A stretch of DNA of 64,000 nucleotides from Cubamyces lactineus (taxonomy: Eukaryota; Basidiomycota; Agaricomycetes; Polyporales; Polyporaceae). The notes under the pieces are model-generated. The model did no database searches and was not told the DNA's origin. It was given only the letters and a program-made list of their open reading frames with translations. Shown here in pieces: positions 1 to 64,000 of the stretch. How positions within the stretch are numbered: position 1 is the stretch's first letter; each line of letters opens with the position of its first letter. A program made the position numbers and the translations under genes. The stretch is taken from the NCBI GenBank assembly GCA_022376465.1, contig JACDTU010000037.1, forward strand, positions 19,163-83,162, given 5' to 3'.

Positions 1-61
1 ATCCTTTACCCCTACCAGGTGGCCGCGACGTCACATATATCAGGGAGCAGCCACTTACATC

Positions 62-134
62 GCCGGGATAGCTCAGCTGGGAGAGCAACAGACTGAAGTT
101 CTGGAGGTCGCGTGTTCAATCCACGCTCCTGGCA
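62..134 (+). tRNA. tRNA-Phe (GAA)
   Basis: Complete intronless cloverleaf of 73 nt. The acceptor stem GCCGGGA pairs with TCCTGGC (one G-T pair), followed by discriminator A. The D arm is GCTC/GAGC, the anticodon loop CTGAAGT reads GAA (Phe), and the T loop is TTCAATC. A T-run follows five bases downstream, as expected for RNA polymerase III termination. Confidence 0.95.
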
Positions 135-138
135 CAGC

Positions 139-143
139 TTTTT
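139..143 (+). terminator. Pol III T-run after tRNA-Phe
   Basis: Five T residues directly downstream of the tRNA-Phe 3' end, the usual RNA polymerase III stop signal. Confidence 0.6.
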
Positions 144-456
144 GCGTCTCTTGACTTAGAACATAGCCAACCTATCGGACTCGCTCAGCACACCTCGTCT
201 CCCGACGCAACAAGCAACGCCGAATAGTCTGTTTACAGCCGAGTCGAGAGTATATTGCACAGTAGCATAGTGCGCGAGTACAGCTTGTACAGCGATTCAA
301 AGTATGCAAACAGTATGTACGAATGCTACGGTAGCGCTATACGACATCGACAACCGAATAGCTTCAAGCAAGCAAAACGAACAGCGCCGACGGGGTTGCG
401 GCAGGTATTCAAGGATACAAGTATGGTATGTGTTATGCAACAGAGATACATCAAAG
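144..456. other. No gene seen
   Basis: Between the tRNA and the 3' end of the minus-strand cysteine-motif gene. Short overlapping frames only; no domain, splice-consistent exon or RNA recognised. It probably holds the 3' UTR of the neighbouring gene. Confidence 0.5.
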
Positions 457-3400
457 TCAGCCTACCAACCGGAAACGTACAAGAATCCTCTGCCCCGGGA
501 AGAACTTGTGCCGCCGGTCCCACGCAACGCAGATCTGCAGCTCGCCCACCATCTTGACAGCCAAAGTAGGCGGTGGGTCCTCTTTGGGTGACTCAGAGGC
601 CTCCACGTTCTCGGCATCCGTGGGGGATTTCTGGGCTGGAGTCGATGGCGTACGCAACAGGACTTGAGCGCCGTATAGACATCGGAGCACAGCGACCACG
701 GAGTCTTCTGGGCCATCGTTCACGCCGACAGCTCTATGTGGGCAGTAATGTCAGCGCATCATACAAAACCGAGAGTGATGTAGTGATTTACGTGAATGGA
801 AGGCCGAGGGCTGCTTGCACGTTGCGCAGCACGCAGTTCACCGCTTCGTCGACCGAACCGCCAGAGGGATCAGCGACGACCGAGTACTCCCCGTCGAAAC
901 GGAACACAATTGGGTTCCGGTTGATCTTCTGGACATCGGCGCCACCAGCTTCCTGTTGGGCCTTGAAGCGCAGGTAGTGCGCGTGCGCGACCTTGAACTC
1001 GGTGAAGCGAGCGTGGAACGCCGTCAGTAAGGCAGCGAAATGCTGGTAGGCAGGCTGCAATGCAACGTCAATACAGTTCAGAGTTGTGAGCTCAGAAGCT
1101 ATGAGATCGAAGAACGCACCACTTCAGGTAGTCGTCTCGTATCCTGCACTTGCGAGGGACTTTCCGATGAAGGCTGAGATGCCTTTAGCTTTCTTGCTTT
1201 GTCCTTGACGTGCCGAACCCTAGCATCAGGCAGCGCAGAGTGCGCCTCCCCCAGGCGCTCTTCGCCGTCTTCGCCGAGAAAGTGAAGTGGCTCTCCACGC
1301 GCACGCGCACGTCTGAGCCGCGTGTCATTGCGCGTAGTGACGCGGCACGGCGGGCAGCACTTCCACTTGTACGCAGACTCGGGAGGCACCATGCGCTTGC
1401 AGCTGCGTCTGCCGCACTTGCGATAGCCTGTGTCCCCGCCACCAACTTCAGGGTTCGCCCAAGTAGAAACTGAAGGGAAATTACTCACCAGTCAGGTCGC
1501 CATCCTCGGGCATCTACGCGTAGAATAATTTAGCAATGAGGACAGCACGGAGCGAGAGACCTCTGAGGAACTTACGTTGACGATCATGCCTACCTCTTCC
1601 ACTGGGTCCTGTGGTACGACACCTGCCTGCTTCTGGCGCCGGACATACGCACGCCGCGCTCCGAAGCAGACACCGCAAATCCGCCAGCGCGAATTTTCGG
1701 CGAGCAGGTTCGCGCATTGGGGGACGCTGCAGATCCCACGGTGCTTCGGTCGGCGCGGGGATGTGGGCGCTGGAGGTGTCTCGCCGGAGTCTGGCTCGTG
1801 GACGATCGAATCGAGGGGCTGCGTCTGTCGATGAGGACGTGAGAGGGGAACACATGAAGTAGTTGAGAGCCGGACGTACGATGGTAGGCGTCCCGTCTTC
1901 TCCGTCGGAAAGGTTGTCAATCTCGGACTCGCCCTCGTTCGCCGAGTCCTCGAGCGGGGTCAGCTCAGATCCGTCCGAGTCCCACTCAAGCTGTCGCCTG
2001 AGAATATCCGTGTCCGACCGTCTCTTGCGCGAGGGTATCCGTATCACCAGCCGAGGTCGGACAGGGGTCGGAGGAGACGGCGTTGACGACCTTGACGAAG
2101 ACGAGTCGTCGGAGATCTCGTCCTCGCTTTCATCGTCACTCGACGACAGTGTTGCAATCTCGGCTTCCTGGGAAACATTTTCCGCCTCGAAAGGTGCAGC
2201 AAGCGGAGAGGGCTCCTTTGGTGGCATCGGCGACGTTGCTGAAGAACGCAACGGCGAGATAACTTGCTTCAGTGGGATCTCTGGAGACGCTGAACGTGAT
2301 GTCGGCGGCGACCGTGCCGGCTCCCTCTCGACTTGCGGAGGCAATGCGACGATGGACGGCTCTGCAGTCTGTGGCGAAGACTTGAGCTGTGGTGACGGCG
2401 AAGCTGTCGAGGTGGCTGTCATTTCCGGAGATACTGTGCCCACCGCTGGCTTTGCCGCCGCTGGGGACGCCGTCGACACCTCCACCTGTGATACCGTCGC
2501 CGTGGTTGGCGGTGTTAAGGATCTCGGAGGCAACCTATCTACTCCAGGAGATTGGGTGGTGACTTCGGATAGGGTCGACGTCGCCTTGACAGGCTGTAGA
2601 TCCGACGAAGAAGGGGGCGAGGGAGGTCCTTGGGCGCTCGTAGTGGCCAACGCCGACTTCTCCAGAGCAGCAGCACGCCGCTTCCGCTTGAGCACGAGCG
2701 CCAACGGCAACTCGTCCTCCTCCACATCCGTCGCATCGCCATCTAGCGCGTCCCTTGCGTCACCCGCCGCGGCCTGTCCCTCACCAGCAGCACCCCGACC
2801 TGTGATGAACGATGCACTCAGTCCGGCGACGCGCGCGCGGAACTGCTTGCGCCAGAGCACGAAGCTGCAGTCCGTACAGAATTCGCCCTTGGTCCCTGCT
2901 GGAATGCGCCCGATACATCCTGGCGAGACGCACGCCCGTTCTGGCATGAGTGATGTATCGACGGAGAGCGTCGGCGCATGCGTACGCTTTCGCTTGTGAG
3001 GGGGAGCGGCATCGTTGGGCTGTGGGGTGGGGACGATCATCGATTGAGCTAACGTAGAGCATATACTCAGTGTAAAAGGCACATACAGCTGGAGGGGCAG
3101 TTGCACGATGGCGATGTGCTTTATCCTGGCTCTGTTCAGAAGTTTGTCAACATGTCAGAGCGCCCTGCCTTCCACAACTTACCTGATCCGCGGTTTCTGT
3201 GCCATCGGAAGCCGGTATTACGATGCTTTCAGTAGGAGTGAGGCCCGTTTGCGGATATGTGACCGGTTGCGCGACCGCAGAAGCTCGGTGGGCCTGCTCC
3301 ATCGCGATCGTCCCAGGAACTCTCGCCAGGATTTCTCCTCGGGGGCCATAATGAGGTGCACCGATAGAGCTCGACTGGATAGGGACTTGATAGGATAGAA

Positions 3401-4553
3401 AACGTCTACCACTATCCAACGGAGGAGGGGCTAGATCCTGTCCATGGAGGAGATGCCTATGGTCAGGGTGAACAAACGCTATGGCTGTCTCTAGTGCGCT
3501 CTTCCCCTCTGCGGATGTAATCGGCTTCGGTGCGTGCGTCTTGCGTCTCATTTCATCGGGTATTTGGGGAGGCGGCCCCATAATTGTCAACTGAGGTTGC
3601 TGAATGGGCACCTCTGGGCTGACAAGCTGCGACGCACGGCAAGAAGCACAGAACATTGGTTGACCTGCACGCGCTACGTTCAGGCGAACCGTCATTGCCG
3701 CATGGCATGATGAACACGAAACAGTCTACGCAAGGACGTGATGGTCAGTACGTGCGTAAATCGAGGATGTCTATCTTGCGTTTCAGCAGCAGTTTCTTTG
3801 TTCGCGAACACGCTTTGGATGATTTGGGAGACAAAGGCAGCGATACGCCAACCCTCTGTCGCACAACGCTGTACAGACAGAACGAAAAGTAACACTCACC
3901 ACTGTCTTCTTGTTATCAGCCTCCTTGCACCCCGGACATCGTTTCCATGGCCATCCCGGCTCGAGCACATTAGCGCACGACCCAACAGAACACACACGCG
4001 TCGTCTTGACCAATTCCGCCCATCCCTTGACCTCCGCACGCTGATTTGTGAAGCCCAGAGCCCTTTCGAGCGAGCTCGAGGTGACAGTCGCGGTGGGAGT
4101 CGCGCTAAAACTTGTTCTTGCACTTCTCGCGGGCGTGGGTGCTGGTCCCGGCGCTTGGAAAGTCGGCGCGGGCGCGTGGACCGCGACGAGAGACGCGTTC
4201 ATACCGAGCGAGACGACGACCTCGAGGTCGAAACGCAACCTGCGCCCCTGTCTTGGGGGATTGACATACACTGCAGGGCGCGAAAAAATGTGGACGCACG
4301 TTACTCCCGGCTTTTCCCAACGCCTCTTAAGTACAATGTCGATCACCTGCAGATCCTCGAGGATTTCCTTCGCTTCGGAGGTCGGGACGGAAGTGCGGGG
4401 ACCTGCAGATCGGACGCCAGATGTTGAGCTGAGCTCGCTGCTGTGCACGATGAGCTCGAGAACGTCGCTACAGCCTACAGCAGATCTCAAGCGGCGGGGT
4501 GTCTCAGAGCAAGCGTCGGGGATCCGGGGAAAAATAAATTCCGAAAATTCCAC
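457..4553 (-). CDS. Large unknown protein with five Cys-x-Cys ribbon-like motifs
   Basis: Function unknown. Exons read right to left: 4553-3900, 3725-3183, 3131-3083, 3048-1880, 1824-1576, 1513-1489 (a 25-nt micro-exon), 1469-1150, 1054-792 and 733-457. The phases close exactly (3,549 nt, 1,182 aa), which supports the model. Five small cysteine modules are spaced along it: CSVGSC..CPGC (about residue 200), CSSC..CASC (225), CVSPGC..CTDC (455), CSVPQC..CGVC (840) and CGRRSC..CCPPC (910). They look like repeated zinc-binding ribbons; that is inference. The middle is a long Ser/Pro/Glu-rich, probably disordered stretch. After a conserved-looking FRFDGEYSVVADPSGG patch, the C-terminus ends in FFPGQRILVRFRLVG. 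The first ATG (4553) is the least certain point, and the weak donor of the 49-nt exon is chosen by phase. The alternative is two adjacent genes with a second start near 3040. Confidence 0.6.
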
Positions 4554-4891
4554 TGGGCGCCCGTTGCTGTCGTAAACCCTTCCAGTTACAGGACTTGTCC
4601 AACTTCAAGTAGGTGATCAGTTGGTTGGCAAATTGGCAGCGCTCAACAACGCCTGTGCGACAAGGACAAGCGCAAGAGTTACATGACGCGTTATCTGAAC
4701 GCAGATGCTGCGGTATCACGATGCTCTGTACGCTACTAGCATATGCTAGAATGTGAGTTTGCAACAGGGAGGCACGTGGACCAAGCTACTTGAACACTCT
4801 AATGATACACCGGCCCATACAGCGAAAACATCCACATTCATGGACATCCGAGAGACTCCAGCAGTCATTCCATCACCAACCTCGACATCCA

Positions 4892-6497
4892 TCACGTCCA
4901 CCGCTGGACCACGACACTGTTAGCCAAACCTGCCGCCTCAAGCGTCTGCGTCTCGTCCTCGAAAGTACGGTTCGGGAACGTAGTCATGATCACATACGGA
5001 CGAGCGTTGTTCTCGGGGCGGGAGCTAGGACATTCGTGTGGTCAGTACAAATGCGCGCCTCCAAACAGAGTACACCTACGCGTTGATGAAGTTGCGTATA
5101 TCACCAACGGTGTGCGTCAGATTCATACGTGCGACCATTCTGCATATTAAAATCAGCACGGGAGATTCCTGAGCTTATACGACTCTTAGAAGCATACCGT
5201 GTCCCATCCGCCAGCCGGATCTGCACACTAGTCGTCGGTTTGCTCTGATCGACTTCGAATCGAGTGCTAATGCTCTCTACGGCTCTTTGTGTAGGCAGCG
5301 AGCTACCACCAGCTGTGCCCGTAGGGAATCCGCCGGGCATACCGCTTCCACTTGAGCTTGAGCTCGCCCCGGTCGTGATCTCTCCTGGAATGGGCGAGCC
5401 GAGGCGGTGACCTTGTCCAGAGAAGACCTTGGCCTGACGAGCCCGGGGAGAGGCTACGTAGTCTTCATCCAGGCGCCTTACGACGCGAAGTTCGACTGGC
5501 TGTCCAGGAGATACGTTTAGAATGTGCGGTGGGGCGCGCCTGGATGCAGCAGGATGGTGAGTGAGTGATGTAGCATTCGGAGACATGAGTATCCAACTAG
5601 CGTACCCAGATTTAATCTCAGCAAGGATTTGTTCGTTCTCAGGAACTCCGTAGCGCATCAGCTCGCCGTCCTCAACGGTGAATCCGTCGCGCCAGAAAGT
5701 CAGATGGCGGATAGCGGTCTCTTCTTCAGATTCTGTAAACACGTCTCACTCAATGCATGTAAATGTTGACGTAACGTGCCGGACTTACGGGCATCGACGG
5801 CATCAGGATCGGGGATATATTCGCTGTCCACTTCGTCACTGCCGAGCGTGTGTCCACCACCAAAGAAAGCGCGGCTACGGGGAGGCGCGGCAGTTCCGGG
5901 CTGAGCTGCAGGTGGTCCTGCCCTGCGGGACAAGATGAGACTCAGACGTACTTCTAGCCATATTCGATTATAAGGGTGACGCACTCTGCAGCCCGCCTCA
6001 GCAAATCGCGGACAAGCTCCCCACCGGGAACCGCTCCGGGCCTATCGGGATTTTGGACTGAGATACCGCTAGGTCACAGATTCTATGTCAGCATATTCGC
6101 ATAGGGGCAAATCGGGGAAAGCAAAGGTACCTCCGCTCACCGCCAGCGTACCAGTTCTCACCCTGGTCTGCGCCAGGACGCTCATCCTCCTCATCGTCGT
6201 CGTCATCCATACGTCCCCCTCCATGGGGAGCGTGGCCACCCATCGCCGGGCCGCCACCACTGGATATGTCGTTCAATGTTGCGATGCGTCGACCACCTCC
6301 TGCACTGTTCGTCCTGCACAGTGACAACGGTTAGACATGCAAGGTTTCTTGCAATGAAACAATGCAGTGGCGCACCTCGAGGATGAGTTGGACGAGGCGC
6401 CCCATGCGCCTACGCGACCGATTCGAGGGCCACCGCTGTTAGATGGCAAGGAGAAAGGACTCCGAGTACGCTGCGTATTGTTGTTTTCGTCAGACAT
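4892..6497 (-). CDS. p47/Shp1-type UBX-domain Cdc48 cofactor
   Basis: Eight exons (6497-6376, 6313-6131, 6068-5985, 5922-5789, 5732-5606, 5539-5198, 5139-5080, 5024-4892) join to 1,185 nt, 394 aa, with all phases closing. Family landmarks in order: [10 protein letters not shown]; an acidic run and [27 protein letters not shown]; a SEP domain ([20 protein letters not shown] through [12 protein letters not shown], with PVELRVVRR and GQGHRLGSP after it); a linker; then a UBX domain from [14 protein letters not shown] to [19 protein letters not shown] and VVVQRWT at the end. Known role: adaptor that recruits the Cdc48/p97 ATPase to ubiquitylated or membrane-fusion substrates. The usual N-terminal UBA domain is not visible: the protein starts at a Ser/Asn-rich stretch only 40 residues before RRIATL. 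It is either a UBA-less form or an upstream exon was missed. Confidence 0.93.
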
Positions 6498-6534
6498 CGA
6501 AGAAGCCCAGGATGTGGTAAGTGTGCAAGACGCG

Positions 6535-7229
6535 TAAGGTAGGCCTCGCACAGACTCGACTACGTCACATGACCGAAATCTGTCACGCTGAGCCCGTTTT
6601 GGCGGGGAGAAGAGTTTGCATTTTATATATGATCTCGCCCACCTCACTTTTCAAGAATCGGCAACCTACAAGTTCACGAGAAGTGCTCTCCCTGCGACCT
6701 GTAGGTTCTTGATTTTGAGGAAAGTAGATTGAGGTCGACTTATTCAACGTGGGGGAACACAATCCACCAGCGCTAGACCCGAGAAATACACGTTATGTGC
6801 GATAAGTTGCCATTAGCGCCGAGATGCGCATTTCTGGCGCGGCGGCATGAGGCCTCTGGCCGTGGCCGCCAATGCTAAGACGTACGCCCATGGACATCAT
6901 TCATAGATATTGAGGTGACGGGCGCAGCCTAGGGAATGCTTGAGACGTTCACAATGATACAGTGCATGTTTATCAATCAATGCTGCCCCAGCTTTCACGT
7001 CAAACATTCTTCTAGTCTGTAGTACATACTGCGTAGTTGCCATGCTGTCAATACGTTTCCACCGAGGTCACCATGGGATTGCGCTCTCGCCGACCCCTGG
7101 TGTACTGAGCTAAACAGTACGTAGCCTCCGTAGGCATGCCAATTGTGCAGACAAGTCCCGCAAACGCTCAAGCTCACGTGAATGGTCACGCGTGACAGAG
7201 GTAGTCGAGTCTGTGCGAGGCCTACCTTA
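6535..7229. mobile_element. Candidate MITE with 27-bp terminal inverted repeats
   Basis: A perfect inverted repeat beginning AGGTAGGCCTCGCAC at 6537-6563 is mirrored at 7201-7227. Both copies are flanked on the outside by TA, as a Tc1/mariner-like insertion would leave. About 690 bp inclusive, no transposase frame inside. The left end lies about 40 bp upstream of the UBX gene start, so the element occupies its promoter. Non-autonomous status and superfamily are inference from the repeats and the TA. Confidence 0.5.
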
Positions 7230-7323
7230 ATTAGAGCAGTACGCGTACCGCGCTCAGGAAGCCATATCATGGCTGCCACGTTGCCCTAGGCTCGAGAACG
7301 ACGTGCTCATATTACTCCACAAT

Positions 7324-7395
7324 GCCCGTTTAGCTCAGTGGTAGAGCGCGCCACTCGTAATGGTGAGGTCGGTTGTTCAATCCAGCCAATGGGCA
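7324..7395 (+). tRNA. tRNA-Thr (CGT)
   Basis: Intronless 72-nt cloverleaf. The acceptor GCCCGTT pairs with AATGGGC, the D arm is GCTC/GAGC, and the anticodon loop CTCGTAA reads CGT (Thr). The T loop is TTCAATC and the discriminator A. It lies seven bases upstream of tRNA-Gln; the two could be co-transcribed. Confidence 0.93.
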
Positions 7396-7402
7396 CGTTT
7401 CC

Positions 7403-7483
7403 GGCGCTATAGTGTAGTGGTTATCACTTGGGATTCTGATTTGCAGTGTTCCCAAAACCCAGGTTCGAGCCCTGGTAGCGCCT
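7403..7483 (+). tRNA. tRNA-Gln (CTG) with 9-nt intron
   Basis: 81 nt. The acceptor GGCGCTA pairs perfectly with TAGCGCC. The anticodon stem TGGGA/TCCCA encloses TTCTGA plus one base once a 9-nt intron (TTTGCAGTG, after position 37) is removed, giving anticodon CTG. The D-arm sequence ATAGTGTAGTGG is that of fungal tRNA-Gln. A TTTT run follows. Confidence 0.92.
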
Positions 7484-7732
7484 GATCTTTTGCTCTTGCC
7501 CTTGCGAAACAGTATCATTTTTCGTCTGCTGATCAGGAGTTGTAAGGCATCATAGAGGCAAAGACATAACGCCGGCAGGGTTGGTCTTTCCAGGTTTAGT
7601 TGGCATCAGAAACGGTAGGCACCTCACGAACACATTCTACAAGCGACGAGGGCCCTACGGAGTAGCAAAAAGGTACACTCTTAATATCTTGGCAAGAAGG
7701 ACGCTGCTTCGCGAGCGCAAAAGCAAAAGATC

Positions 7733-7813
7733 AGGCGCTACCAGGGCTCGAACCTGGGTTTTGGGAACACTGCAAATCAGAATCCCAAGTGATAACCACT
7801 ACACTATAGCGCC
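7733..7813 (-). tRNA. tRNA-Gln (CTG) with 9-nt intron, mirror copy
   Basis: Reverse-strand copy of the tRNA-Gln at 7403-7483, identical by eye including the 9-nt intron and discriminator. Internal control regions are intact. Confidence 0.92.
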
Positions 7814-7820
7814 GGAAACG

Positions 7821-7892
7821 TGCCCATTGGCTGGATTGAACAACCGACCTCACCATTACGAGTGGCGCGCTCTACCACTGAGCTAAACGGGC
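7821..7892 (-). tRNA. tRNA-Thr (CGT), mirror copy
   Basis: Reverse-strand copy of the tRNA-Thr at 7324-7395 with the same acceptor, anticodon CGT and T loop; no mismatch seen. Confidence 0.92.
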
Positions 7893-8012
7893 GATGCAAA
7901 GATTCGTGTTTACAACTGTGTAACAGTTTGCGCAGCCAACCAGTCGAGACCTAAGTCCACTTGAAGCTGATCGCGCCGCCCAAATTCATCCTTCTTACTT
8001 GTACGACACACC

Positions 8013-8731
8013 ATGGCATCGAGCTCAGCAGCACCACAGCAAATCAATGTGACGGATCTGGACGTTCCCCAGCTCGCAGATGTGAGGCGGCAGCTCGAGG
8101 AGGTGCGCGTGTTCCGCTCATTGAACACTGGGCTCCGTCCGCTAATGCATCGCCATCCACTAGGAGCTCACCCATCTCTCCAACTCGTACGCGCAGCTGC
8201 GTCAGGCGCAGGCCAAGTTCCGCGCGTGTATGGAGAACGTCGGGCAGGTCAATCCAGAAAACAGCGGTGCGTGTCTGTATATATCTCCGGCCTCTGGTGT
8301 GCTGTGAGGAAGTGGTGTGAGGCGTCGATCGGTCGGTCGGTACTGAACGGTATGCGGAGGACAGACAAGACGATATTGGTGCCGCTTACGAACTCGCTGT
8401 ACGTCCCCGGGAAGCTGAAGGACACCGAGCATGTCATCGTCGACGTCGGGACGGGCTACTACGTGAAGAAGGTGCGTCCGATCTCGCGTGCGGGTAAGAT
8501 GAGTAGAGAGCAACCGCCGACAACTGCTTGTCTGTGCTGTACTTTGCGTGCGAGCAGACGCGCGCGCAGGCGATGAAGCACTACGAAGCCAAGGTCGACT
8601 ACATCCGCACGAACCTCGAGGCGCTGCAGGAGACGATTCAGAAGAAGCAGGAGAATATGAACTACCTAATCAATGTCCTGCAGATGAAGCTGCAGCAACA
8701 AGCGAGCGGCAAGGAGACCAAGGCCGGGTAA
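8013..8731 (+). CDS. Prefoldin subunit 5
   Basis: Four exons (8013-8102, 8164-8266, 8365-8471, 8558-8731), 474 nt, 157 aa, close to the family's usual length. Prefold al-type alpha subunit layout: an N-terminal coiled coil (LADVRRQLEEELTHLSNSYA...LRQAQAKF), a central beta-hairpin segment TILVPLTNSLYVPGKL with VIVDVGTGYYVKK, and a C-terminal coiled coil (AKVDYIRTNLEALQETIQKK) ending Lys/Gln-rich. Known role: part of the hexameric cytosolic prefoldin that passes unfolded actin and tubulin to the CCT chaperonin. The ATG follows a CACC context. The tRNA-Thr mirror copy ends 120 bp upstream. Confidence 0.95.
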
Positions 8732-9491
8732 AACGTTGTGGGAAGGTCAGTACGGAGATTCAGATGCTTACAGGGCATGTGATAGATTATGTACTGACCT
8801 TGATTCGTGCAGTGTATGGCTAGCAGCTCACCTGCATAGTGGGTGTACGCTATGATGTAATAGTAGACAAGACACAAGGTAGATTTGCATACTCGGGGGA
8901 ACATGCTAAAACGGATCAGAGTACAAGATAGAGAACACGACCAAGAAAGGGGGTTTTCATAGGGAAGTAGATGAGGAGGGATTCGCATATTGGGACGGGA
9001 TGGGATGGGGTGGGGGAGGAAACCGCGCGACCGAGACGAGCGACTGCTAGAGAATCAAGGGAAGGGCCCAGAAGATCAGAACTCGCGCCCACGCCAACCA
9101 GAAGTTGAGAAAGGAAGCCATACTGCATACCATGAAGCTCGCAACCTCGATCTGCTATATGGGAGAATGCACGCGGCGCCATCTGCTGCGAGCCCTCCCA
9201 TGATGGTCCCAGTCAAGCCAGTCAATTCAGGTCCGGGTCGGTTGAGTCTGCTGCCCACATCGCAGGCGGCGATGACGCGACATCGCGCACAGGGCAGACG
9301 GGGCGGAGTGGAAGACGCACTGCGTCCACCATTCCGTGAGGCGCGATCCGGCACGGATACCTCTAACGCTCTCGGGCAGGCTGTAGTCCGAAGACATGTC
9401 GGTTATCTGCGTATGCCGTGAGCAATACGATCAGCGATCCCACTGCATGAATGTGCACTCGCCTGTTGACGGTGTTGAGGATCGCGTACAC
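8732..9491. other. No gene seen; convergent 3' UTR region
   Basis: Lies between the 3' end of prefoldin 5 (+) and the 3' end of the PIN gene (-). The open frames here lack domain features and overlap each other on both strands. Probably the two 3' UTRs. Confidence 0.5.
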
Positions 9492-10721
9492 TTAGGGATC
9501 GAGTTTCTCTCCTCGCGCGAGGACGCGGACGACACGGCTGGGCTGCGCCACCATCTCCATCATTGCCATCACTGCTGGGGGACGCTCGACGAGGCCTGTG
9601 CTCGTCGACGGTGGCGGTCTGGCCCCGGGCGCAGCACCGCGAGAGTTACGCCGCCCTCGCCCAGACTGTCCGTGGCCCTGTCCGCGCTTGGTGCGCTCTT
9701 CCTCTCCCGAGCGACGCCCCTCGCCGGAGCGGCGGCCTCCTTTGGTGGCGGTATCAGCGCTGGGGTTCGTGCTGTGGTTCTGCGGCGGGGCAGACGAGAC
9801 CTCGAGGACTTCGATGCCAGCCTTGGAAGCCCAGCGGGCAACTAGTGCGCCTGAAAGGCGACACTCGTACCTGTTCGGTTGAGGTGCGGGGAGAGGGACG
9901 GGCGAAGCCGAGATGGGTGCGGCGTTAGCAGGCTCGGTATGCGCGTCCGCAGAGGGAGAGACGACGGCGAGCACGACGCGAGGCTTGGCAATCTTCTGGT
10001 CCTTGAGCTCCTCGGCAGCATGCTCGGTCTCCCAGCGCGCACAGCAGATGGTGCGGCGGACCCACTCCGGGGAGGTGTTTTGTGTTCCTGCGGTCTGGTC
10101 GTCGAACGGGATGCTGTCCCACGGCACGAATGCATCGTCTTGCTGCACACGGATGCGCGGGTTCGTGCCAACCTGAGCTTCGAGAATGCGGGATGCAGCA
10201 CGGGCCCGCTGGGCGAGGACGCTCGTGCCCTTCTTGAGGAGGTCCAAGGTGTTCAACGCTATGCGGATTTTGAGTTCTGATGGTAAGTTACGCGGAAACG
10301 GAATACGCTCACCTTCCAGAGGAACGATCACGATCTCCTCCCGGCCCTCTCTGCACCACTTCTTGAGATGGTAGAGTCCATGGACGAGCACGCTAGCGTC
10401 GATAACGACCACATCCGCGTCCTTGTGGCTCTTGCCATCCTCGCTCCGCCTCTCCTCCCTATCCGTCTTCTGACCGTCCGTTTTCGCCTTTGCATCCTCT
10501 CCGTCCTCGGTACGCCTCTTCATGAGCTTCGTGTTTGCGCCAGAAAAGCTGCGCTTCGTCTCGCCGCCGCGCCATGTCTCGGGGCTGCGGCGTCCGCGCC
10601 AGTTGCCGCCGGCGGTGTGGACGACGGACTTTTCAAGCTGCTCGACTTGGTGGTTGAGGAAGGCGGCGCCGAGCGCGCGAGACATGGCGAGTTTGTTCGG
10701 AGCGACCTTTGCGTCGGCCAT
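9492..10721 (-). CDS. PIN-domain protein
   Basis: Open frame of 409 codons. Residues about 100-345 form a PIN-like nuclease fold: DADVVVIDASVLVHGLYHLKKW supplies the first acidic residue, then a helical stretch NTLDLLKKGTSVLAQRA, then SPEWVRRTICCARW, and LVARWASKAGIEVLEV near the end of the domain. PIN domains are Mg-dependent single-strand RNases; which one this is (SMG6-, Swt1- or NYN-like) I cannot tell. The N-terminus is basic (WRGRRSPETWRGGETKRSF) and the C-terminus is a Gly/Arg-rich low-complexity tail (GQGHGQSGRGRR). A good GTGAGC...CATCAG pair with a CGTAAC branch site could remove a 36-nt in-frame intron near 10280-10317, so 12 residues after VPLEG may be intronic. Confidence 0.7.
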   Translation of the reverse strand: MADAKVAPNKLAMSRALGAAFLNHQVEQLEKSVVHTAGGNWRGRRSPETWRGGETKRSFSGANTKLMKRRTEDGEDAKAKTDGQKTDREERRSEDGKSHKDADVVVIDASVLVHGLYHLKKWCREGREEIVIVPLEGERIPFPRNLPSELKIRIALNTLDLLKKGTSVLAQRARAASRILEAQVGTNPRIRVQQDDAFVPWDSIPFDDQTAGTQNTSPEWVRRTICCARWETEHAAEELKDQKIAKPRVVLAVVSPSADAHTEPANAAPISASPVPLPAPQPNRYECRLSGALVARWASKAGIEVLEVSSAPPQNHSTNPSADTATKGGRRSGEGRRSGEEERTKRGQGHGQSGRGRRNSRGAAPGARPPPSTSTGLVERPPAVMAMMEMVAQPSRVVRVLARGEKLDP

Positions 10722-11748
10722 GGCGGGCGTTGTGGTGGTCGTGGTTCAAGCTTCGGAGCTCAGCCACCCTTTGGTGAGCGCCCCGCTGCCTTTTCGAGTA
10801 CCGTTACAGTCACGATCAGTCATCCTCTCGTGACATGCTGGTCACACTACAGGCGTAGTGCGTACATAGTGAACGCTCACTCAGGCTGAAGGATTTCTTT
10901 CGGCCAGACTGGTCCGGATTCTTTTGCGGCGATCGCGCATAGTAGATGGTTGAGTGTCTTTCATCTGTCACGGACGAGAAATGGCACCAATGTTCTGAGC
11001 TACGAAGAAGTGGGCCGTGGTTATATTCAGGTACGGACACTTCGGACATTGCATTGAACTTGGCAGATACTTACTGGGGACCTCAATGGCCAGTTGAGGC
11101 CCTGCTCGACTTGCGGATGACGGCACTCGGACCCGCTGTGAATCAATCTTAAAGGCATAGCTCAAGATAGCTCACTTGAGCCTTGTGCAATATGTTGGAT
11201 CACATCATCATGATTTGGAGTTGGGAGATAGACGCTCTCCTCTGCATCTCTCCTTCTGCCTCCGCCTCACCCACAACGACCTATTCGACCTCACTCGAAG
11301 GTGGCCATCAGCTCGAGCTTTGGGTGTACAGAGCTATCTGTCACTGAAGCATGTCAAGGTCTGCGTTCTTATCGCAGGCACAGCGAGGTGTTGGCGTGCG
11401 GGGCGCCGCAATGCGGGGAATATGGGTTCCGGCATGCACCATATGCACCCTCGTTCCTCTTCCAGAACGCTGCGGGCATCGAGGCGCCTCCAAGCGGCCG
11501 TTCGACGATGGCCCTTGGGCATCTCGGCAGCGTAGAAGCCCATGATGCGCCGAGGAGAAGATATTTCGTTGAGCTTCCGGTGCTTAGCGATCTCTGACAA
11601 ACTGCCCCATTCCGGCCCAGCCTTCCGGCGTCCGACGCACGAGCGATACGGTTTATGCGGACGCAAAGACCGAGCAAAAGGAGGCAAAAGGTCGGAAAAG
11701 CACGTTTGTCGCAGAGACGGCCTCGATCCGCACCCGTTGTGAGCTGCA

Positions 11749-11770
11749 GCGGGGGCGGGGCGGGGTCCGG
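11749..11770 (+). promoter_or_regulatory. GCGGGG cluster, possible Cre1/Mig1 carbon-repression sites
   Basis: Two overlapping GCGGGG motifs (match to SYGGRG, the fungal CreA/Mig1 consensus) and an adjacent CCGGGG about 400 bp upstream of the hexose transporter. Binding is inference from motif and neighbour only. Confidence 0.35.
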
Positions 11771-11991
11771 GGATCCCAGGTGCGACGGCGGGGCGCGACG
11801 AGACCCGGCGGAAGATACCCATATATGGCAAGAGGGGCGGGACAACGATTCTGGCCGGCGACAGTTTTGGAAGGAGCGTCGGGCGATTGGCCGACTCCAC
11901 CCGCCGCGAGCCGCGAGCCGCTGGGCGAGCGCGAGAAATTTGCTGGATAAACAAGCGCGGCCGGTGATGTCATCCGACCGGACGGAGGACG

Positions 11992-11997
11992 TATAAG
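11992..11997 (+). promoter_or_regulatory. TATA-like box of the hexose transporter
   Basis: TATAAG 168 bp upstream of the transporter ATG, followed by a CT-rich tract. Confidence 0.5.
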
Positions 11998-12159
11998 AAC
12001 ATGCCGCTCTGCTTCCGCCGCAATTTCGTTTCTATCCACTCCTCCCTCTTTCTCTCCTCGATCGAGGACTAGGTCTTTGCCACTCGGAACGACTTGCACG
12101 ACTTGCACGCTACACTCTCGAATACCCCTACGGGCGTCTAGGTCACCTGCCCTACTACT

Positions 12160-14369
12160 ATGGCTCTGTTCTATGTGTGCGTACTTCTCGTCCGGTCGTT
12201 AGTGTTCGTCTGGACTCATAGCGTCGCAGGAATGGTCTGCCCATTGGGTGGATATCCATCATGTTGGCCGTCCTGGCCTCCATGGGTGGATTCATCTTCG
12301 GTGTACGTTCTCTCAAACTTCTCTCCGTCGAGCTGAACTCATCGACTTGCATAGTATGATACCGGTCAAATATCAGATATCCTCCTCATGCCAGACTTCC
12401 TTCTCCGCTTTGCTACATGTCAAACTCCCGGCGATGCCGGCTCATGTAGCTTCTCCACTGTGCGGGAAGGTCTCATAGTCTCTCTGCTCTCCATCGGCAC
12501 CCTCGTCGGCGCCCTCATCGGTGCACCGTGAGTAATCTAACCAGCCCTTCCTGATGCCTCGTCTGACCATTACTCTAGTACGGCTGATCTCCTCGGCCGT
12601 CGGTATGCCATGACTGTTGAATGTGTAGTCTTCATGGTCGGTGTGATCATCCAGATCACCTCCTTCCACTCATGGGTGCAATTCGCCATTGGCCGTCTTG
12701 TGAGCGGGCTCGGTGTCGGCTCGCTCAGCGCTGCGGTTCCAATGTACCAGGCCGAAACTGCACCACCCCAGATCCGTGGCACCCTCACTGCGACCTATCA
12801 GTACGTATACCTATCTGCCAAATTTACGTCATGCAGTGCTCATGCAAACACTCGATTAGGCTCTTCATCACTTTTGGTATCCTTGTTGCCTGTATGTAAC
12901 ATCCCTAACGCGCCCATACGTCCTCCTGACCATTCCTCCCTAGATTGCATCTCTATTGGAGCGCGCTCCATTGACGGCTCCGGGTCATGGCGCACCGTGG
13001 TTGGTATTGGTTTGCTCTGGCCGCTTATCCTCGGCATCGGCATCCTCTTCATGCCCGAGAGTCCTCGGTAGGTTCTCATGCCCATGTGCTTTCTCGCAGC
13101 TCCCTGACATCGGCACAGTTGGCTCACTGCACACGGTCGCTTCCCCGAGGCGCGTCGCGCTATCGCGGCTACTCGTGGTATCCCCGAGTCGGAGGCAGAC
13201 GATCACTTCTTCGTCCACCGCGAGGTATGTCCGGTTATCGGATCATAAGAGGACGAGCAGCGCTCACTCAATGCCATTACAGCTCGAGGAGATGAAGTCT
13301 GCCATTGAGTTCGAGAGTAAAGTCAAGGCCGGATGGCTCGATTGTTTCAAGCCCCAGCGCATGCAGCTCTACCGGACCTTGCTTGGCATGACATTGCAGA
13401 TGTTCCAACAGCTGACCGGCGCCAACTACTTCTTCTACGTAAGTGCAAATGTGTAACGCCCGTCCGGAGCTTGGGTGCTGACACAGGGGACAGTATGGAG
13501 CTACGGTCTTTACCGCCGTGGGCATCCAGGATTCCTTCGTGACCCAGATCATTCTCGGTGCCGTCAACTTCGGCTGCACCTTCGGCGGCATGTATGTCAT
13601 GGAACGGGTACGTATGTAGCGCACCTGGACTGAGTTTCGTTATTGACGCCTGTGAACAGTTCGGCCGTCGCTTCCCCCTCATCATCGGCGGCGTCTGGCA
13701 ATCTATCTGGCTGTTCGTCTTCGCGGCGGCTGGTACTGCAAAGGATCCCAGGGAGAACAAGGGCATCGGCGAGCGTATGTATCTATCCTTCGTATGTCTC
13801 CTATCCAACTAACGTCGTGGAAAAGTCATGATTGTTAGCGCCTGCCTATTCATCCTCGGATACGCCATGACCTGGGCTCCGTAAGTCCGATTCTCACCAA
13901 ATCCGTGCACAACCTCTCACGCTGATCCAAATACAGCGGTGTCTGGATCCTCATCGGCGAGACCTTCCCGACGCGCACCCGTGCCCGTCAGGCCTCGCTC
14001 TCGACCGCGAGCAACTGGCTGTGGAACTTCCTCCTCGCGTTCTTCACGCCGTTCATCACGCGCGCGATCGACTACCGATACGGGTTCGTATTCGCGGCGT
14101 GCAACCTCACGGGCGCGGTGATCGTGTATTTCTTCCTGTACGAGTCCTCGGACCTCTCGCTCGAGAGCGTCGACATGATGTACTGCGACCCGACCTGCAA
14201 GCCGTGGACATCGCGCACGTGGGCGCCCGCAGGGTTTAGCTCCCGCCAGGACCTCGTCGAGCAGGCGCGCGCGGCGGAGATGCACAAGCCGCTCGAGGCG
14301 GGCGCCGGCGAGGAGACGCGATACGAGAAGGCGGGTGGTCCCCCGGAGGCTGCTGGCAAGGCGGCGTGA
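12160..14369 (+). CDS. MFS hexose (monosaccharide) transporter
   Basis: Twelve exons: 12160-12176, 12230-12302, 12355-12527, 12579-12800, 12860-12891, 12944-13067, 13119-13224, 13283-13438, 13494-13607, 13660-13774, 13826-13880, 13937-14369. They join to 1,620 nt, 539 aa, with all phases closing. Sugar-porter hallmarks in order: TM1 with GGFIFGYDTGQISD; LLGRR in the first cytoplasmic loop; IGRLVSGLGVGSLSAAVPMY with ETAPPQIRG (sugar transporter signature 2); PESPRW at the central loop; QQLTGANYFFYYG (substrate-binding QQxTGxN); and GETFPTRTRARQASL with SNWLWNF in the C half. Expected in the plasma membrane as a proton- or facilitator-type uptake carrier. The C-tail is Ala/Glu-rich and cytoplasmic. 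Upstream GCGGGG motifs suggest glucose repression. Confidence 0.95.
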
Positions 14370-16020
14370 TGTTGGGGCTGAAGGATGGATGAAGTTCAAG
14401 TAGCCAAAGGCGGGAACATTGCAGATGTTTCCTGGGCCTGTTTGTTTCACGTTTTCTTTTGCTTGATGTGCTGCTGTTGCTGCTCACGCCGTGGCTCCTT
14501 TTCCTGATGCTTAACGATGGAGGCGGAAGGCCTTTACGATGACGACATGTGTAGGATAGCCTTACTCGTATCGAGAGGCGTAACGATGAGGTTGAACCCT
14601 CTAGCTAGCTAGCTTATATCTACTGTAATGCACCTAATCGATGTGCTTCTTCGCATACTTCAGATTTGCTGCGTTGTTTCATCTGTCTTAAGGCTCGGAC
14701 AGACCGGGAGGATGGTACGTTAGCTTGAAGTGCTCGTGGCGCGCTGACTGATATTGTGGGGAGTAGATGGTACTCGTTCTAGACCAGCAGGCTCTGTTTC
14801 CCGCGCACCTTCATTGCGCTGACCTTAAGCGATCATAGTTAACCGTGCGCCAGGTTGGGGGGATCTCGGTTCAACGAAGTGCGAGGACTCCGTCCTCACG
14901 CTACAACGCAGCGTCCCATCACCGGTGTGCACGTCATCATTCCCATCTCCCAAAAACCGGGGGACCGAGAAGGCCCATCCACTTACCGAAGTTCAAACGG
15001 GATGGTCTCGTTCGCACGAGGGTACTCAGAGAGAGCGACCACTCAGTCGTAGTCCATGTATGGCCAAGATCATTCCCCCCGCTAATCGCGTCTCGTATTT
15101 GTTAGATATATCAGTTCCAAGCGCGATCACAGACAATAGACATAGCGCGTTGATCTCGTGTAGCTTTGACTCGAACTTGAAGGAGGCTGCGCTTCGTTGA
15201 TGATTGGAGCCCTCCCGCTGACGCTGAGGCTGCCATTCCGAGTATAGCATCCCCAAAAATCACAAGTCCAATGCGTTCGGACATAGAGCTACAAGAGGAT
15301 GAGGCTCCAGCAGTCAGAATCGTCAACAAAGTTGGTGAAGCCGCGGCGTGAACTTCAAGTTACGGAGAGAGCCTGAGGAGGCTGGTGCGGCTGCTCGGTG
15401 GCAGTGCATTGGCCCTAACCCTATTCACTCAGTCCTTTCGACGGTGGAGAGGTGAAACTCGTTCGGTCTGTGCAGATAAATCGGCAGAGCATACAGGAGA
15501 TATACAGCTCACTGTCACTGAATGCGCAATAGATAAATCTATACAAGCTATTGAGACCAGAGAGCGCCTCTGCAAGCCATGGCTTTGAGCGCTTGGATTG
15601 GTGAGCGCCCGTTGCCGACGCGCGGCATGTTCCCAACTGCCAAATCCGGGCGCATATGCATTGAACATCTCAACCGCGAACCACCATCGTCCTTTGTCGC
15701 AGCTCTCCACCAATTGTCCTACAATTGAGTAGGTGGCTTGGTCAAGCACATACCATTGCTGCACACGTATTTTGGCTGCCACAATAACCTGATCACACAC
15801 CGCTAGCTTGGACCCAGCACTATATATCAGGCCTCCCTGCTTCGACTCTAGGTATGTCTCCTTTCCTCCCTTCTCACGATGGCTATTCCTCACTGCAATA
15901 TCACACCCATCGCTCGTGCGCAATCTTCTGTCCGCCATCGACACACCCACGACGGATTCATCTCTATAGGTGCACACCTCGCAACACTCAAACAGTTTCG
16001 AGTCGCAGCTGTAGCAGACA
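14370..16020. other. No gene seen
   Basis: Between the transporter stop and the FunK1 start. The beginning is the transporter 3' UTR. A TATATAT box at 15821 is a plausible promoter for the FunK1 gene. A 240-codon minus frame across 15429-16151 runs antisense into the kinase and shows no domain. Confidence 0.5.
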
Positions 16021-18497
16021 TGGCACACAAAGCTGTTAGAGTTGACATGTCCGAGTTCTCCGACATGTTTTTTCCTCTTCCGACCGGTGTCTCTGCCGAC
16101 GACCATCCCGTGTGGCCAGAGAATGTCTTTGATGAGCTTAAAGAGGGCCATGCGTTGGTGGAGAAGGAAATCCAGGAACGCTTTGTATGTACCTCAAATT
16201 GCCTGTTAGCCACCCACTCACATTGCCACTCATATTGCCTCCAGCTTCGCGTGCTCGACAGCAACGACATCGTTCCCAACCACAAAGTGTCTGCTTCATC
16301 CGAAAAGCCCGACGTAGATGACATGGGCAAGTTCAAGCAGAAGGTTGATGCTGCAATCTTCAAGACGGATCTGGTACCGAGTGATGGTCGTCCTCACTGG
16401 GGAGACCAGCTAGTTCCAATAGAATTCAAACGTCATGAGACGAACCAAGACCCCTTCGACGACAGCGACGACCTGAAGGTTGACGCAAATGCGAAAACGC
16501 GAAAAGAAGTCCGCGGACAGCTCATCAGCTACGCCGAGATCATCTTCCGTGTCCAGCATCGCATCGCTCTCTTTATGCTCCTCGTCATTGGATGGAACTT
16601 TCGCTTCCTGCGCTGGGATCGCTCGGGCACGATTGTCACCCGAGCGATCGACTACGTGGCCAATCCACACATCCTTTGCGAAGCCCTATGGCGCATGTCC
16701 CTCCAATCGGACGAGCAGCTTGGGGTCGACCCTAGCGCCACTCGTCTTTCCTTTGAAGACGATGATTACAAGCTCATGGACATACTCGCTGGCGATTCAA
16801 AGAATGATCTGAAGGATGAGGAACGCAAGCTCAGCCCAAGCGAACTCCACACAAATCCACCGACCTTCGCCTACATGCGCAAGCTGTTCTCGAAGTCCCT
16901 CGACCCCAAGTGGACCCGATACAGAGTAGAGGTGCCGGATGGCGACACAACGCGTACATTTCTCATCGGAGGGCCTACGTTTTACGCTCGCGGAATGGCT
17001 GGACGCGGGACGAAGGGATTCGTTGCATGGGACTGCAAGACGGGGAGGTTCGTGTGGCTGAAGGATGCTTGGCGTCTCGACTACGAGCGCATGGACCGAG
17101 AGGGAGATATCTTGAAGCAACTGAACGACTGCAAAGTGGCAAACGTTCCGACGCTCTGCTGCCATGGTGACATCCAGGGCCAGAAAACGCAGACACCCGA
17201 CGTTTGGGAAGCACAACACCCGATCGCGCCTCCCACTTCAATCTCGCCTCTCCCTGCGATCCCTGAATCTGCCCCTACCAACATCTACGCCACTTCCTCC
17301 AATACCCTAGTAGCACATCCGAGTTCGCCAACAGCATCTCGGAAACGATCTTGCCCAGAGAACGACGACAATCCTCCTGAGAACAGAGAAGAATGCCCCC
17401 TCCGCTGTCACGCACATTACAGGATTGTTGTCGAAGAAGTTTGCTATCCGTTGGCCAAGTTCACCTCTGGAGAGCAGCTCATCACAATTATCTTATCTTG
17501 CCTTCTTGGTGTGTTAGCATCTCGCTTATTGCGAATGTCGCTGACCTGCTATGCAGCCCATAAGGACGCATATGTGAAGGGGAAGATCATACATCGCGAT
17601 GTGAGCAGCGGTAACATCCTGATACTACCTCAAGTAATCCACTTGAAGAGTACGGACACCCACCATGTGGTATGGACGGGCATTTTGGCGGACTGGGAGT
17701 TGTCAAAACCGGTTGGTACCACTGAGCCTTTCATGCGCCCTCGTCAGCCACCGAGGACGGTAGGTTTCTTGGTATTTTCATTCAGTTGTCGAAGTACTGA
17801 TTCCTGATCGTAGGGGACGTGGCAGTTTCTCTCGGTCGGCATGCTTTCAAGCCATCCAAAGGCCGTAGAGATACAAGACGACCTCGAGTCTTTTGTCCAC
17901 GTCGTCCTCTATCATGCAGTCCGATACCTCCGTTCCAATTGCGAAAACATCGGAGAGTTCATAGAGAGCTATTTTGACGCTTACACTCTCCAGAATGGCG
18001 TGTACACGTGTGGGGTCAACAAACTGCTTACCATGAAGTTGAACGGGTACTTGCAGATCAAAGACAAAGTTCGCCTCGAGTTCGGCTCCCCTATGGACTC
18101 TATCTTCGGCCAGCTCCTTCCCATATTCAAGGCTTACTACGCGGTCCAGAGCTACTTGGATGAACTGCGCGAGGAAGCCAACGCCACCGCTTCTGCTGCT
18201 GTTCATCCGCCAACGCAATCTACGTCATCCTCTACCGATACCGCGCTTCGCAATGCGCTCGACGACGACGTGTTTGGCGCTATCTCCGAGGTAGAACTGC
18301 TGCGTTCGACCAGCAACGCTCCCGGCATCCATAAGCCAACCCCTGACGAGGAATTGGACGCTGCCCTTCTCGACACCCATGATCACATGATACACGTGAT
18401 GAGGCTTGTGAAACAGCGTCTCGACTGGGGTCAGGATCACGTCGGGGATCAAGTTTCCAGGCTTTATATTCCAGTCGTGGTCACCACGGATTGTTAA
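16021..18497 (+). pseudogene. FunK1 protein kinase, copy 1 (5' part, split by insertions)
   Basis: FunK1 is a fungal-expanded, divergent protein kinase family. Visible: N-terminal FunK1 region with FRVQHRIALFMLLVIGWNFRFLRWDRSG; FYARGMAGRGTKGFVAWD; LKDAWRLDYERMDREGDIL (kinase N-lobe); the catalytic loop IIHRDVSSGNILIL; a GILADWELSK motif where most kinases have DFG; and GTWQFLSVGML after the last intron. In-frame introns lie near 16183-16240, 17496-17545 and 17761-17812. The frame then reads RLYIP and runs into foreign sequence at 18473 (extra residues VVVTTDC, stop 18497). The missing C-terminus resumes 10 kb away at 28511. Upstream ATGs at 15854 and 15879 are alternatives to 16021. It may still yield a truncated kinase, since all catalytic motifs precede the break. 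Confidence 0.85.
18465..18472 (+). repeat. Left target duplication TATATTCC of the palindromic element
   Basis: TATATTCC here and again at 22171-22178; the interrupted kinase needs only one copy. The eighth base could also be the first base of the element, so the duplication is 7 or 8 bp. Confidence 0.85.
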
Positions 18498-18689
18498 CAA
18501 CTGCCCACGTAGGTGGGGAAATTCTCGTGGAAGACCTGCCAACTCGATATACAAATACAAATGGCCCACCTCATTGAGAATCAATGACACTATGGATTTT
18601 CAATGGGAGTGGGGCTTTTGTAGTAGTGTATTAACAATTGTGCCACATTTGTAAATGAGATGCATGAATAATGCCCCCACGTATGATAC

Positions 18690-19130
18690 ACAATAGCTGG
18701 ATCGTACATGGACGTGGGTGGTTTGTATATCCCTGCAATACACAATCCACCCACGTCCAATGTATAATAGCTGAATTGTAGATGGACGTGGGTGATTTGT
18801 AGATGCCTCTGATATACAATCTGCCCACATCTGATGTACAAAAGCTGGATTGTAGATGGACGTGGGCAGTTTGTAGATGTCAATAGCTGGATTGTAGATG
18901 GACGTGGGTGCTTTGTACATGCCTCTGATATACAATCTGCCCACGTCTGATATACAATAGCTGGATCGTACATGGACGTGGGCGGTTTGTATATCCCTGT
19001 GATACACAATCCACCCACGTCCAATGTACAATAGCTGAATTGTAGATGGACGTGGGTGATTTGTAGATGCCTCTGATATACAATCTGCCCACATTTAGCT
19101 GGATTGTATATGGACGTGGCCACTTTGTAG
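18690..19130. repeat. Subterminal GGACGTGGG repeat cluster (left arm)
   Basis: About twelve copies of a TGGACGTGGG/CCCACGTCCA motif in alternating orientation, each joined to TTTGTAGATG or CAATAGCTGGATTGTA units at roughly 35-45 bp spacing. The mirror cluster lies at about 21512-21952. The pattern resembles transposase-binding subterminal repeats. The long frames across it (177, 164 and 108 codons) are by-products of the repeats. Confidence 0.75.
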
Positions 19131-19149
19131 ATGCCACTTTTGTATTACA

Positions 19150-19345
19150 ACTACTATCTGGGCACTTTCTAGCACTTTTTGGGCTCCTATTTGGGCGCTT
19201 CTTCAACGCTTTTGGGCGCTTTTTTGGCTGTTATCTGGGCGCTTTTTTGGCTGTTATCTGGGCGCTTTTTGGGTTGTTATCTGGGCGCTTTTTGGGTTCC
19301 TATTTGGGCGCTTTTTGGGCGCTTTTTTGCGTCCAAATAGGGCAG
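19150..19345. repeat. Imperfect tandem repeat of TTTGGGCGCTTTT units (left arm)
   Basis: Short units of the form TTTTTGGGCGC/TGTTATCTGGGCGC repeat about ten times; mirrored at about 21297-21492 in the right arm. Confidence 0.7.
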
Positions 19346-20394
19346 GCATATTCAACACCTTCCTGCCCTCCTCTTCTGGGGCCCTATTAGGGCACCCTGT
19401 TGGGCCAAAAATATACATAGCATGTATGTATATGCCATAGTACATCTCTGTGTGCATAGTGATGCAATAGTGCAGGGAAAATAACCAAAAAATGCGACCC
19501 TAGGCCAAGGGCCACCAGGAGGGGACCACTGCAGGGTGGCTGGCCTGGCTTCCTCTGGTCCAATTTCTGTGAGTAATATATCATTGGAGAGGTGCTTGAA
19601 AGGGCTTTTCAACGCATATTTTTGCAGGAGGAACCATGCAAAATTGGTAGAAATATGGATCATCGCATTTTCGCCAAAAATGGCCATTTTGTTTCCTTGA
19701 TTGCTCAGCACACAGGTGTCCCCTCATGTTTCCCTTGGTACCGTTCAATTCGCGTTTTCAAGGGCTTTCTAACAGTAGTACATACATGGCATTCTGACCA
19801 CATGCATTGACATCCTTCTCCTGCCCCTCCCTCACTTTACCACCTCATAGCTCCTGCAGTTCTTTGTCTTTCTCTGTGAAGTCTTTTGATATCTGTAGTA
19901 TACATACAGAACTATGTATTTATTGCTTTTTACGCCCTAATATGGCCTATCCCCAATGGAATCCATCTAGGTGCATTTTCGCACTTTTCAGATTCTCCCC
20001 TCCATATCTCTGCACCCAGAGCAGCTATTGCCTTTGTTCTTTTCGCATTTTGTGCCTGGACATTGCTACTACATGTCTGTAGAAGCTCATTTTTATCGAA
20101 TGCAGCGATCAGAATTGAGCTCCTTATCAGCTGTGGCAGGCAGATCCTGTTTTGGCTTACATTCAGGGCATTATTTTCTGATCAGATAGCACATTCATAT
20201 TCTACTCGTCTATAGCTACCTGTAACAACAAGAATCATGGGATTTGGAGGAGTGGTTGCAGAGATATGGCCCAGAGGCACCAAATGCTGCCTGTTCAGCA
20301 ATGCACTGCATGCATTTCCGGAGCAGTGCAACTGCACACACTGCAACTTTGGGTGTCCAGGAGGTCCATTCACTGTAGCTCACTCAATTCTTCA

Positions 20395-22165
20395 CCAAAT
20401 CCCATGATTCTTGTTGTTACAGGTAGCTATAGACGAGTAGAATATGAATGTGCTATCTGATCAGAAAATAATGCCCTGAATGTAAGCCAAAACAGGATCT
20501 GCCTGCCACAGCTGATAAGGAGCTCAATTCTGATCGCTGCATTCGATAAAAATGAGCTTCTACAGACATGTAGTAGCAATGTCCAGGCACAAAATGCGAA
20601 AAGAACAAAGGCAATAGCTGCTCTGGGTGCAGAGATATGGAGGGGAGAATCTGAAAAGTGCGAAAATGCACCTAGATGGATTCCATTGGGGATAGGCCAT
20701 ATTAGGGCGTAAAAAGCAATAAATACATAGTTCTGTATGTATACTACAGATATCAAAAGACTTCACAGAGAAAGACAAAGAACTGCAGGAGCTATGAGGT
20801 GGTAAAGTGAGGGAGGGGCAGGAGAAGGATGTCAATGCATGTGGTCAGAATGCCATGTATGTACTACTGTTAGAAAGCCCTTGAAAACGCGAATTGAACG
20901 GTACCAAGGGAAACATGAGGGGACACCTGTGTGCTGAGCAATCAAGGAAACAAAATGGCCATTTTTGGCGAAAATGCGATGATCCATATTTCTACCAATT
21001 TTGCATGGTTCCTCCTGCAAAAATATGCGTTGAAAAGCCCTTTCAAGCACCTCTCCAATGATATATTACTCACAGAAATTGGACCAGAGGAAGCCAGGCC
21101 AGCCACCCTGCAGTGGTCCCCTCCTGGTGGCCCTTGGCCTAGGGTCGCATTTTTTGGTTATTTTCCCTGCACTATTGCATCACTATGCACACAGAGATGT
21201 ACTATGGCATATACATACATGCTATGTATATTTTTGGCCCAACAGGGTGCCCTAATAGGGCCCCAGAAGAGGAGGGCAGGAAGGTGTTGAATATGCCTGC
21301 CCTATTTGGACGCAAAAAAGCGCCCAAAAAGCGCCCAAATAGGAACCCAAAAAGCGCCCAGATAACAACCCAAAAAGCGCCCAGATAACAGCCAAAAAAG
21401 CGCCCAGATAACAGCCAAAAAAGCGCCCAAAAGCGTTGAAGAAGCGCCCAAATAGGAGCCCAAAAAGTGCTAGAAAGTGCCCAGATAGTAGTTGTAATAC
21501 AAAAGTGGCATCTACAAAGTGGCCACGTCCATATACAATCCAGCTAAATGTGGGCAGATTGTATATCAGAGGCATCTACAAATCACCCACGTCCATCTAC
21601 AATTCAGCTATTGTACATTGGACGTGGGTGGATTGTGTATCACAGGGATATACAAACCGCCCACGTCCATGTACGATCCAGCTATTGTATATCAGACGTG
21701 GGCAGATTGTATATCAGAGGCATGTACAAAGCACCCACGTCCATCTACAATCCAGCTATTGACATCTACAAACTGCCCACGTCCATCTACAATCCAGCTT
21801 TTGTACATCAGATGTGGGCAGATTGTATATCAGAGGCATCTACAAATCACCCACGTCCATCTACAATTCAGCTATTATACATTGGACGTGGGTGGATTGT
21901 GTATTGCAGGGATATACAAACCACCCACGTCCATGTACGATCCAGCTATTGTGTATCATACGTGGGGGCATTATTCATGCATCTCATTTACAAATGTGGC
22001 ACAATTGTTAATACACTACTACAAAAGCCCCACTCCCATTGAAAATCCATAGTGTCATTGATTCTCAATGAGGTGGGCCATTTGTATTTGTATATCGAGT
22101 TGGCAGGTCTTCCACGAGAATTTCCCCACCTACGTGGGCAGTTGTTAACAATCCGTGGTGACCAC
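20395..22165 (-). repeat. Palindrome right arm
   Basis: Mirror of 18477-20247; no internal mismatch seen. Confidence 0.9.
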
Positions 22166-22190
22166 TAGTGTATATTCCTCAGCACCCTGT

Positions 22191-22725
22191 TGTTGAACTT
22201 CCAGGTTATCGGCTGTGCCGGACCGGGAATGTGGACCTTGTGGCTGTGGCGCCTACAACGCACACAACATGGACTTTATTCCTTTTATGGACTGCTCAGT
22301 GTACGTACTGTAGTTGGACATTCTTTCATTCCCTCCATCTTTCCGTTGCGTTCTACACTGCTACGGATCCTTCCAGAGGGTTCTATATCTATGACACCAT
22401 ATGTCGTGATACTCGCACCATTGTCTTACTCATCGTACATAGGGATCACATGCCTCCTTTCTTCGCTTACTCATGGCACTCCTCTCTCAGTATATAAGGA
22501 GGACATTCTTCGCCCCTACTCTTCAGTCGTTCGCTCACAGACTGAAGAGTAAGTTCCTTCATTACCTATGCCTTTATATGCAGTTACTTACCAAGTACTT
22601 GTAGCTCTCTTTGTGTCGCTTACAGGTACTTGTATTATGCAATATAGTTGTTCGCTCACAGACTGAAGACTCTCTTTGTGTCGCTTACAGGTCGCTCCCA
22701 GCCTTTTAGGTTCAGAAGTTCGTCA
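22191..22725 (+). repeat. Copia 5' LTR
   Basis: TG...CA ends; TATATAAGG promoter box at 22491. Contains an internal near-duplication of CTCTTTGTGTCGCTTACAGG and of the GTTCGCTCACAGACTGAAGA stretch. Confidence 0.95.
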
Positions 22726-22739
22726 GGTTATGAGCCCTG
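22726..22739 (+). other. Copia primer-binding site for half-tRNA-iMet
   Basis: GGTTATGAGCCCTG begins immediately after the LTR and is complementary to the anticodon arm of initiator tRNA-Met (anticodon CAT), not to its 3' end. This half-tRNA priming is known for copia and Ty5. Confidence 0.8.
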
Positions 22740-23236
22740 TGCTACAACTTGTTGCTGCTTCTGTCGACATCTCTGCGCGCACCCTCCCTTCGTCGACATC
22801 GCTGTTGTGCACCCTCCCCTCCATTATTCCTAAACTCTTGACTGTTGCCCACCGACACTGCTACCAGGGGGACATTTCTGCGCTTGTGACGCAGCCCTGA
22901 GTGCTTTTACTATAGCCCTAGTACTCAGTAGGCTGTACAGCTCTTTGTAGCGAGCTCTTTCTAGTATCCCTGGGTCAGGCCTCGCACTTGCGACAGCCAG
23001 CCCTTGTATCCGGGTTCTTTAGGAACTTAGGACCGGAGGACAACCATCTGGACCCTCCTTACGATACTCTTTTTTGTCGGATAGCAGTACATAGTTTTTC
23101 TTGGGCACAGTTGGCAACTTCTACCCAGATTTTCGGGCATTTCAGCTGTCTGGATCTCTGGTTCTCCTGAACAGGTGTTCCCATCTACCAGGACTTCTCG
23201 GTGCACACAGCAAGTCAATCATCGCGTTTTTTCTGA

Positions 23237-23698
23237 ACTGTTTTGGAGCCGACCACAGCGGAACCTCTTGCCATAGATTCTGAGGAGGAAGTCGACGCCA
23301 CTCTCGACAACCCTTCGGAATCATCTGCCTTTGATTGTTCTGGGCTTATCCACTTCTTCGACGTCGACGAGAACCTCGACCGTTACTACGACCCAGAAGA
23401 CGACAGCTACTTTGCTTGCGATAGCTTCCCCTGTCCTAATCGCTACCAGAACCTTTAAGAGCCTCCACCCGGTAACGTCTGGGCTGTAGTCCCAGAACCT
23501 TGGCAAGTTACTCCGCTTCCTCCTTCTTCGACAGAAGAAGAAGAAGACCTAGAATCAGTCTACGAGCTTTCACCTCTCCTTGCTCCCACACCCCTTCCTC
23601 CGGACGCGCCTCTCCAATTCGCGCCTCCACAATCTCCACTTCCTACACTCGATCTCACAGAGAACCTCGTTGATTCGCCCCAATTCTTTCTCCTCACT
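23237..23698 (+). other. Acidic/Pro-rich reading frame upstream of copia gag, one stop
   Basis: In frame with the polyprotein. It opens after a TGA at 23234, reads EPLAIDSEEEVDATLDNPSE and then Asp/Glu- and Pro-rich sequence, has one TAA at 23456, and runs on through EEEEDLESVYELSPLLAPT into the ATG at 23699. No ATG heads it. It is either a former N-terminal Gag extension or sequence joined by splicing. Confidence 0.4.
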
Positions 23699-26600
23699 AT
23701 GGGCGACATCAAACCTGAATCCGTCCCTCTCCTTTCTTCGGCCAGCCAGTACACCGACTGGGCTGCGAAGATGAAGGGTCTCCTCATGTTCATGAACTGC
23801 TGGGATGTAGTCTCTTCGGAGACGACTGAACCTACCGACGCTGAGGAGCGCAAGGAGTATAGGAAGAAGAATGCTCAGGCATGCGGTCTGCTCTTCATGA
23901 GGACTGGGCCTAGCTTCCACTATCTCCTCGAAACGAAGACGACCAACAGCACCTCCTCTCCGGCCAATCTCACTGCCAAAGAGATGTGGGATGCGCTGAA
24001 AGACAAGTTTGGGAAACCGAACTCTGCGCACGTTTGGGGTCTCTTCGAGTCGCTCATCAGCGAGTCTCGCATGTCGGACCAGCGTTCGCTTCAGGATCAG
24101 ATGAGTCGGATCGTCACGCGTATCCGCGAGATCTCGACCAATGGCCTGAAATTAGAGGACAACATCCAGGCCCTCATCCTTCTCTCCAAGGTCCCAGAGT
24201 CCTACCGACCTATGATTTCTGCGCTCATGGCCACTATGGACCTCGACAAGATCACCGTCGACGTCATCCTCGAGAAGTCTCTCTCTGAGGAAGCCATGCG
24301 CAAGACTGGTCAGTCCGCTGCTCGGATCTCCAAGACCAAGCCCAAGCCGTCCGGCCCCTGCAACTTCTGTGGCAGTCAGACCCATCACGAGTCCACTTGC
24401 TACAAGAAGCACCCCGAGCTTCGCCCCAAGGGCAACAAGGGTAAGGGCAACGGTGGCAAGAAGAAGGACAAGGACAAGGACAAGGATAAAGGGAAGGGAA
24501 AGGACAATTCTCATGACCATGCGCACGTCTCGGCCAATGTACTTGTAGCTGAATCCGGCTCTAACATGCACGCTTCTTTCTATGATGCGGCGAAAGCTGC
24601 TGCTGGTGTGCGGTATACTCGTTGGCTGATGGATTCTGGCGCATCTCAGCATGTCACTTGGTGCTTTGACGACTTCACCGAGTACGAACCCTTCGACAAA
24701 CCGCTGACCTTCAATACCGCCTCATCTGGCGAAGGTTCGGTTATTCAGGGACTCGGTCAAGGCACTGTTAAAGCTGAGACTCTTGTCGATGGTCAACGGT
24801 GGACTATCACTCTTCCGAACGTCTGCTATGTGCCTCAGGCCTCTGCACGACTGTTCTCCACCGGTACCATTGAGAAGAATGGTTATTCTCTCTTCCAAGG
24901 AGCGAGGAAGATGATGATCTTCGACAAGCAGCCGGAAGGCGCTGTCGACTCAGGCTCGACGATTCGAATCAAGGGTCGAAAGATCCTTGAGGCACCGTAC
25001 AATCCTGCGAGCAATCTCTATGATTTGACTCTGGAGATTCTTCTGAACAGGCACGTCCACCTCAACATTCGCAGTTATAAGACCTGGCATCGTCGCTTTG
25101 GTCATGCAGGCAAGGAGCCTCTTCGCCACCTGCCTAAGAACGTAAAAGGTGTTGACCAGCTTGATCCTGCGGATGATGAACCGTGTGAGGGTTGTGCCTT
25201 TGGCAAATCCCACAGACTCCCTTTCCCGCCATCAGAAAAGCGTGCGACTGAGCCTCTCAAGCTCGTCCACACTGATCTTGATGGGCCAATGCGCACTGCG
25301 TCAGTTGGCAGCGGATTCAAGTACTTCGCTAGTTTCATCGATGATTACTCCGGTCTCGCCCGTGCTTATTTCCTGAAGTACAAGTCGGATGCCTTCAAAG
25401 CGTTCAAGGACTTCAAGGCTTGGGCTGAGAATCAAACCGGGAGGAAAATCAAGCGAGTCCGCTCTGATCGTGGTGGGGAGTACACATCAAACGAGTTCTC
25501 CGAGCTTCTCCGCAGTCTAGGGATCGAGCACCACAAAACTATGCCTGATTCGCCTCAGCAGAATGGACGCGCTGAACGCTGGAACCGTACAATCACTGAA
25601 AAAGCTCTGTCTATGCTTCACCACGCTGGACTTAGTCACGGTTTCTGGCAACTCGCTATCGAGGCAGCCGTTCATATCTATAATCGTCAGCCTATGCGTC
25701 GCCTGAAATGGCGGTGCCCCATCACTCTGTGGGATGGGACCATCCCTGATGTGTCCTATTTCCGCGTTTTTGGCTGCAAAGCCTACGTTCACGTGCATAA
25801 GGACAAGCGCAAAGGGAAACTCGACAAGAAGGCTGTCGAGATGATCTTTGTCGGGTATGAGCAGGGTTCCAAGGAGTATAAATTCTGGAATCCAGCCACC
25901 CACTCTATCGTTGTATCTCGCGATGTGATCTTCGACGAAGAGTCTTTTCCTGCACGCAAGATTCCTGGCAATCGTCCTGTTACCCCAGACGATAGTCCGT
26001 TCTCAGATCAAGAAGTCCCTTCAGACGATGCCTCCAATGCTGAGCCTGAAAACTTCGAGATCGATATCCCTCTTCCTATTCCTCTCCCAGAGGCTGCACC
26101 TCCTGCGCCTCCTGCACCTCCAGAGCAACCTGCTCCCCCTCCTCCGCAACAACCTAATCCACCACCTGCTGTTCCTCCGCCACGGCCTAACCATCAGCGA
26201 AATCGTCATGAGCCAGTGGGAGGTCCTAGCATAGCGCGTGATCGCCCTCGTCGTGAGAACGTTCCTAGACCTCAGCGCTACAGGGACAGTGTGTACGGTG
26301 ATGAGCCACCTGCAAAGGTTGATGCTCGTACAGACGCGGAAGGGAACTTGGAGGACGATGAACAAGTTGTACAGTCTATCATTGCAATGCTCGCCGCCGC
26401 AACCCATAAGCCTGGCATTCCTAACTCTCATCGGCAAGCCATGGCATCTCCAGATGCGGAGAAGTGGCGTGCAGCTGAGAAGGCAGAGTACGACTCGCTC
26501 ATTGAGAACAAGACCTGGCTCCTTGTGCCTAGGCCAAAGAACTGACAAGTCGTCGCCAATCGTTGGGTGTATGACATCAAGCATGATGGTCGGTACAAGG

Positions 26601-27964
26601 CTCGTCTTGTGGCCAAGGGTTTTACTCAGGTCTGGGGGGAGGATTACAATGAAACCTTCTCGCCTGTTGCGCGTTTTGAGTCGATTCGTTACCTTCTCGC
26701 GCACGCTGCGCTTGAGGACTGGGACATCGAGTCAATGGATGTCAAAACTGCATTCTTGAACGGCAACTTGGAGGAGGAGATCTACATAGAACAGCCTGAG
26801 GGCTGGGTTGTTCCTGGCAAGGAAAACTTCGTGTGTCTATTGCTGAAAGCAATCTACGGCTTGAAGCAGGCATCTCGTCAATGGAACGCCAAGATACACC
26901 AAATCTCGCTAGATCTGGGATTCATACGGACATACTCTGATGCCGGAGTCTACGTATATCGGCGACATAGGGGGGATTCCGTCACGATCATCGTTCTGTA
27001 TGTCGACGATCTACTCCTCATGGGTGACAAGCCTGGCCATATCAAGGCTACTAAGGAGGCCTTGATGCAGCGGTTCAAGATGACGGATCTGGGTCCTGTC
27101 TCGCGTTTTCTTGGTCTGAACATTGTTCGCGATCGTAAAGCTCAAACGATCGACATCGACCAGATAGACTACATCCAGTCCGTTCTCGAACGTTTTGACA
27201 TGGCCGACTGCAAGCCGGCTCGCACTCCTCTCCCTGCTGGTGCTGTACTGGAGAAATCTAGTCACACCGCCGCCGATCACTCCCGGAAACGGTACCAGAG
27301 CCTAATTGGCAGTCTGCTCTATGCGACTTTGGGTACACGTCCGGATATCTCCTTCGCGGTCCAGAAGTTGTCTCAGTACAACTCTAATCCTAGTGACGCA
27401 CACTGGAACTATGCCAAGTATGTTCTGCGGTACCTGCAAGGGACCAAAGACTACCGGTTGCGTTACTTCGGTTCCTCGAATGACGGTCTTTTGGGTTATT
27501 CAGACTCAGACTGGGCAGAGGACCGTGATGACCGCAGGTCCACTGGAGCTTACGTCTTCTTGATGGCAGGCGGCGCTATTTCCTGGCAGTCTAGGAAACA
27601 GCCGACTGTTTCGCTCTCCTCGACCGAGGCGGAATACAAGGCTGCATCAGACGCTTGTCGTCAAGTTGTATGGCTTCGCACGTTTGGTGAAGAGTTGGGG
27701 GACGACATCTCTCGTCCTACACCCTTGTGTCTCGACAACCAAGGGTCCATCTTCTTGTCGGTTAATCCCGTCACCGAGCGTCGCATGAAGCACGTCGACG
27801 TCCAGTACCACTACACTCGCGAACAAGCTGAGTTAGGGACGATCGACATCTTCTACGTAGCGACAGAGGATCAACTAGCTGATTCCTTGACGAAGAATGT
27901 CTCCTTCTCTATATTGGAGCGCTTCAGAAAGGCGATTGGTCTAGTCTCTCCCTCCGCAGTTTGA
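23699..27964 (+). pseudogene. Copia Gag-Pol polyprotein with one in-frame TGA
   Basis: 1,421 codons with a single stop (TGA at 26543, codon 949). Domains in order: UBN2-type Gag (about 20-200); zinc knuckle CNFCGSQTHHESTC (CX2CX4HX4C); a Lys-rich linker; aspartic protease WLMDSGASQH; GAG-pre-integrase HRRFGHAG with CEGCAFGK; integrase core with HTDLDGPM, RSDRGGEY and the later Glu in NGRAERWNRTI; a Pro-rich linker. The TGA follows, then reverse transcriptase with VKTAFLNGNLEEEIYIEQP and YVDDLLLMG, and RNase H with GYSDSDWAEDRDDRRSTGAY and SLSSTEAEYKA. Apart from the TGA between integrase and RT the frame is clean, so inactivation is recent, or the stop is read through. Confidence 0.9.
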
Positions 27965-27975
27965 ACGAGTGGGAG

Positions 27976-28510
27976 TGTTGAACTTCCAGGTTATCGGCTG
28001 TGCCGGACCGGGAATGTGGACCTTGTGGCTGTGGCGCCTACAACGCACATAGCATGGACTTTATTCCTTTTATGGACTGCTCAGTGTACGTACTGTAGTT
28101 GGACATTCTTTCATTCCCTCCATCTTTCCGTTGCGTTCTACACTGCTACGGATCCTTCCAGAGGGTTCTATATCTATGACACCATATGTCGTGATACTCG
28201 CACCATTGTCTTACTCATCGTACATAGGGATCACATGCCTCCTTTCTTCGCTTACTCATGGCACTCCTCTCTCAGTATATAAGGAGGACATTCTTCGCCC
28301 CTACTCTTCAGTCGTTCGCTCACAGACTGAAGAGTAAGTTCCTTCATTACCTATGCCTTTATATGCAGTTACTTACCAAGTACTTGTAGCTCTCTTTGTG
28401 TCGCTTACAGGTACTTGTATTATGCAATATAGTTGTTCGCTCACAGACTGAAGACTCTCTTTGTGTCGCTTACAGGTCGCTCCCAGCCTTCTAGGTTCAG
28501 AAGTTCGTCA
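27976..28510 (+). repeat. Copia 3' LTR
   Basis: 535 bp, preceded by the purine tract GAGTGGGAG, with TATATAAGG at 28276. Followed by target duplication CCTGT. Confidence 0.95.
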
Positions 28511-28636
28511 CCTGTCGCCCACGTCGATGTCTCCTCCAACCATGCTGCGAAGCGCGCCAAGACGCTCACTCCGTTCGACATCGAGCCGTACTTCTCGAGT
28601 GTCCCCGAGAGGTTGATCCAATCCGCAGTGCCCTAG
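28511..28636 (+). pseudogene. FunK1 copy 1, 3' remnant
   Basis: Removing the two insertions and one copy of each duplication joins ...RLYIP to QHPVAHVDVSSNHAAKRAK in frame; the frame then runs to a TAG at 28636, ending VPERLIQSAVP. The KRAK basic patch resembles the tails of other FunK1 copies here. This proves that both elements lie within one former gene. Confidence 0.8.
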
Positions 28637-29115
28637 CCTTTTGGACTGGCTCTGTGTATGCCCATGTATTGTCGCGTAGTTGTGTAGAATCTCAGACCCT
28701 GCAATCCGTTGTATTTCTAGTCATGTATACTTTCAATCTATACATCCCAGCCGTCGTTATTGCAACGTTGCCTCCGCACAATGTACGCTTCGCAAGTTAG
28801 ATGTTCCAGCAATGTTGGAACAGTTGCAGCTTCTGCGATAGCCTAATTCTGCCGGTTGTTGGGCCCCCGTATCAATCCATCGTAACCACTGAGAAGTCGC
28901 GCGACTCAGAGAGAATAGGCCTGCGCGTGATGGACGGAGTGTATATTTAGCGTAAATGCCGCGCGCACGATATATAGCAGAGTACGAGTAGTTACGGCCA
29001 GGCACTAGAGGACAAAGCACATAGTACCGGATGCGCTAGGGGCGTGTGCATGAGCAATTGTGGTGAGAAACGGCGACATCGAACCGTGACAGTATCGTAA
29101 TCTGGACAGAGGTAT
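28637..29115. other. No gene seen
   Basis: 3' flank of FunK1 copy 1, up to the Gypsy element. No coding or repeat signal recognised. Confidence 0.5.
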
Positions 29116-29657
29116 TGTTACAAATGTACGATAGGCGTCTTACGAACTGTACGATTTGGTATGGTCTCTACTTCCGTCTCTGTACTATACGAATATGGCG
29201 GACTCTAGGATTCTAGCTACGGTTCTTAAAGACAGGAATGGTCTCGTATTATCTAGGACTCTCTAGGACTTTCTATGCACAGTTACTGCTGCACAGTGCA
29301 CAGTTACTTCCGCGCAGTGCACAGGCGCTTCTGCACAGTCCACAGCAGCACTGCCACAGTGTTACTAGGTTCGACTAGCGCTGACTACTACGCACCAGAA
29401 AGTCCATGTACACGCTAGAACATTCCGTTTACAGGCCTGCATACATGTATATAAGAGGCGACGCCATAGAGCGACCCTCAGCTTTCAGTCTCTTCGCGAA
29501 ATACGACTTTGGTTGCTCGTTAACTCGCTTTCAACTGCAAATACTACTACGCGCTTATCTTCGACAAGCTAGGGCTAGTAGCTGAATAGATACAAGCTCT
29601 CTATTCATTGACGTCTTAAGGCTTGATAGTTTAAGAGTCACGCTCGAAAGCGTAACA
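29116..29657 (+). repeat. Gypsy 5' LTR
   Basis: TATATAAG box at 29448. Upstream of it a cluster of CACAGTTACT/CAGTGCACAG imperfect repeats (29278-29360). The likely transcript start is near 29480, where AGCTTTCAGTC matches the primer site in reverse complement. Confidence 0.95.
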
Positions 29658-30559
29658 TTAGACTGAAAGCTTTAACCCTCCACTTGTTAAAAGTGCAGAG
29701 GCCTACGTCGGAAGACAACGACTACGAAACGCATCAGAACTCTCTCTTGCTCGTAACGTACAGAGAGACGATAGTCAATACGGAGGGAACTACACAACCC
29801 CCATTGCGACAATCACCCAGGGTACTAGGCGGAAGGAACAAAACACTGCCGAGCTTACCACCACTCGCGATCCCGGAGAATATAGTTGCTCTCCCAAGAT
29901 CGCCAGGAGGATCCCCATTCCCCTTGATAAGAGGTTTTAGCTCGACAATCCCTTACGTAGAAAGTACCAGTTCGACATCGTCGGGTCGGAGCACTCGAGT
30001 ATCGGAACAAGAACCCGCGTTTCAGAGAACAGACGAGTGGAGAGAATATAGGAATTCTCTGGCCATTCAGGCGGAATCAGGAGTAGCAATAGGCGTACCC
30101 ATTCCAACCCGAGCGAGTCCAGGAACGGATAGTTCGGATCGATCGACTCCAGAAACTAGTGTTGAAGAAGCATCCTCAACGGCAGGGATATTCTATCGGA
30201 GAACACAGCTTCCGGTGCACGCGATCGATACACTTCGAGTTATAGCAGATAACTTGGAAGTACTAGGACAGGAAGACTTCACGAGGAGATATCACACGAC
30301 TCTCGAACGAGCCCATCGATACATAACTCAGGTCATCCAGACACTCGAATTTATTCCAAGACAAGCTGTTACGCCTCCAACGAGGGTACGGAACTTTGCG
30401 GGATATCTTCAGAACCAGATTGACTACCTGCGAGCAAAGGTCCTCAATCCGGAGAACTACGCAGATATAGACCTCGAAGAAAATCTTAGGAAATTTCGTA
30501 GTTGCCTCCGAGCTAGGGAACTACATCAGGCTTTCCTACGACAAGCACAACGTGTATGA
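29630..30559 (+). CDS. Gypsy ORF1: open frame without any ATG, ends on gag start
   Basis: Open from 29630 (inside the LTR) to TGA 30557-30559: 309 codons, not one of them Met. There is in fact no ATG in any frame from 29461 to 30555. The stop overlaps the gag start as ATGA. Composition is Ser/Thr/Pro-rich in the first half; the second half is helical (LRVIADNLEVLGQEDFTRRY, LEENLRKFRSCLRARELHQ), as in a matrix- or capsid-like domain, but I recognise no family. It can be translated only from a non-AUG codon, or after splicing from an AUG-containing exon not visible here; alternatively it is untranslated and scanning reaches gag. Confidence 0.5.
   Translation, partial: FKSHARKRNIRLKALTLHLLKVQRPTSEDNDYETHQNSLLLVTYRETIVNTEGTTQPPLRQSPRVLGGRNKTLPSLPPLAIPENIVALPRSPGGSPFPLIRGFSSTIPYVESTSSTSSGRSTRVSEQEPAFQRTDEWREYRNSLAIQAESGVAIGVPIPTRASPGTDSSDRSTPETSVEEASSTAGIFYRRTQLPVHAIDTLRVIADNLEVLGQEDFTRRYHTTLERAHRYITQVIQTLEFIPRQAVTPPTRVRNFAGYLQNQIDYLRAKVLNPENYADIDLEENLRKFRSCLRARELHQAFLRQAQRV
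29661..29671 (+). other. Gypsy self-priming primer-binding site
   Basis: GACTGAAAGCT, three bases after the 5' LTR, is the exact 11-nt reverse complement of AGCTTTCAGTC at 29480-29490 (37838-37848 in the 3' LTR), about 30 bp downstream of the TATA box. This is the Tf1/sushi arrangement, in which the mRNA 5' end folds back as primer. Confidence 0.75.
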
Positions 30560-32430
30560 GTTCAGCTGAACCATATAGTTGTTCAAGGTTATATCATCTC
30601 TACAACTCCGACAAAGCTCGGGACGTATACTATCGAGAAAGCGTAGACAAGTGGAATTTTTGCACCAACGAAAGGTGTCCACTTCGGTACAACACTAAGG
30701 AGGTTCCAAACGTCAAGCACGCATCGGCTTTAATCCTAACACACTCTTCACAAGAGCGGGATATTACTAACACCCACGGACGACAACCCGCGTTAGTCAA
30801 GAAGCCACTACTTGCTGGAAAAGCTACTGGTCGGATTAATAGTCCGAGAGTTGTGTCAGGATCGTTTCCGACTTCAAGAGTAGGAACCCCAAAACCTCAA
30901 GAATCCGAATCACCTAAGGAATCAGGTCCATCCTTCAAGGAGAAAGGAAAGGAGACCGAACCGCCTAAGGTAGAGGACTCGGACAAGGAGGACGAGACTT
31001 TTCGGACGACGGTCGAAGCACCTGAACCGAAAATCGAAGAAACTATTCGGATTAAGGTCGTAGTACCTGCACCGAAAACAGAAGACACTCGGGTCGAGGC
31101 AGAAACACCTGAACCGAGAGAAGAGCATATTCAGACAGAGGTCGAAGAGACTAAATCTGAATTGGAGTATACTGGTCGCAGCGCAACCCCAGAATTTGTA
31201 CGAAAATCAGTACCATCGTACATGTCGGGAACAGCGACAGGGGAGTCCATTTCTGGAGCCCATAGATATGCGTTCACTCCGCAAGGGCAAGGCTCAGAAG
31301 GAGAAAGATACGGGTCTTTATCAAGTGGACCAGCCCCTCGGGCAACGGCAATTTCTGGAGGAGTTATCAATCCTTCTGGAGGTGGAGGAGGAGGCGGACC
31401 AGGTAGGCCCGGAGGTCGGCCTGACCCTGAGCCTTCAGATCCCTACTCCCCAGGAGGAGGACCACCAGGACCAGACCCAGACCCGGAACCGCAAGAAGCT
31501 CCAGGAAATGCGCCGCAAGGACACGGAAAGGGCAAGATCAAGGACCCTGAGGTCTTCAACGGAGACCGAGACAAAACCAGGTCCTTCCTTAATCAACTGT
31601 TCCTGTTGTTCACGGCGCGACCCCACGACTTCGTTAATGATTACACGAAGGTGGCGACGGCCCTATCCTTCATGGAAGGGGACAATATAAACTACTGGAA
31701 GGACATCACAATTCAGCGAGCTGAAGAGGAAATTAGACCGGGAGTCTATCGAGGATTTGACTCTTGGCCGGTCTTCAAAAGGAATTTCCTGCTCGCATTT
31801 GCCCCAGTAGACGAGGTGGACGACTCTATGGTTAATCTCACGACAATACAGCTCAAGGACTACTCTTCAGTTGATGAGTTCAATGCGAGGTTCATGGATC
31901 TAGCTCTCAAGGGAAAAATTCTGGACCCAGCAGCGCAACTGGCCCTGTACAGGAATGCGCTTCCAGAATATTTACTTAAGAAGATATCCATGTCGTACCC
32001 TCCGCCGACGACCATTGAAGAGTGGATGACTAGGACTAAGGAGATCGACCATAGCTATCACCTTACGGAGAAGATTTTGGCTAATCGCAGAGGACGCAAG
32101 GCCAAAACCTCGAAGACTAGGAAGAATGTCAAGACGGTTAATATCGAGGACGACTCGCTCGATATTAACAAGCTCTCTGTCAAGGAGAGACAGGAGCTGC
32201 AAGACAAGGGACTATGTTTCCGGTGCAGGAAGCCGGGACATATTTCTAGAGACTGTCCTTCTAAACCTAAGAAGCCCGGCAAACCCGTCAGTCGGAAGGT
32301 ACGACAGGTTACCGACGAGGACTTAGAGGACGAGTCTGAGGAGATCTCAGACGAAGAGGACGAAGAGGACGAAGAGGACAATATTTCTATTAACGCACTC
32401 AGGGCTACAGATTTTGAGACGGGTTTTTAG
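30556..32430 (+). CDS. Gypsy Gag
   Basis: 624 codons from the first AUG of the element transcript. The N-terminus holds a small Cys pair (NFCTNERCPLRYN), followed by a long disordered Glu/Pro/Lys region with repeated VEAPEPK/VVPAPK/EAETPEP units (about 110-200) and a Gly/Pro run. The retrotransposon gag domain follows (KIKDPEVFNGDRDKTRSFLN to HSYHLTEKI, about 325-510). A CCHC knuckle CFRCRKPGHISRDC lies near 555, then an acidic tail (about 595-610). It ends ETGF-stop inside a -1 slippery site. Packages the element RNA into particles. Confidence 0.93.
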   Translation: MSSAEPYSCSRLYHLYNSDKARDVYYRESVDKWNFCTNERCPLRYNTKEVPNVKHASALILTHSSQERDITNTHGRQPALVKKPLLAGKATGRINSPRVVSGSFPTSRVGTPKPQESESPKESGPSFKEKGKETEPPKVEDSDKEDETFRTTVEAPEPKIEETIRIKVVVPAPKTEDTRVEAETPEPREEHIQTEVEETKSELEYTGRSATPEFVRKSVPSYMSGTATGESISGAHRYAFTPQGQGSEGERYGSLSSGPAPRATAISGGVINPSGGGGGGGPGRPGGRPDPEPSDPYSPGGGPPGPDPDPEPQEAPGNAPQGHGKGKIKDPEVFNGDRDKTRSFLNQLFLLFTARPHDFVNDYTKVATALSFMEGDNINYWKDITIQRAEEEIRPGVYRGFDSWPVFKRNFLLAFAPVDEVDDSMVNLTTIQLKDYSSVDEFNARFMDLALKGKILDPAAQLALYRNALPEYLLKKISMSYPPPTTIEEWMTRTKEIDHSYHLTEKILANRRGRKAKTSKTRKNVKTVNIEDDSLDINKLSVKERQELQDKGLCFRCRKPGHISRDCPSKPKKPGKPVSRKVRQVTDEDLEDESEEISDEEDEEDEEDNISINALRATDFETGF

Positions 32431-35400
32431 GCAGGCAAGCAGACACGACGCCTGACTTGCCCAAGGAACTGCATGTAACTATTGTAACCAATACAGAGCG
32501 GAGACGCAGTGCTCTGCTGATACCCGGTTACATGCAGGTTCAGGACAAAGCCGTCGAAATCAAGGGGCTCATCGACACTGGTGCGGATGCCGTGATCGTC
32601 AATAAAAAGATTGTGGACAAGTACAATCTTCCGACAGTCAGACTACCGAAGACTCTGACTTTCCGGAACGCGGACGATAGCGTTAATAGCATGGGAACCA
32701 TTACCCATCGGGTGGAGGGGACATTTAATCTACACGGGAAGAAGCTCCCAACAAATTGGTATGTGGCCGACATTGGGCGGGACGATGTCTTATTCGGCAT
32801 GCCATGGATCCGCAAGTACAATCCTAATATCGACTGGGAAAGTGGACGCATTACTTTCAAGTCGGATATTATCAAGAAGCAGCAGCAGATCCATAAATAC
32901 CAATGCGAGCACGACCCACCCGAAGGGATGCTGTGGAATTTCCCAGTAAAACCTCTAAATCAAGATCTGGTCGTATCGTTCGTACGTGCTATACCGGACG
33001 AGGACGACGCAGACCCAGACTCCGAAAGGCTTACATTTAATCCTTCAAGGGCCATCGAGCTATGGTACCGCAAGAAGAAAATCCGAAAGATTAATAAGTC
33101 TACGGAGATCGCTATAGCAGCGAAGAAAGACCAGAAGGAGAAGACCTTGGACGAAATCCTACCTGATTTTGTAAAGGACTATCGACAGGTCTTTGAGAAA
33201 AAGGCAGCAAGTAGATTTCCGCCCTCGAGACCATGGGACCATGCTATCGAATTCAAGAAGGACTTCGACTATCATACCAAGGGGTCTTGGAGGAAAATCT
33301 ACCCTCTGACCTATACGGAACGTATAGAACTCGACAAATTCATTGCGGAGAACCTCGAGAAGGGCTACATTCGAAAATCCAAGTCTCCACTAGCCTCGCC
33401 ATTTTTCTTTGTCACCAAGAAGGATGGGAGTCTTCGACCTGTTCAAGACTACAGGGCTCTTAACGAGGGGACTATCAAAAACGCATATCCCTTGCCGCTC
33501 ATCAGCGACATCATTGACCGGCTGAAAGGGGCCACAATATTCACCAAGCTCGACGTGCGAGCAGGGTACAATAATGTTCGCATCAAAGAGGGTGATGAGT
33601 GGAAAGCTGCGTTTATAACACCCAGCGGATTGTTCGAACCGACAGTCATGTTTTTTGGTTTGTGCAACGCACCGGCCACATTCCAGAACATGATGAACGA
33701 TCTCTTCCGGGACATGCTTCAGGAAGGATGGATGGTCATTTACATGGACGACATCCTGATATTCTCAGACAATGTCGAGGATCACCATGAGCGGACGCGA
33801 AGAGCTTTACAGCGACTTCAAGACAGTGATCTATTCCTCAAAGCGGAAAAATGCGAATTCGACAGACAAGAAGTCGAATTTCTAGGATCAATAATCCGAC
33901 CGGGGGTAGTCGCTATGGATCCAGTAAAGCTAAAGGCAATTATCGAGTGGGAACCACCGAAAACAGTCAAGCAGGTTCAGGCATTCCTGGGGTTCGGTAA
34001 TTTCTACCGACGGTTCATTCGGGATTATTCAAAGATAGTCCGACCCCTCACGGAATTAACCAAAAAGGACCAGCCTTTTCTGTGGACCCCTGATTGTCAG
34101 AAAGCATTCGACACACTCAAGAAGCGGTTTACTGAAGAACCGATCCTGCAAATCCCGGATCCGGAGAAACCATTTCAGATTGAGTGCGATGCTTCTAAAG
34201 TCGCAACAGGTGCTGTACTACGACAGCAAGGAAAGGACGGACTATGGCATCCTTGTGCCTATTTGTCCAAGTCCTTTACTCCTGCGGAACGGAACTATCA
34301 GATTTATGATAGGGAATTGTTGGCCATTGTTCGAGCCCTCGAAGCATGGCGGCATTTTTTGCAGGGTTCCCCACACCCTACAGAAATTCTATCAGATCAC
34401 AAAAATCTGACCTACTTCCGTACGGCGCAGAAGCTAAATCGCAGGCAGGCACGATGGCATTTATTCCTCTCGGAGTTCAACATCGTAATCAAGCACCAAC
34501 CCGGAAAATCCCTCACTCAAGCAGACGCCCTTTCTCGGAGATCAGGGCATGACGGGGGGGAAAATGACAACAAGGATGTCGTATTATTGGGACCAGAACT
34601 TTTTGCCAAAGCTGTCAACGTTGAGCTACAAGAGCGCATCCGCGATAGCAAGCTACGGGACAGCTCGGTAGTAGAGTACATTACCCTAAAAGGAAAGGCT
34701 ACCAAACGCCCAGAGTTCGGCAAACCAGAAGATTGGTCCGACGACGACGGAATACTCCTGTACAAGAACAGGGTATATGTTCCACCAGATAATCAATTGT
34801 ATCGTGATATAGTCAAGATGCATCACGACGCACCGATTATGGGACACCCAGGAGTCCAGAAAACCTACGATCTGGTTAAACGGGAATATATGTGGCCAGG
34901 CATGCGGAAATTCATTGTGCAATATGTCAAAGGTTGCGCCGCTTGCCAAACAAGCAAGGTCAATACGCATCCCATTAAACCAGGCTTAATTCCCATTCAA
35001 CACAGTGGGGATACTAGGCCTTTCCGGACCATTACAATGGATTATATCACGGATCTACCAGAGTCGGATGGATTCAATGCCGTCCAAGTGGTAGTTGACC
35101 ATGATGTATCCAAGGCAGCGGTATTTTCCCCTTGCACCAAGAATATTACGGCAGAAGGAGCCATGGATATTCTGCAAAGGGATGTATATCGCAGATTCGG
35201 ACTACCTGCGAAGGTCATCTCGGATCGAGGGCCGCAATTCATCTCCAAGGCATTCAAAGAATTACACAACAGCCTCGGAATTGAAACGGCACTCAGCACG
35301 GCCTACCATCCGCAGACAGATGGGGAAACGGAACGAGTCAATCAAGAACTCGACTTAGCACTTCGGCTCTACTGTGCTAACAATCCGGAGAACTGGGCCA

Positions 35401-36080
35401 AATTGCTGCCTCAATTCGAATTCGCGCACAATCAGCGGACACACTCTGTCACGGGAAAATCCCCGTTTGAACTCCTCTACGGGTTTCAGCCAGAGGCCGC
35501 TGGGACAGTCCGAACCACCCCAAAGCATCCAAGTACGGAGCAGAGGCTTCAAAGTCTTCAGGAAGCCAGGGAGAATACAATAGCTGCGCATGCGCAGGCC
35601 GCCGCAGCCATGTCAAGAAGACTCCCCGCTGCTCAAGTTCCGCTGAAGCTCGGAGACAAGGTTCTTCTCGATACAAAGAACCTCAGGCTTCCATATGTCT
35701 CTAGGAAGTTGATTCCAAAACGAGTGGGACCGTTCTCTATCGTCAAGGTCTTGGGACCGGTTACATTTAAGTTAAAACTTCCGGAGAAATGGAAGATACA
35801 CCCAGTCTTCCACGCAGCGCTACTTACTCCGTACCACACAACTAAGGAGCACGGACCAGACTACATCCGACCTCCACCGATTCCCACTCCAGACTCGACG
35901 GAAGGAGAGGAGTGGGAGGTAGAAGCAATCCTAAGCCACCGTACCCGAGGTACCCGAAAACAGTACCTAGTGGCTTGGAAGGGTTGGCCTGCATCGGAGA
36001 ATTCTTGGGAACCAGAAAAACATCTCAAGAATGCGCAGTCAATCCTGCGCAACTATAAGAAGAGGCACAAATTGTCGTAA
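32418..36080 (+). CDS. Gypsy Pol with C-terminal chromodomain
   Basis: Reached by -1 frameshift; no ATG near its start. Domains: aspartic protease GLIDTGADAVIVNK; reverse transcriptase with TKLDVRAGYNNVRI and YMDDILIFS; RNase H with IECDASKVATGAVL, YDRELLAIVRALEAWRHFL and SDHKNL; integrase zinc finger H-H-C-C (MGHPGVQKTYDL...GCAACQTSK); core Asp in TMDYITDLP, Asp in SDRGPQF and Glu in HPQTDGETERVNQELD; a VHFVFHA-type tail HPVFHAALL; and a chromodomain EVEAILSHRTRGTRKQYLVA with WPASENSWEPEKHL at the end. Chromodomains steer integration to marked chromatin. No stop or frameshift seen: probably functional. Confidence 0.95.
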   Translation, partial: DGFLGRQADTTPDLPKELHVTIVTNTERRRSALLIPGYMQVQDKAVEIKGLIDTGADAVIVNKKIVDKYNLPTVRLPKTLTFRNADDSVNSMGTITHRVEGTFNLHGKKLPTNWYVADIGRDDVLFGMPWIRKYNPNIDWESGRITFKSDIIKKQQQIHKYQCEHDPPEGMLWNFPVKPLNQDLVVSFVRAIPDEDDADPDSERLTFNPSRAIELWYRKKKIRKINKSTEIAIAAKKDQKEKTLDEILPDFVKDYRQVFEKKAASRFPPSRPWDHAIEFKKDFDYHTKGSWRKIYPLTYTERIELDKFIAENLEKGYIRKSKSPLASPFFFVTKKDGSLRPVQDYRALNEGTIKNAYPLPLISDIIDRLKGATIFTKLDVRAGYNNVRIKEGDEWKAAFITPSGLFEPTVMFFGLCNAPATFQNMMNDLFRDMLQEGWMVIYMDDILIFSDNVEDHHERTRRALQRLQDSDLFLKAEKCEFDRQEVEFLGSIIRPGVVAMDPVKLKAIIEWEPPKTVKQVQAFLGFGNFYRRFIRDYSKIVRPLTELTKKDQPFLWTPDCQKAFDTLKKRFTEEPILQIPDPEKPFQIECDASKVATGAVLRQQGKDGLWHPCAYLSKSFTPAERNYQIYDRELLAIVRALEAWRHFLQGSPHPTEILSDHKNLTYFRTAQKLNRRQARWHLFLSEFNIVIKHQPGKSLTQADALSRRSGHDGGENDNKDVVLLGPELFAKAVNVELQERIRDSKLRDSSVVEYITLKGKATKRPEFGKPEDWSDDDGILLYKNRVYVPPDNQLYRDIVKMHHDAPIMGHPGVQKTYDLVKREYMWPGMRKFIVQYVKGCAACQTSKVNTHPIKPGLIPIQHSGDTRPFRTITMDYITDLPESDGFNAVQVVVDHDVSKAAVFSPCTKNITAEGAMDILQRDVYRRFGLPAKVISDRGPQFISKAFKELHNSLGIETALSTAYHPQTDGETERVNQELDLALRLYCANNPENWAKLLPQFEFAHNQRTHSVTGKSPFELLYGFQPEAAGTVRTTPKHPSTEQRLQSLQEARENTIAAHAQAAAAMSRRLPAAQVPLKLGDKVLLDTKNLRLPYVSRKLIPKRVGPFSIVKVLGPVTFKLKLPEKWKIHPVFHAALLTPYHTTKEHGPDYIRPPPIPTPDSTEGEEWEVEAILSHRTRGTRKQYLVAWKGWPASENSWEPEKHLKNAQSILRNYKKRHKLS
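32421..32461 (+). promoter_or_regulatory. -1 ribosomal frameshift signal between gag and pol
   Basis: Heptamer G GGT TTT in gag phase (32421-32427) directly before the gag TAG (32428-32430) fits X XXY YYZ. A -1 slip enters the pol frame (open from 32418). Overlapping stems CAGGC/GCCTG (32432-32436 with 32450-32454) and GGCAAG/CTTGCC (32434-32439 with 32456-32461) start 4-6 nt downstream. Confidence 0.7.
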
Positions 36081-36146
36081 AAAGACTCAACCCACTCCTC
36101 ACTCAAATATTTCCTCCAATTTTCTAAACATTTTCTGATATTCACT

Positions 36147-37439
36147 ATGGTCAACACTCGCACTCATCTTACTGGTCGCCGCTTCTCTGAGGCTTCCAGA
36201 CGCAACATTCCCCGTCCCCCCAACTTCATCCGCGAACGGAGGACGGTTTTCTACAACCACCTCCCTCGACACACTGTCTCGGCCAACGACGAAGGCACCC
36301 TCGCCGACCGCATCGGCTGGGTCATTGTCCACCCCGACCTCTACAGTCACGTAGAGGCTCGAATTTCTCATCTCCCTGAGGTCAAGGACCTCATCGACGT
36401 CTACCGCTCTCTCGCCAGGGCTGCTCCGTCCTACGGAGTTCTCGTCAACTATAACAAGAGGACGTCGGCGCCCAAGTCGGAGAAGAAGAAGGTCGATCAG
36501 GTTGCGAACGAGGCTTACCAGGCGGTGATCCAAGGAGCAGAGAAGGTACTCTCGATGCTCGCTAACCCCCAGATCGCGGGGGCTCTCTCGGATCTCATGC
36601 CCCTCCGCAACCAACACGGTACTCATAACTGGGGACATATTTTCTGGCCGCAACGTCTAGATGACTACCCGAAGTCTATCGAGGTAGATGAGGATGAAGA
36701 CGCGGACGTGAGTTCAGTCGGAGGATGGTCAATTCCCTCAACTGACCCATGGAAGATTGCTACTCCAGACCCCGAGGAAGAAGCCGTCAAGTGGGGACAA
36801 ACCTCTGAGGAGTCCACCCCCTCTTTGGTTTCATCTCGCTCGGATTCACCTTACTCCGAGGTGGAATCGTTCGACCTTCTCCCGGAGCTTGAGCATCTCG
36901 AGCTCAGTACGGTTGACGAGGTCGACGAGCTCCTTGAGGAGGAGTTCCACGAAGCCCTGAAGGTCGCGGTTAGGGCACCCTCTCCTCCTCCTCCCCCACC
37001 AGCGACTCTCACTAAGAACGCTGAAGAACCCCGCGGACGCTACGGTTTCTTTCGAGGAACCGGAGAAGATCGACTTGGCTATGTCAATTCCAACGGCGAC
37101 ATCTTCGTGGTCCCCAACAATCCTTTCGGCATCTCCGTCACTCGGATCATGGTCGCATACCATCTGCGATGGCCGGAAGCTTCTGTCAGGACCACAATGG
37201 CAGCCTCTCTCCTTATCGACGACGTCATCGCTCGTCGAGGAAATTTCCCTGCCTTCAAGATCGAGGCCGAACGCACCCCGACGACTTATCGCCAGGCTAT
37301 AGGCATGTCGGCGGCAGAATCGGCGCAGTGGGATTGTATTCGGGCAGTAGGTAACGTGTCTGACCTCGTCCAGATCTCTTTGGACGTCTTCCGTCCTGAG
37401 ATCGTCGAGCGTAACCAGAACATTATCGTGCATGCCTAA
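36147..37439 (+). CDS. Extra 430-codon ORF between Gypsy pol and 3' LTR, unknown
   Basis: Starts MVNTRTHLTGRRFSE 66 nt after the pol stop, downstream of a pyrimidine-rich stretch that looks like a fungal 5' leader (CTCCTCACTC...TTTCCTCCAATTTTC), and ends just before the polypurine tract GGAGGGGGAGC. No signal peptide or membrane segment, so it is not an envelope-type protein despite its position. The N-terminal third is basic and helical (LADRIGWVIVHPDLYSHVEA). The middle is acidic and Ser/Pro-rich. A C-terminal block, DRLGYVNSNGDIFVVPNNPF to the end, looks folded. Third positions are richer in C than in gag and pol, which suggests separate origin, perhaps a captured host sequence. No family recognised. 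Confidence 0.7.
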   Translation: MVNTRTHLTGRRFSEASRRNIPRPPNFIRERRTVFYNHLPRHTVSANDEGTLADRIGWVIVHPDLYSHVEARISHLPEVKDLIDVYRSLARAAPSYGVLVNYNKRTSAPKSEKKKVDQVANEAYQAVIQGAEKVLSMLANPQIAGALSDLMPLRNQHGTHNWGHIFWPQRLDDYPKSIEVDEDEDADVSSVGGWSIPSTDPWKIATPDPEEEAVKWGQTSEESTPSLVSSRSDSPYSEVESFDLLPELEHLELSTVDEVDELLEEEFHEALKVAVRAPSPPPPPPATLTKNAEEPRGRYGFFRGTGEDRLGYVNSNGDIFVVPNNPFGISVTRIMVAYHLRWPEASVRTTMAASLLIDDVIARRGNFPAFKIEAERTPTTYRQAIGMSAAESAQWDCIRAVGNVSDLVQISLDVFRPEIVERNQNIIVHA

Positions 37440-37473
37440 GGTCGAGGACGACCTTCAGCGGAGGGGGAGCTGA

Positions 37474-38015
37474 TGTTACAAATGTACGATAGGCGTCTTA
37501 CGAACTGTACGATTTGGTATGGTCTCTACTTCCGTCTCTGTACTATACGAATATGGCGGACTCTAGGATTCTAGCTACGGTTCTTAAAGACAGGAATGGT
37601 CTCGTATTATCTAGGACTCTCTAGGACTTTCTATGCACAGTTACTGCTGCACAGTGCACAGTTACTTCCGCGCAGTGCACAGGCGCTTCTGCACAGTCCA
37701 CAGCAGCACTGCCACAGTGTTACTAGGTTCGACTAGCGCTGACTACTACGCACCAGAAAGTCCATGTACACGCTAGAACATTCCGTTTACAGGCCTGCAT
37801 ACATGTATATAAGAGGCGACGCCATAGAGCGACCCTCAGCTTTCAGTCTCTTCGCGAAATACGACTTTGGTTGCTCGTTAACTCGCTTTCAACTGCAAAT
37901 ACTACTACGCGCTTATCTTCGACAAGCTAGGGCTAGTAGCTGAATAGATACAAGCTCTCTATTCATTGACGTCTTAAGGCTTGATAGTTTAAGAGTCACG
38001 CTCGAAAGCGTAACA
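37474..38015 (+). repeat. Gypsy 3' LTR
   Basis: 542 bp, identical by eye to 29116-29657, followed by GGTAT. Confidence 0.95.
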
Positions 38016-38108
38016 GGTATTATACAAAGATGGGTATGCTAAATCGTAGGGCACTGGAGCGTCACACATCCATGTTCTAGATAGATAGTGAAAACGGCCA
38101 TGATATCT

Positions 38109-39003
38109 TCACGCACCAGAACCCTTCCGAACTGATCGACATTCCTTCAGATTACTCCCTGAAGACTTCGCCAATTTGCCTGTGCCGCTCCTGGTACGCG
38201 TCGAACCACTGGCGACCAGCGTGTAGGAAGCAGCCGAGCCCCCCGGCGCAGACCGCTGACGCGAGTGACCGCTTTGCGCCCGACGTCGCTTCAGAGAGCC
38301 CTCAGCGGCGCGAGAATTCAAGATGTCTGATGTGAGCTCCGAGTAGCCGCTTTGCAGCCCGACTTCATCATCCCGTAGGCGCTTAGGTGCTGACCTCACC
38401 TGCCCTTGCACGGGCGCAGGTTGAGGATTATCGTCGTCGGGGAAGAGGGTGGTCGTCCTGGTTTTATCGGGAACATAGGGAATGGACGCATCGTTCTCGG
38501 GCCAGTCGTCACGAGCCAGAGCCTCGTTGAAGATCTCGAGAACCGAATCATATGTCAACGGGACCCTAGTATTCATGTCGCCAAGCAGCGGGTCCTCGAC
38601 GATCGTGGCGCGTGAGACCATGATTTTGAACTTCGCCAGCAGCACAGTGAGCGGCATGTTGTTGGTGATCTCGAGACGGTGCCCGCCGAGGAATCCTCTC
38701 TTGATCGTGGTGGCTTGTGAATCGTTGCCAAACGGAAAGAAAGTGTCGCAAGCGGCCTTGCCGTTGGCGTGGTTGTGGGCGGTATGGCGCAGGACGATCC
38801 AGAGCAGTACCCAGAAGAACGATTCCAAGTCATGACGATAGGTATGTAACGCAGCTTTGGCCATAGGATCCAGAAGATCAATGGCCATGAAGTAGTAAGT
38901 CCCCTAGACGGTACAGGAGTCAGTTGCCGTGTACTATGTGTGGATTAACGACTTACCGTCCGCTCCTTGTGCTCATCCTCTGCCATCTTCTGTGCCGGCT
39001 CCA
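38109..39003 (-). pseudogene. FunK1 copy 2, 3' part (gene split by giant element)
   Basis: Two exons on the minus strand: 39003-38957 (EPAQKMAEDEHKERT) and 38903-38109 (GTYYFMAIDLLDPMAKAALH..., DLESFFWVLLWIVLRHTAH, a tail rich in Arg/Ser). This is the C-terminal FunK1 segment after the activation loop. The 5' part of the same gene lies at 59640-59441; removing 39004-59440 and one CGGCTCCA gives the continuous frame DPPELDPLEPAQKMAEDEHK, matching DPPKLHPLELWNKVPNIDEY in copy 3. Confidence 0.85.
38996..39003 (+). repeat. Left 8-bp target duplication CGGCTCCA of the giant element
   Basis: Exact copy at 59441-59448. The kinase codons TTG GAG CCG use one copy. Confidence 0.85.
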
Positions 39004-39316
39004 CAACTACTTCAGTTCCCCGGTTCGAACTTTGCCGTCTATTAGGCGGTGCCAGGTTCGAACCGGTTCCAACTTCGGCGCCAAAGCGAGGATAGTCGGC
39101 AAGCACTAGAGACCAGTTGGAACCGCACACAGCCCGGTTCTAACTCACCCTCGGTTCCAAGTCCAGCGCCGAAGGGAGCACAGTAGGCGACGCCAACACG
39201 CCAGTTGGAACCGCACTCCTGCGCGGTTCCAGCTTCCTCAGAGGAAAAACACGACGCATGGGTTTCGAACCCAAGCATTACACCAAACAGAAAGGTTTGG
39301 CCTACCATTGCGTCAT
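39004..39316 (+). repeat. Left terminal inverted repeat and GGTTCCAAC subterminal region
   Basis: Inverted match to 59078-59440. Conserved blocks: CCGTCTATTAG-CGGTGCCAGG, GGTTCGAACCG, TTCCAACTTCGGCGCCAAA, and the inner TTTCGAACCCAA. GGTTCCAAC/GTTGGAACC and variants occur about seven times. Confidence 0.8.
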
Positions 39317-39800
39317 TAGGACTAAGGACAGAAGCGCGCACGGTACAATGAGTTAGAAATCAACGTACTTGCGCAAGCACACCGAGGGCTGCCCAGACGA
39401 CCAAATACTATGGGCGACCATTTGCTAATACTATGGGGCTGTTAGTCGTCTTACAGGTTGGCATGGGTTGAATTCAATACGGCAGTGCTCAGTTTGCGTC
39501 CGCCTAATCCATATTTGTAGTCAGCGTAACGTATGCGGTACTTTGTCAATGGACAGGTTGATCGATCCTACATTGAGGCTATGGCGTGTTCCCAACCCAT
39601 CCAAGTGCGCAACCCGTCAGGTACAGGTGGTACACTGCCACCCCCGCCATCAGTCGATCGATCAGCCTTGTTTTCTCGGTATTACGCCTCTGCAAGAGTG
39701 AGTATCAGGCGCAAAGCAATATGGCTACGGTATATACGTCGTGTAATCTCTCAAGAAGGCACTATTGCAGGCATGAAATGCGCGTCAGTACCGCCCGGTC
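39317..39800. other. Inner part of left terminal inverted region, no gene
   Basis: 3' flank of the small minus-strand gene. Contains a block (near 39640-39680, read on the minus strand CTGATCGAT...TGATGGCGGGGGTGGC) shared with 58655-58690 at the other end. Confidence 0.5.
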
Positions 39801-40324
39801 CTAATCCATGGCCGGAATGGTGAACCCAGCCTCCGCTATGTCGACCGTGTCCGGAATCTCGATGAAATCGCCCGCCTTGATGTTGTAGTTGTTGCACAGC
39901 ATATTTGCAACCCTACAAGCGCATCCTGTCAGTAGAACGCCGTCACTTGTTGATAAAAGTAGCTTACGGGACGTATTCGTAAGGCCACCAACCGTCCTTG
40001 CCTGTAGGCCAAGGCACGACCAAATCGAGGTCGGCTCCGTGCAGCCCTAATGGCGGCTGCAATGTGATCCCGACGTTCGCGGCCCCGCCAACCGTCGTGA
40101 AACCAATATCTAATAGAGCCTATAGCGTGTCAGAGAGCGGACAATACGAGAATAGCCAGACCATACCTCGATGAACGCGTCAAAGTCCGCGGTCGCCGTA
40201 GCCCGTCTGTTGTCTCCAACGATGCTTTGGATGGCCTGCAGTCGCGTCAGTACCTCTAGTGTCCCTCTACCAATACCTCACTTACCACATATAGATGCGT
40301 TTTCAAGGCGTACTTCGGTGCCAT
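39801..40324 (-). CDS. Small paralogous protein A of the giant element, unknown
   Basis: Four exons: 40324-40286, 40235-40167, 40119-39968, 39912-39801; 372 nt, 123 aa, phases closing. Starts MAPKYALKTHLYV; core IGFTTVGGAANVGITLQPP and VPWPTGKDGWWPYEYVP; then VANMLCNNYNIKAGDFIEIP. Same exon plan as the gene at 58038-58600 (exons 2 and 3 have identical lengths, 69 and 152 nt) with about 70% identical residues. Lies 0.8 kb inside the left end, reading outwards. Conservation of frame in both copies indicates a translated protein; no known family recognised. A role in transposition or in the element's spread is only a guess from position. Confidence 0.75.
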
Positions 40325-41540
40325 TGCCAGCGTCCGGCTGCGTGCGAGTGTGTAGACGGAGGATGTGGTGACAGAGCGCGTCGCGCACCAGATTGCTTGA
40401 CGGTTGTGGATACGGTGCGCGTCTCGCGCTCTCGCGCGGGCACCAGATAGCCAGTCGCGCCAGTCGTGCGGGCGTCGCTCCTCGTTCTTTATACGAGCGG
40501 GTTCGTAGCAGTAAGTGCGCGGGTTGGGTTCTGACGACTAGCCGTTCCTTCCTTACCATTGCGCGCCCGCCGCCTGAACATTGCATCTCTCGTACGCCCT
40601 GACTGAACACGTCGGTCCTGGGCAGAGCATTTGTTTGCGACCCCACGCCCAGTCGCAATGTTGACCGAAGACGTGGTACCACGCCAAACGACGAGCAGCC
40701 ATACGCAAGGGCTAACGCGGCTTTTCCCAGCTGCCTAGACTCCACGTGGAGTCGCCTGACCACGGCACTAGTCGACTGCAAGGGAAATGCCTCGCGTCCA
40801 GGACGTCCGCGGCCAATGCAGACACATCGGGACACGGCGTACTCAACCCGTGCAACCTGGGCGCTGCAGTGAGCATACACATCGGGCGCAAATGTCATTT
40901 AACAGGCACAACACAACATACCCGTGTTTACTCATGCCCTGATCGCGCTGAGGGAACAGACGTCCTTGGGGCTGGAGGTGCTGACAGAAGCGGGCGCAGA
41001 GAAGGCGGACATTTCGGCCAGCCTGAAGGTCGTCAGCCGGTGCTTGCAAGGGAGAGAAGGCCGTGCAGATGATGCGCGTCGTCGTCGACCGTGTGCTTGG
41101 CTCGCGCGACTTTGAACCCCTCGACTGGAAGGCTCAAGGCAAGTCAGCGGGATCACCACTACCACCGCCGTGGAGAACTGACCTTGAATGAGCCCAGACA
41201 TATATACGCAAGCAGCTGACGTCCTGTGCACCGCAGACGGCGCACTACGCGAGTACTTAGACGTTGCGTGTGGCTCTAGCGTGATGTATGTTAGACTGAG
41301 AATGCCCCCGTAAACAACATTTGCATACCCAAAGTCCACCCATCACTTCAGCACATCACGCATCGTGCTTGACACCTGCGCCGCGCGTGAGACTGGATAT
41401 CTGGGCTAGCGACCAATACATACCGGGTACCCTATCTGTTCCACCTCACCTTGCCAATATGCGCGCAGGGACTGTGAGCTCAAACCTATGAGATCTGTGG
41501 TTGTTGCCACTTTCTTTTGGCCAAATTACACCGATGTACG
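40325..41540. other. Mostly non-coding; possible broken exon near 40930-41135 (+)
   Basis: The plus strand reads THALIALREQTSLGLEVLTE ...SLKVVSRCLQ and, after a one-base shift at about 41051, EKAVQMMRVVVDRVLGSRDF. It resembles one helical exon with a frameshift. No start, no flanking exons identified. The first 100 bp are the GC-rich promoter of the small gene. Confidence 0.3.
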
Positions 41541-43224
41541 TTAAACAATTTCGATCCGGTCCTTGCCCCCCTCACGCACAACGCTGTACCCCATGTTTCT
41601 CATCCGGACCTGCCATGGCACTCCTGTCCCGTTGCTGCTTCCCTGCACGAACAACTCACCAGCCGCGTCTTGGTTTCTCTTTGGATTACCTGATTGCCCC
41701 TGAGTAGCCTCACGCTCTAGTTTCACGACGCGCGACGCCGGACCTCCCGCATTGACGTCGCCTTCGACTTTCGGGGTGTTGACCTTGACCAACATCCCGC
41801 TCGGCTTCCTTGTGACATCAGCGTCGGCCGCAAGGATGCTGCGGCCCGCGCTATCATTCTCCACGAACTCCAGGACCTCGCCTAAGCCGTGCAAGAACAG
41901 CACGTCCGGGCGCCGAAGCAGGATCACTCGGGCGTCGGGGTCAAGTACGCCGCGCTCCTCTGGGGTCCCTTCATATGGCCGCCACTTCGACGTCGACTCC
42001 TGCCAGTAGCAGACAGGCCATTCGCCGTGTACCTCAGGCGGACCACGCCAATGAACGCCCTCGAGATCCTGGTCCTTCACGCGTGCTCTTTTGTGAATGA
42101 TCGGACCTTGGTTGTCCTGTCAGTAATCATGTAGTCAGCATCCGTCTGCTGCGCAGTAGATATGTACATACCCTATGCCAGATCGCGAAGTACACACTGT
42201 TCGGGGCTTCGCGTTCCAGAATTGACACCGGACTCTTTGACAGGGATAGAAACCGGGCACGGTCGCGGTCTTCGTACACGCGCAGCTCATGGCCAAGACC
42301 GGTGCAACGTAAGTCTTTCACTCGGACGAAGATCGTATCTTGCAGACCGATATCGACGTTGGCGGTGGCCCACGGGATCAGCTCCCATTGCCCTACGTCG
42401 AACTTCCAGTGCTCGAACGGCGATCTTGCCATTGATAGGCACGCCTCCTGGATCCAAGGGTAGTCGTCAAGGCGTATATGAGTATGTTGAGACAGCTGTA
42501 TCTTCGTCTTAATAGGGAATTCGTTCTCCTAGCTGTTGCCTTAGTCGTGAACCACAGGCATTATGGAGATGTGCGCACCTTATACCACAGGCAGATAGTG
42601 ATATTGCGCCCCCTTCCGACCTCTGACTTCTTGCTGTCCAAGACGTTGCTGACGATCTGTAGGCCACTCGCGTTAGATGAACAACGTTTCAGCATATCGT
42701 ATACGCACCCCCAAGGGCTTCGTCGACTTCTTGGTCTTTTTGGTAGTGCGTGTGTTCGCCTTCTTGGCCTCTCCAACGCTTCGAGACTTCCGCGCGCGTT
42801 CCAATCTGGCCTTTCTGGCATTGACACGCTTGGTCAAAGCCTCCTCTTCGTCCTCTTGGCGCTGCTTCTCGATCTCCTCAAGTTGCTCTTCGGGTGGCCC
42901 CCATTGGGTTGGGAAATGAGCACGCTTGCAACCGAGGCACTGGAGGAGAGTTAGCATCGCATTGTAACCGTCTAACATGCTCATCCTTACAATCATCGCC
43001 CATGCCCCTGCGTAGTCCGCTTTGTAGGTAAGCCGCGCTGTGAAGCATGCGGGAAAATGGCATCGGGGACAGATGACGGGCTTGGCTGGAATACGTTGAT
43101 TGGCCCCACGACGACAAAGCCTCTTCAGCGCGTCGCTCGCCTGTCGGCTGCTCGCTTCCACGCTGAGGAACTCAACCCTTTTGACCACATCGCCAGGTCG
43201 TAGGTATCCTCGGTAGATAGCCAT
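41541..43224 (-). CDS. Unknown cargo protein with zinc-ribbon cysteines
   Basis: Five exons (43224-42991, 42939-42709, 42656-42579, 42507-42172, 42116-41541), 1,455 nt, 484 aa, phases closing. The N-terminus has CPRCHFPACF and, after the first intron, CLGCK, a probable CxxC/CxxC zinc site (about residues 50-82). A charged coiled-coil stretch (EEQLEEIEKQRQEDEEEALT) and Lys-rich NLS-like KKTKKSTKP follow. The middle (FDVGQWELIPWATANVDIGL) and end (VPWQVRMRNMGYSVVREGG) show no known domain. TATA-like box 100 bp upstream. Apparently intact. Part of a run of four minus-strand genes inside the giant element. Function unknown. Confidence 0.7.
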
Positions 43225-43321
43225 GGCCGTACGCGGTGATTCGTGAGCGGGAGGGGAGGGAGGAGAGAGAAAGGGGGGAGAGACAACTAGGCGACAGACA
43301 AAACCTGCGCCTCAGCGACGC

Positions 43322-43329
43322 CTTTATAT
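43322..43329 (-). promoter_or_regulatory. TATA-like box of the 41541-43224 gene
   Basis: ATATAAAG on the minus strand, 100 bp upstream of the ATG at 43224; the leader between them is purine/pyrimidine-skewed, as in strong fungal promoters. Confidence 0.5.
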
Positions 43330-43641
43330 CTCCGCGCGCCCCTCCCATTCCGGGAATCCACGCGACGCCCTGCGGTTGGTCGGTTTACGGCCTTGGTTCG
43401 GCATAGCGAGGTGTAACGGGCCTTTGAAGTTGGAAACGCGAGAGCGACAGGATCGCGGTCGTCGCATGTGCCATCTTTAGGTATTATTCCGCTAAATGGC
43501 GCGAAGAATTCCTCGATTGTCTTGCTCGCGCCGCCGTTTCCAAGGCATGCCTCCTTCGCGAGACCATTGCTACTCTACGTAGGTAACGCTCTCATTCACA
43601 CACATGCCATCCCACTTCTAATGTGCCATTGAGATGCTCCC

Positions 43642-44762
43642 CTATGCCTTTCCGTCGTGCTCGCTCGTTGAGGTCCGTTTGCGCTTGACAACGCGGACTT
43701 CCTAAAGTGCCAGAGGTACCGGTAAGCCTGAGTGGAACACTTGGTAACTATGCCCAGAACACCTACCTCATCAGCAGCTACGGCCGTGTCGTCGCTTGCC
43801 ACGAGGTCAATGACCTCGACGTCGTCTTGGACTGAGCCCTGACATGATTCAGCCTATGAGCACGTCTCGGTGAACGATTTGCCTTGCACTAACTCCGAGC
43901 CTCCGCGCCGCTACAATGTGCTCGGCGCGTGCTATCTCCTTCGCGAGACCGATGGGCAAGCGGTTCTGGTCATGTCGCACAAGCAACAGTCGCGACTTCC
44001 CGTCAAAGACAAAGACCCGGTTGATATCTTGAAGCTTCCACTTGCACAATTCGTTGTCCCAACGCTTGACATGAGTAATGGCCTTCGGCTCGCCGCCCTG
44101 CGGGTCTTCTCTCAGGTGCTTGATGACTTCAGCGTGGTCGGCCAGCCTGACGTGAGCACGCGGTCCGACGTTCACCTCGAAGCGACGTGCATGCGAGGTT
44201 ACGTTCTGCTTATAGTCCAGTGAGTGTGATTCACTTGTCCGAGGCTAGTGCTTACCTCGTTCCACGCAGTGATCGTCAGAATGTGAGCACGAGCCACCTT
44301 GGGCAATACCACCTTCTCGATCTTGGGCAGGTCGTCGTGATCCGTGTTGAATGCCGCAAGTTCCACAAGCTTGAGCTCGTTTCCCAATGTAGGACAATGT
44401 TTTGTCCCCTGCAGCCGCATCAAGAAGGCAGGCGACGTGTTGGACACATCGAACGACAAGTTGACCAACCTCTCGAGCCTCCAATCTCCCTCCTCGACAC
44501 TCCAGAAGTCTACCCACGCCGTCGATACGGGGACACGCCTCGCCAGCCATGCGACTTCGCTGAGAACCAACGTGTCACCCATGGGGGCGTCCACGTACGT
44601 GGAGTCGGGCACCATGCCGCTCTGCGACCATGAGCACGACACACGATAGTCAGATGATGCAAGGCTCACCATCGTCCACAGGGTGAGCCGGACCTTGATG
44701 AGATACCGGGGTAGTTCATCGTTGTGTAAAACGTCGGCGGCGTCTGCATCCATGGCTGGCAT
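43642..44762 (-). CDS. Unknown cargo protein with C-terminal NLS
   Basis: Five exons (44762-44670, 44621-44256, 44205-43894, 43838-43767, 43701-43642), 903 nt, 300 aa, phases closing. Body: DTLVLSEVAWLARRVPVSTA, NLSFDVSNTSPAFLMRLQGT, HILTITAWNENVTSHARRFE, VFVFDGKSRLLLVRHDQNRL. The tail is acidic (SVQDDVEVIDLVASDD) followed by VRVVKRKR, a likely nuclear signal. No domain recognised; the architecture of a folded body plus an acidic/basic tail suggests a nuclear protein. Apparently intact. Confidence 0.65.
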
Positions 44763-45121
44763 CGTAGTGGTGGTGAGGGAACAGTGAGATGTGAATGGCA
44801 GGCTTGTCAGGCGACTTGGTGGTCGGAAGGCAAGCGACGTCGGTCGAAAAAAGGTCGCGGTTTTTCAGGAACACGTTCTCGTCCGGCCCCATCCGCCGCA
44901 TGTTATCGGTCCACCCATTGGTTCTCGGCGGCGCGCGCCATCGTTGCATTCTCGTCCTTTGCGTCGCGACCGGTGTAGGGAGAATATTTAGTCTACGAGA
45001 TCTATGTATGGCACGTTCATTACCCTCATCCCTTTGTCCTCCCTCGCCGCTCTGCATGTAGACAACATTCTATGTAACTACGTGTTCTGAAAGCCTTTGC
45101 TGCTTTCTCATTCCATAATGT
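44763..45121. other. No gene; promoter of the 43642-44762 gene
   Basis: 359 bp. On the minus strand it includes GAATATTTAG... and pyrimidine-rich tracts just upstream of the ATG at 44762; otherwise nothing recognised. Confidence 0.4.
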
Positions 45122-47141
45122 CTACTTCTTCGCCCGAGAGCCTTTACCGCCAGTGCTACATCACCACAATGTCAGTAGTTGTCGAAGATGACACAACGCG
45201 ACATACCCTGAGGCCTTGCGACCTCTCGCAGTCACCTTGGCAGCCTTCGTCGTCGATGCGGTAGCCCCAGCAGTAGCGAAACGCTCTGCGTGCCTTCGTT
45301 CCTTCAGCGGAAGGGCGCTATCACACCACATTAGCTTCTCCCAGCGACAATGGTATCATTCTCACAGTTCAATGCCTTGCTTGCGCAGAGTAGCCTTTGT
45401 ACTGCGACGAGGGCGTGAATTCCCTTCCTCTCCTGCAGGCAGCGCCGGTAGCGCAGCTGTGATGGCAAGTCAGAAAGGTACATTGCGGTGCATAACGTGC
45501 ACAACCAACCTTTCGAGGCGTCTGCCTTCCGTGGTGGGAGCCTGATCGTCAGTTGTCCAACAGGCCTCTCTATTTGCCTACTGGCCAACCCATCTCGGAC
45601 GTCTTGCGCTATCGACGCTTGCACCGACTCTTCCGCGAGCTGCGTCAACGTTGAGTCTCCCTCGTCAAGGTTGCTCCAGCGCACTGGTCCGCGCATAGGC
45701 AAACCAGCCGAGATCGGTTGCTCCAGGGAAATGTCGCGGTCCTGTGGTCCACATTCTGCGTCCATGCCTACGATAATGGCATCTAGCTCTGGTTCGCGTG
45801 CCATCGTAGGTGTCTGCGACACGACGTCGTCGTCGGCGTCCACATTCGCTGGTTGGCTCAAGTCCGCCGGCTCAGTTTGCGCTGGGTCGCGAACCGAATC
45901 GCTTTCGTCCTTATCGATGCCAGGTGTCGCCTTCTGTGCCAGGACATCGGTGTAGTCGTATGGCACGCGCAATGAGTCGCTTGCACGCATGGGGCCCCTG
46001 CATGCTGGTCCTGATCGTGAGGCATCTGGTCTTGATCGCGAGGAGTCGGCGTGCCATTCAAGTTGAGTGCTGCTCAGTGTTCATCAGTGCTTTGACAGTG
46101 GGGCTGAACGGTTTCACGTACCTGGGTTACATCCCTCGAGGAAGTGTAGGGCCCAATTCATCAGGTGCGCCTCGTCCCACCCCACCTCCTTCGCGAGAGC
46201 CTGCCAGAAGGTTTCCCCCTTACGATCCGTGTCCTTCGCGTAGCTGTGGGCATGGTTTCAATCTAGCGGGTACCGCTTTGAGAATACAAGCGCGCACCTA
46301 AACATGATCATGCGGCCTTCTTCATTTGGACCACCGAGGACCGCTGCACCGATCCAGCCGACTTCATCCAGGAGGTGTTGCATGATGCCGTGGTACCAGG
46401 ACGAGATAGAGGGTACTTTCCTGCTTGAGGCGTCAGCGAGAATGCATACAGTGCGAGATGATACGCACAGGGCTCGGTCCACCTCGTCCTGTCCACCTGC
46501 CTCATCTACTTCCTGTGTGATGCGCTCTTTGTTCAGCATCTGCGCTGAGCCGCAAAGGTGGCCTGCACTTTAGGATCAAGGCCGTGAAAGGCAGCTGCCA
46601 CGACACTCCTTCTGGATCCCACGTCCTTGGGCGCGTCAGGCACCAGTTCTTGTCGAAGAGGGCTTTGAGCGAATACGTCGACGGCGCCTACCCCTCGCCG
46701 GCGCTGAGGTGTCAATGCCGGAATGAACACCGAGGTATCCGACCCCTTCTTACGAGCGTCGTAATACTTGTGCTTCTTCAGCCACTCCTTCAGATCCTGG
46801 CGAAGCGCGTCAGTGGTTGGGCCTAATGAGATAGAGAGCCCACGTACCTTCTTGCGCCGCTGCATTCGCAGTGTCACGTCATTGACCGATTCTGCTTTGC
46901 GACGCGAGATGAACTTCTTCCGGTCAGCCGAAGCGTTCAACAGACGCCGCTTGAAGGTGTGTTCGCTTTCTGCTGGAAGGGGGTCCTTGAATCGAGTCTG
47001 GTAGTCGGGCCAAATGATGTCTACAGCCTTGACCAATTTTTTCTGGGAATTCGCCAAGGCGTTTTGAACGTCTGCTCGTGGATACTGTGATGCCAGCCAC
47101 TCCTTTTCCTCTTCCCAGAGAATCTCGTTTTGCTTGCCCAT
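45122..47141 (-). CDS. Unknown cargo protein (long, Lys/Arg-rich N-terminus)
   Basis: Starts MGKQNEILWEEEKEWLASQY; residues 1-120 are helical and basic (FKRRLLNASADRKKFISRRK), like a DNA-binding or KDZ-associated helper region. Later exons read ISSWYHGIMQHLLDEVGWIG with AVLGGPNEEGRMIMF, then YAKDTDRKGETFWQALAKEV with LMNWALHFLEGCNP, then an Asp/Glu-rich stretch (45331-45990), and finally a Thr/Lys/Arg-rich tail ending GGKGSRAKK (TAG at 45122). Final exons: about 45390-45450, 45207-45320 and 45122-45157. The junction after 46540 needs a weak donor or is a frameshift, so the model is incomplete there. Family resemblance to widespread unnamed basidiomycete proteins is an impression, not tested. 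Confidence 0.5.
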
Positions 47142-47466
47142 GGTTCAGAGCGTGGTCAAAGGGAGGATTGCAGCGGTCGGGAGACAGGTTCGAAGTGCGA
47201 GGAGGCGCAAGCCAGGCGAGGCGTCGCCGGCCACCAAGAACAGGAAGACTCATCACGAGGCCCCCGCCCACCGGGCCCACTGTTTGGGGCAGACACCTTC
47301 ACGTCGATCGTAGCTGTGGCCACTCGGCTGTGATGTGGCCGGTCAGTCAGCGGAACGTTCAATAACACGAGATATAACTACACAAAGACAGGCTTATTAC
47401 TGCTTCCTACGAGTCCAATATTACACAAGATACGCTGTGGGGAACATTATAGGCGCAACCGGGAGC
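47142..47466. other. No gene seen
   Basis: 325 bp between two minus-strand cargo genes; no coding or repeat signal recognised. Confidence 0.4.
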
Positions 47467-50400
47467 CTATGGAAATGCGCGACAAAATTCTGAACATAGA
47501 AATGAATGGCCTGCTGCTGTACGTGAGTATACAATCCAACATCCCAAAGCTCTGTCGAACAGCGCGACAGAGGTCCGCAGGTACTTGGTCCATCGTGTCA
47601 TCAGCGTGATGAACGCACGCAAGGACGGTATGCACTCCCGCCACTGCGGGTCACTTCCTCGCCGCCAATGAAAGGTTGTCACTTCTCTGGGGTGCGGCAG
47701 CACGGTGACGATACCGGACCGCTGCCCCCATACGGCAGATATGTCCGCCTCGCGCTGCCATCGATGCATGATTGGCCACTGGTCGCGAGGGACCATGACA
47801 CGATCGAGGGCAACTACATCGCATCGGAAGTTGATTTCGTGCGCTTCCCATATCAGACGCATGCGCAGCATGACACTTTGCGCGGCTAGGTTCTTGTCCA
47901 CGTCGATATCGTCCATGGTGATCACCTGGGCCTCGTTGTAGGAGGAAAGGCACGCGACGCTCCCGAAGAGCCGCGCAATGGCATTCCTGTCCTCATAGCG
48001 TCGTTTGGCCTTCTTCTCCTCTGACGCCTTGCCCTTGGCAACAGGGCGTCCTTTGGGGTGTAGTCTCCCCACAACGCCGACCTCCATTCCGCGATGGTAA
48101 GCGCCTTGCCATCGACCGTAGGATCGAAGAGGCGCGCCCGGCAAAACTCGCGGATGCGCACGAGGTTGTGCAGATATCGGAATACCTTGTCGTCTCGCCG
48201 CGCGCTGTTAGGATTCGGAGCGTTGTTCGGTAGAGCAGCGGATGAAGGTATTGTATCAAGGAGATAGGGCGGCGGATAGAAGTACTGTACGGCCGCGGGG
48301 ATTGCTTGAGCAAGCCAATGTCTTGCAAGGCTGTAGCCCAGGCGTGCGGTATATGGTAGAATGGTGAGGCCGTATACATTCAAGATGGATGTTGAGCTCC
48401 TGAAGATGACCCGCCAGAGGGCGTGGCGCTTGACTGGCCGTCGCGCGGAGCCTGGCAACTATGAATCAGTGTTACGTAAGCGACAAAACAGAGGGCACCT
48501 ACCAGTTTGTGGCCTCCCCGGTGGACTTTTTTGCCTGGCGTGTTTGACCCTTTCTTGCTCTGTGGACGCGCGTGGACTGGCAACGGACAAATCCTTGCTG
48601 CCCACCAGCGAATCGACCCGCGCACGTTTTGACTCCGGTCCATCTTCAGGCTTATCAACAGTGATCGTTCGAAGCCCTTCGACTGTAGGTGCGCAAAGTT
48701 CACGGCTCACGGCGACGACCATCTGAACATCCCAGTTGAATGTCAGATTCATGGCGCCGACTCGCTCGGTCGGGAGATGGTGGATGGGACAGCCGAGGGC
48801 GTCGCGGAGAGCTCTTCCTCCACAAGTCTAACGGGGACTACTTTCCACACCTTGACGTCCTCGAAAGTGGCTGTAGGAGAAAGACAGGTACGCCCACCGT
48901 ACCAAGGAGAGGCCGATGTCCCTTCGTTGACAAATGCACCCAGACGTCGAGAACGTGCGTACTGTAGTCCAGCGTGCTTTCGAGGCGTGGTAAGACAACA
49001 CGCAGGTACACGTTGAGGCCAGCCATCTCCAAGCACAGCCGCTGTACGTGTGCCGCAACTGCGATCGAAATGTCCACGGTTGCTGGTAAAAGCTCATGCG
49101 ATCGACACACTGGCGGAGGATGAGCACGAGCTGTCGACCATACTCCAATCTACGGGCAGGCTGGCCAGCGATCATGTCCAGCCGCATGATAGCTGCCTGC
49201 GCGGCATCCTCCAACGCGTCCATGAGCTGCCCACGAATCTTGCCAAGCCCGCATAGCAGCCCTGCGGTCCACCTCCCAGTCTCCAGGCCGTAAAGTCCTC
49301 CACACTCCCGCGCCCAGCCTCCTTCCTCCTCCGTATCCACACGAGGGATGCACGCCTTGTGCCACATTCCCGGAGTCAGCAGCTGCGGCCAACGAGAGTA
49401 TTCTCGCTCGCCCCATCGGCCGTCAGAGTAAGTTTTGATGATGGCTCGTTCGATCGGATACTGAGGTATCCATGTCGCATTCGGGAGGTGACGCACATGT
49501 CAACAAAGCCGTCTTGAGACCCAACCAGCCCTCGAACGGATGAGTTACCGCAGGCGCTACAGTACGTCAGCAAATAGCTAGTTGATATCAACGCGATACT
49601 TACCAGGCTCATCCCGGTGTAGGGACGCAATGCTGTTGGTGGTCGGGCCCCGTCGTGTTTATGTCGGCCTGCTCGAGGTGCTGTCTCATGGATGATCGCT
49701 CTCGAGTGGCACTCGAGGATTGCGGTGTGACCAGCGGACTTCGACGTGGGGTGCGTCGTGCAATTCGGTTATTGGCGCAGTACGGAGAGGATGCACCTTG
49801 AACGAGGTGTGTCTCCACTGTCGGACCTCTTCCATACGAGGACTATCCGATGGTGGCTCCATAGTCATCATGCCTGGGCCTGCTGTTGTTGACACAACGG
49901 CCGATGGTCCTGTCAAAGGAATGTTGGCCGCCGCGGTTGGCACGGCATCGGGTCGCAACAGTGTTGACAAGCTTGATGCCCCACTAGTCGTCGCAAACGG
50001 AATGTGGAGTACACCGCTACAAGACCGGTGCTGAGTAGATGCGGGGAGTGTAGCTGGCGGATTGGGAAGGATAGCGGGCTGCGTAGGGGGGGCAGCGGCT
50101 CCAGGTGAGTGACGGACAGATGACCGATCAGATCTAACGCTGACCTCTTCTCTCTGCTCGTGGATGCCGCTCCTCGGCGCGGCGACGGTCATCGGAACTT
50201 CGGCTAGGGGCGTGGGCTGCGTAGGGGATGGGACGGCGGGGCCAGGTGAGAGTCCAATCGATGACCGTTCAGATTTAACGCTGACCTCTTCTCTCCGCTC
50301 GTGGTTGCCGCTCAACGGCGCTGTGAGACTCCCATGGGCTCCCGCCGATTCCGAAGCCGACTCATCAGAGCTCTCGCCCCTTGGTGGATGTCCCACTTGT

Positions 50401-50681
50401 GGACGCATGGACATGGTGAGCACGCCAGAGCGAAAAAGGCGTGTGCCCTGTGAGGACACCGGCTGGGACAGGATGGAGGAGATGTCGAAGGGCAAATCCT
50501 CACGCGATGACCGGGAGAACTCCTCGTTCGACGAGGTCTCAGACTTTGGGCTCCGATTAGGAGAGCGAGGACGCACCACATCGGATAACTTCTCATCATC
50601 TTGAAGTGTGTGATTGGGCGGCGGGTGCAAAGGACGAGGCGACCCTGCATCAGCTGGCAACTGAGCACTTGTTGATGCCAT
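47467..50681 (-). CDS. Unknown multi-exon cargo gene, probable frameshift near 48050
   Basis: The first exon (from 50681) encodes a Ser/Pro-rich, probably disordered region with an internal repeat (HERREEVSVKSERSSIGLSP and HEQREEVSVRSDRSSVRHSP). Downstream frames read NATWIPQYPIERAIIKTYSD with TPGMWHKACIPRVDTEEEGG and GLYGLETGRWTAGLLCGLGK; LNVYLRVVLPRLESTLDYST; VGAMNLTFNWDVQMVVAVSR; VQYFYPPPYLLDTIPSSAAL with FRYLHNLVRIREFCRARLFD; then, one frame over, KGKASEEKKAKRRYEDRNAI with IWEAHEINFRCDVVALDRVM, stopping at 47467. The change of frame around GDYTPK (about 48050-48080) has no usable intron, so this copy may be disabled there. Function unknown; exon limits approximate. Confidence 0.45.
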
Positions 50682-52214
50682 CGTACGTACTGTATGGGCG
50701 ACTACAATCAGCCATGAAAGTCATCCCAACCTCCACACACCTTTCCAATCGCCGGGGAGGTGTCAATGACCAGATAGGGGTCACGAAAGGCAAGGGGCAG
50801 AGTTTCGTTGGGTACGCGTGAGCGCAAGGACGTCGTAGTGTTTTGAGGCAACAAGATGACGGCAGCGTGTCTTGCACAAAGATGTCTTGCTCGAAGGAGT
50901 GCCGGGGAGAGCAGTTCGTCGACGCGTTGCCGCACGAACTGTCTCAGATGGTAGGCTGAGCTAGAGAAGTGGCAAGGGCAATGTTACCCGCCTACGACTC
51001 TGAAACTCGACTGCAGAAAGAGTTTGGTGTCAAGCAGAGGGAGAGCAAGGATCGCGAGGCAGCGCGAGTGTGAGTGATGGTGGAAGGAAAGCAAGAGATA
51101 GATTCGGTCCGATCACGAGGTGTTGCTGGCTTTCATGGCGATTCTCACGTACAACACTCCGGATTCTCCGCGTTTAACTCCCTCGTCATCGCTCTGTCAA
51201 TGCTTCAAGTAAACGATAAGTAACAAGTAAGTATGTTGTTGTGAACTCCGCTCGAATGCCCTCGAGTCGAATTCACTCAAGTCCACCGTTGCCAATTAGT
51301 GGACATCGACCTTTGCTTCCTCCCCCCACTGCGCTTCGATCATGCCCACTGACTGGTTCTCACTCCCCTCCACTTCCTCCCCTCCAACAGACGAGACAAC
51401 GACAGTATTGCAGGTCATATGACCGTTGCATACTGCACGTACCTCTGATGTTCACGGTGTGCTGGTTTACCCAGACCCGACCAGAGCAATGGCATAGCCA
51501 GGCTCAACTCCCATCGACTCTCCGTCACTCTTGATGTTTGAAGGCTGTATCCCTTCTGGTGGAACCTACGCGCACAAGCCTTGGGGCGTGCGTACCGTCT
51601 CGAGGCGTGGATGGAATGCTGGATGGGCTAACGATCGACCGACCGACGTGAGTCGCACCTTCGCGATCTCACATGCATTCTAACTGACAGATGGACGCGT
51701 GCAGGGCCACATACGCTATCGCTGCGTTTAGCGATACCTCCGAATTCAAACACATACTCTAACGGTTCCTTTAACACGCAGTAAGTGTATTGTGTAGCAC
51801 AGCGCCGTACATAGTGCTAACAAAGTCTTGTTGTGGCGTCGCTGAAAGCCAGTATTACCCCACATTGGTCGTCCCTCGATCAACTTGCCCCTGACACCCA
51901 TGAATTTGCTTCCGTTTGCCATTGGGAGCAAATCAACTCCTCGGTCATACCGCCGGTCGAGAAGTGCGCCTCTGGAAAAATGCTTTGCCTTATATCGATC
52001 ACCATCACCAATCCTGAGGGTGCCGCTGGGTGCCGCCGCCTTGCTTACAACGGTACGGAGTACGGCGAGAATCCACGTTGGTAATACTCTACGAATGACC
52101 GACCATTGGACTTTGAGACTACTCGAAAAGTGTTTCATAAATGTATGGACTGTGTATCGTGCATGTGTTTTAGTTTGAGTTGCCAAGCATACTTGATGTA
52201 TCGCTAGGAGTCGC
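50682..52214. other. Intergenic region between divergent cargo gene and transposase
   Basis: Promoters of the minus-strand gene (starts 50681) and the KDZ gene (starts 52215) must lie here. A 223-codon minus frame (51746-52417) and an 83-codon plus frame (51833-52084) overlap each other and show no domain. Nothing else recognised. Confidence 0.4.
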
Positions 52215-55200
52215 ATGGGCGATCGCGATCTGAACGAGGACGAGGACAACCGGCGGGCGCCGCATACTGGGCGCAAAGTTTGCAGAAACTTTCTTCGCGC
52301 ACGCATCCAGCTACGGACGTACGCTATGCCAGAGACCCCTAGGAAGAAACGAAAATTGGCAGAAGGCATGCAGCAATGGGGGGGCTCCAACGCGACCTTT
52401 AACATAACCTCTACCAACGGCCAGAGTCAGCTACCTCTAAGCCCGCGACGTCTTCGCCCCCTCCTGCGTGCCTCCGGATCCCAGCGAGACAGAGTTGTCG
52501 TGGCTCCCTCTACAACGCCGTCGACCTTCTTTAGCCCGAGCGGATCGACATCCACTCTTACCTGGCTTGCGATGCCCCCACTGCCCGCTCCCGTTTTTCC
52601 TGCTACCTATGTCTCCCAAGGCGCGCCCTCGCTACACTCTCCCCCTCTTTCCCAGCCTCCACTACCCTCTCTTTCCCCCGTCGTGCCATCTGTGGCGAGC
52701 GCGGAGGCCCGTGAGACTAGAGAGGTCACGCTGTCTACCAACGCGGACATCTATGCGCTTCCGACCGATGCGTTCGACCCACTCGAGGATCTACCGATCG
52801 ACCACTCAAGAACAGGTGGTGATGCGGCAAGCGAGCCAGCGAGGGAGGGGGAGAAGAATCATGGGAAACGCGGGAAGGCAAGGGTGAATAATACCATTGT
52901 GAGTGATATCTTGCAAGAGCGCACGGCACATACTCATCCACGCAGAAACCATCGGATCGCTTCGCGGAATTCACCAAGGACCATGCCAAGAACGCCCTGG
53001 AAGCTATTCTTCAATACGAAGTAGGACCTCAACGGGAGGATACATGCGCGGCCTGCGACCAGCACCTCCCTATGCCCGCGGAGGGTGCGCCGTGCCGTCT
53101 TCGCTGCTATGACTGCCTAGGGAGGCCGCACTATTGCGAAACGTGTTTGCTGCGGACGCACAGACGAACACCGTTCCACAGAATCTGGCAGTGGAGCACT
53201 GAGGATGGATTTTGGCACAAGACGACGACGGGAGCCCTTGGGATGAAGCTGTGGGGAGGTCACAACGGGGCGCCGTGTCCTAACATCACCCGAGACCCGC
53301 GGATGATGGTGTTCGTTCACGAACACGGCGTATCCAGCATGGCATGTAGTTTCTGCGAATGCGCGGAGATGGCCGGCGGCGAGCAGCTTGTTACCTCCGA
53401 ACCTCTGCAGTTGGTTGAGATGGGCCTGTATCCGGCCTCGTGGAAGCAACCGCGGACGGCATACACGATCACGCTCCTCGAATCTTACCATCTGCTGTCG
53501 TTGCAAACACATTGCAGTGCAGAGGACTTCTATACATATCTTCGACGAAAGACGGACAACGTTGCGCCAAAGACTGTGCCGGTAAGTCCAGGTTCATTTG
53601 CATCGGCTGATTGCATTAAACATTATCCTAGGACCGATATCGCGAGTTGAGCAATAGCGCGCGAGAATTTGCGTACCTCCGACAGTGTAAACGGGCGGGT
53701 GAGATGCCCGGCAAGACCACGACGAGGGGAAGCCTGACGGTGAAGTGCCCCTGCTGCCCTCAGCCAGGAATCAACATGCGCGTAAACTGGAAGGATCGTT
53801 GCGCTGATTACTCGTATGTGCGATTGCTACATTGGCGCGACGTTGCGGCGTGAACTCACAAGCCTGCAGCTACTTAGACGCCTTGTTCTACTCCATCGAC
53901 GGCAACTTCCGTCAGAGCCAGCGTAACAAACCTATGGACAAGAACGACGTAGCGTTGTCGCGTGGCGCGGGATACTTTGCAGATGTCGATGACTTCCGAG
54001 AGTACGCATCAAAGATCGGGAAGCCTGAACCAGAGGTAAGCAGAGTGATGCGATCTACGTTGGCGGGACTGACAGTGTGTAGCTCACGACTTGCCACAAA
54101 TTCGGCGCCGCAGGATATGGCGGTCATAACGGCAAAGTCTCGGGCATTATCGCCCTTGCCTGCCGCCATATGTTTATGTTGCCGGGGTCCATTGTGGATC
54201 TGAACAAACGCGAGGCGTGCGTGTGTTTCATCAACGTCGTGTATGATCATTAGCACTAACTGGCCACCACACAGCTATCTGTACGTCGATTTCGCGGTGG
54301 TATCCGGAATGCAACCATACGTGGGATTGCGGCTTGTCAAACAAACGTACGACATCGCCTGCCAGTATCTCATTAACTTCGGGCGGCGCCTTGAACACTG
54401 GAAGCAGTTATGTCTCCCTCTGGCATCCATCACTACCTTCAACCTCCCTCGAACTGAGGGTGCCATCGGTCTTTGGCACTCTCTTGCGCACCAGATCCTT
54501 TGCCGCATATTCAAGTCGCCCGAGTTCATGCCAGGGTCGGGGAGGTACGAAGGCGAAGGTATGGAGCGACTATGGGCTATCACCAACGATGTGAGCGCGC
54601 GCACGAAGGAGATGACATCGGGACACCGACACGATGTCCTCAACGACGTGTACTCGGACCTGCATGTGCGCCGTGTGCACAACATCGGTATGATGACTCT
54701 AAGACGCGTAAATTGATCCACTGATGCCACTGGTTTCAGCACATATGTTGGAGACCTCCTTGAACGAGGCCGAGCGGTTCCTGCAGGAAACCACCGAGGC
54801 GCTGGAAAAACTGGAACAGAGCGTATCAAACGACAAACTGACAGAGTGGCGCCGTGACGAAGCGAAGTGGTTGCGGGACGTGGTTGATTTCCGTAATCAC
54901 GAGCACATGGAGGATCCATACAGTCCGCATGTCGACGCTGGTCAGTAGCTGGAGTGACTCGGTGACAGCGCCGTTGTTTATGCTTTCTGTGTAGCCCTAT
55001 CTGAGGCCGGGGCCTTAAAGGTGTTGAAAGAAGACAAATCAAAGACGTCTGGCCTCCAGGGGGTCGGAATGGTGAGCGCCATCCAGGAGATGATCGAAAT
55101 CGAGCGCGAGAAGTGAGCCTGCTTTCTCCTTCTCCTTGATGACTCATCACTGACCACTGACTAGGCTGCGACTGACGAAAAAGGTACGAGAAGCTGACCC

Positions 55201-56417
55201 CTTAAAGACTAGGCAAAGGAACGCACTGGGAAGGAGAGTCCTGGCGCTACAGGGACAGGCGGAGGTGTGTCGAAGACAGTACGAGCGGTTTGTTGGAGAG
55301 CGAGTCACCGCGGCGGTGGAGGACATTCGCCTGGCATGCAGAAGTTGTGGCACGGAAGGCGCCAGTGTGGACGCGTTTCCTCTCTCATGTGATCGTGGAG
55401 GGGAGACCAGCAACGACTCGGGCACAGCGACGGACACAGGTACGCGACATTCAGTTAAATTATGACATCACTGCTCCCTCATGATCCAGGCCCGGAGCTG
55501 CTCGAGGATGCGTACTTGTCAGAATACCTGGAAATGCTCCATGCTATCCATGTGGAACTGCCATCGTACTACACAACTGGGATCAGAACACACCCAAAGA
55601 TGGAGGAGGCTGTGTCAATTGAGCAGAAGCTACGCGAAGGACAAGCCAAGGACGCACTAGACGAGTTGCGTACACATCTGACAGCATTGTATAGCTTGGA
55701 AGATCTGCGCGGGCAAGGCACCGGACAAGCGCACGGGCAGCGTGTCAAGGCGTTGGCAGCGACGGAGGTGGCGATCGGACATCAGGCGCGGGACGAGTAT
55801 CGTCGTGTGCGAAAGGTGCTAGTGGAACTGGGAATGCCGGAGGACGACAAGACCTTTCGCATCCTCACAGATGAGGATGCTAAACCGTTCATCGTCTTCA
55901 GCCACCAGCATCGTCGTGGCGACAGTAAGAGGACGGGGAGCTGGTTATGGGAGGACTTCTCGTTTGCGAATGACCAGGGCGACAACGAGGTGAAGGAGTA
56001 CATGTATCACAGTGAGTTCGACACTCTTTAGGAAGCGCGATATAACTGACCAGCGACAGAGATTCGTCCGTTCTGGTTTAGGAAACGAGCTGCGAGAGCA
56101 AGATGGCAAGAGGAGGTGTACATCAAACGAGAGGAGATGTACCGGACTACTCTGTTCTTTGAGTACTACCGCGATCGCTGGTCTGCGCGCGGGATGGATG
56201 CTGCAGAGGATGGAAGGGAGGGAGCCATGGTGTACGCTCGACGGTAAGTGATGCAAAAACGACTTGAACAGACACTGACCCGTACTGTCCAGACAGTCGC
56301 ACAGATATGCGCGACTGCTGGCCGATGCCAGACACGCCTTCCCCTCGGATGTCAGCATGGTACGTAAGGGCCAATGTGGCTGTGAACGTGAATTGACAAA
56401 CATAGTACAGGGTATAG
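52215..56417 (+). CDS. KDZ (Kyakuja-Dileera-Zisupton) transposase with CxC cysteine cluster
   Basis: Thirteen exons: 52215-52898, 52946-53581, 53632-53813, 53870-54035, 54083-54216, 54275-54687, 54740-54940, 54995-55112, 55165-55439, 55490-56011, 56060-56243, 56293-56359, 56406-56417. Total 3,594 nt, 1,197 aa, every phase closing and no internal stop. The N-terminus is basic and disordered (PRKKRKL). A cysteine cluster CAACDQHLPM...CRLRCYDC...HYCETC precedes the conserved WQWSTEDGFW (about residues 250-310, CxC2-like). A second ribbon, CPCCPQPGINMRVNW, follows. KDZ core: IDGNFRQSQRNK (first Asp), TTCHKFGAA, ALACRHMFMLPGSIVDLNK, YVDFAVV (second Asp), YDIACQY, GRYEGEGMERLWAITND (Glu) and TKEMTSGHRHDVL. 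The C-terminus is coiled coil, then IRPFWFRKRAARARWQEEVY. Likely active transposase of the 39004-59440 element. An alternative start is ATG 52327. Confidence 0.92.
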
Positions 56418-58037
56418 GCTTCGCTAAGTAAGGCAACCAGCCATAACATACGACAATTGCATAGCCGCATAGCAGGCACCGCGCTCCTAGAGCAACAAAG
56501 ATGAAGTAGAGGAGGGCGTGCCTGATGATAGGCGGCTTCAAGCCCACCCGCGACGTTCCAACCCGTACGCGGTGTCATCCCTCGCTCTTGGGTGCCTAAT
56601 GAGCGTTTGTGCCAATACTAAGGTATGCGGTAGATCACACAGATTGCGATAGAGGCGCGACGCATGTGCATATGGGTGATTGCACTGTTCTTTGTAAGCA
56701 TGAGAGCATGCTTCTAGGGCCCAGCTGACTGAGCAAATGCATAGCCTGGCGCGAGATGCAGTCTGAATGGTGGTAAGCCAACACACGGTCCCAAGTCCGT
56801 ACGAGCGGTCCCAAGTCCGGGCGCTTATTAGCAAGTCCGTGCGGACAATTCACCACTGGGCCACGGCCTCTGAACCGAGAAATCGGGAACTGGGGCAACG
56901 TCGACTGCCCAGGGAGTTCAGTAGGAAGGGCCGTGGATCAACCATGTTGGTCGAGAATTGGACTATCTGGAGGAGCTCGCACGGTCGCGCGCAAACTGCT
57001 CTCAGCTTCAAATAATGCTGGCCACATCGATCCCAGTGACCTGATGCCAATCACCTTCAGCTACGACATGCGTGCATGTATCCACCCACCGCCGCCAAGC
57101 CATGCATACTTGGTTTCGCGCGTCCCGTCAAACTGGCAGACTGCACCGTCTACGTGACCGACCTCGCACACGACGGGAACGGGGTACATATGGCGAAGGT
57201 GAGCCCAAGGCACACAGACGACCTCTATTGTAGCCCAAGGCACGGTAGACGCTACGCTCCCTCACTCTAGCGCGACAGGGACCGGTTCATAGAGCATTCG
57301 CGATGCTCGGACAGCAGCAGATAGGAGCGTTGGATCGAGAAGCACAGGGCTCATGAGGTCTAATCACCTGTGGGCAAGTATTCGGCCCTGATTTGTCTGG
57401 GTCGCGAGATCGTCATACCCTCAAACGCCGCGCCATCGCATCTGAACCACAACGCGCGCGAGGGCCTCGACGAAGCGACGACCTAGCTGTCGACGTTGCC
57501 AAAGCGCTGTGAGTTGATTCAGACATCATCTCGCAGCTATTTCACCAGGTTAGAACGGTACATAGCGACCAGAGTGTGCGGGATGAATCGGTAGATGTTA
57601 GCTACGTATGAGGTCCGTGCGGTCAGGAGGAGGGATGTTGGGTCGTGCTTGGCGTGCGGTGTAGGAGTGTTCGACATGGTGAGGTTTCTGACATTTTGTG
57701 AGTTGAGGCGCGTTCGTCCCAACGGATACATGCTCACCGCGCGCAGAGTTGAATATTCGGGCACATGGCTCTTGTGTACAGGGTGGGTAAGCGCCGCGTT
57801 GATGGCGCACATTTATTCAAGATTCAACAGGCGAAGACTGAGCGGCGGCCGAAATACTGGCGCAAGTACGCGCAGGGTGAGGACGAAGAATCGAAGGAGG
57901 AACGGATGCGCGAGCCTGGCGTTGCGCCAGGGTTACGTAGGTAGGCGCGCGAGCGCGACGCGCTCTCTGGCGCCCGCGCGAGAGCGCGCCTTGCGCTCCC
58001 TATCCACAGCCCTCAAGAACATCGCCCATACCTTGCA
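56418..58037. other. No gene seen; short direct repeats
   Basis: A GGTCCCAAGTCCG unit occurs at 56787 and 56808, with a third partial copy (GCAAGTCCGTGCGG) at 56831. GC-rich sequence with CGCGCGAGAGCGCG near 57955-57985 resembles the promoter of the small gene at the left end (near 40425). A 154-codon plus frame (57595-58059) lacks domain features. Confidence 0.45.
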
Positions 58038-58600
58038 ATGGCACCCACATACGCCCTGAAAACGCATCTATATGTGTGAGTAAGTATATCAACTGGCGCA
58101 TGAGGTATTGACGCGCCACAGGCAATCCACAGCGTCATTGGAGACGACAGACGAGCTACGGCGAACGCGGACTTTGATACGTTCATCGACGTACGCTACG
58201 AAATTCTCATCTTGTTCGCGCTCTAACAAACCACAGGCCCTCGTAGAGATTGGATTCAAGACGATCGGTGGGGCGACCAACGTCGGGATCACGTTGCAGC
58301 CGCCACTGGGGTTACATGGGGCTGAACTCGATCTGTTTGTGCCTTGGCCTACGGCAATGGACGGTTGGTGGCCCCACGAGTATACCCCGTAAGCTACTGC
58401 TATTGACGGCGCGCTACTAACATCTGAGAATTACTTGTAGGGCGGCGAATATGCTCTGCAATAACTACAATATCAAGGCGGCCGATTTCATCAAAATCCC
58501 GGATGACGTCGATATGGTGGGGATTGGCTTCGAAATTCCAGGGAAGAATAGTAGCGAGCGTGTGTACGGATGTATCTACGTTGTGTTCGTAGCGTCTTGA
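58038..58600 (+). CDS. Small paralogous protein B of the giant element, unknown
   Basis: Four exons: 58038-58073, 58122-58190, 58237-58388, 58441-58600; 417 nt, 138 aa. Starts MAPTYALKTHLY; core IGFKTIGGATNVGITLQPP, VPWPTAMDGWWPHEYTP and AANMLCNNYNIKAADFIKIP; ends VYGCIYVVFVAS. Mirror-image partner of 39801-40324. Its first donor is changed (GTGTGAGT after codon 12), making exon 1 one codon shorter. Copy B is longer at the C-terminus (15 more residues). Function unknown. Confidence 0.7.
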
Positions 58601-59077
58601 TGCAATACTGGGCGTATGTACTGTGCTAACGCTGCCATTCTTTCGAGGAGGATCTCGCTGATCGATTGAACAAGTGATGGCGGGGGTGGCGGTGTATTAC
58701 CCCTGTGCCTCAATGACGATGGAAAGACGGTAGGCATCGGGCTACTCATTCATGCGTTATGTAGACTACTAACAAGAACGTTCTGTACTGTAGAACGTCA
58801 TTGGGGTCATGAGACGAGGCACCGTTTCGAGTAACACGACATGGCAAAGCGAGCAGCAGCTCATCCAGATCACTTCGACACGCTATGCATGGCGTGAGGT
58901 CGGAGCTCTTTGCCTTCTCACTGACCCGCTCTTACCTTTGACTGTGCAGATGCCCCCGTATCGATGCAAGCCTCAGACGTGCGTTGTCGGCCACCCAGAT
59001 AGCCCATGGAGAGGTTTTGCGGCCCTCGCACAATTTGACGACTGGTATTGCACGAGTATCTAATGTACTTAAAGCCC
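58601..59077. other. Inner part of right terminal inverted region
   Basis: Shares CTGATCGAT and TGATGGCGGGGGTGGC blocks (58655-58690) with the left end in inverted orientation. A possible further exon (MAGVAVYYPCASM, then GVMRRGTVSSNTTWQSEQQL) is readable but not joined to anything. Confidence 0.4.
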
Positions 59078-59440
59078 TGATGGCGGAGCGGTCGGCCAGA
59101 CGATTGTGTTTGCTGCAACGTTTGGGTTCGAGACTGCGAGCGACGCGTTTTCCTCGAGCTCCTGAGGAGGGGGTTGGAACCGGACGCGAGTTGGAACCCG
59201 GACCTGTGTGCGGTTCCAACTCGCCTCCAGTACTCGCCGCGACGCAATTGCGTACTCAGTTGGAACCGGACGGCAGTTGGAACCGGACGGCAGTTGGAAC
59301 CGTACAGAGGTTGGAACCGGACCTCGTGCCAACTTGTCTGTAGTGCTCCCGCGATGTTGGTTTGGCGCCGAAGTTGGAACGGTTCGAACCTGGCACCGTC
59401 TAATAGACGGCCAGGTTCCAACCGGGATACTGAAGTCCCT
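59078..59440 (-). repeat. Right terminal inverted repeat and GTTGGAACC subterminal region
   Basis: Inverted match to 39004-39316; at least seven GTTGGAACC-type motifs, including a tandem CGGCAGTTGGAACCGGA unit (59269-59298). The outer end reads GGGATACTGAAGTCCCT, then the target duplication. Confidence 0.8.
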
Positions 59441-59448
59441 CGGCTCCA
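59441..59448 (+). repeat. Right 8-bp target duplication CGGCTCCA
   Basis: Exact copy of 38996-39003 on the far side of the element. Confidence 0.85.
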
Positions 59449-59640
59449 AGGGGTCAAGCTCAGGAGGATCAGAAGAACATTCGGAGGAGTGGGGGCATTG
59501 GCAGCCATTGAGCTATAGTCATAGTCATGAAGGACGCCTGTACAAGGCTTGATACGCCGCGGCCGGTCGACGATCGGGATGTTGCCACTGCGAGTCACAT
59601 CGCGGTGTAGCACGCCAGCCCGCATATCTTAGCCACATCA
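59441..59640 (-). pseudogene. FunK1 copy 2, 5' part (fragment)
   Basis: Minus strand reads RAGVLHRDVTRSGNIPIVD (catalytic loop), GVLHDYDYSSM (DFG-like motif), then PELDPLEP before the element, with one frame slip around 59480-59500. Nothing of the kinase N-lobe is recognised upstream (beyond 59640), so the gene was already damaged or truncated. Confidence 0.75.
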
Positions 59641-60417
59641 GACGCCCAAAGCCAGGCTGCGTCGATGAGACACGCTCAAGGGCACCTCCACAAAGCGCAC
59701 GCACTATTGATTCTGATGGATGAGATTTCGTACATCAAATTGTTCGTGCGAGTAATGGTAGCCCGTCTCCAGCCCGCCCGAAGCAATACGGAAAGACTGT
59801 GATAGAGGGAAATGGTATGTGGTTAGGGCTTATACACTGCCACTCCGTGAGCTGGCAGTGCACCTCCCGTAGAGGTCTAGACGACGCCCTCATCTGATCC
59901 ACTCGCCCGCTCTCGCCTTGTTCTTGTCAGATACTCAAAACCAACCACATACGGGAAAGCTACGACATCACGTAGTGTTGCTCGTTCAGACCCTGTGCGA
60001 GATATCAGTGAGTATTTACATGGTACGCCAACTTGAATGTGGCCGTCTTCATATCAAACGAGCATCGTCGCCGCCGCGAAGACGCCACTTTCGCCGTACT
60101 TTACGTTCAGGCGCTTCTATAACACCGTACTGACCTTGTGTTTAGGGTCAAACTTGCTCAGGAAACCTGAGACCGGCTCATCCTTGATACACGTGTCCTG
60201 CGGGCTCGAATTCAACACTCGGCTGTCACACCATCACATACGCAACCCACAAGGTGTGCAACCAATCCGGGTCTACTTGGACCAAGCGCGGCTGAATTGT
60301 CGGAGCTTGCCGTGCTGCCGGCCAATGTGACACTAATACCTGCCTTTCAGATTGACGCCTACGCGTTTCCCCATTGTTCCCTCCCGCCATCTTAGCCACC
60401 TCACCCGAACACATAAA
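59641..60417. other. No gene seen
   Basis: Space between two FunK1 copies in opposite orientation. No kinase N-lobe or other coding signal recognised; the last part is the promoter of the next copy. Confidence 0.5.
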
Positions 60418-63053
60418 ATGTCGATTTCCACAAACTCGATCTGCAGCCACCACAGCTGCTCTAGCTCATGCTCCTCGAGCAGCTTAGGTATGAGTAGCAA
60501 AGCTAGTCCTCGTACCAATAAGTCGATCAATCGTGTTAACACCGCTGAACAAGCGAACAAGGACTTCCACCTCGAACACTGGCGCAGAGAAGTGTATGAG
60601 AAGGTCAACGTCTACAGCGGCACTCTTGACGATTTCCTCGACCTCTTCGTACCTTCCGAGACACAGTGCCCGCTCGACCCACCGAGCGAGCAGATAGCCG
60701 CCGATTTCACGCCACTGCAGGGCAGGGAAGTAGAGCATTATGGTCCTCTGGTACGTTCTGCTGCATTCTGTCTATCTGATATATACACTCACACGTTAGA
60801 AGATCTCTATTTTCAGTCAGATTGTTGCTGACTTCCCTGAAGAGAAGCGCGTTTCGTTCTGTAACACCTTCGCGCAGGAGTTCCCCTTCCCTTTCTCCGC
60901 TTTCGCGGAGCATCATCACACCTCTAAACCCGACATATCTGTCTCTTTCCCCGGTGACAAGCTGCCTGTGAAGCTGGAGTATGGCGACTGGAATCGCGTT
61001 GCAATGGTCATGGAGGCCAAGTCGACCGCAGCAGAAGACGCCTTCGACATCAAAGCTGGCCTTGACCGTACTAACGCTATCGTCCAACTTGCCGTCGGCG
61101 CTAGGAATCTGATGCTCACTCATGGCTTTTTGGCTGCGTATTCCATTGGTATCTACGGCGATATGATTCGCATTGTGCGCTTCGACCACGCGTGTGCCGT
61201 CGCCTCGAAGACCTTCAGCATCAAGACTCAGGAAGGCCTCAGAATCGTCCAAAGGTTCTTCTGGAGGTTCGTCCACCCGTTGCGCCCATCGAAAGGAGCC
61301 GTCGTAGGACAAGATGAGACTGTCAGCAAGATGACTCGCGAGCACCGAAACTGGCTCAGAGAGGTCTTCGGGGGCGATGCTAACGAGCTTCTCGCCGGTG
61401 TGGACCTGCGGGAGGGGAGGGTGGTCGAAGTCTGGAGCAACGACCTCACACAAACCGAACCGTCTGGCAGATACATCCTCTTCAAGCTCCTAGATGTGAA
61501 CACTCCTCTTTTCGCGCGCCACTGTGGTATGGCTCGCTATCGAATACTCGTCGACCCATAGCACCCCTGACCAGTACGAGCTGCGCATCGTCAAGGAGTC
61601 CTGGCGGCAGGTCATCCGGATCCCTGAGCACACGTTCTACGATCGTCTGCATATGGCAATACCGATGGACGAGTGGACCGGGCTTCCCGGATTTGTCGGG
61701 GGAGGAGACCTCGGCGCTCGAGAGGCTGCAATCTGGGACCACGCATGCTCAGACTTAGAAGGCAAGAGGAAGCTCCGTTCGCACACGGTGAAGCCGTCTC
61801 CACTTCCTGCCCGCCCTATGCATCAAACGTTCACATGGAGGCTCGTACTGGGCCAGGACACAAACGTCAATGAGCGGAGCCATATGCGCATCGTCGTCGA
61901 TACTGTTGGAAGGCCCCTCTCTTGTTTCAAGAGCACACGAGAGCTCGTCGCAGCCATACGAGATGCTATCAAAGGTAAGGGTTTGTCATCCCGTCTGCAA
62001 AGCGCTGTTTATGAACAGCCTGTCTTATTTTGTAGGTCACCGATTGGCGATGGAGCGTGCCGGTCTGCTACACCGTGATGTCAGTAGTGGGAATATTCTC
62101 ATCGTCGACCGAGCTCCACCTGGCAGGGATGTGGCGGGTATACTCCACGACTTCGACTACAGCTCGATGACCAACACGCCACCTTCAAAGGACAACGCTG
62201 GTGGTACCTGGGATGCGTCGGATCCACCAAAACTCCACCCTCTGGAGCTCTGGAATAAGGTACCTAACATTGACGAGTACAAAGAACGGACTGTAAGTCA
62301 ACTATACTAGGTGCATTCTAGATTTCTGAGGTAACCTGGCTTTCTCCAGGGAACGTACTATTTCATGGCCATTGAGATCCTAGATCCCAAGATCAAAGTC
62401 GTCATACACCACGCCGGGCACGACTTGGAGTCCTTCTACTGGGTGCTTCTTTGGATTGTCCTCCGGCACACCGCACACATCACGAGATGGGCTCCCTAGC
62501 ATGTGAAACCGTCTTTCCCCTCAACCACGATTCTGAAGCCACGGTGAAGAAGAGAGGGACACTTCAAGGCCACCGCCTCGAGATCATCGACAACGAACCC
62601 CTCTCCGAATTGCTCGAGCGATTCAAGGAGCTTGTGGACGATGCAACAACGCTCAAGATGCACAGGAGAAAGCCCCTGACGTACGACGCTGTGCTCAGTA
62701 TTTTCGACGAAGCCCTCATGCGGGAAGACTGGCCCGAGGGCGACGCTGCGCTTCCATTTGTCCTAGAGTCGACGCGAACTGCCTCTGTTTATGGACCGAA
62801 GCATCCGAAAATCAGATCCCGCGCACCCAATCACCCCAAACGCTCACGCATCGAGGACGTCCTGGAGGCAGAACATACGGATTTAGACTCAGAGACGTCG
62901 CGTCCCAATCCTCGCACCCATCGACAAAGCGAAGGCGACACACGCGAATGGTTGCTAGCGCACCAGAAGCCGTCAGAGCCACTCGGGCCGCATCGTCTAC
63001 CATGGTGGCTAGCGGCTCAACTCGGAATCAATCAAACTCAAGCATGCGAGTGA
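60418..63053 (+). pseudogene. FunK1 protein kinase, copy 3, two frameshifts
   Basis: Exon 1 starts MSISTNSICSHH with a Ser/Cys run and contains LDDFLDLFVPSETQCPLDPP. Next come the FunK1 N-terminal domain (FCNTFAQEFPFPFSAFAEHH, MVMEAKSTAAEDAFDIKAG, GIYGDMIRIVRFDHACAVAS), a kinase N-lobe region (ELRIVKESWRQVIRIPEHTF), the catalytic loop LLHRDVSSGNILIVD, GILHDFDYSSM, and GTYYFMAIEILDP with DLESFYWVLLWIVLRHTAH. Introns at about 60751-60820, 61976-62035 and 62293-62350. Two breaks: a two-base loss at about 61521 (after TPLFAR) and a two-base gain at about 62481 (after RHTAH). The frame resumes EMGSLACETVFPL and ends at 63053 with an Arg/Pro-rich tail. Best evidence in the window for the FunK1 domain order. 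Confidence 0.8.
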
Positions 63054-63301
63054 AGAGACCACATGGAGAGAAGGCACAGGGGTCGCGGTCTAGTTGTAAA
63101 GCCTCTGGAACGTGAGCTGGACACGTACAGCCTCGGTTCCCTCATTCAAGACGCCGTTGCAGCATTGACTCGGACAGCATGTATACATACCCACCACCCA
63201 TTTGACCGTTTATTGACTGTACTAGTTACCTTGGATTGAAACGACGAACGTGTCCCTTTGCTATCAGCTGCGATCTATCTGCCTTCTACATGACGTTCCG
63301 A

Positions 63302-64000
63302 ATGAAGATGTCAACATGTAGCTACTGCGATCAAGCCAGCCATCAGAATCATGGAGACCCTGCGAAGATCAACGTCTGCGATGGCGAGCTCGACAATTTC
63401 CTCGACCTCTTCGCCCCGTCTTCCGTTCCGTGCCCTCTCGACCCACCTAGCGAGCAAATCGCAGTAGATTTCGTACCATTGAAGGGCAAGGAAGTTCACC
63501 ACTACGACCCTTTGGTGGGTCTCTCAATGTCTCGCAACTTCTGGCAGGGTACTCACAGTCTAGTAGATCACCATATTCAACCCATCGTCGCCGGCTTCCC
63601 TAAGGCAAAGCGCCTTTCGTTCTGCAACACCCACTCGAAAGAGTTTCCCTTCCCTTTCTCCGCCTTTGCAGAACACCATCACAAATCCAAGCCTGACATC
63701 TACATCACTTTCCCCGGGGAGAAACCCCCTCTCAAGACGGAATCCCTCATTGGTCTCGTTTGCCATGGTGATGGAACCAAGTCAACCGCGCAAGAGGATG
63801 CGTTCGATACGAAGGCTGGTATCCTGCGGACTGACGCTATCGTTCAACTCGCTATCGGGGCCAGCTATTTGATGCTTGCACATGGCCTTTTAGCCGCATA
63901 TACGATCGGTATCTACGGCGACATGATTCGCATCGCTCGGTTCGACCATGCTTGTGCGGTCGCCGAACGCGTTCAGCATAAAGACGAACGAAGGCCTCAG
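63302..64000 (+). pseudogene. FunK1 protein kinase, copy 4, frameshifted and cut by window end
   Basis: Starts MKMSTCSYCDQASHQ; LDNFLDLFAPSSVPCPLDPP; intron from 63513; KRLSFCNTHSKEFPFPFSAF and AEHHHKSKPDIYITFPGEK. The frame breaks at about 63776 (KST AQEDAFDTKAG continues one frame over) and again near 63970 before the FSIKTNEGL equivalent. Close tandem relative of copy 3 (250 bp downstream). The rest lies beyond the window. Confidence 0.75.

Follow-up and report, generated by a model that had tools for sequence, protein, structure and literature searches.

Evidence for large multi-gene KDZ transposons with paired end genes in Cubamyces lactineus

The element and its insertion site

The window, that is the whole stretch of 64,000 nts from Cubamyces lactineus that we analysed, includes a KDZ element of 20,437 bp at 39004-59440 on the forward strand. 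It is flanked by the 8-bp word CGGCTCCA on both sides, which we annotate as the left and right target-site duplications (38996-39003 and 59441-59448, both strandless). The word is not rare, with 4 occurrences in the window against 2.97 expected from shuffling; the improbable part is its exact placement at both borders (~1.5e-5 per site). The terminal inverted repeats (TIRs), at 39009-39123 on the forward strand and 59326-59436 on the reverse strand, are 84% identical to each other, and interrupted inverted homology extends inward from the ends to 40460 and 57953. Each end also includes a strandless array of a short palindrome-like motif (GTTGGAAC/GTTCCAAC/GTTCGAAC), with five copies at 39023-39211 on the left and ten, some at 17-bp spacing, at 59173-59422 on the right.

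The KDZ transposase gene, with a CxC2 cysteine domain, is at 52326-56243 on the forward strand. The spliced model matches PF18758 with 135 bits (3.4e-39, positions 2-214 of 217) and CxC2 with 89 bits (3e-25), so that the element carries both the KDZ transposase domain and the associated CxC cysteine cluster that identify the KDZ superfamily. A preliminary description of the locus had proposed a complete KDZ gene of 13 exons; the domain is there, and the splice model gives 12 exons, neither confirming nor excluding 13. Five further genes are on the reverse strand: G2 (41541-42528, with approximate borders), G1 (42673-43311, an open frame with cysteine pairs), G3 (43642-44762, with borders taken from the model in another copy, E2 below), G4 (45126-47141, also with approximate borders) and G5 (47467-50720), which represents a helical protein family. 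Finally, two small multi-exon genes of 123 aa are inverted twins, each read outward to its own end: T-left (39804-40324, reverse strand) and T-right (58038-58549, forward strand). The earlier description of a KDZ element of 20.4 kb that has inverted ends, duplicates 8 bp of its target and holds several genes besides the transposase is borne out; it mentioned neither the pair of T genes, nor the repeat arrays confined to the ends, nor the twin on C40 introduced below.

The element interrupts a FunK1 fragment on the reverse strand, with its C-terminal part at 38109-38995 and its upstream part, which includes the HRD region, at 59449-59622. For the empty site, we joined the element flanks in a script and compared them with a FunK1 paralog outside the element (60337-62650, forward strand) that is uninterrupted at the insertion position. 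The joined flanks read SSDPPELDPLEPAQKMAEDEHKERT in a single frame across the junction, followed by one predicted intron and then by GTYYFMAI..., and they have DNA homology to the paralog over 735 columns at 60.8%, with no insertion there in the paralog. The claim that removing the element restores FunK1 in frame stands. The frame in this copy shifts once ~30-40 bp past the junction, near 59486, where the C40 copy has one additional base. The 1,152 bp past the junction include no counterpart of the first ~430 residues of the paralog. The insertion target is a C-terminal piece of FunK1 only; the description of an insertion in a kinase gene is overstated, as the target was a partial copy.

Copies in the genome

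A genome search with the end sequences finds at least five copies in which left and right ends are present, each enclosing a KDZ gene. We name E1 the copy in the window, which is on contig C31, E2 the copy on contig C40, and E3 to E5 the others. The expectation that the ends would pair around KDZ genes holds at five of at least seven sites with an end; the single ends on C17 and C18 have no KDZ match there. In all five paired copies the left terminus starts with CAACTACTTCAGT and the right terminus, reversed, starts with AGGGACTTCAGT, and all five have TIRs (78-115 bp, 84-88% identity). The 8-bp duplications, which had also been expected of other copies, are found in four of the five, E1 included. 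Two are perfect, E1 (CGGCTCCA/CGGCTCCA) and E5 (GATTTCAG/GATTTCAG), and two have one mismatch, E3 (ACATGAGG/CCATGAGG) and E4 (TGGGGTAG/TGGGGTAT); for E2 the expectation fails, as its flanks are unmatched and include no such duplication. The array motif is shown to be confined to the last ~280 bp at each end. In E1, 15 of 16 motifs are within 268 bp of an end and one is in the interior; within 282 bp of an end are 14/15 in E2, 10/11 in E3, 10/12 in E4 and 13/15 in E5. Outside the elements, we find three motifs in 43,563 bp of the window and three in 46,129 bp of flanks of the other four copies.

Every one of the six main aligned blocks of E3 and E4 has 99.3-99.9% identity, and the two copies are at different sites, each with its own duplication. 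Because copies this alike are at different sites, mobility of the whole unit is shown at the level of sequence comparison. The copies also carry damage and unrelated insertions: E5 has one stop within the CxC stretch, both G1 and the left T gene contain stops in E3 as well as in E4, and insertions interrupt G2 and the right T gene of E4. One 17.2-kb insertion inside E4 has 7-bp cgagatt duplications, CA..TG ends and distant KDZ matches of its own. The lowest dS is 0.08, in CxC, and values reach ~0.7-1.2 for the core and C-terminus of KDZ when E3 is compared with E2 or E5, so the copies are mosaics.

Across 25 kb, the C31 copy and its C40 twin have 68 differences. Of these, 11 are substitutions and the other 57 are gaps of 1-2 bp; in 56 gaps the bases are absent from C31. 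Because single bases present in C40 are missing, some reading frames look broken only in the C31 copy; both G4 and G5 are without bases there that C40 has. The left insertion site of C40 is a different one, and an empty site for it exists, since repeat copies on C17, C42, C7 and C5 continue from TAAATACT into TGAGTCC where C40 enters the element. The right flank of C40 is that of the C31 copy, which would result from either recombination or misassembly. In the first case C40 is a true recombinant, in which crossing-over between two copies of the element joined the left side of a second insertion (in the repeat, with target TAAATACT) to the C31 right flank. We consider this possible though rather doubtful. 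The left flank of C40 ends exactly where the four other repeat copies run on, and the 11 substitutions are all at 39026-57170 with none from there to 64000, as a recombinant would have it; however, assembler confusion among near-identical 20-kb copies would look alike, contig C31 ends at window base 64000, only 4.5 kb past the element, and misses many C40 bases in the manner of an unpolished contig end, and none of the right ends with inspected flanks is joined to the other half of the repeat. Sequence that begins in the left flank of C40 and crosses the element should continue into TAAATACTTGAGTCC under misassembly and into CGGCTCCAAGG under recombination.

The genes carried with the transposase

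The dN/dS values between E2 and E3 are 0.03-0.17 for the KDZ gene, 0.14-0.20 for G2, 0.09-0.17 for G3, 0.15-0.29 for G4 and 0.09-0.17 for G5, and the T genes have 0.17-0.27 over 10 pairs. Between E2 and E5, part of G3 has a value of 0.31, as does CxC, where it comes from two changes only. Constraint is weak towards the N-terminus of G5 (0.50 between E2 and E3, 0.46-0.54 against E3 and E4), and G5 is open across 751 codons in E5. Constraint is also weak in G1 (0.46-0.72), which may belong with G2. Relatives of G5 occur in other Polyporales, with 35 database matches of which four are C. lactineus itself; six other species have 2-4 copies each, in contigs of differing lengths. G5 neighbours KDZ on C30 (14.4-19.1 kb) and G4 on C16 (0.4-3.6 kb), in relatives with ~40-60% protein identity.

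The preliminary description named these genes cargo, as for a simpler KDZ transposon that carries passengers with no role in its life cycle, much as a Starship would. This we find unlikely. Pfam domains are recognised only in the KDZ gene, using the gene models and the six frames of most of E2 (everything outside the central and 3' portion of the KDZ gene), G1 is little constrained and broken in E3 and E4, unrelated insertions sit within copies, and a search with our own G4 model finds G4 relatives only in C. lactineus, all of which would suit passengers. Against it, a block from ~2.4 to 19.6 kb is collinear between E2 and each of E3, E4 and E5, G2-G5 and T are under purifying selection, and the adjacency of G5 to KDZ (C30) and to G4 (C16) is kept in diverged relatives. 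The same genes had been expected in other copies, and G2-G5 and T are indeed common to them. Because they are common to the copies and under purifying selection, and because the G5 pairings persist in relatives, G2-G5 and T seem to belong to the element and not to be its passengers, and the term cargo is overstated.

Relation to known elements and proposed mechanism

KDZ1 of Cryptococcus neoformans, as it is described in PMC12810828, is ~11 kb long with 241-bp TIRs, 8-bp TSDs and CxC1. It resembles the present element in having a KDZ catalytic domain with a CxC domain, TIRs and 8-bp TSDs, and differs in its smaller size and in CxC1 in place of CxC2; the passages on KDZ1 mention neither twin end genes nor a conserved multi-gene block (PMC12810828). 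Fungal TET-positive Kyakuja, Zisupton and Dileera elements are, like this one, fungal KDZ elements with one extra gene and defined TSDs; as outlined there, Zisupton and Dileera have 8-bp TSDs, TIRs enclose the transposase in the Zisupton type, and Kyakuja has 7-bp TSDs and CA..TG ends without TIRs (PMC12730594). Published examples of delimited KDZ elements that have 8-bp TSDs already exist, and the statement that base-level delimitation is rarely possible for KDZ elements was too strong (PMC12730594, PMC12810828). Here, the 8-bp TSD of the Zisupton and Dileera types is found in four of the five paired copies (the C40 copy is without it) and the TIRs of the Zisupton type in all five. The 8-bp TSD and the TIRs do not fit the Kyakuja clade, in contrast to the 7-bp duplications and CA..TG ends of the 17.2-kb insertion inside E4. 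Neither the gene models nor the six-frame translation of most of E2 gives a TET/JBP Pfam match, in a scan that distant TET-like types would escape.

In Starships, a tyrosine recombinase, the captain, is at one end; the six-frame Pfam scan of most of E2 matched CxC2 only. A KDZ gene enclosed by TIRs and a TSD argues against Starship membership. Starships are large elements of Pezizomycotina that move by a tyrosine recombinase; the likeness is that of a large fungal element moving several genes, and the differences here are a KDZ transposase, TIRs, a TSD, a basidiomycete host and a constrained common gene set, going by the general account in PMC12134995. KolobokP composite-like transposons, from the summary in PMC9587614, are also DNA transposons that have long modules at their termini and encode a second protein, but their modules are direct repeats, whereas those here are inverted, and their second gene is internal.

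Our interpretation, in which we have high confidence, is that of a large TIR-bounded KDZ (Kyakuja-Dileera-Zisupton) transposon moving as one unit of ~20-22 kb and producing 8-bp duplications; copies exceeding that size carry later insertions. The alternative of ordinary host sequence, or of a segmentally duplicated block, with a coincidental border repeat is extremely improbable: CGGCTCCA is indeed a common word (4 in the window against 3 expected) and C31 and C40 do have 25 kb in common, right flank included, but the border 8-mers match at the four sites other than C40 (two at 8/8, two at 7/8; without C40, the chance is ~3e-17 if bases are independent and equally frequent), the same two distinct ends recur in 5/5 paired copies, there are empty sites at E1 and at the C40 left junction, and E3 and E4 already contradict it. 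For the transposon, we propose that the KDZ/CxC2 transposase would recognise both ends, which are distinct (CAACTACTTCAGT... and AGGGACTTCAGT...), and would probably do so by binding the arrays of the palindrome-like motif. It would then cut the target with an 8-bp stagger and insert the element at the cut, presumably by cut-and-paste chemistry, and host repair would leave the 8-bp duplication. G2-G5 and the twin T genes would be lasting components of the element, and they probably aid transposition, regulation or escape from silencing; every function proposed here for G1-G5 and T is inferred.

It is conceivable, and we propose it only tentatively, that these elements are a previously unrecognised multi-gene class of KDZ across Polyporales, in which a conserved group of new proteins (G5, G4 and others) co-evolves with the transposase, forming a complex for transposition or against silencing, and the inverted ends are gene-bearing modules (T and the arrays) that copies can exchange. 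The result is a family of large KDZ elements of a mushroom-forming fungus, recently mobile and resolved to the base, which offers near-identical copies, empty sites and defined ends, and it suggests that an unnamed Polyporales protein family (G5) is carried by transposons. How this transposase moves 20 kb, and whether it needs accessory proteins, can be studied on concrete targets, namely the arrays at the ends and the proteins T and G5. In this wood-rotting fungus, elements of at least 20 kb appear to move a conserved gene set along with a KDZ transposase.

An element within a FunK1 kinase fragment

The element in the window (copy E1, contig C31) spans 39004-59440 (20,437 bp), with inverted ends and the 8-mer CGGCTCCA flanking both borders (38996-39003 and 59441-59448). 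When the flanks are joined by script, a single FunK1 frame passes the junction. This frame aligns (60.8% over 735 columns) to the paralog at 60337-62650, which carries no insertion at the matching position. The target is a FunK1 fragment, since only about the last third of the gene exists at this site. The fragment has one frame change, near 59486, where C40, the contig of copy E2, carries one extra base. Adjoining it, 60337-64000 holds one FunK1 gene and the beginning of another (from 63361), truncated where the window (C31:19163-83162) and the contig both end.

The window also contains other repeats. A near-perfect (98%) 3.7-kb palindrome at 18477-22165 is made of satellite-like repeats. The LTR retroelement at 22191-28510, which we take from its polyprotein to be of Copia type, has 535-bp terminal repeats that are 99.4% alike. 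Another at 29116-38015, presumably of Gypsy type by its polyprotein, has identical 542-bp terminal repeats, stops about 1 kb short of the element, and has a close relative within copy E5.

Copies across the genome

A genome-wide search with both end sequences, in which counts are lower bounds, finds an end at 7 or more sites, and both ends enclosing a KDZ transposase gene at 5 or more: E1 (C31), E2 (C40), E3 (C30, 21.9 kb), E4 (C20, 44.8 kb) and E5 (C43, 30.7 kb). Contigs C17 and C18 have one end each, and a search there for a KDZ match found none. The border 8-mers are perfect in E1 and E5, have one mismatch in E3 and E4, and are unmatched in E2.

Each of the six main blocks that align between E3 and E4 shows 99.3-99.9% identity, yet the two copies sit at different sites with separate duplications; the element therefore moves as one unit. 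They differ by five insertions, of 1.0, 4.7, 17.2 and 0.5 kb in E4 and 0.7 kb in E3. The 17.2-kb insertion (L008-L010, C20:58.7-75.9 kb) contains distant KDZ matches, and its 7-bp cgagatt duplications and CA..TG ends are like those of published Kyakuja elements (PMC12730594). The 4.7-kb insertion has similar ends, and both of these larger insertions contain repeat peptides that by eye resemble those of the window palindrome. E5 holds a retroelement with 1,220 codons open, resembling one in the window.

The match of E2 to E1 starts precisely at 39004 and runs on for 25 kb (99.7%) to where the window stops, right flank included, so the right side of E2 is that of E1. Its left flank differs from that of E1 and stops within a repeat; the four other copies of this repeat (C17, C42, C7, C5) continue uninterrupted from TAAATACT into TGAGTCC, and the left junction of E2 is therefore a second insertion. 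E2 thus joins the right side of E1 to a separate left insertion, by either recombination or misassembly. Every one of the 11 substitutions that separate E1 from E2 falls within 39026-57170; the other 57 differences are short gaps (1-2 bp), in 56 of which C31 lacks the bases. E2 or E5 is the better guide to the reading frames of E1.

Other KDZ matches are also found. C5:264369-267100 and C24:192638-195369 have identical distant-KDZ match scores, which may reflect a recent copying event or duplication of the contigs. C33:11261-22247 has a KDZ gene (59-69% identity) interrupted by about 8 kb, for which genome searches for the ends of this element and for the element gene G5 gave no match.

Ends and their twin genes

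Each of the five paired copies starts with CAACTACTTCAGT on the left and, read in reverse, with AGGGACTTCAGT on the right; the terminal inverted repeats (TIRs) are 78-115 bp long and 84-88% alike. The motif GTTGGAAC/GTTCCAAC/GTTCGAAC clusters within 282 bp of an end in 15/16 (E1), 14/15 (E2), 10/11 (E3), 10/12 (E4) and 13/15 (E5) occurrences. Outside the element, it appears 3 times in 43,563 bp of the window and 3 times in 46,129 bp of the fetched flanks of E2-E5; the unpaired end on C17 carries 9 copies. These arrays are plausible candidates for transposase-binding sites.

About 0.8-1.4 kb inside each end, all five paired copies have an outward-reading 123-aa gene, T. The right T of E4 is split by the 0.5-kb insertion and hence extends further inward. 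E5 has one more T, and a lone one lies at C43:641371-641690. Database relatives of T are eight proteins, six from C. lactineus, one from Trametes cubensis and one other. The left T of E3 and that of E4 each have an in-frame stop; ten pairs among five stop-free copies give dN/dS of 0.17-0.27. The left T of E2 is nearer to the right T of E3 (dS 0.31) than to the right T of E2 (dS 0.73), which suggests that end modules have been exchanged between copies.

Gene content and classification

By Pfam, the KDZ gene model has PF18758 and CxC2. Amongst the remaining gene models G4 alone matched, weakly and under the cut-off, and a six-frame Pfam scan over most of E2 (excluding L003:1-2899, where KDZ runs from its middle to its 3' end) found CxC2 alone. 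E2 is collinear with E3, E4 and E5 from about 2.4 to 19.6 kb, apart from insertions; the left 2.4 kb is mostly dissimilar except for the end and the T gene. Between E2 and E3, dN/dS is 0.03-0.17 for KDZ, 0.09-0.17 for G5, 0.15-0.29 for G4, 0.09-0.17 for G3 and 0.14-0.20 for G2; the values for G1 (0.46) and for the N-terminal portion of G5 (0.50) denote weak constraint. Part of G3 has 0.31 between E2 and E5. Because dS ranges from 0.08 to more than 1 along the element, the copies are mosaics.

A database search with G5 gave 35 matches: 4 from C. lactineus, 21 from other named species, which we assume to belong to Polyporales, and 10 others. Six species have 2-4 copies, on contigs differing in length. 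Its predicted structure is confident, and a search against solved structures returned no match. Diverged pairs (about 40-60% identity) in which G5 adjoins KDZ (C30, 14.4-19.1 kb) or G4 (C16, 0.4-3.6 kb) indicate that the block is partly old.

By domain, the element classifies as a KDZ transposon. Its TIRs and 8-bp duplication place it outside Kyakuja; it may be of either Zisupton or Dileera type. KDZ elements with target-site duplications have already been published (PMC12810828, PMC12730594), so delimiting one is not novel in itself, and TIR motifs of KDZ elements have been reported (PMC8290104). The literature searches listed no recognisable description of this gene block or of the twin end genes. 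This probable cut-and-paste element combines, as others do, a transposase with two distinct ends and a target duplication of fixed length; what is unusual is its size, its constrained set of unnamed genes, and its gene-bearing ends.
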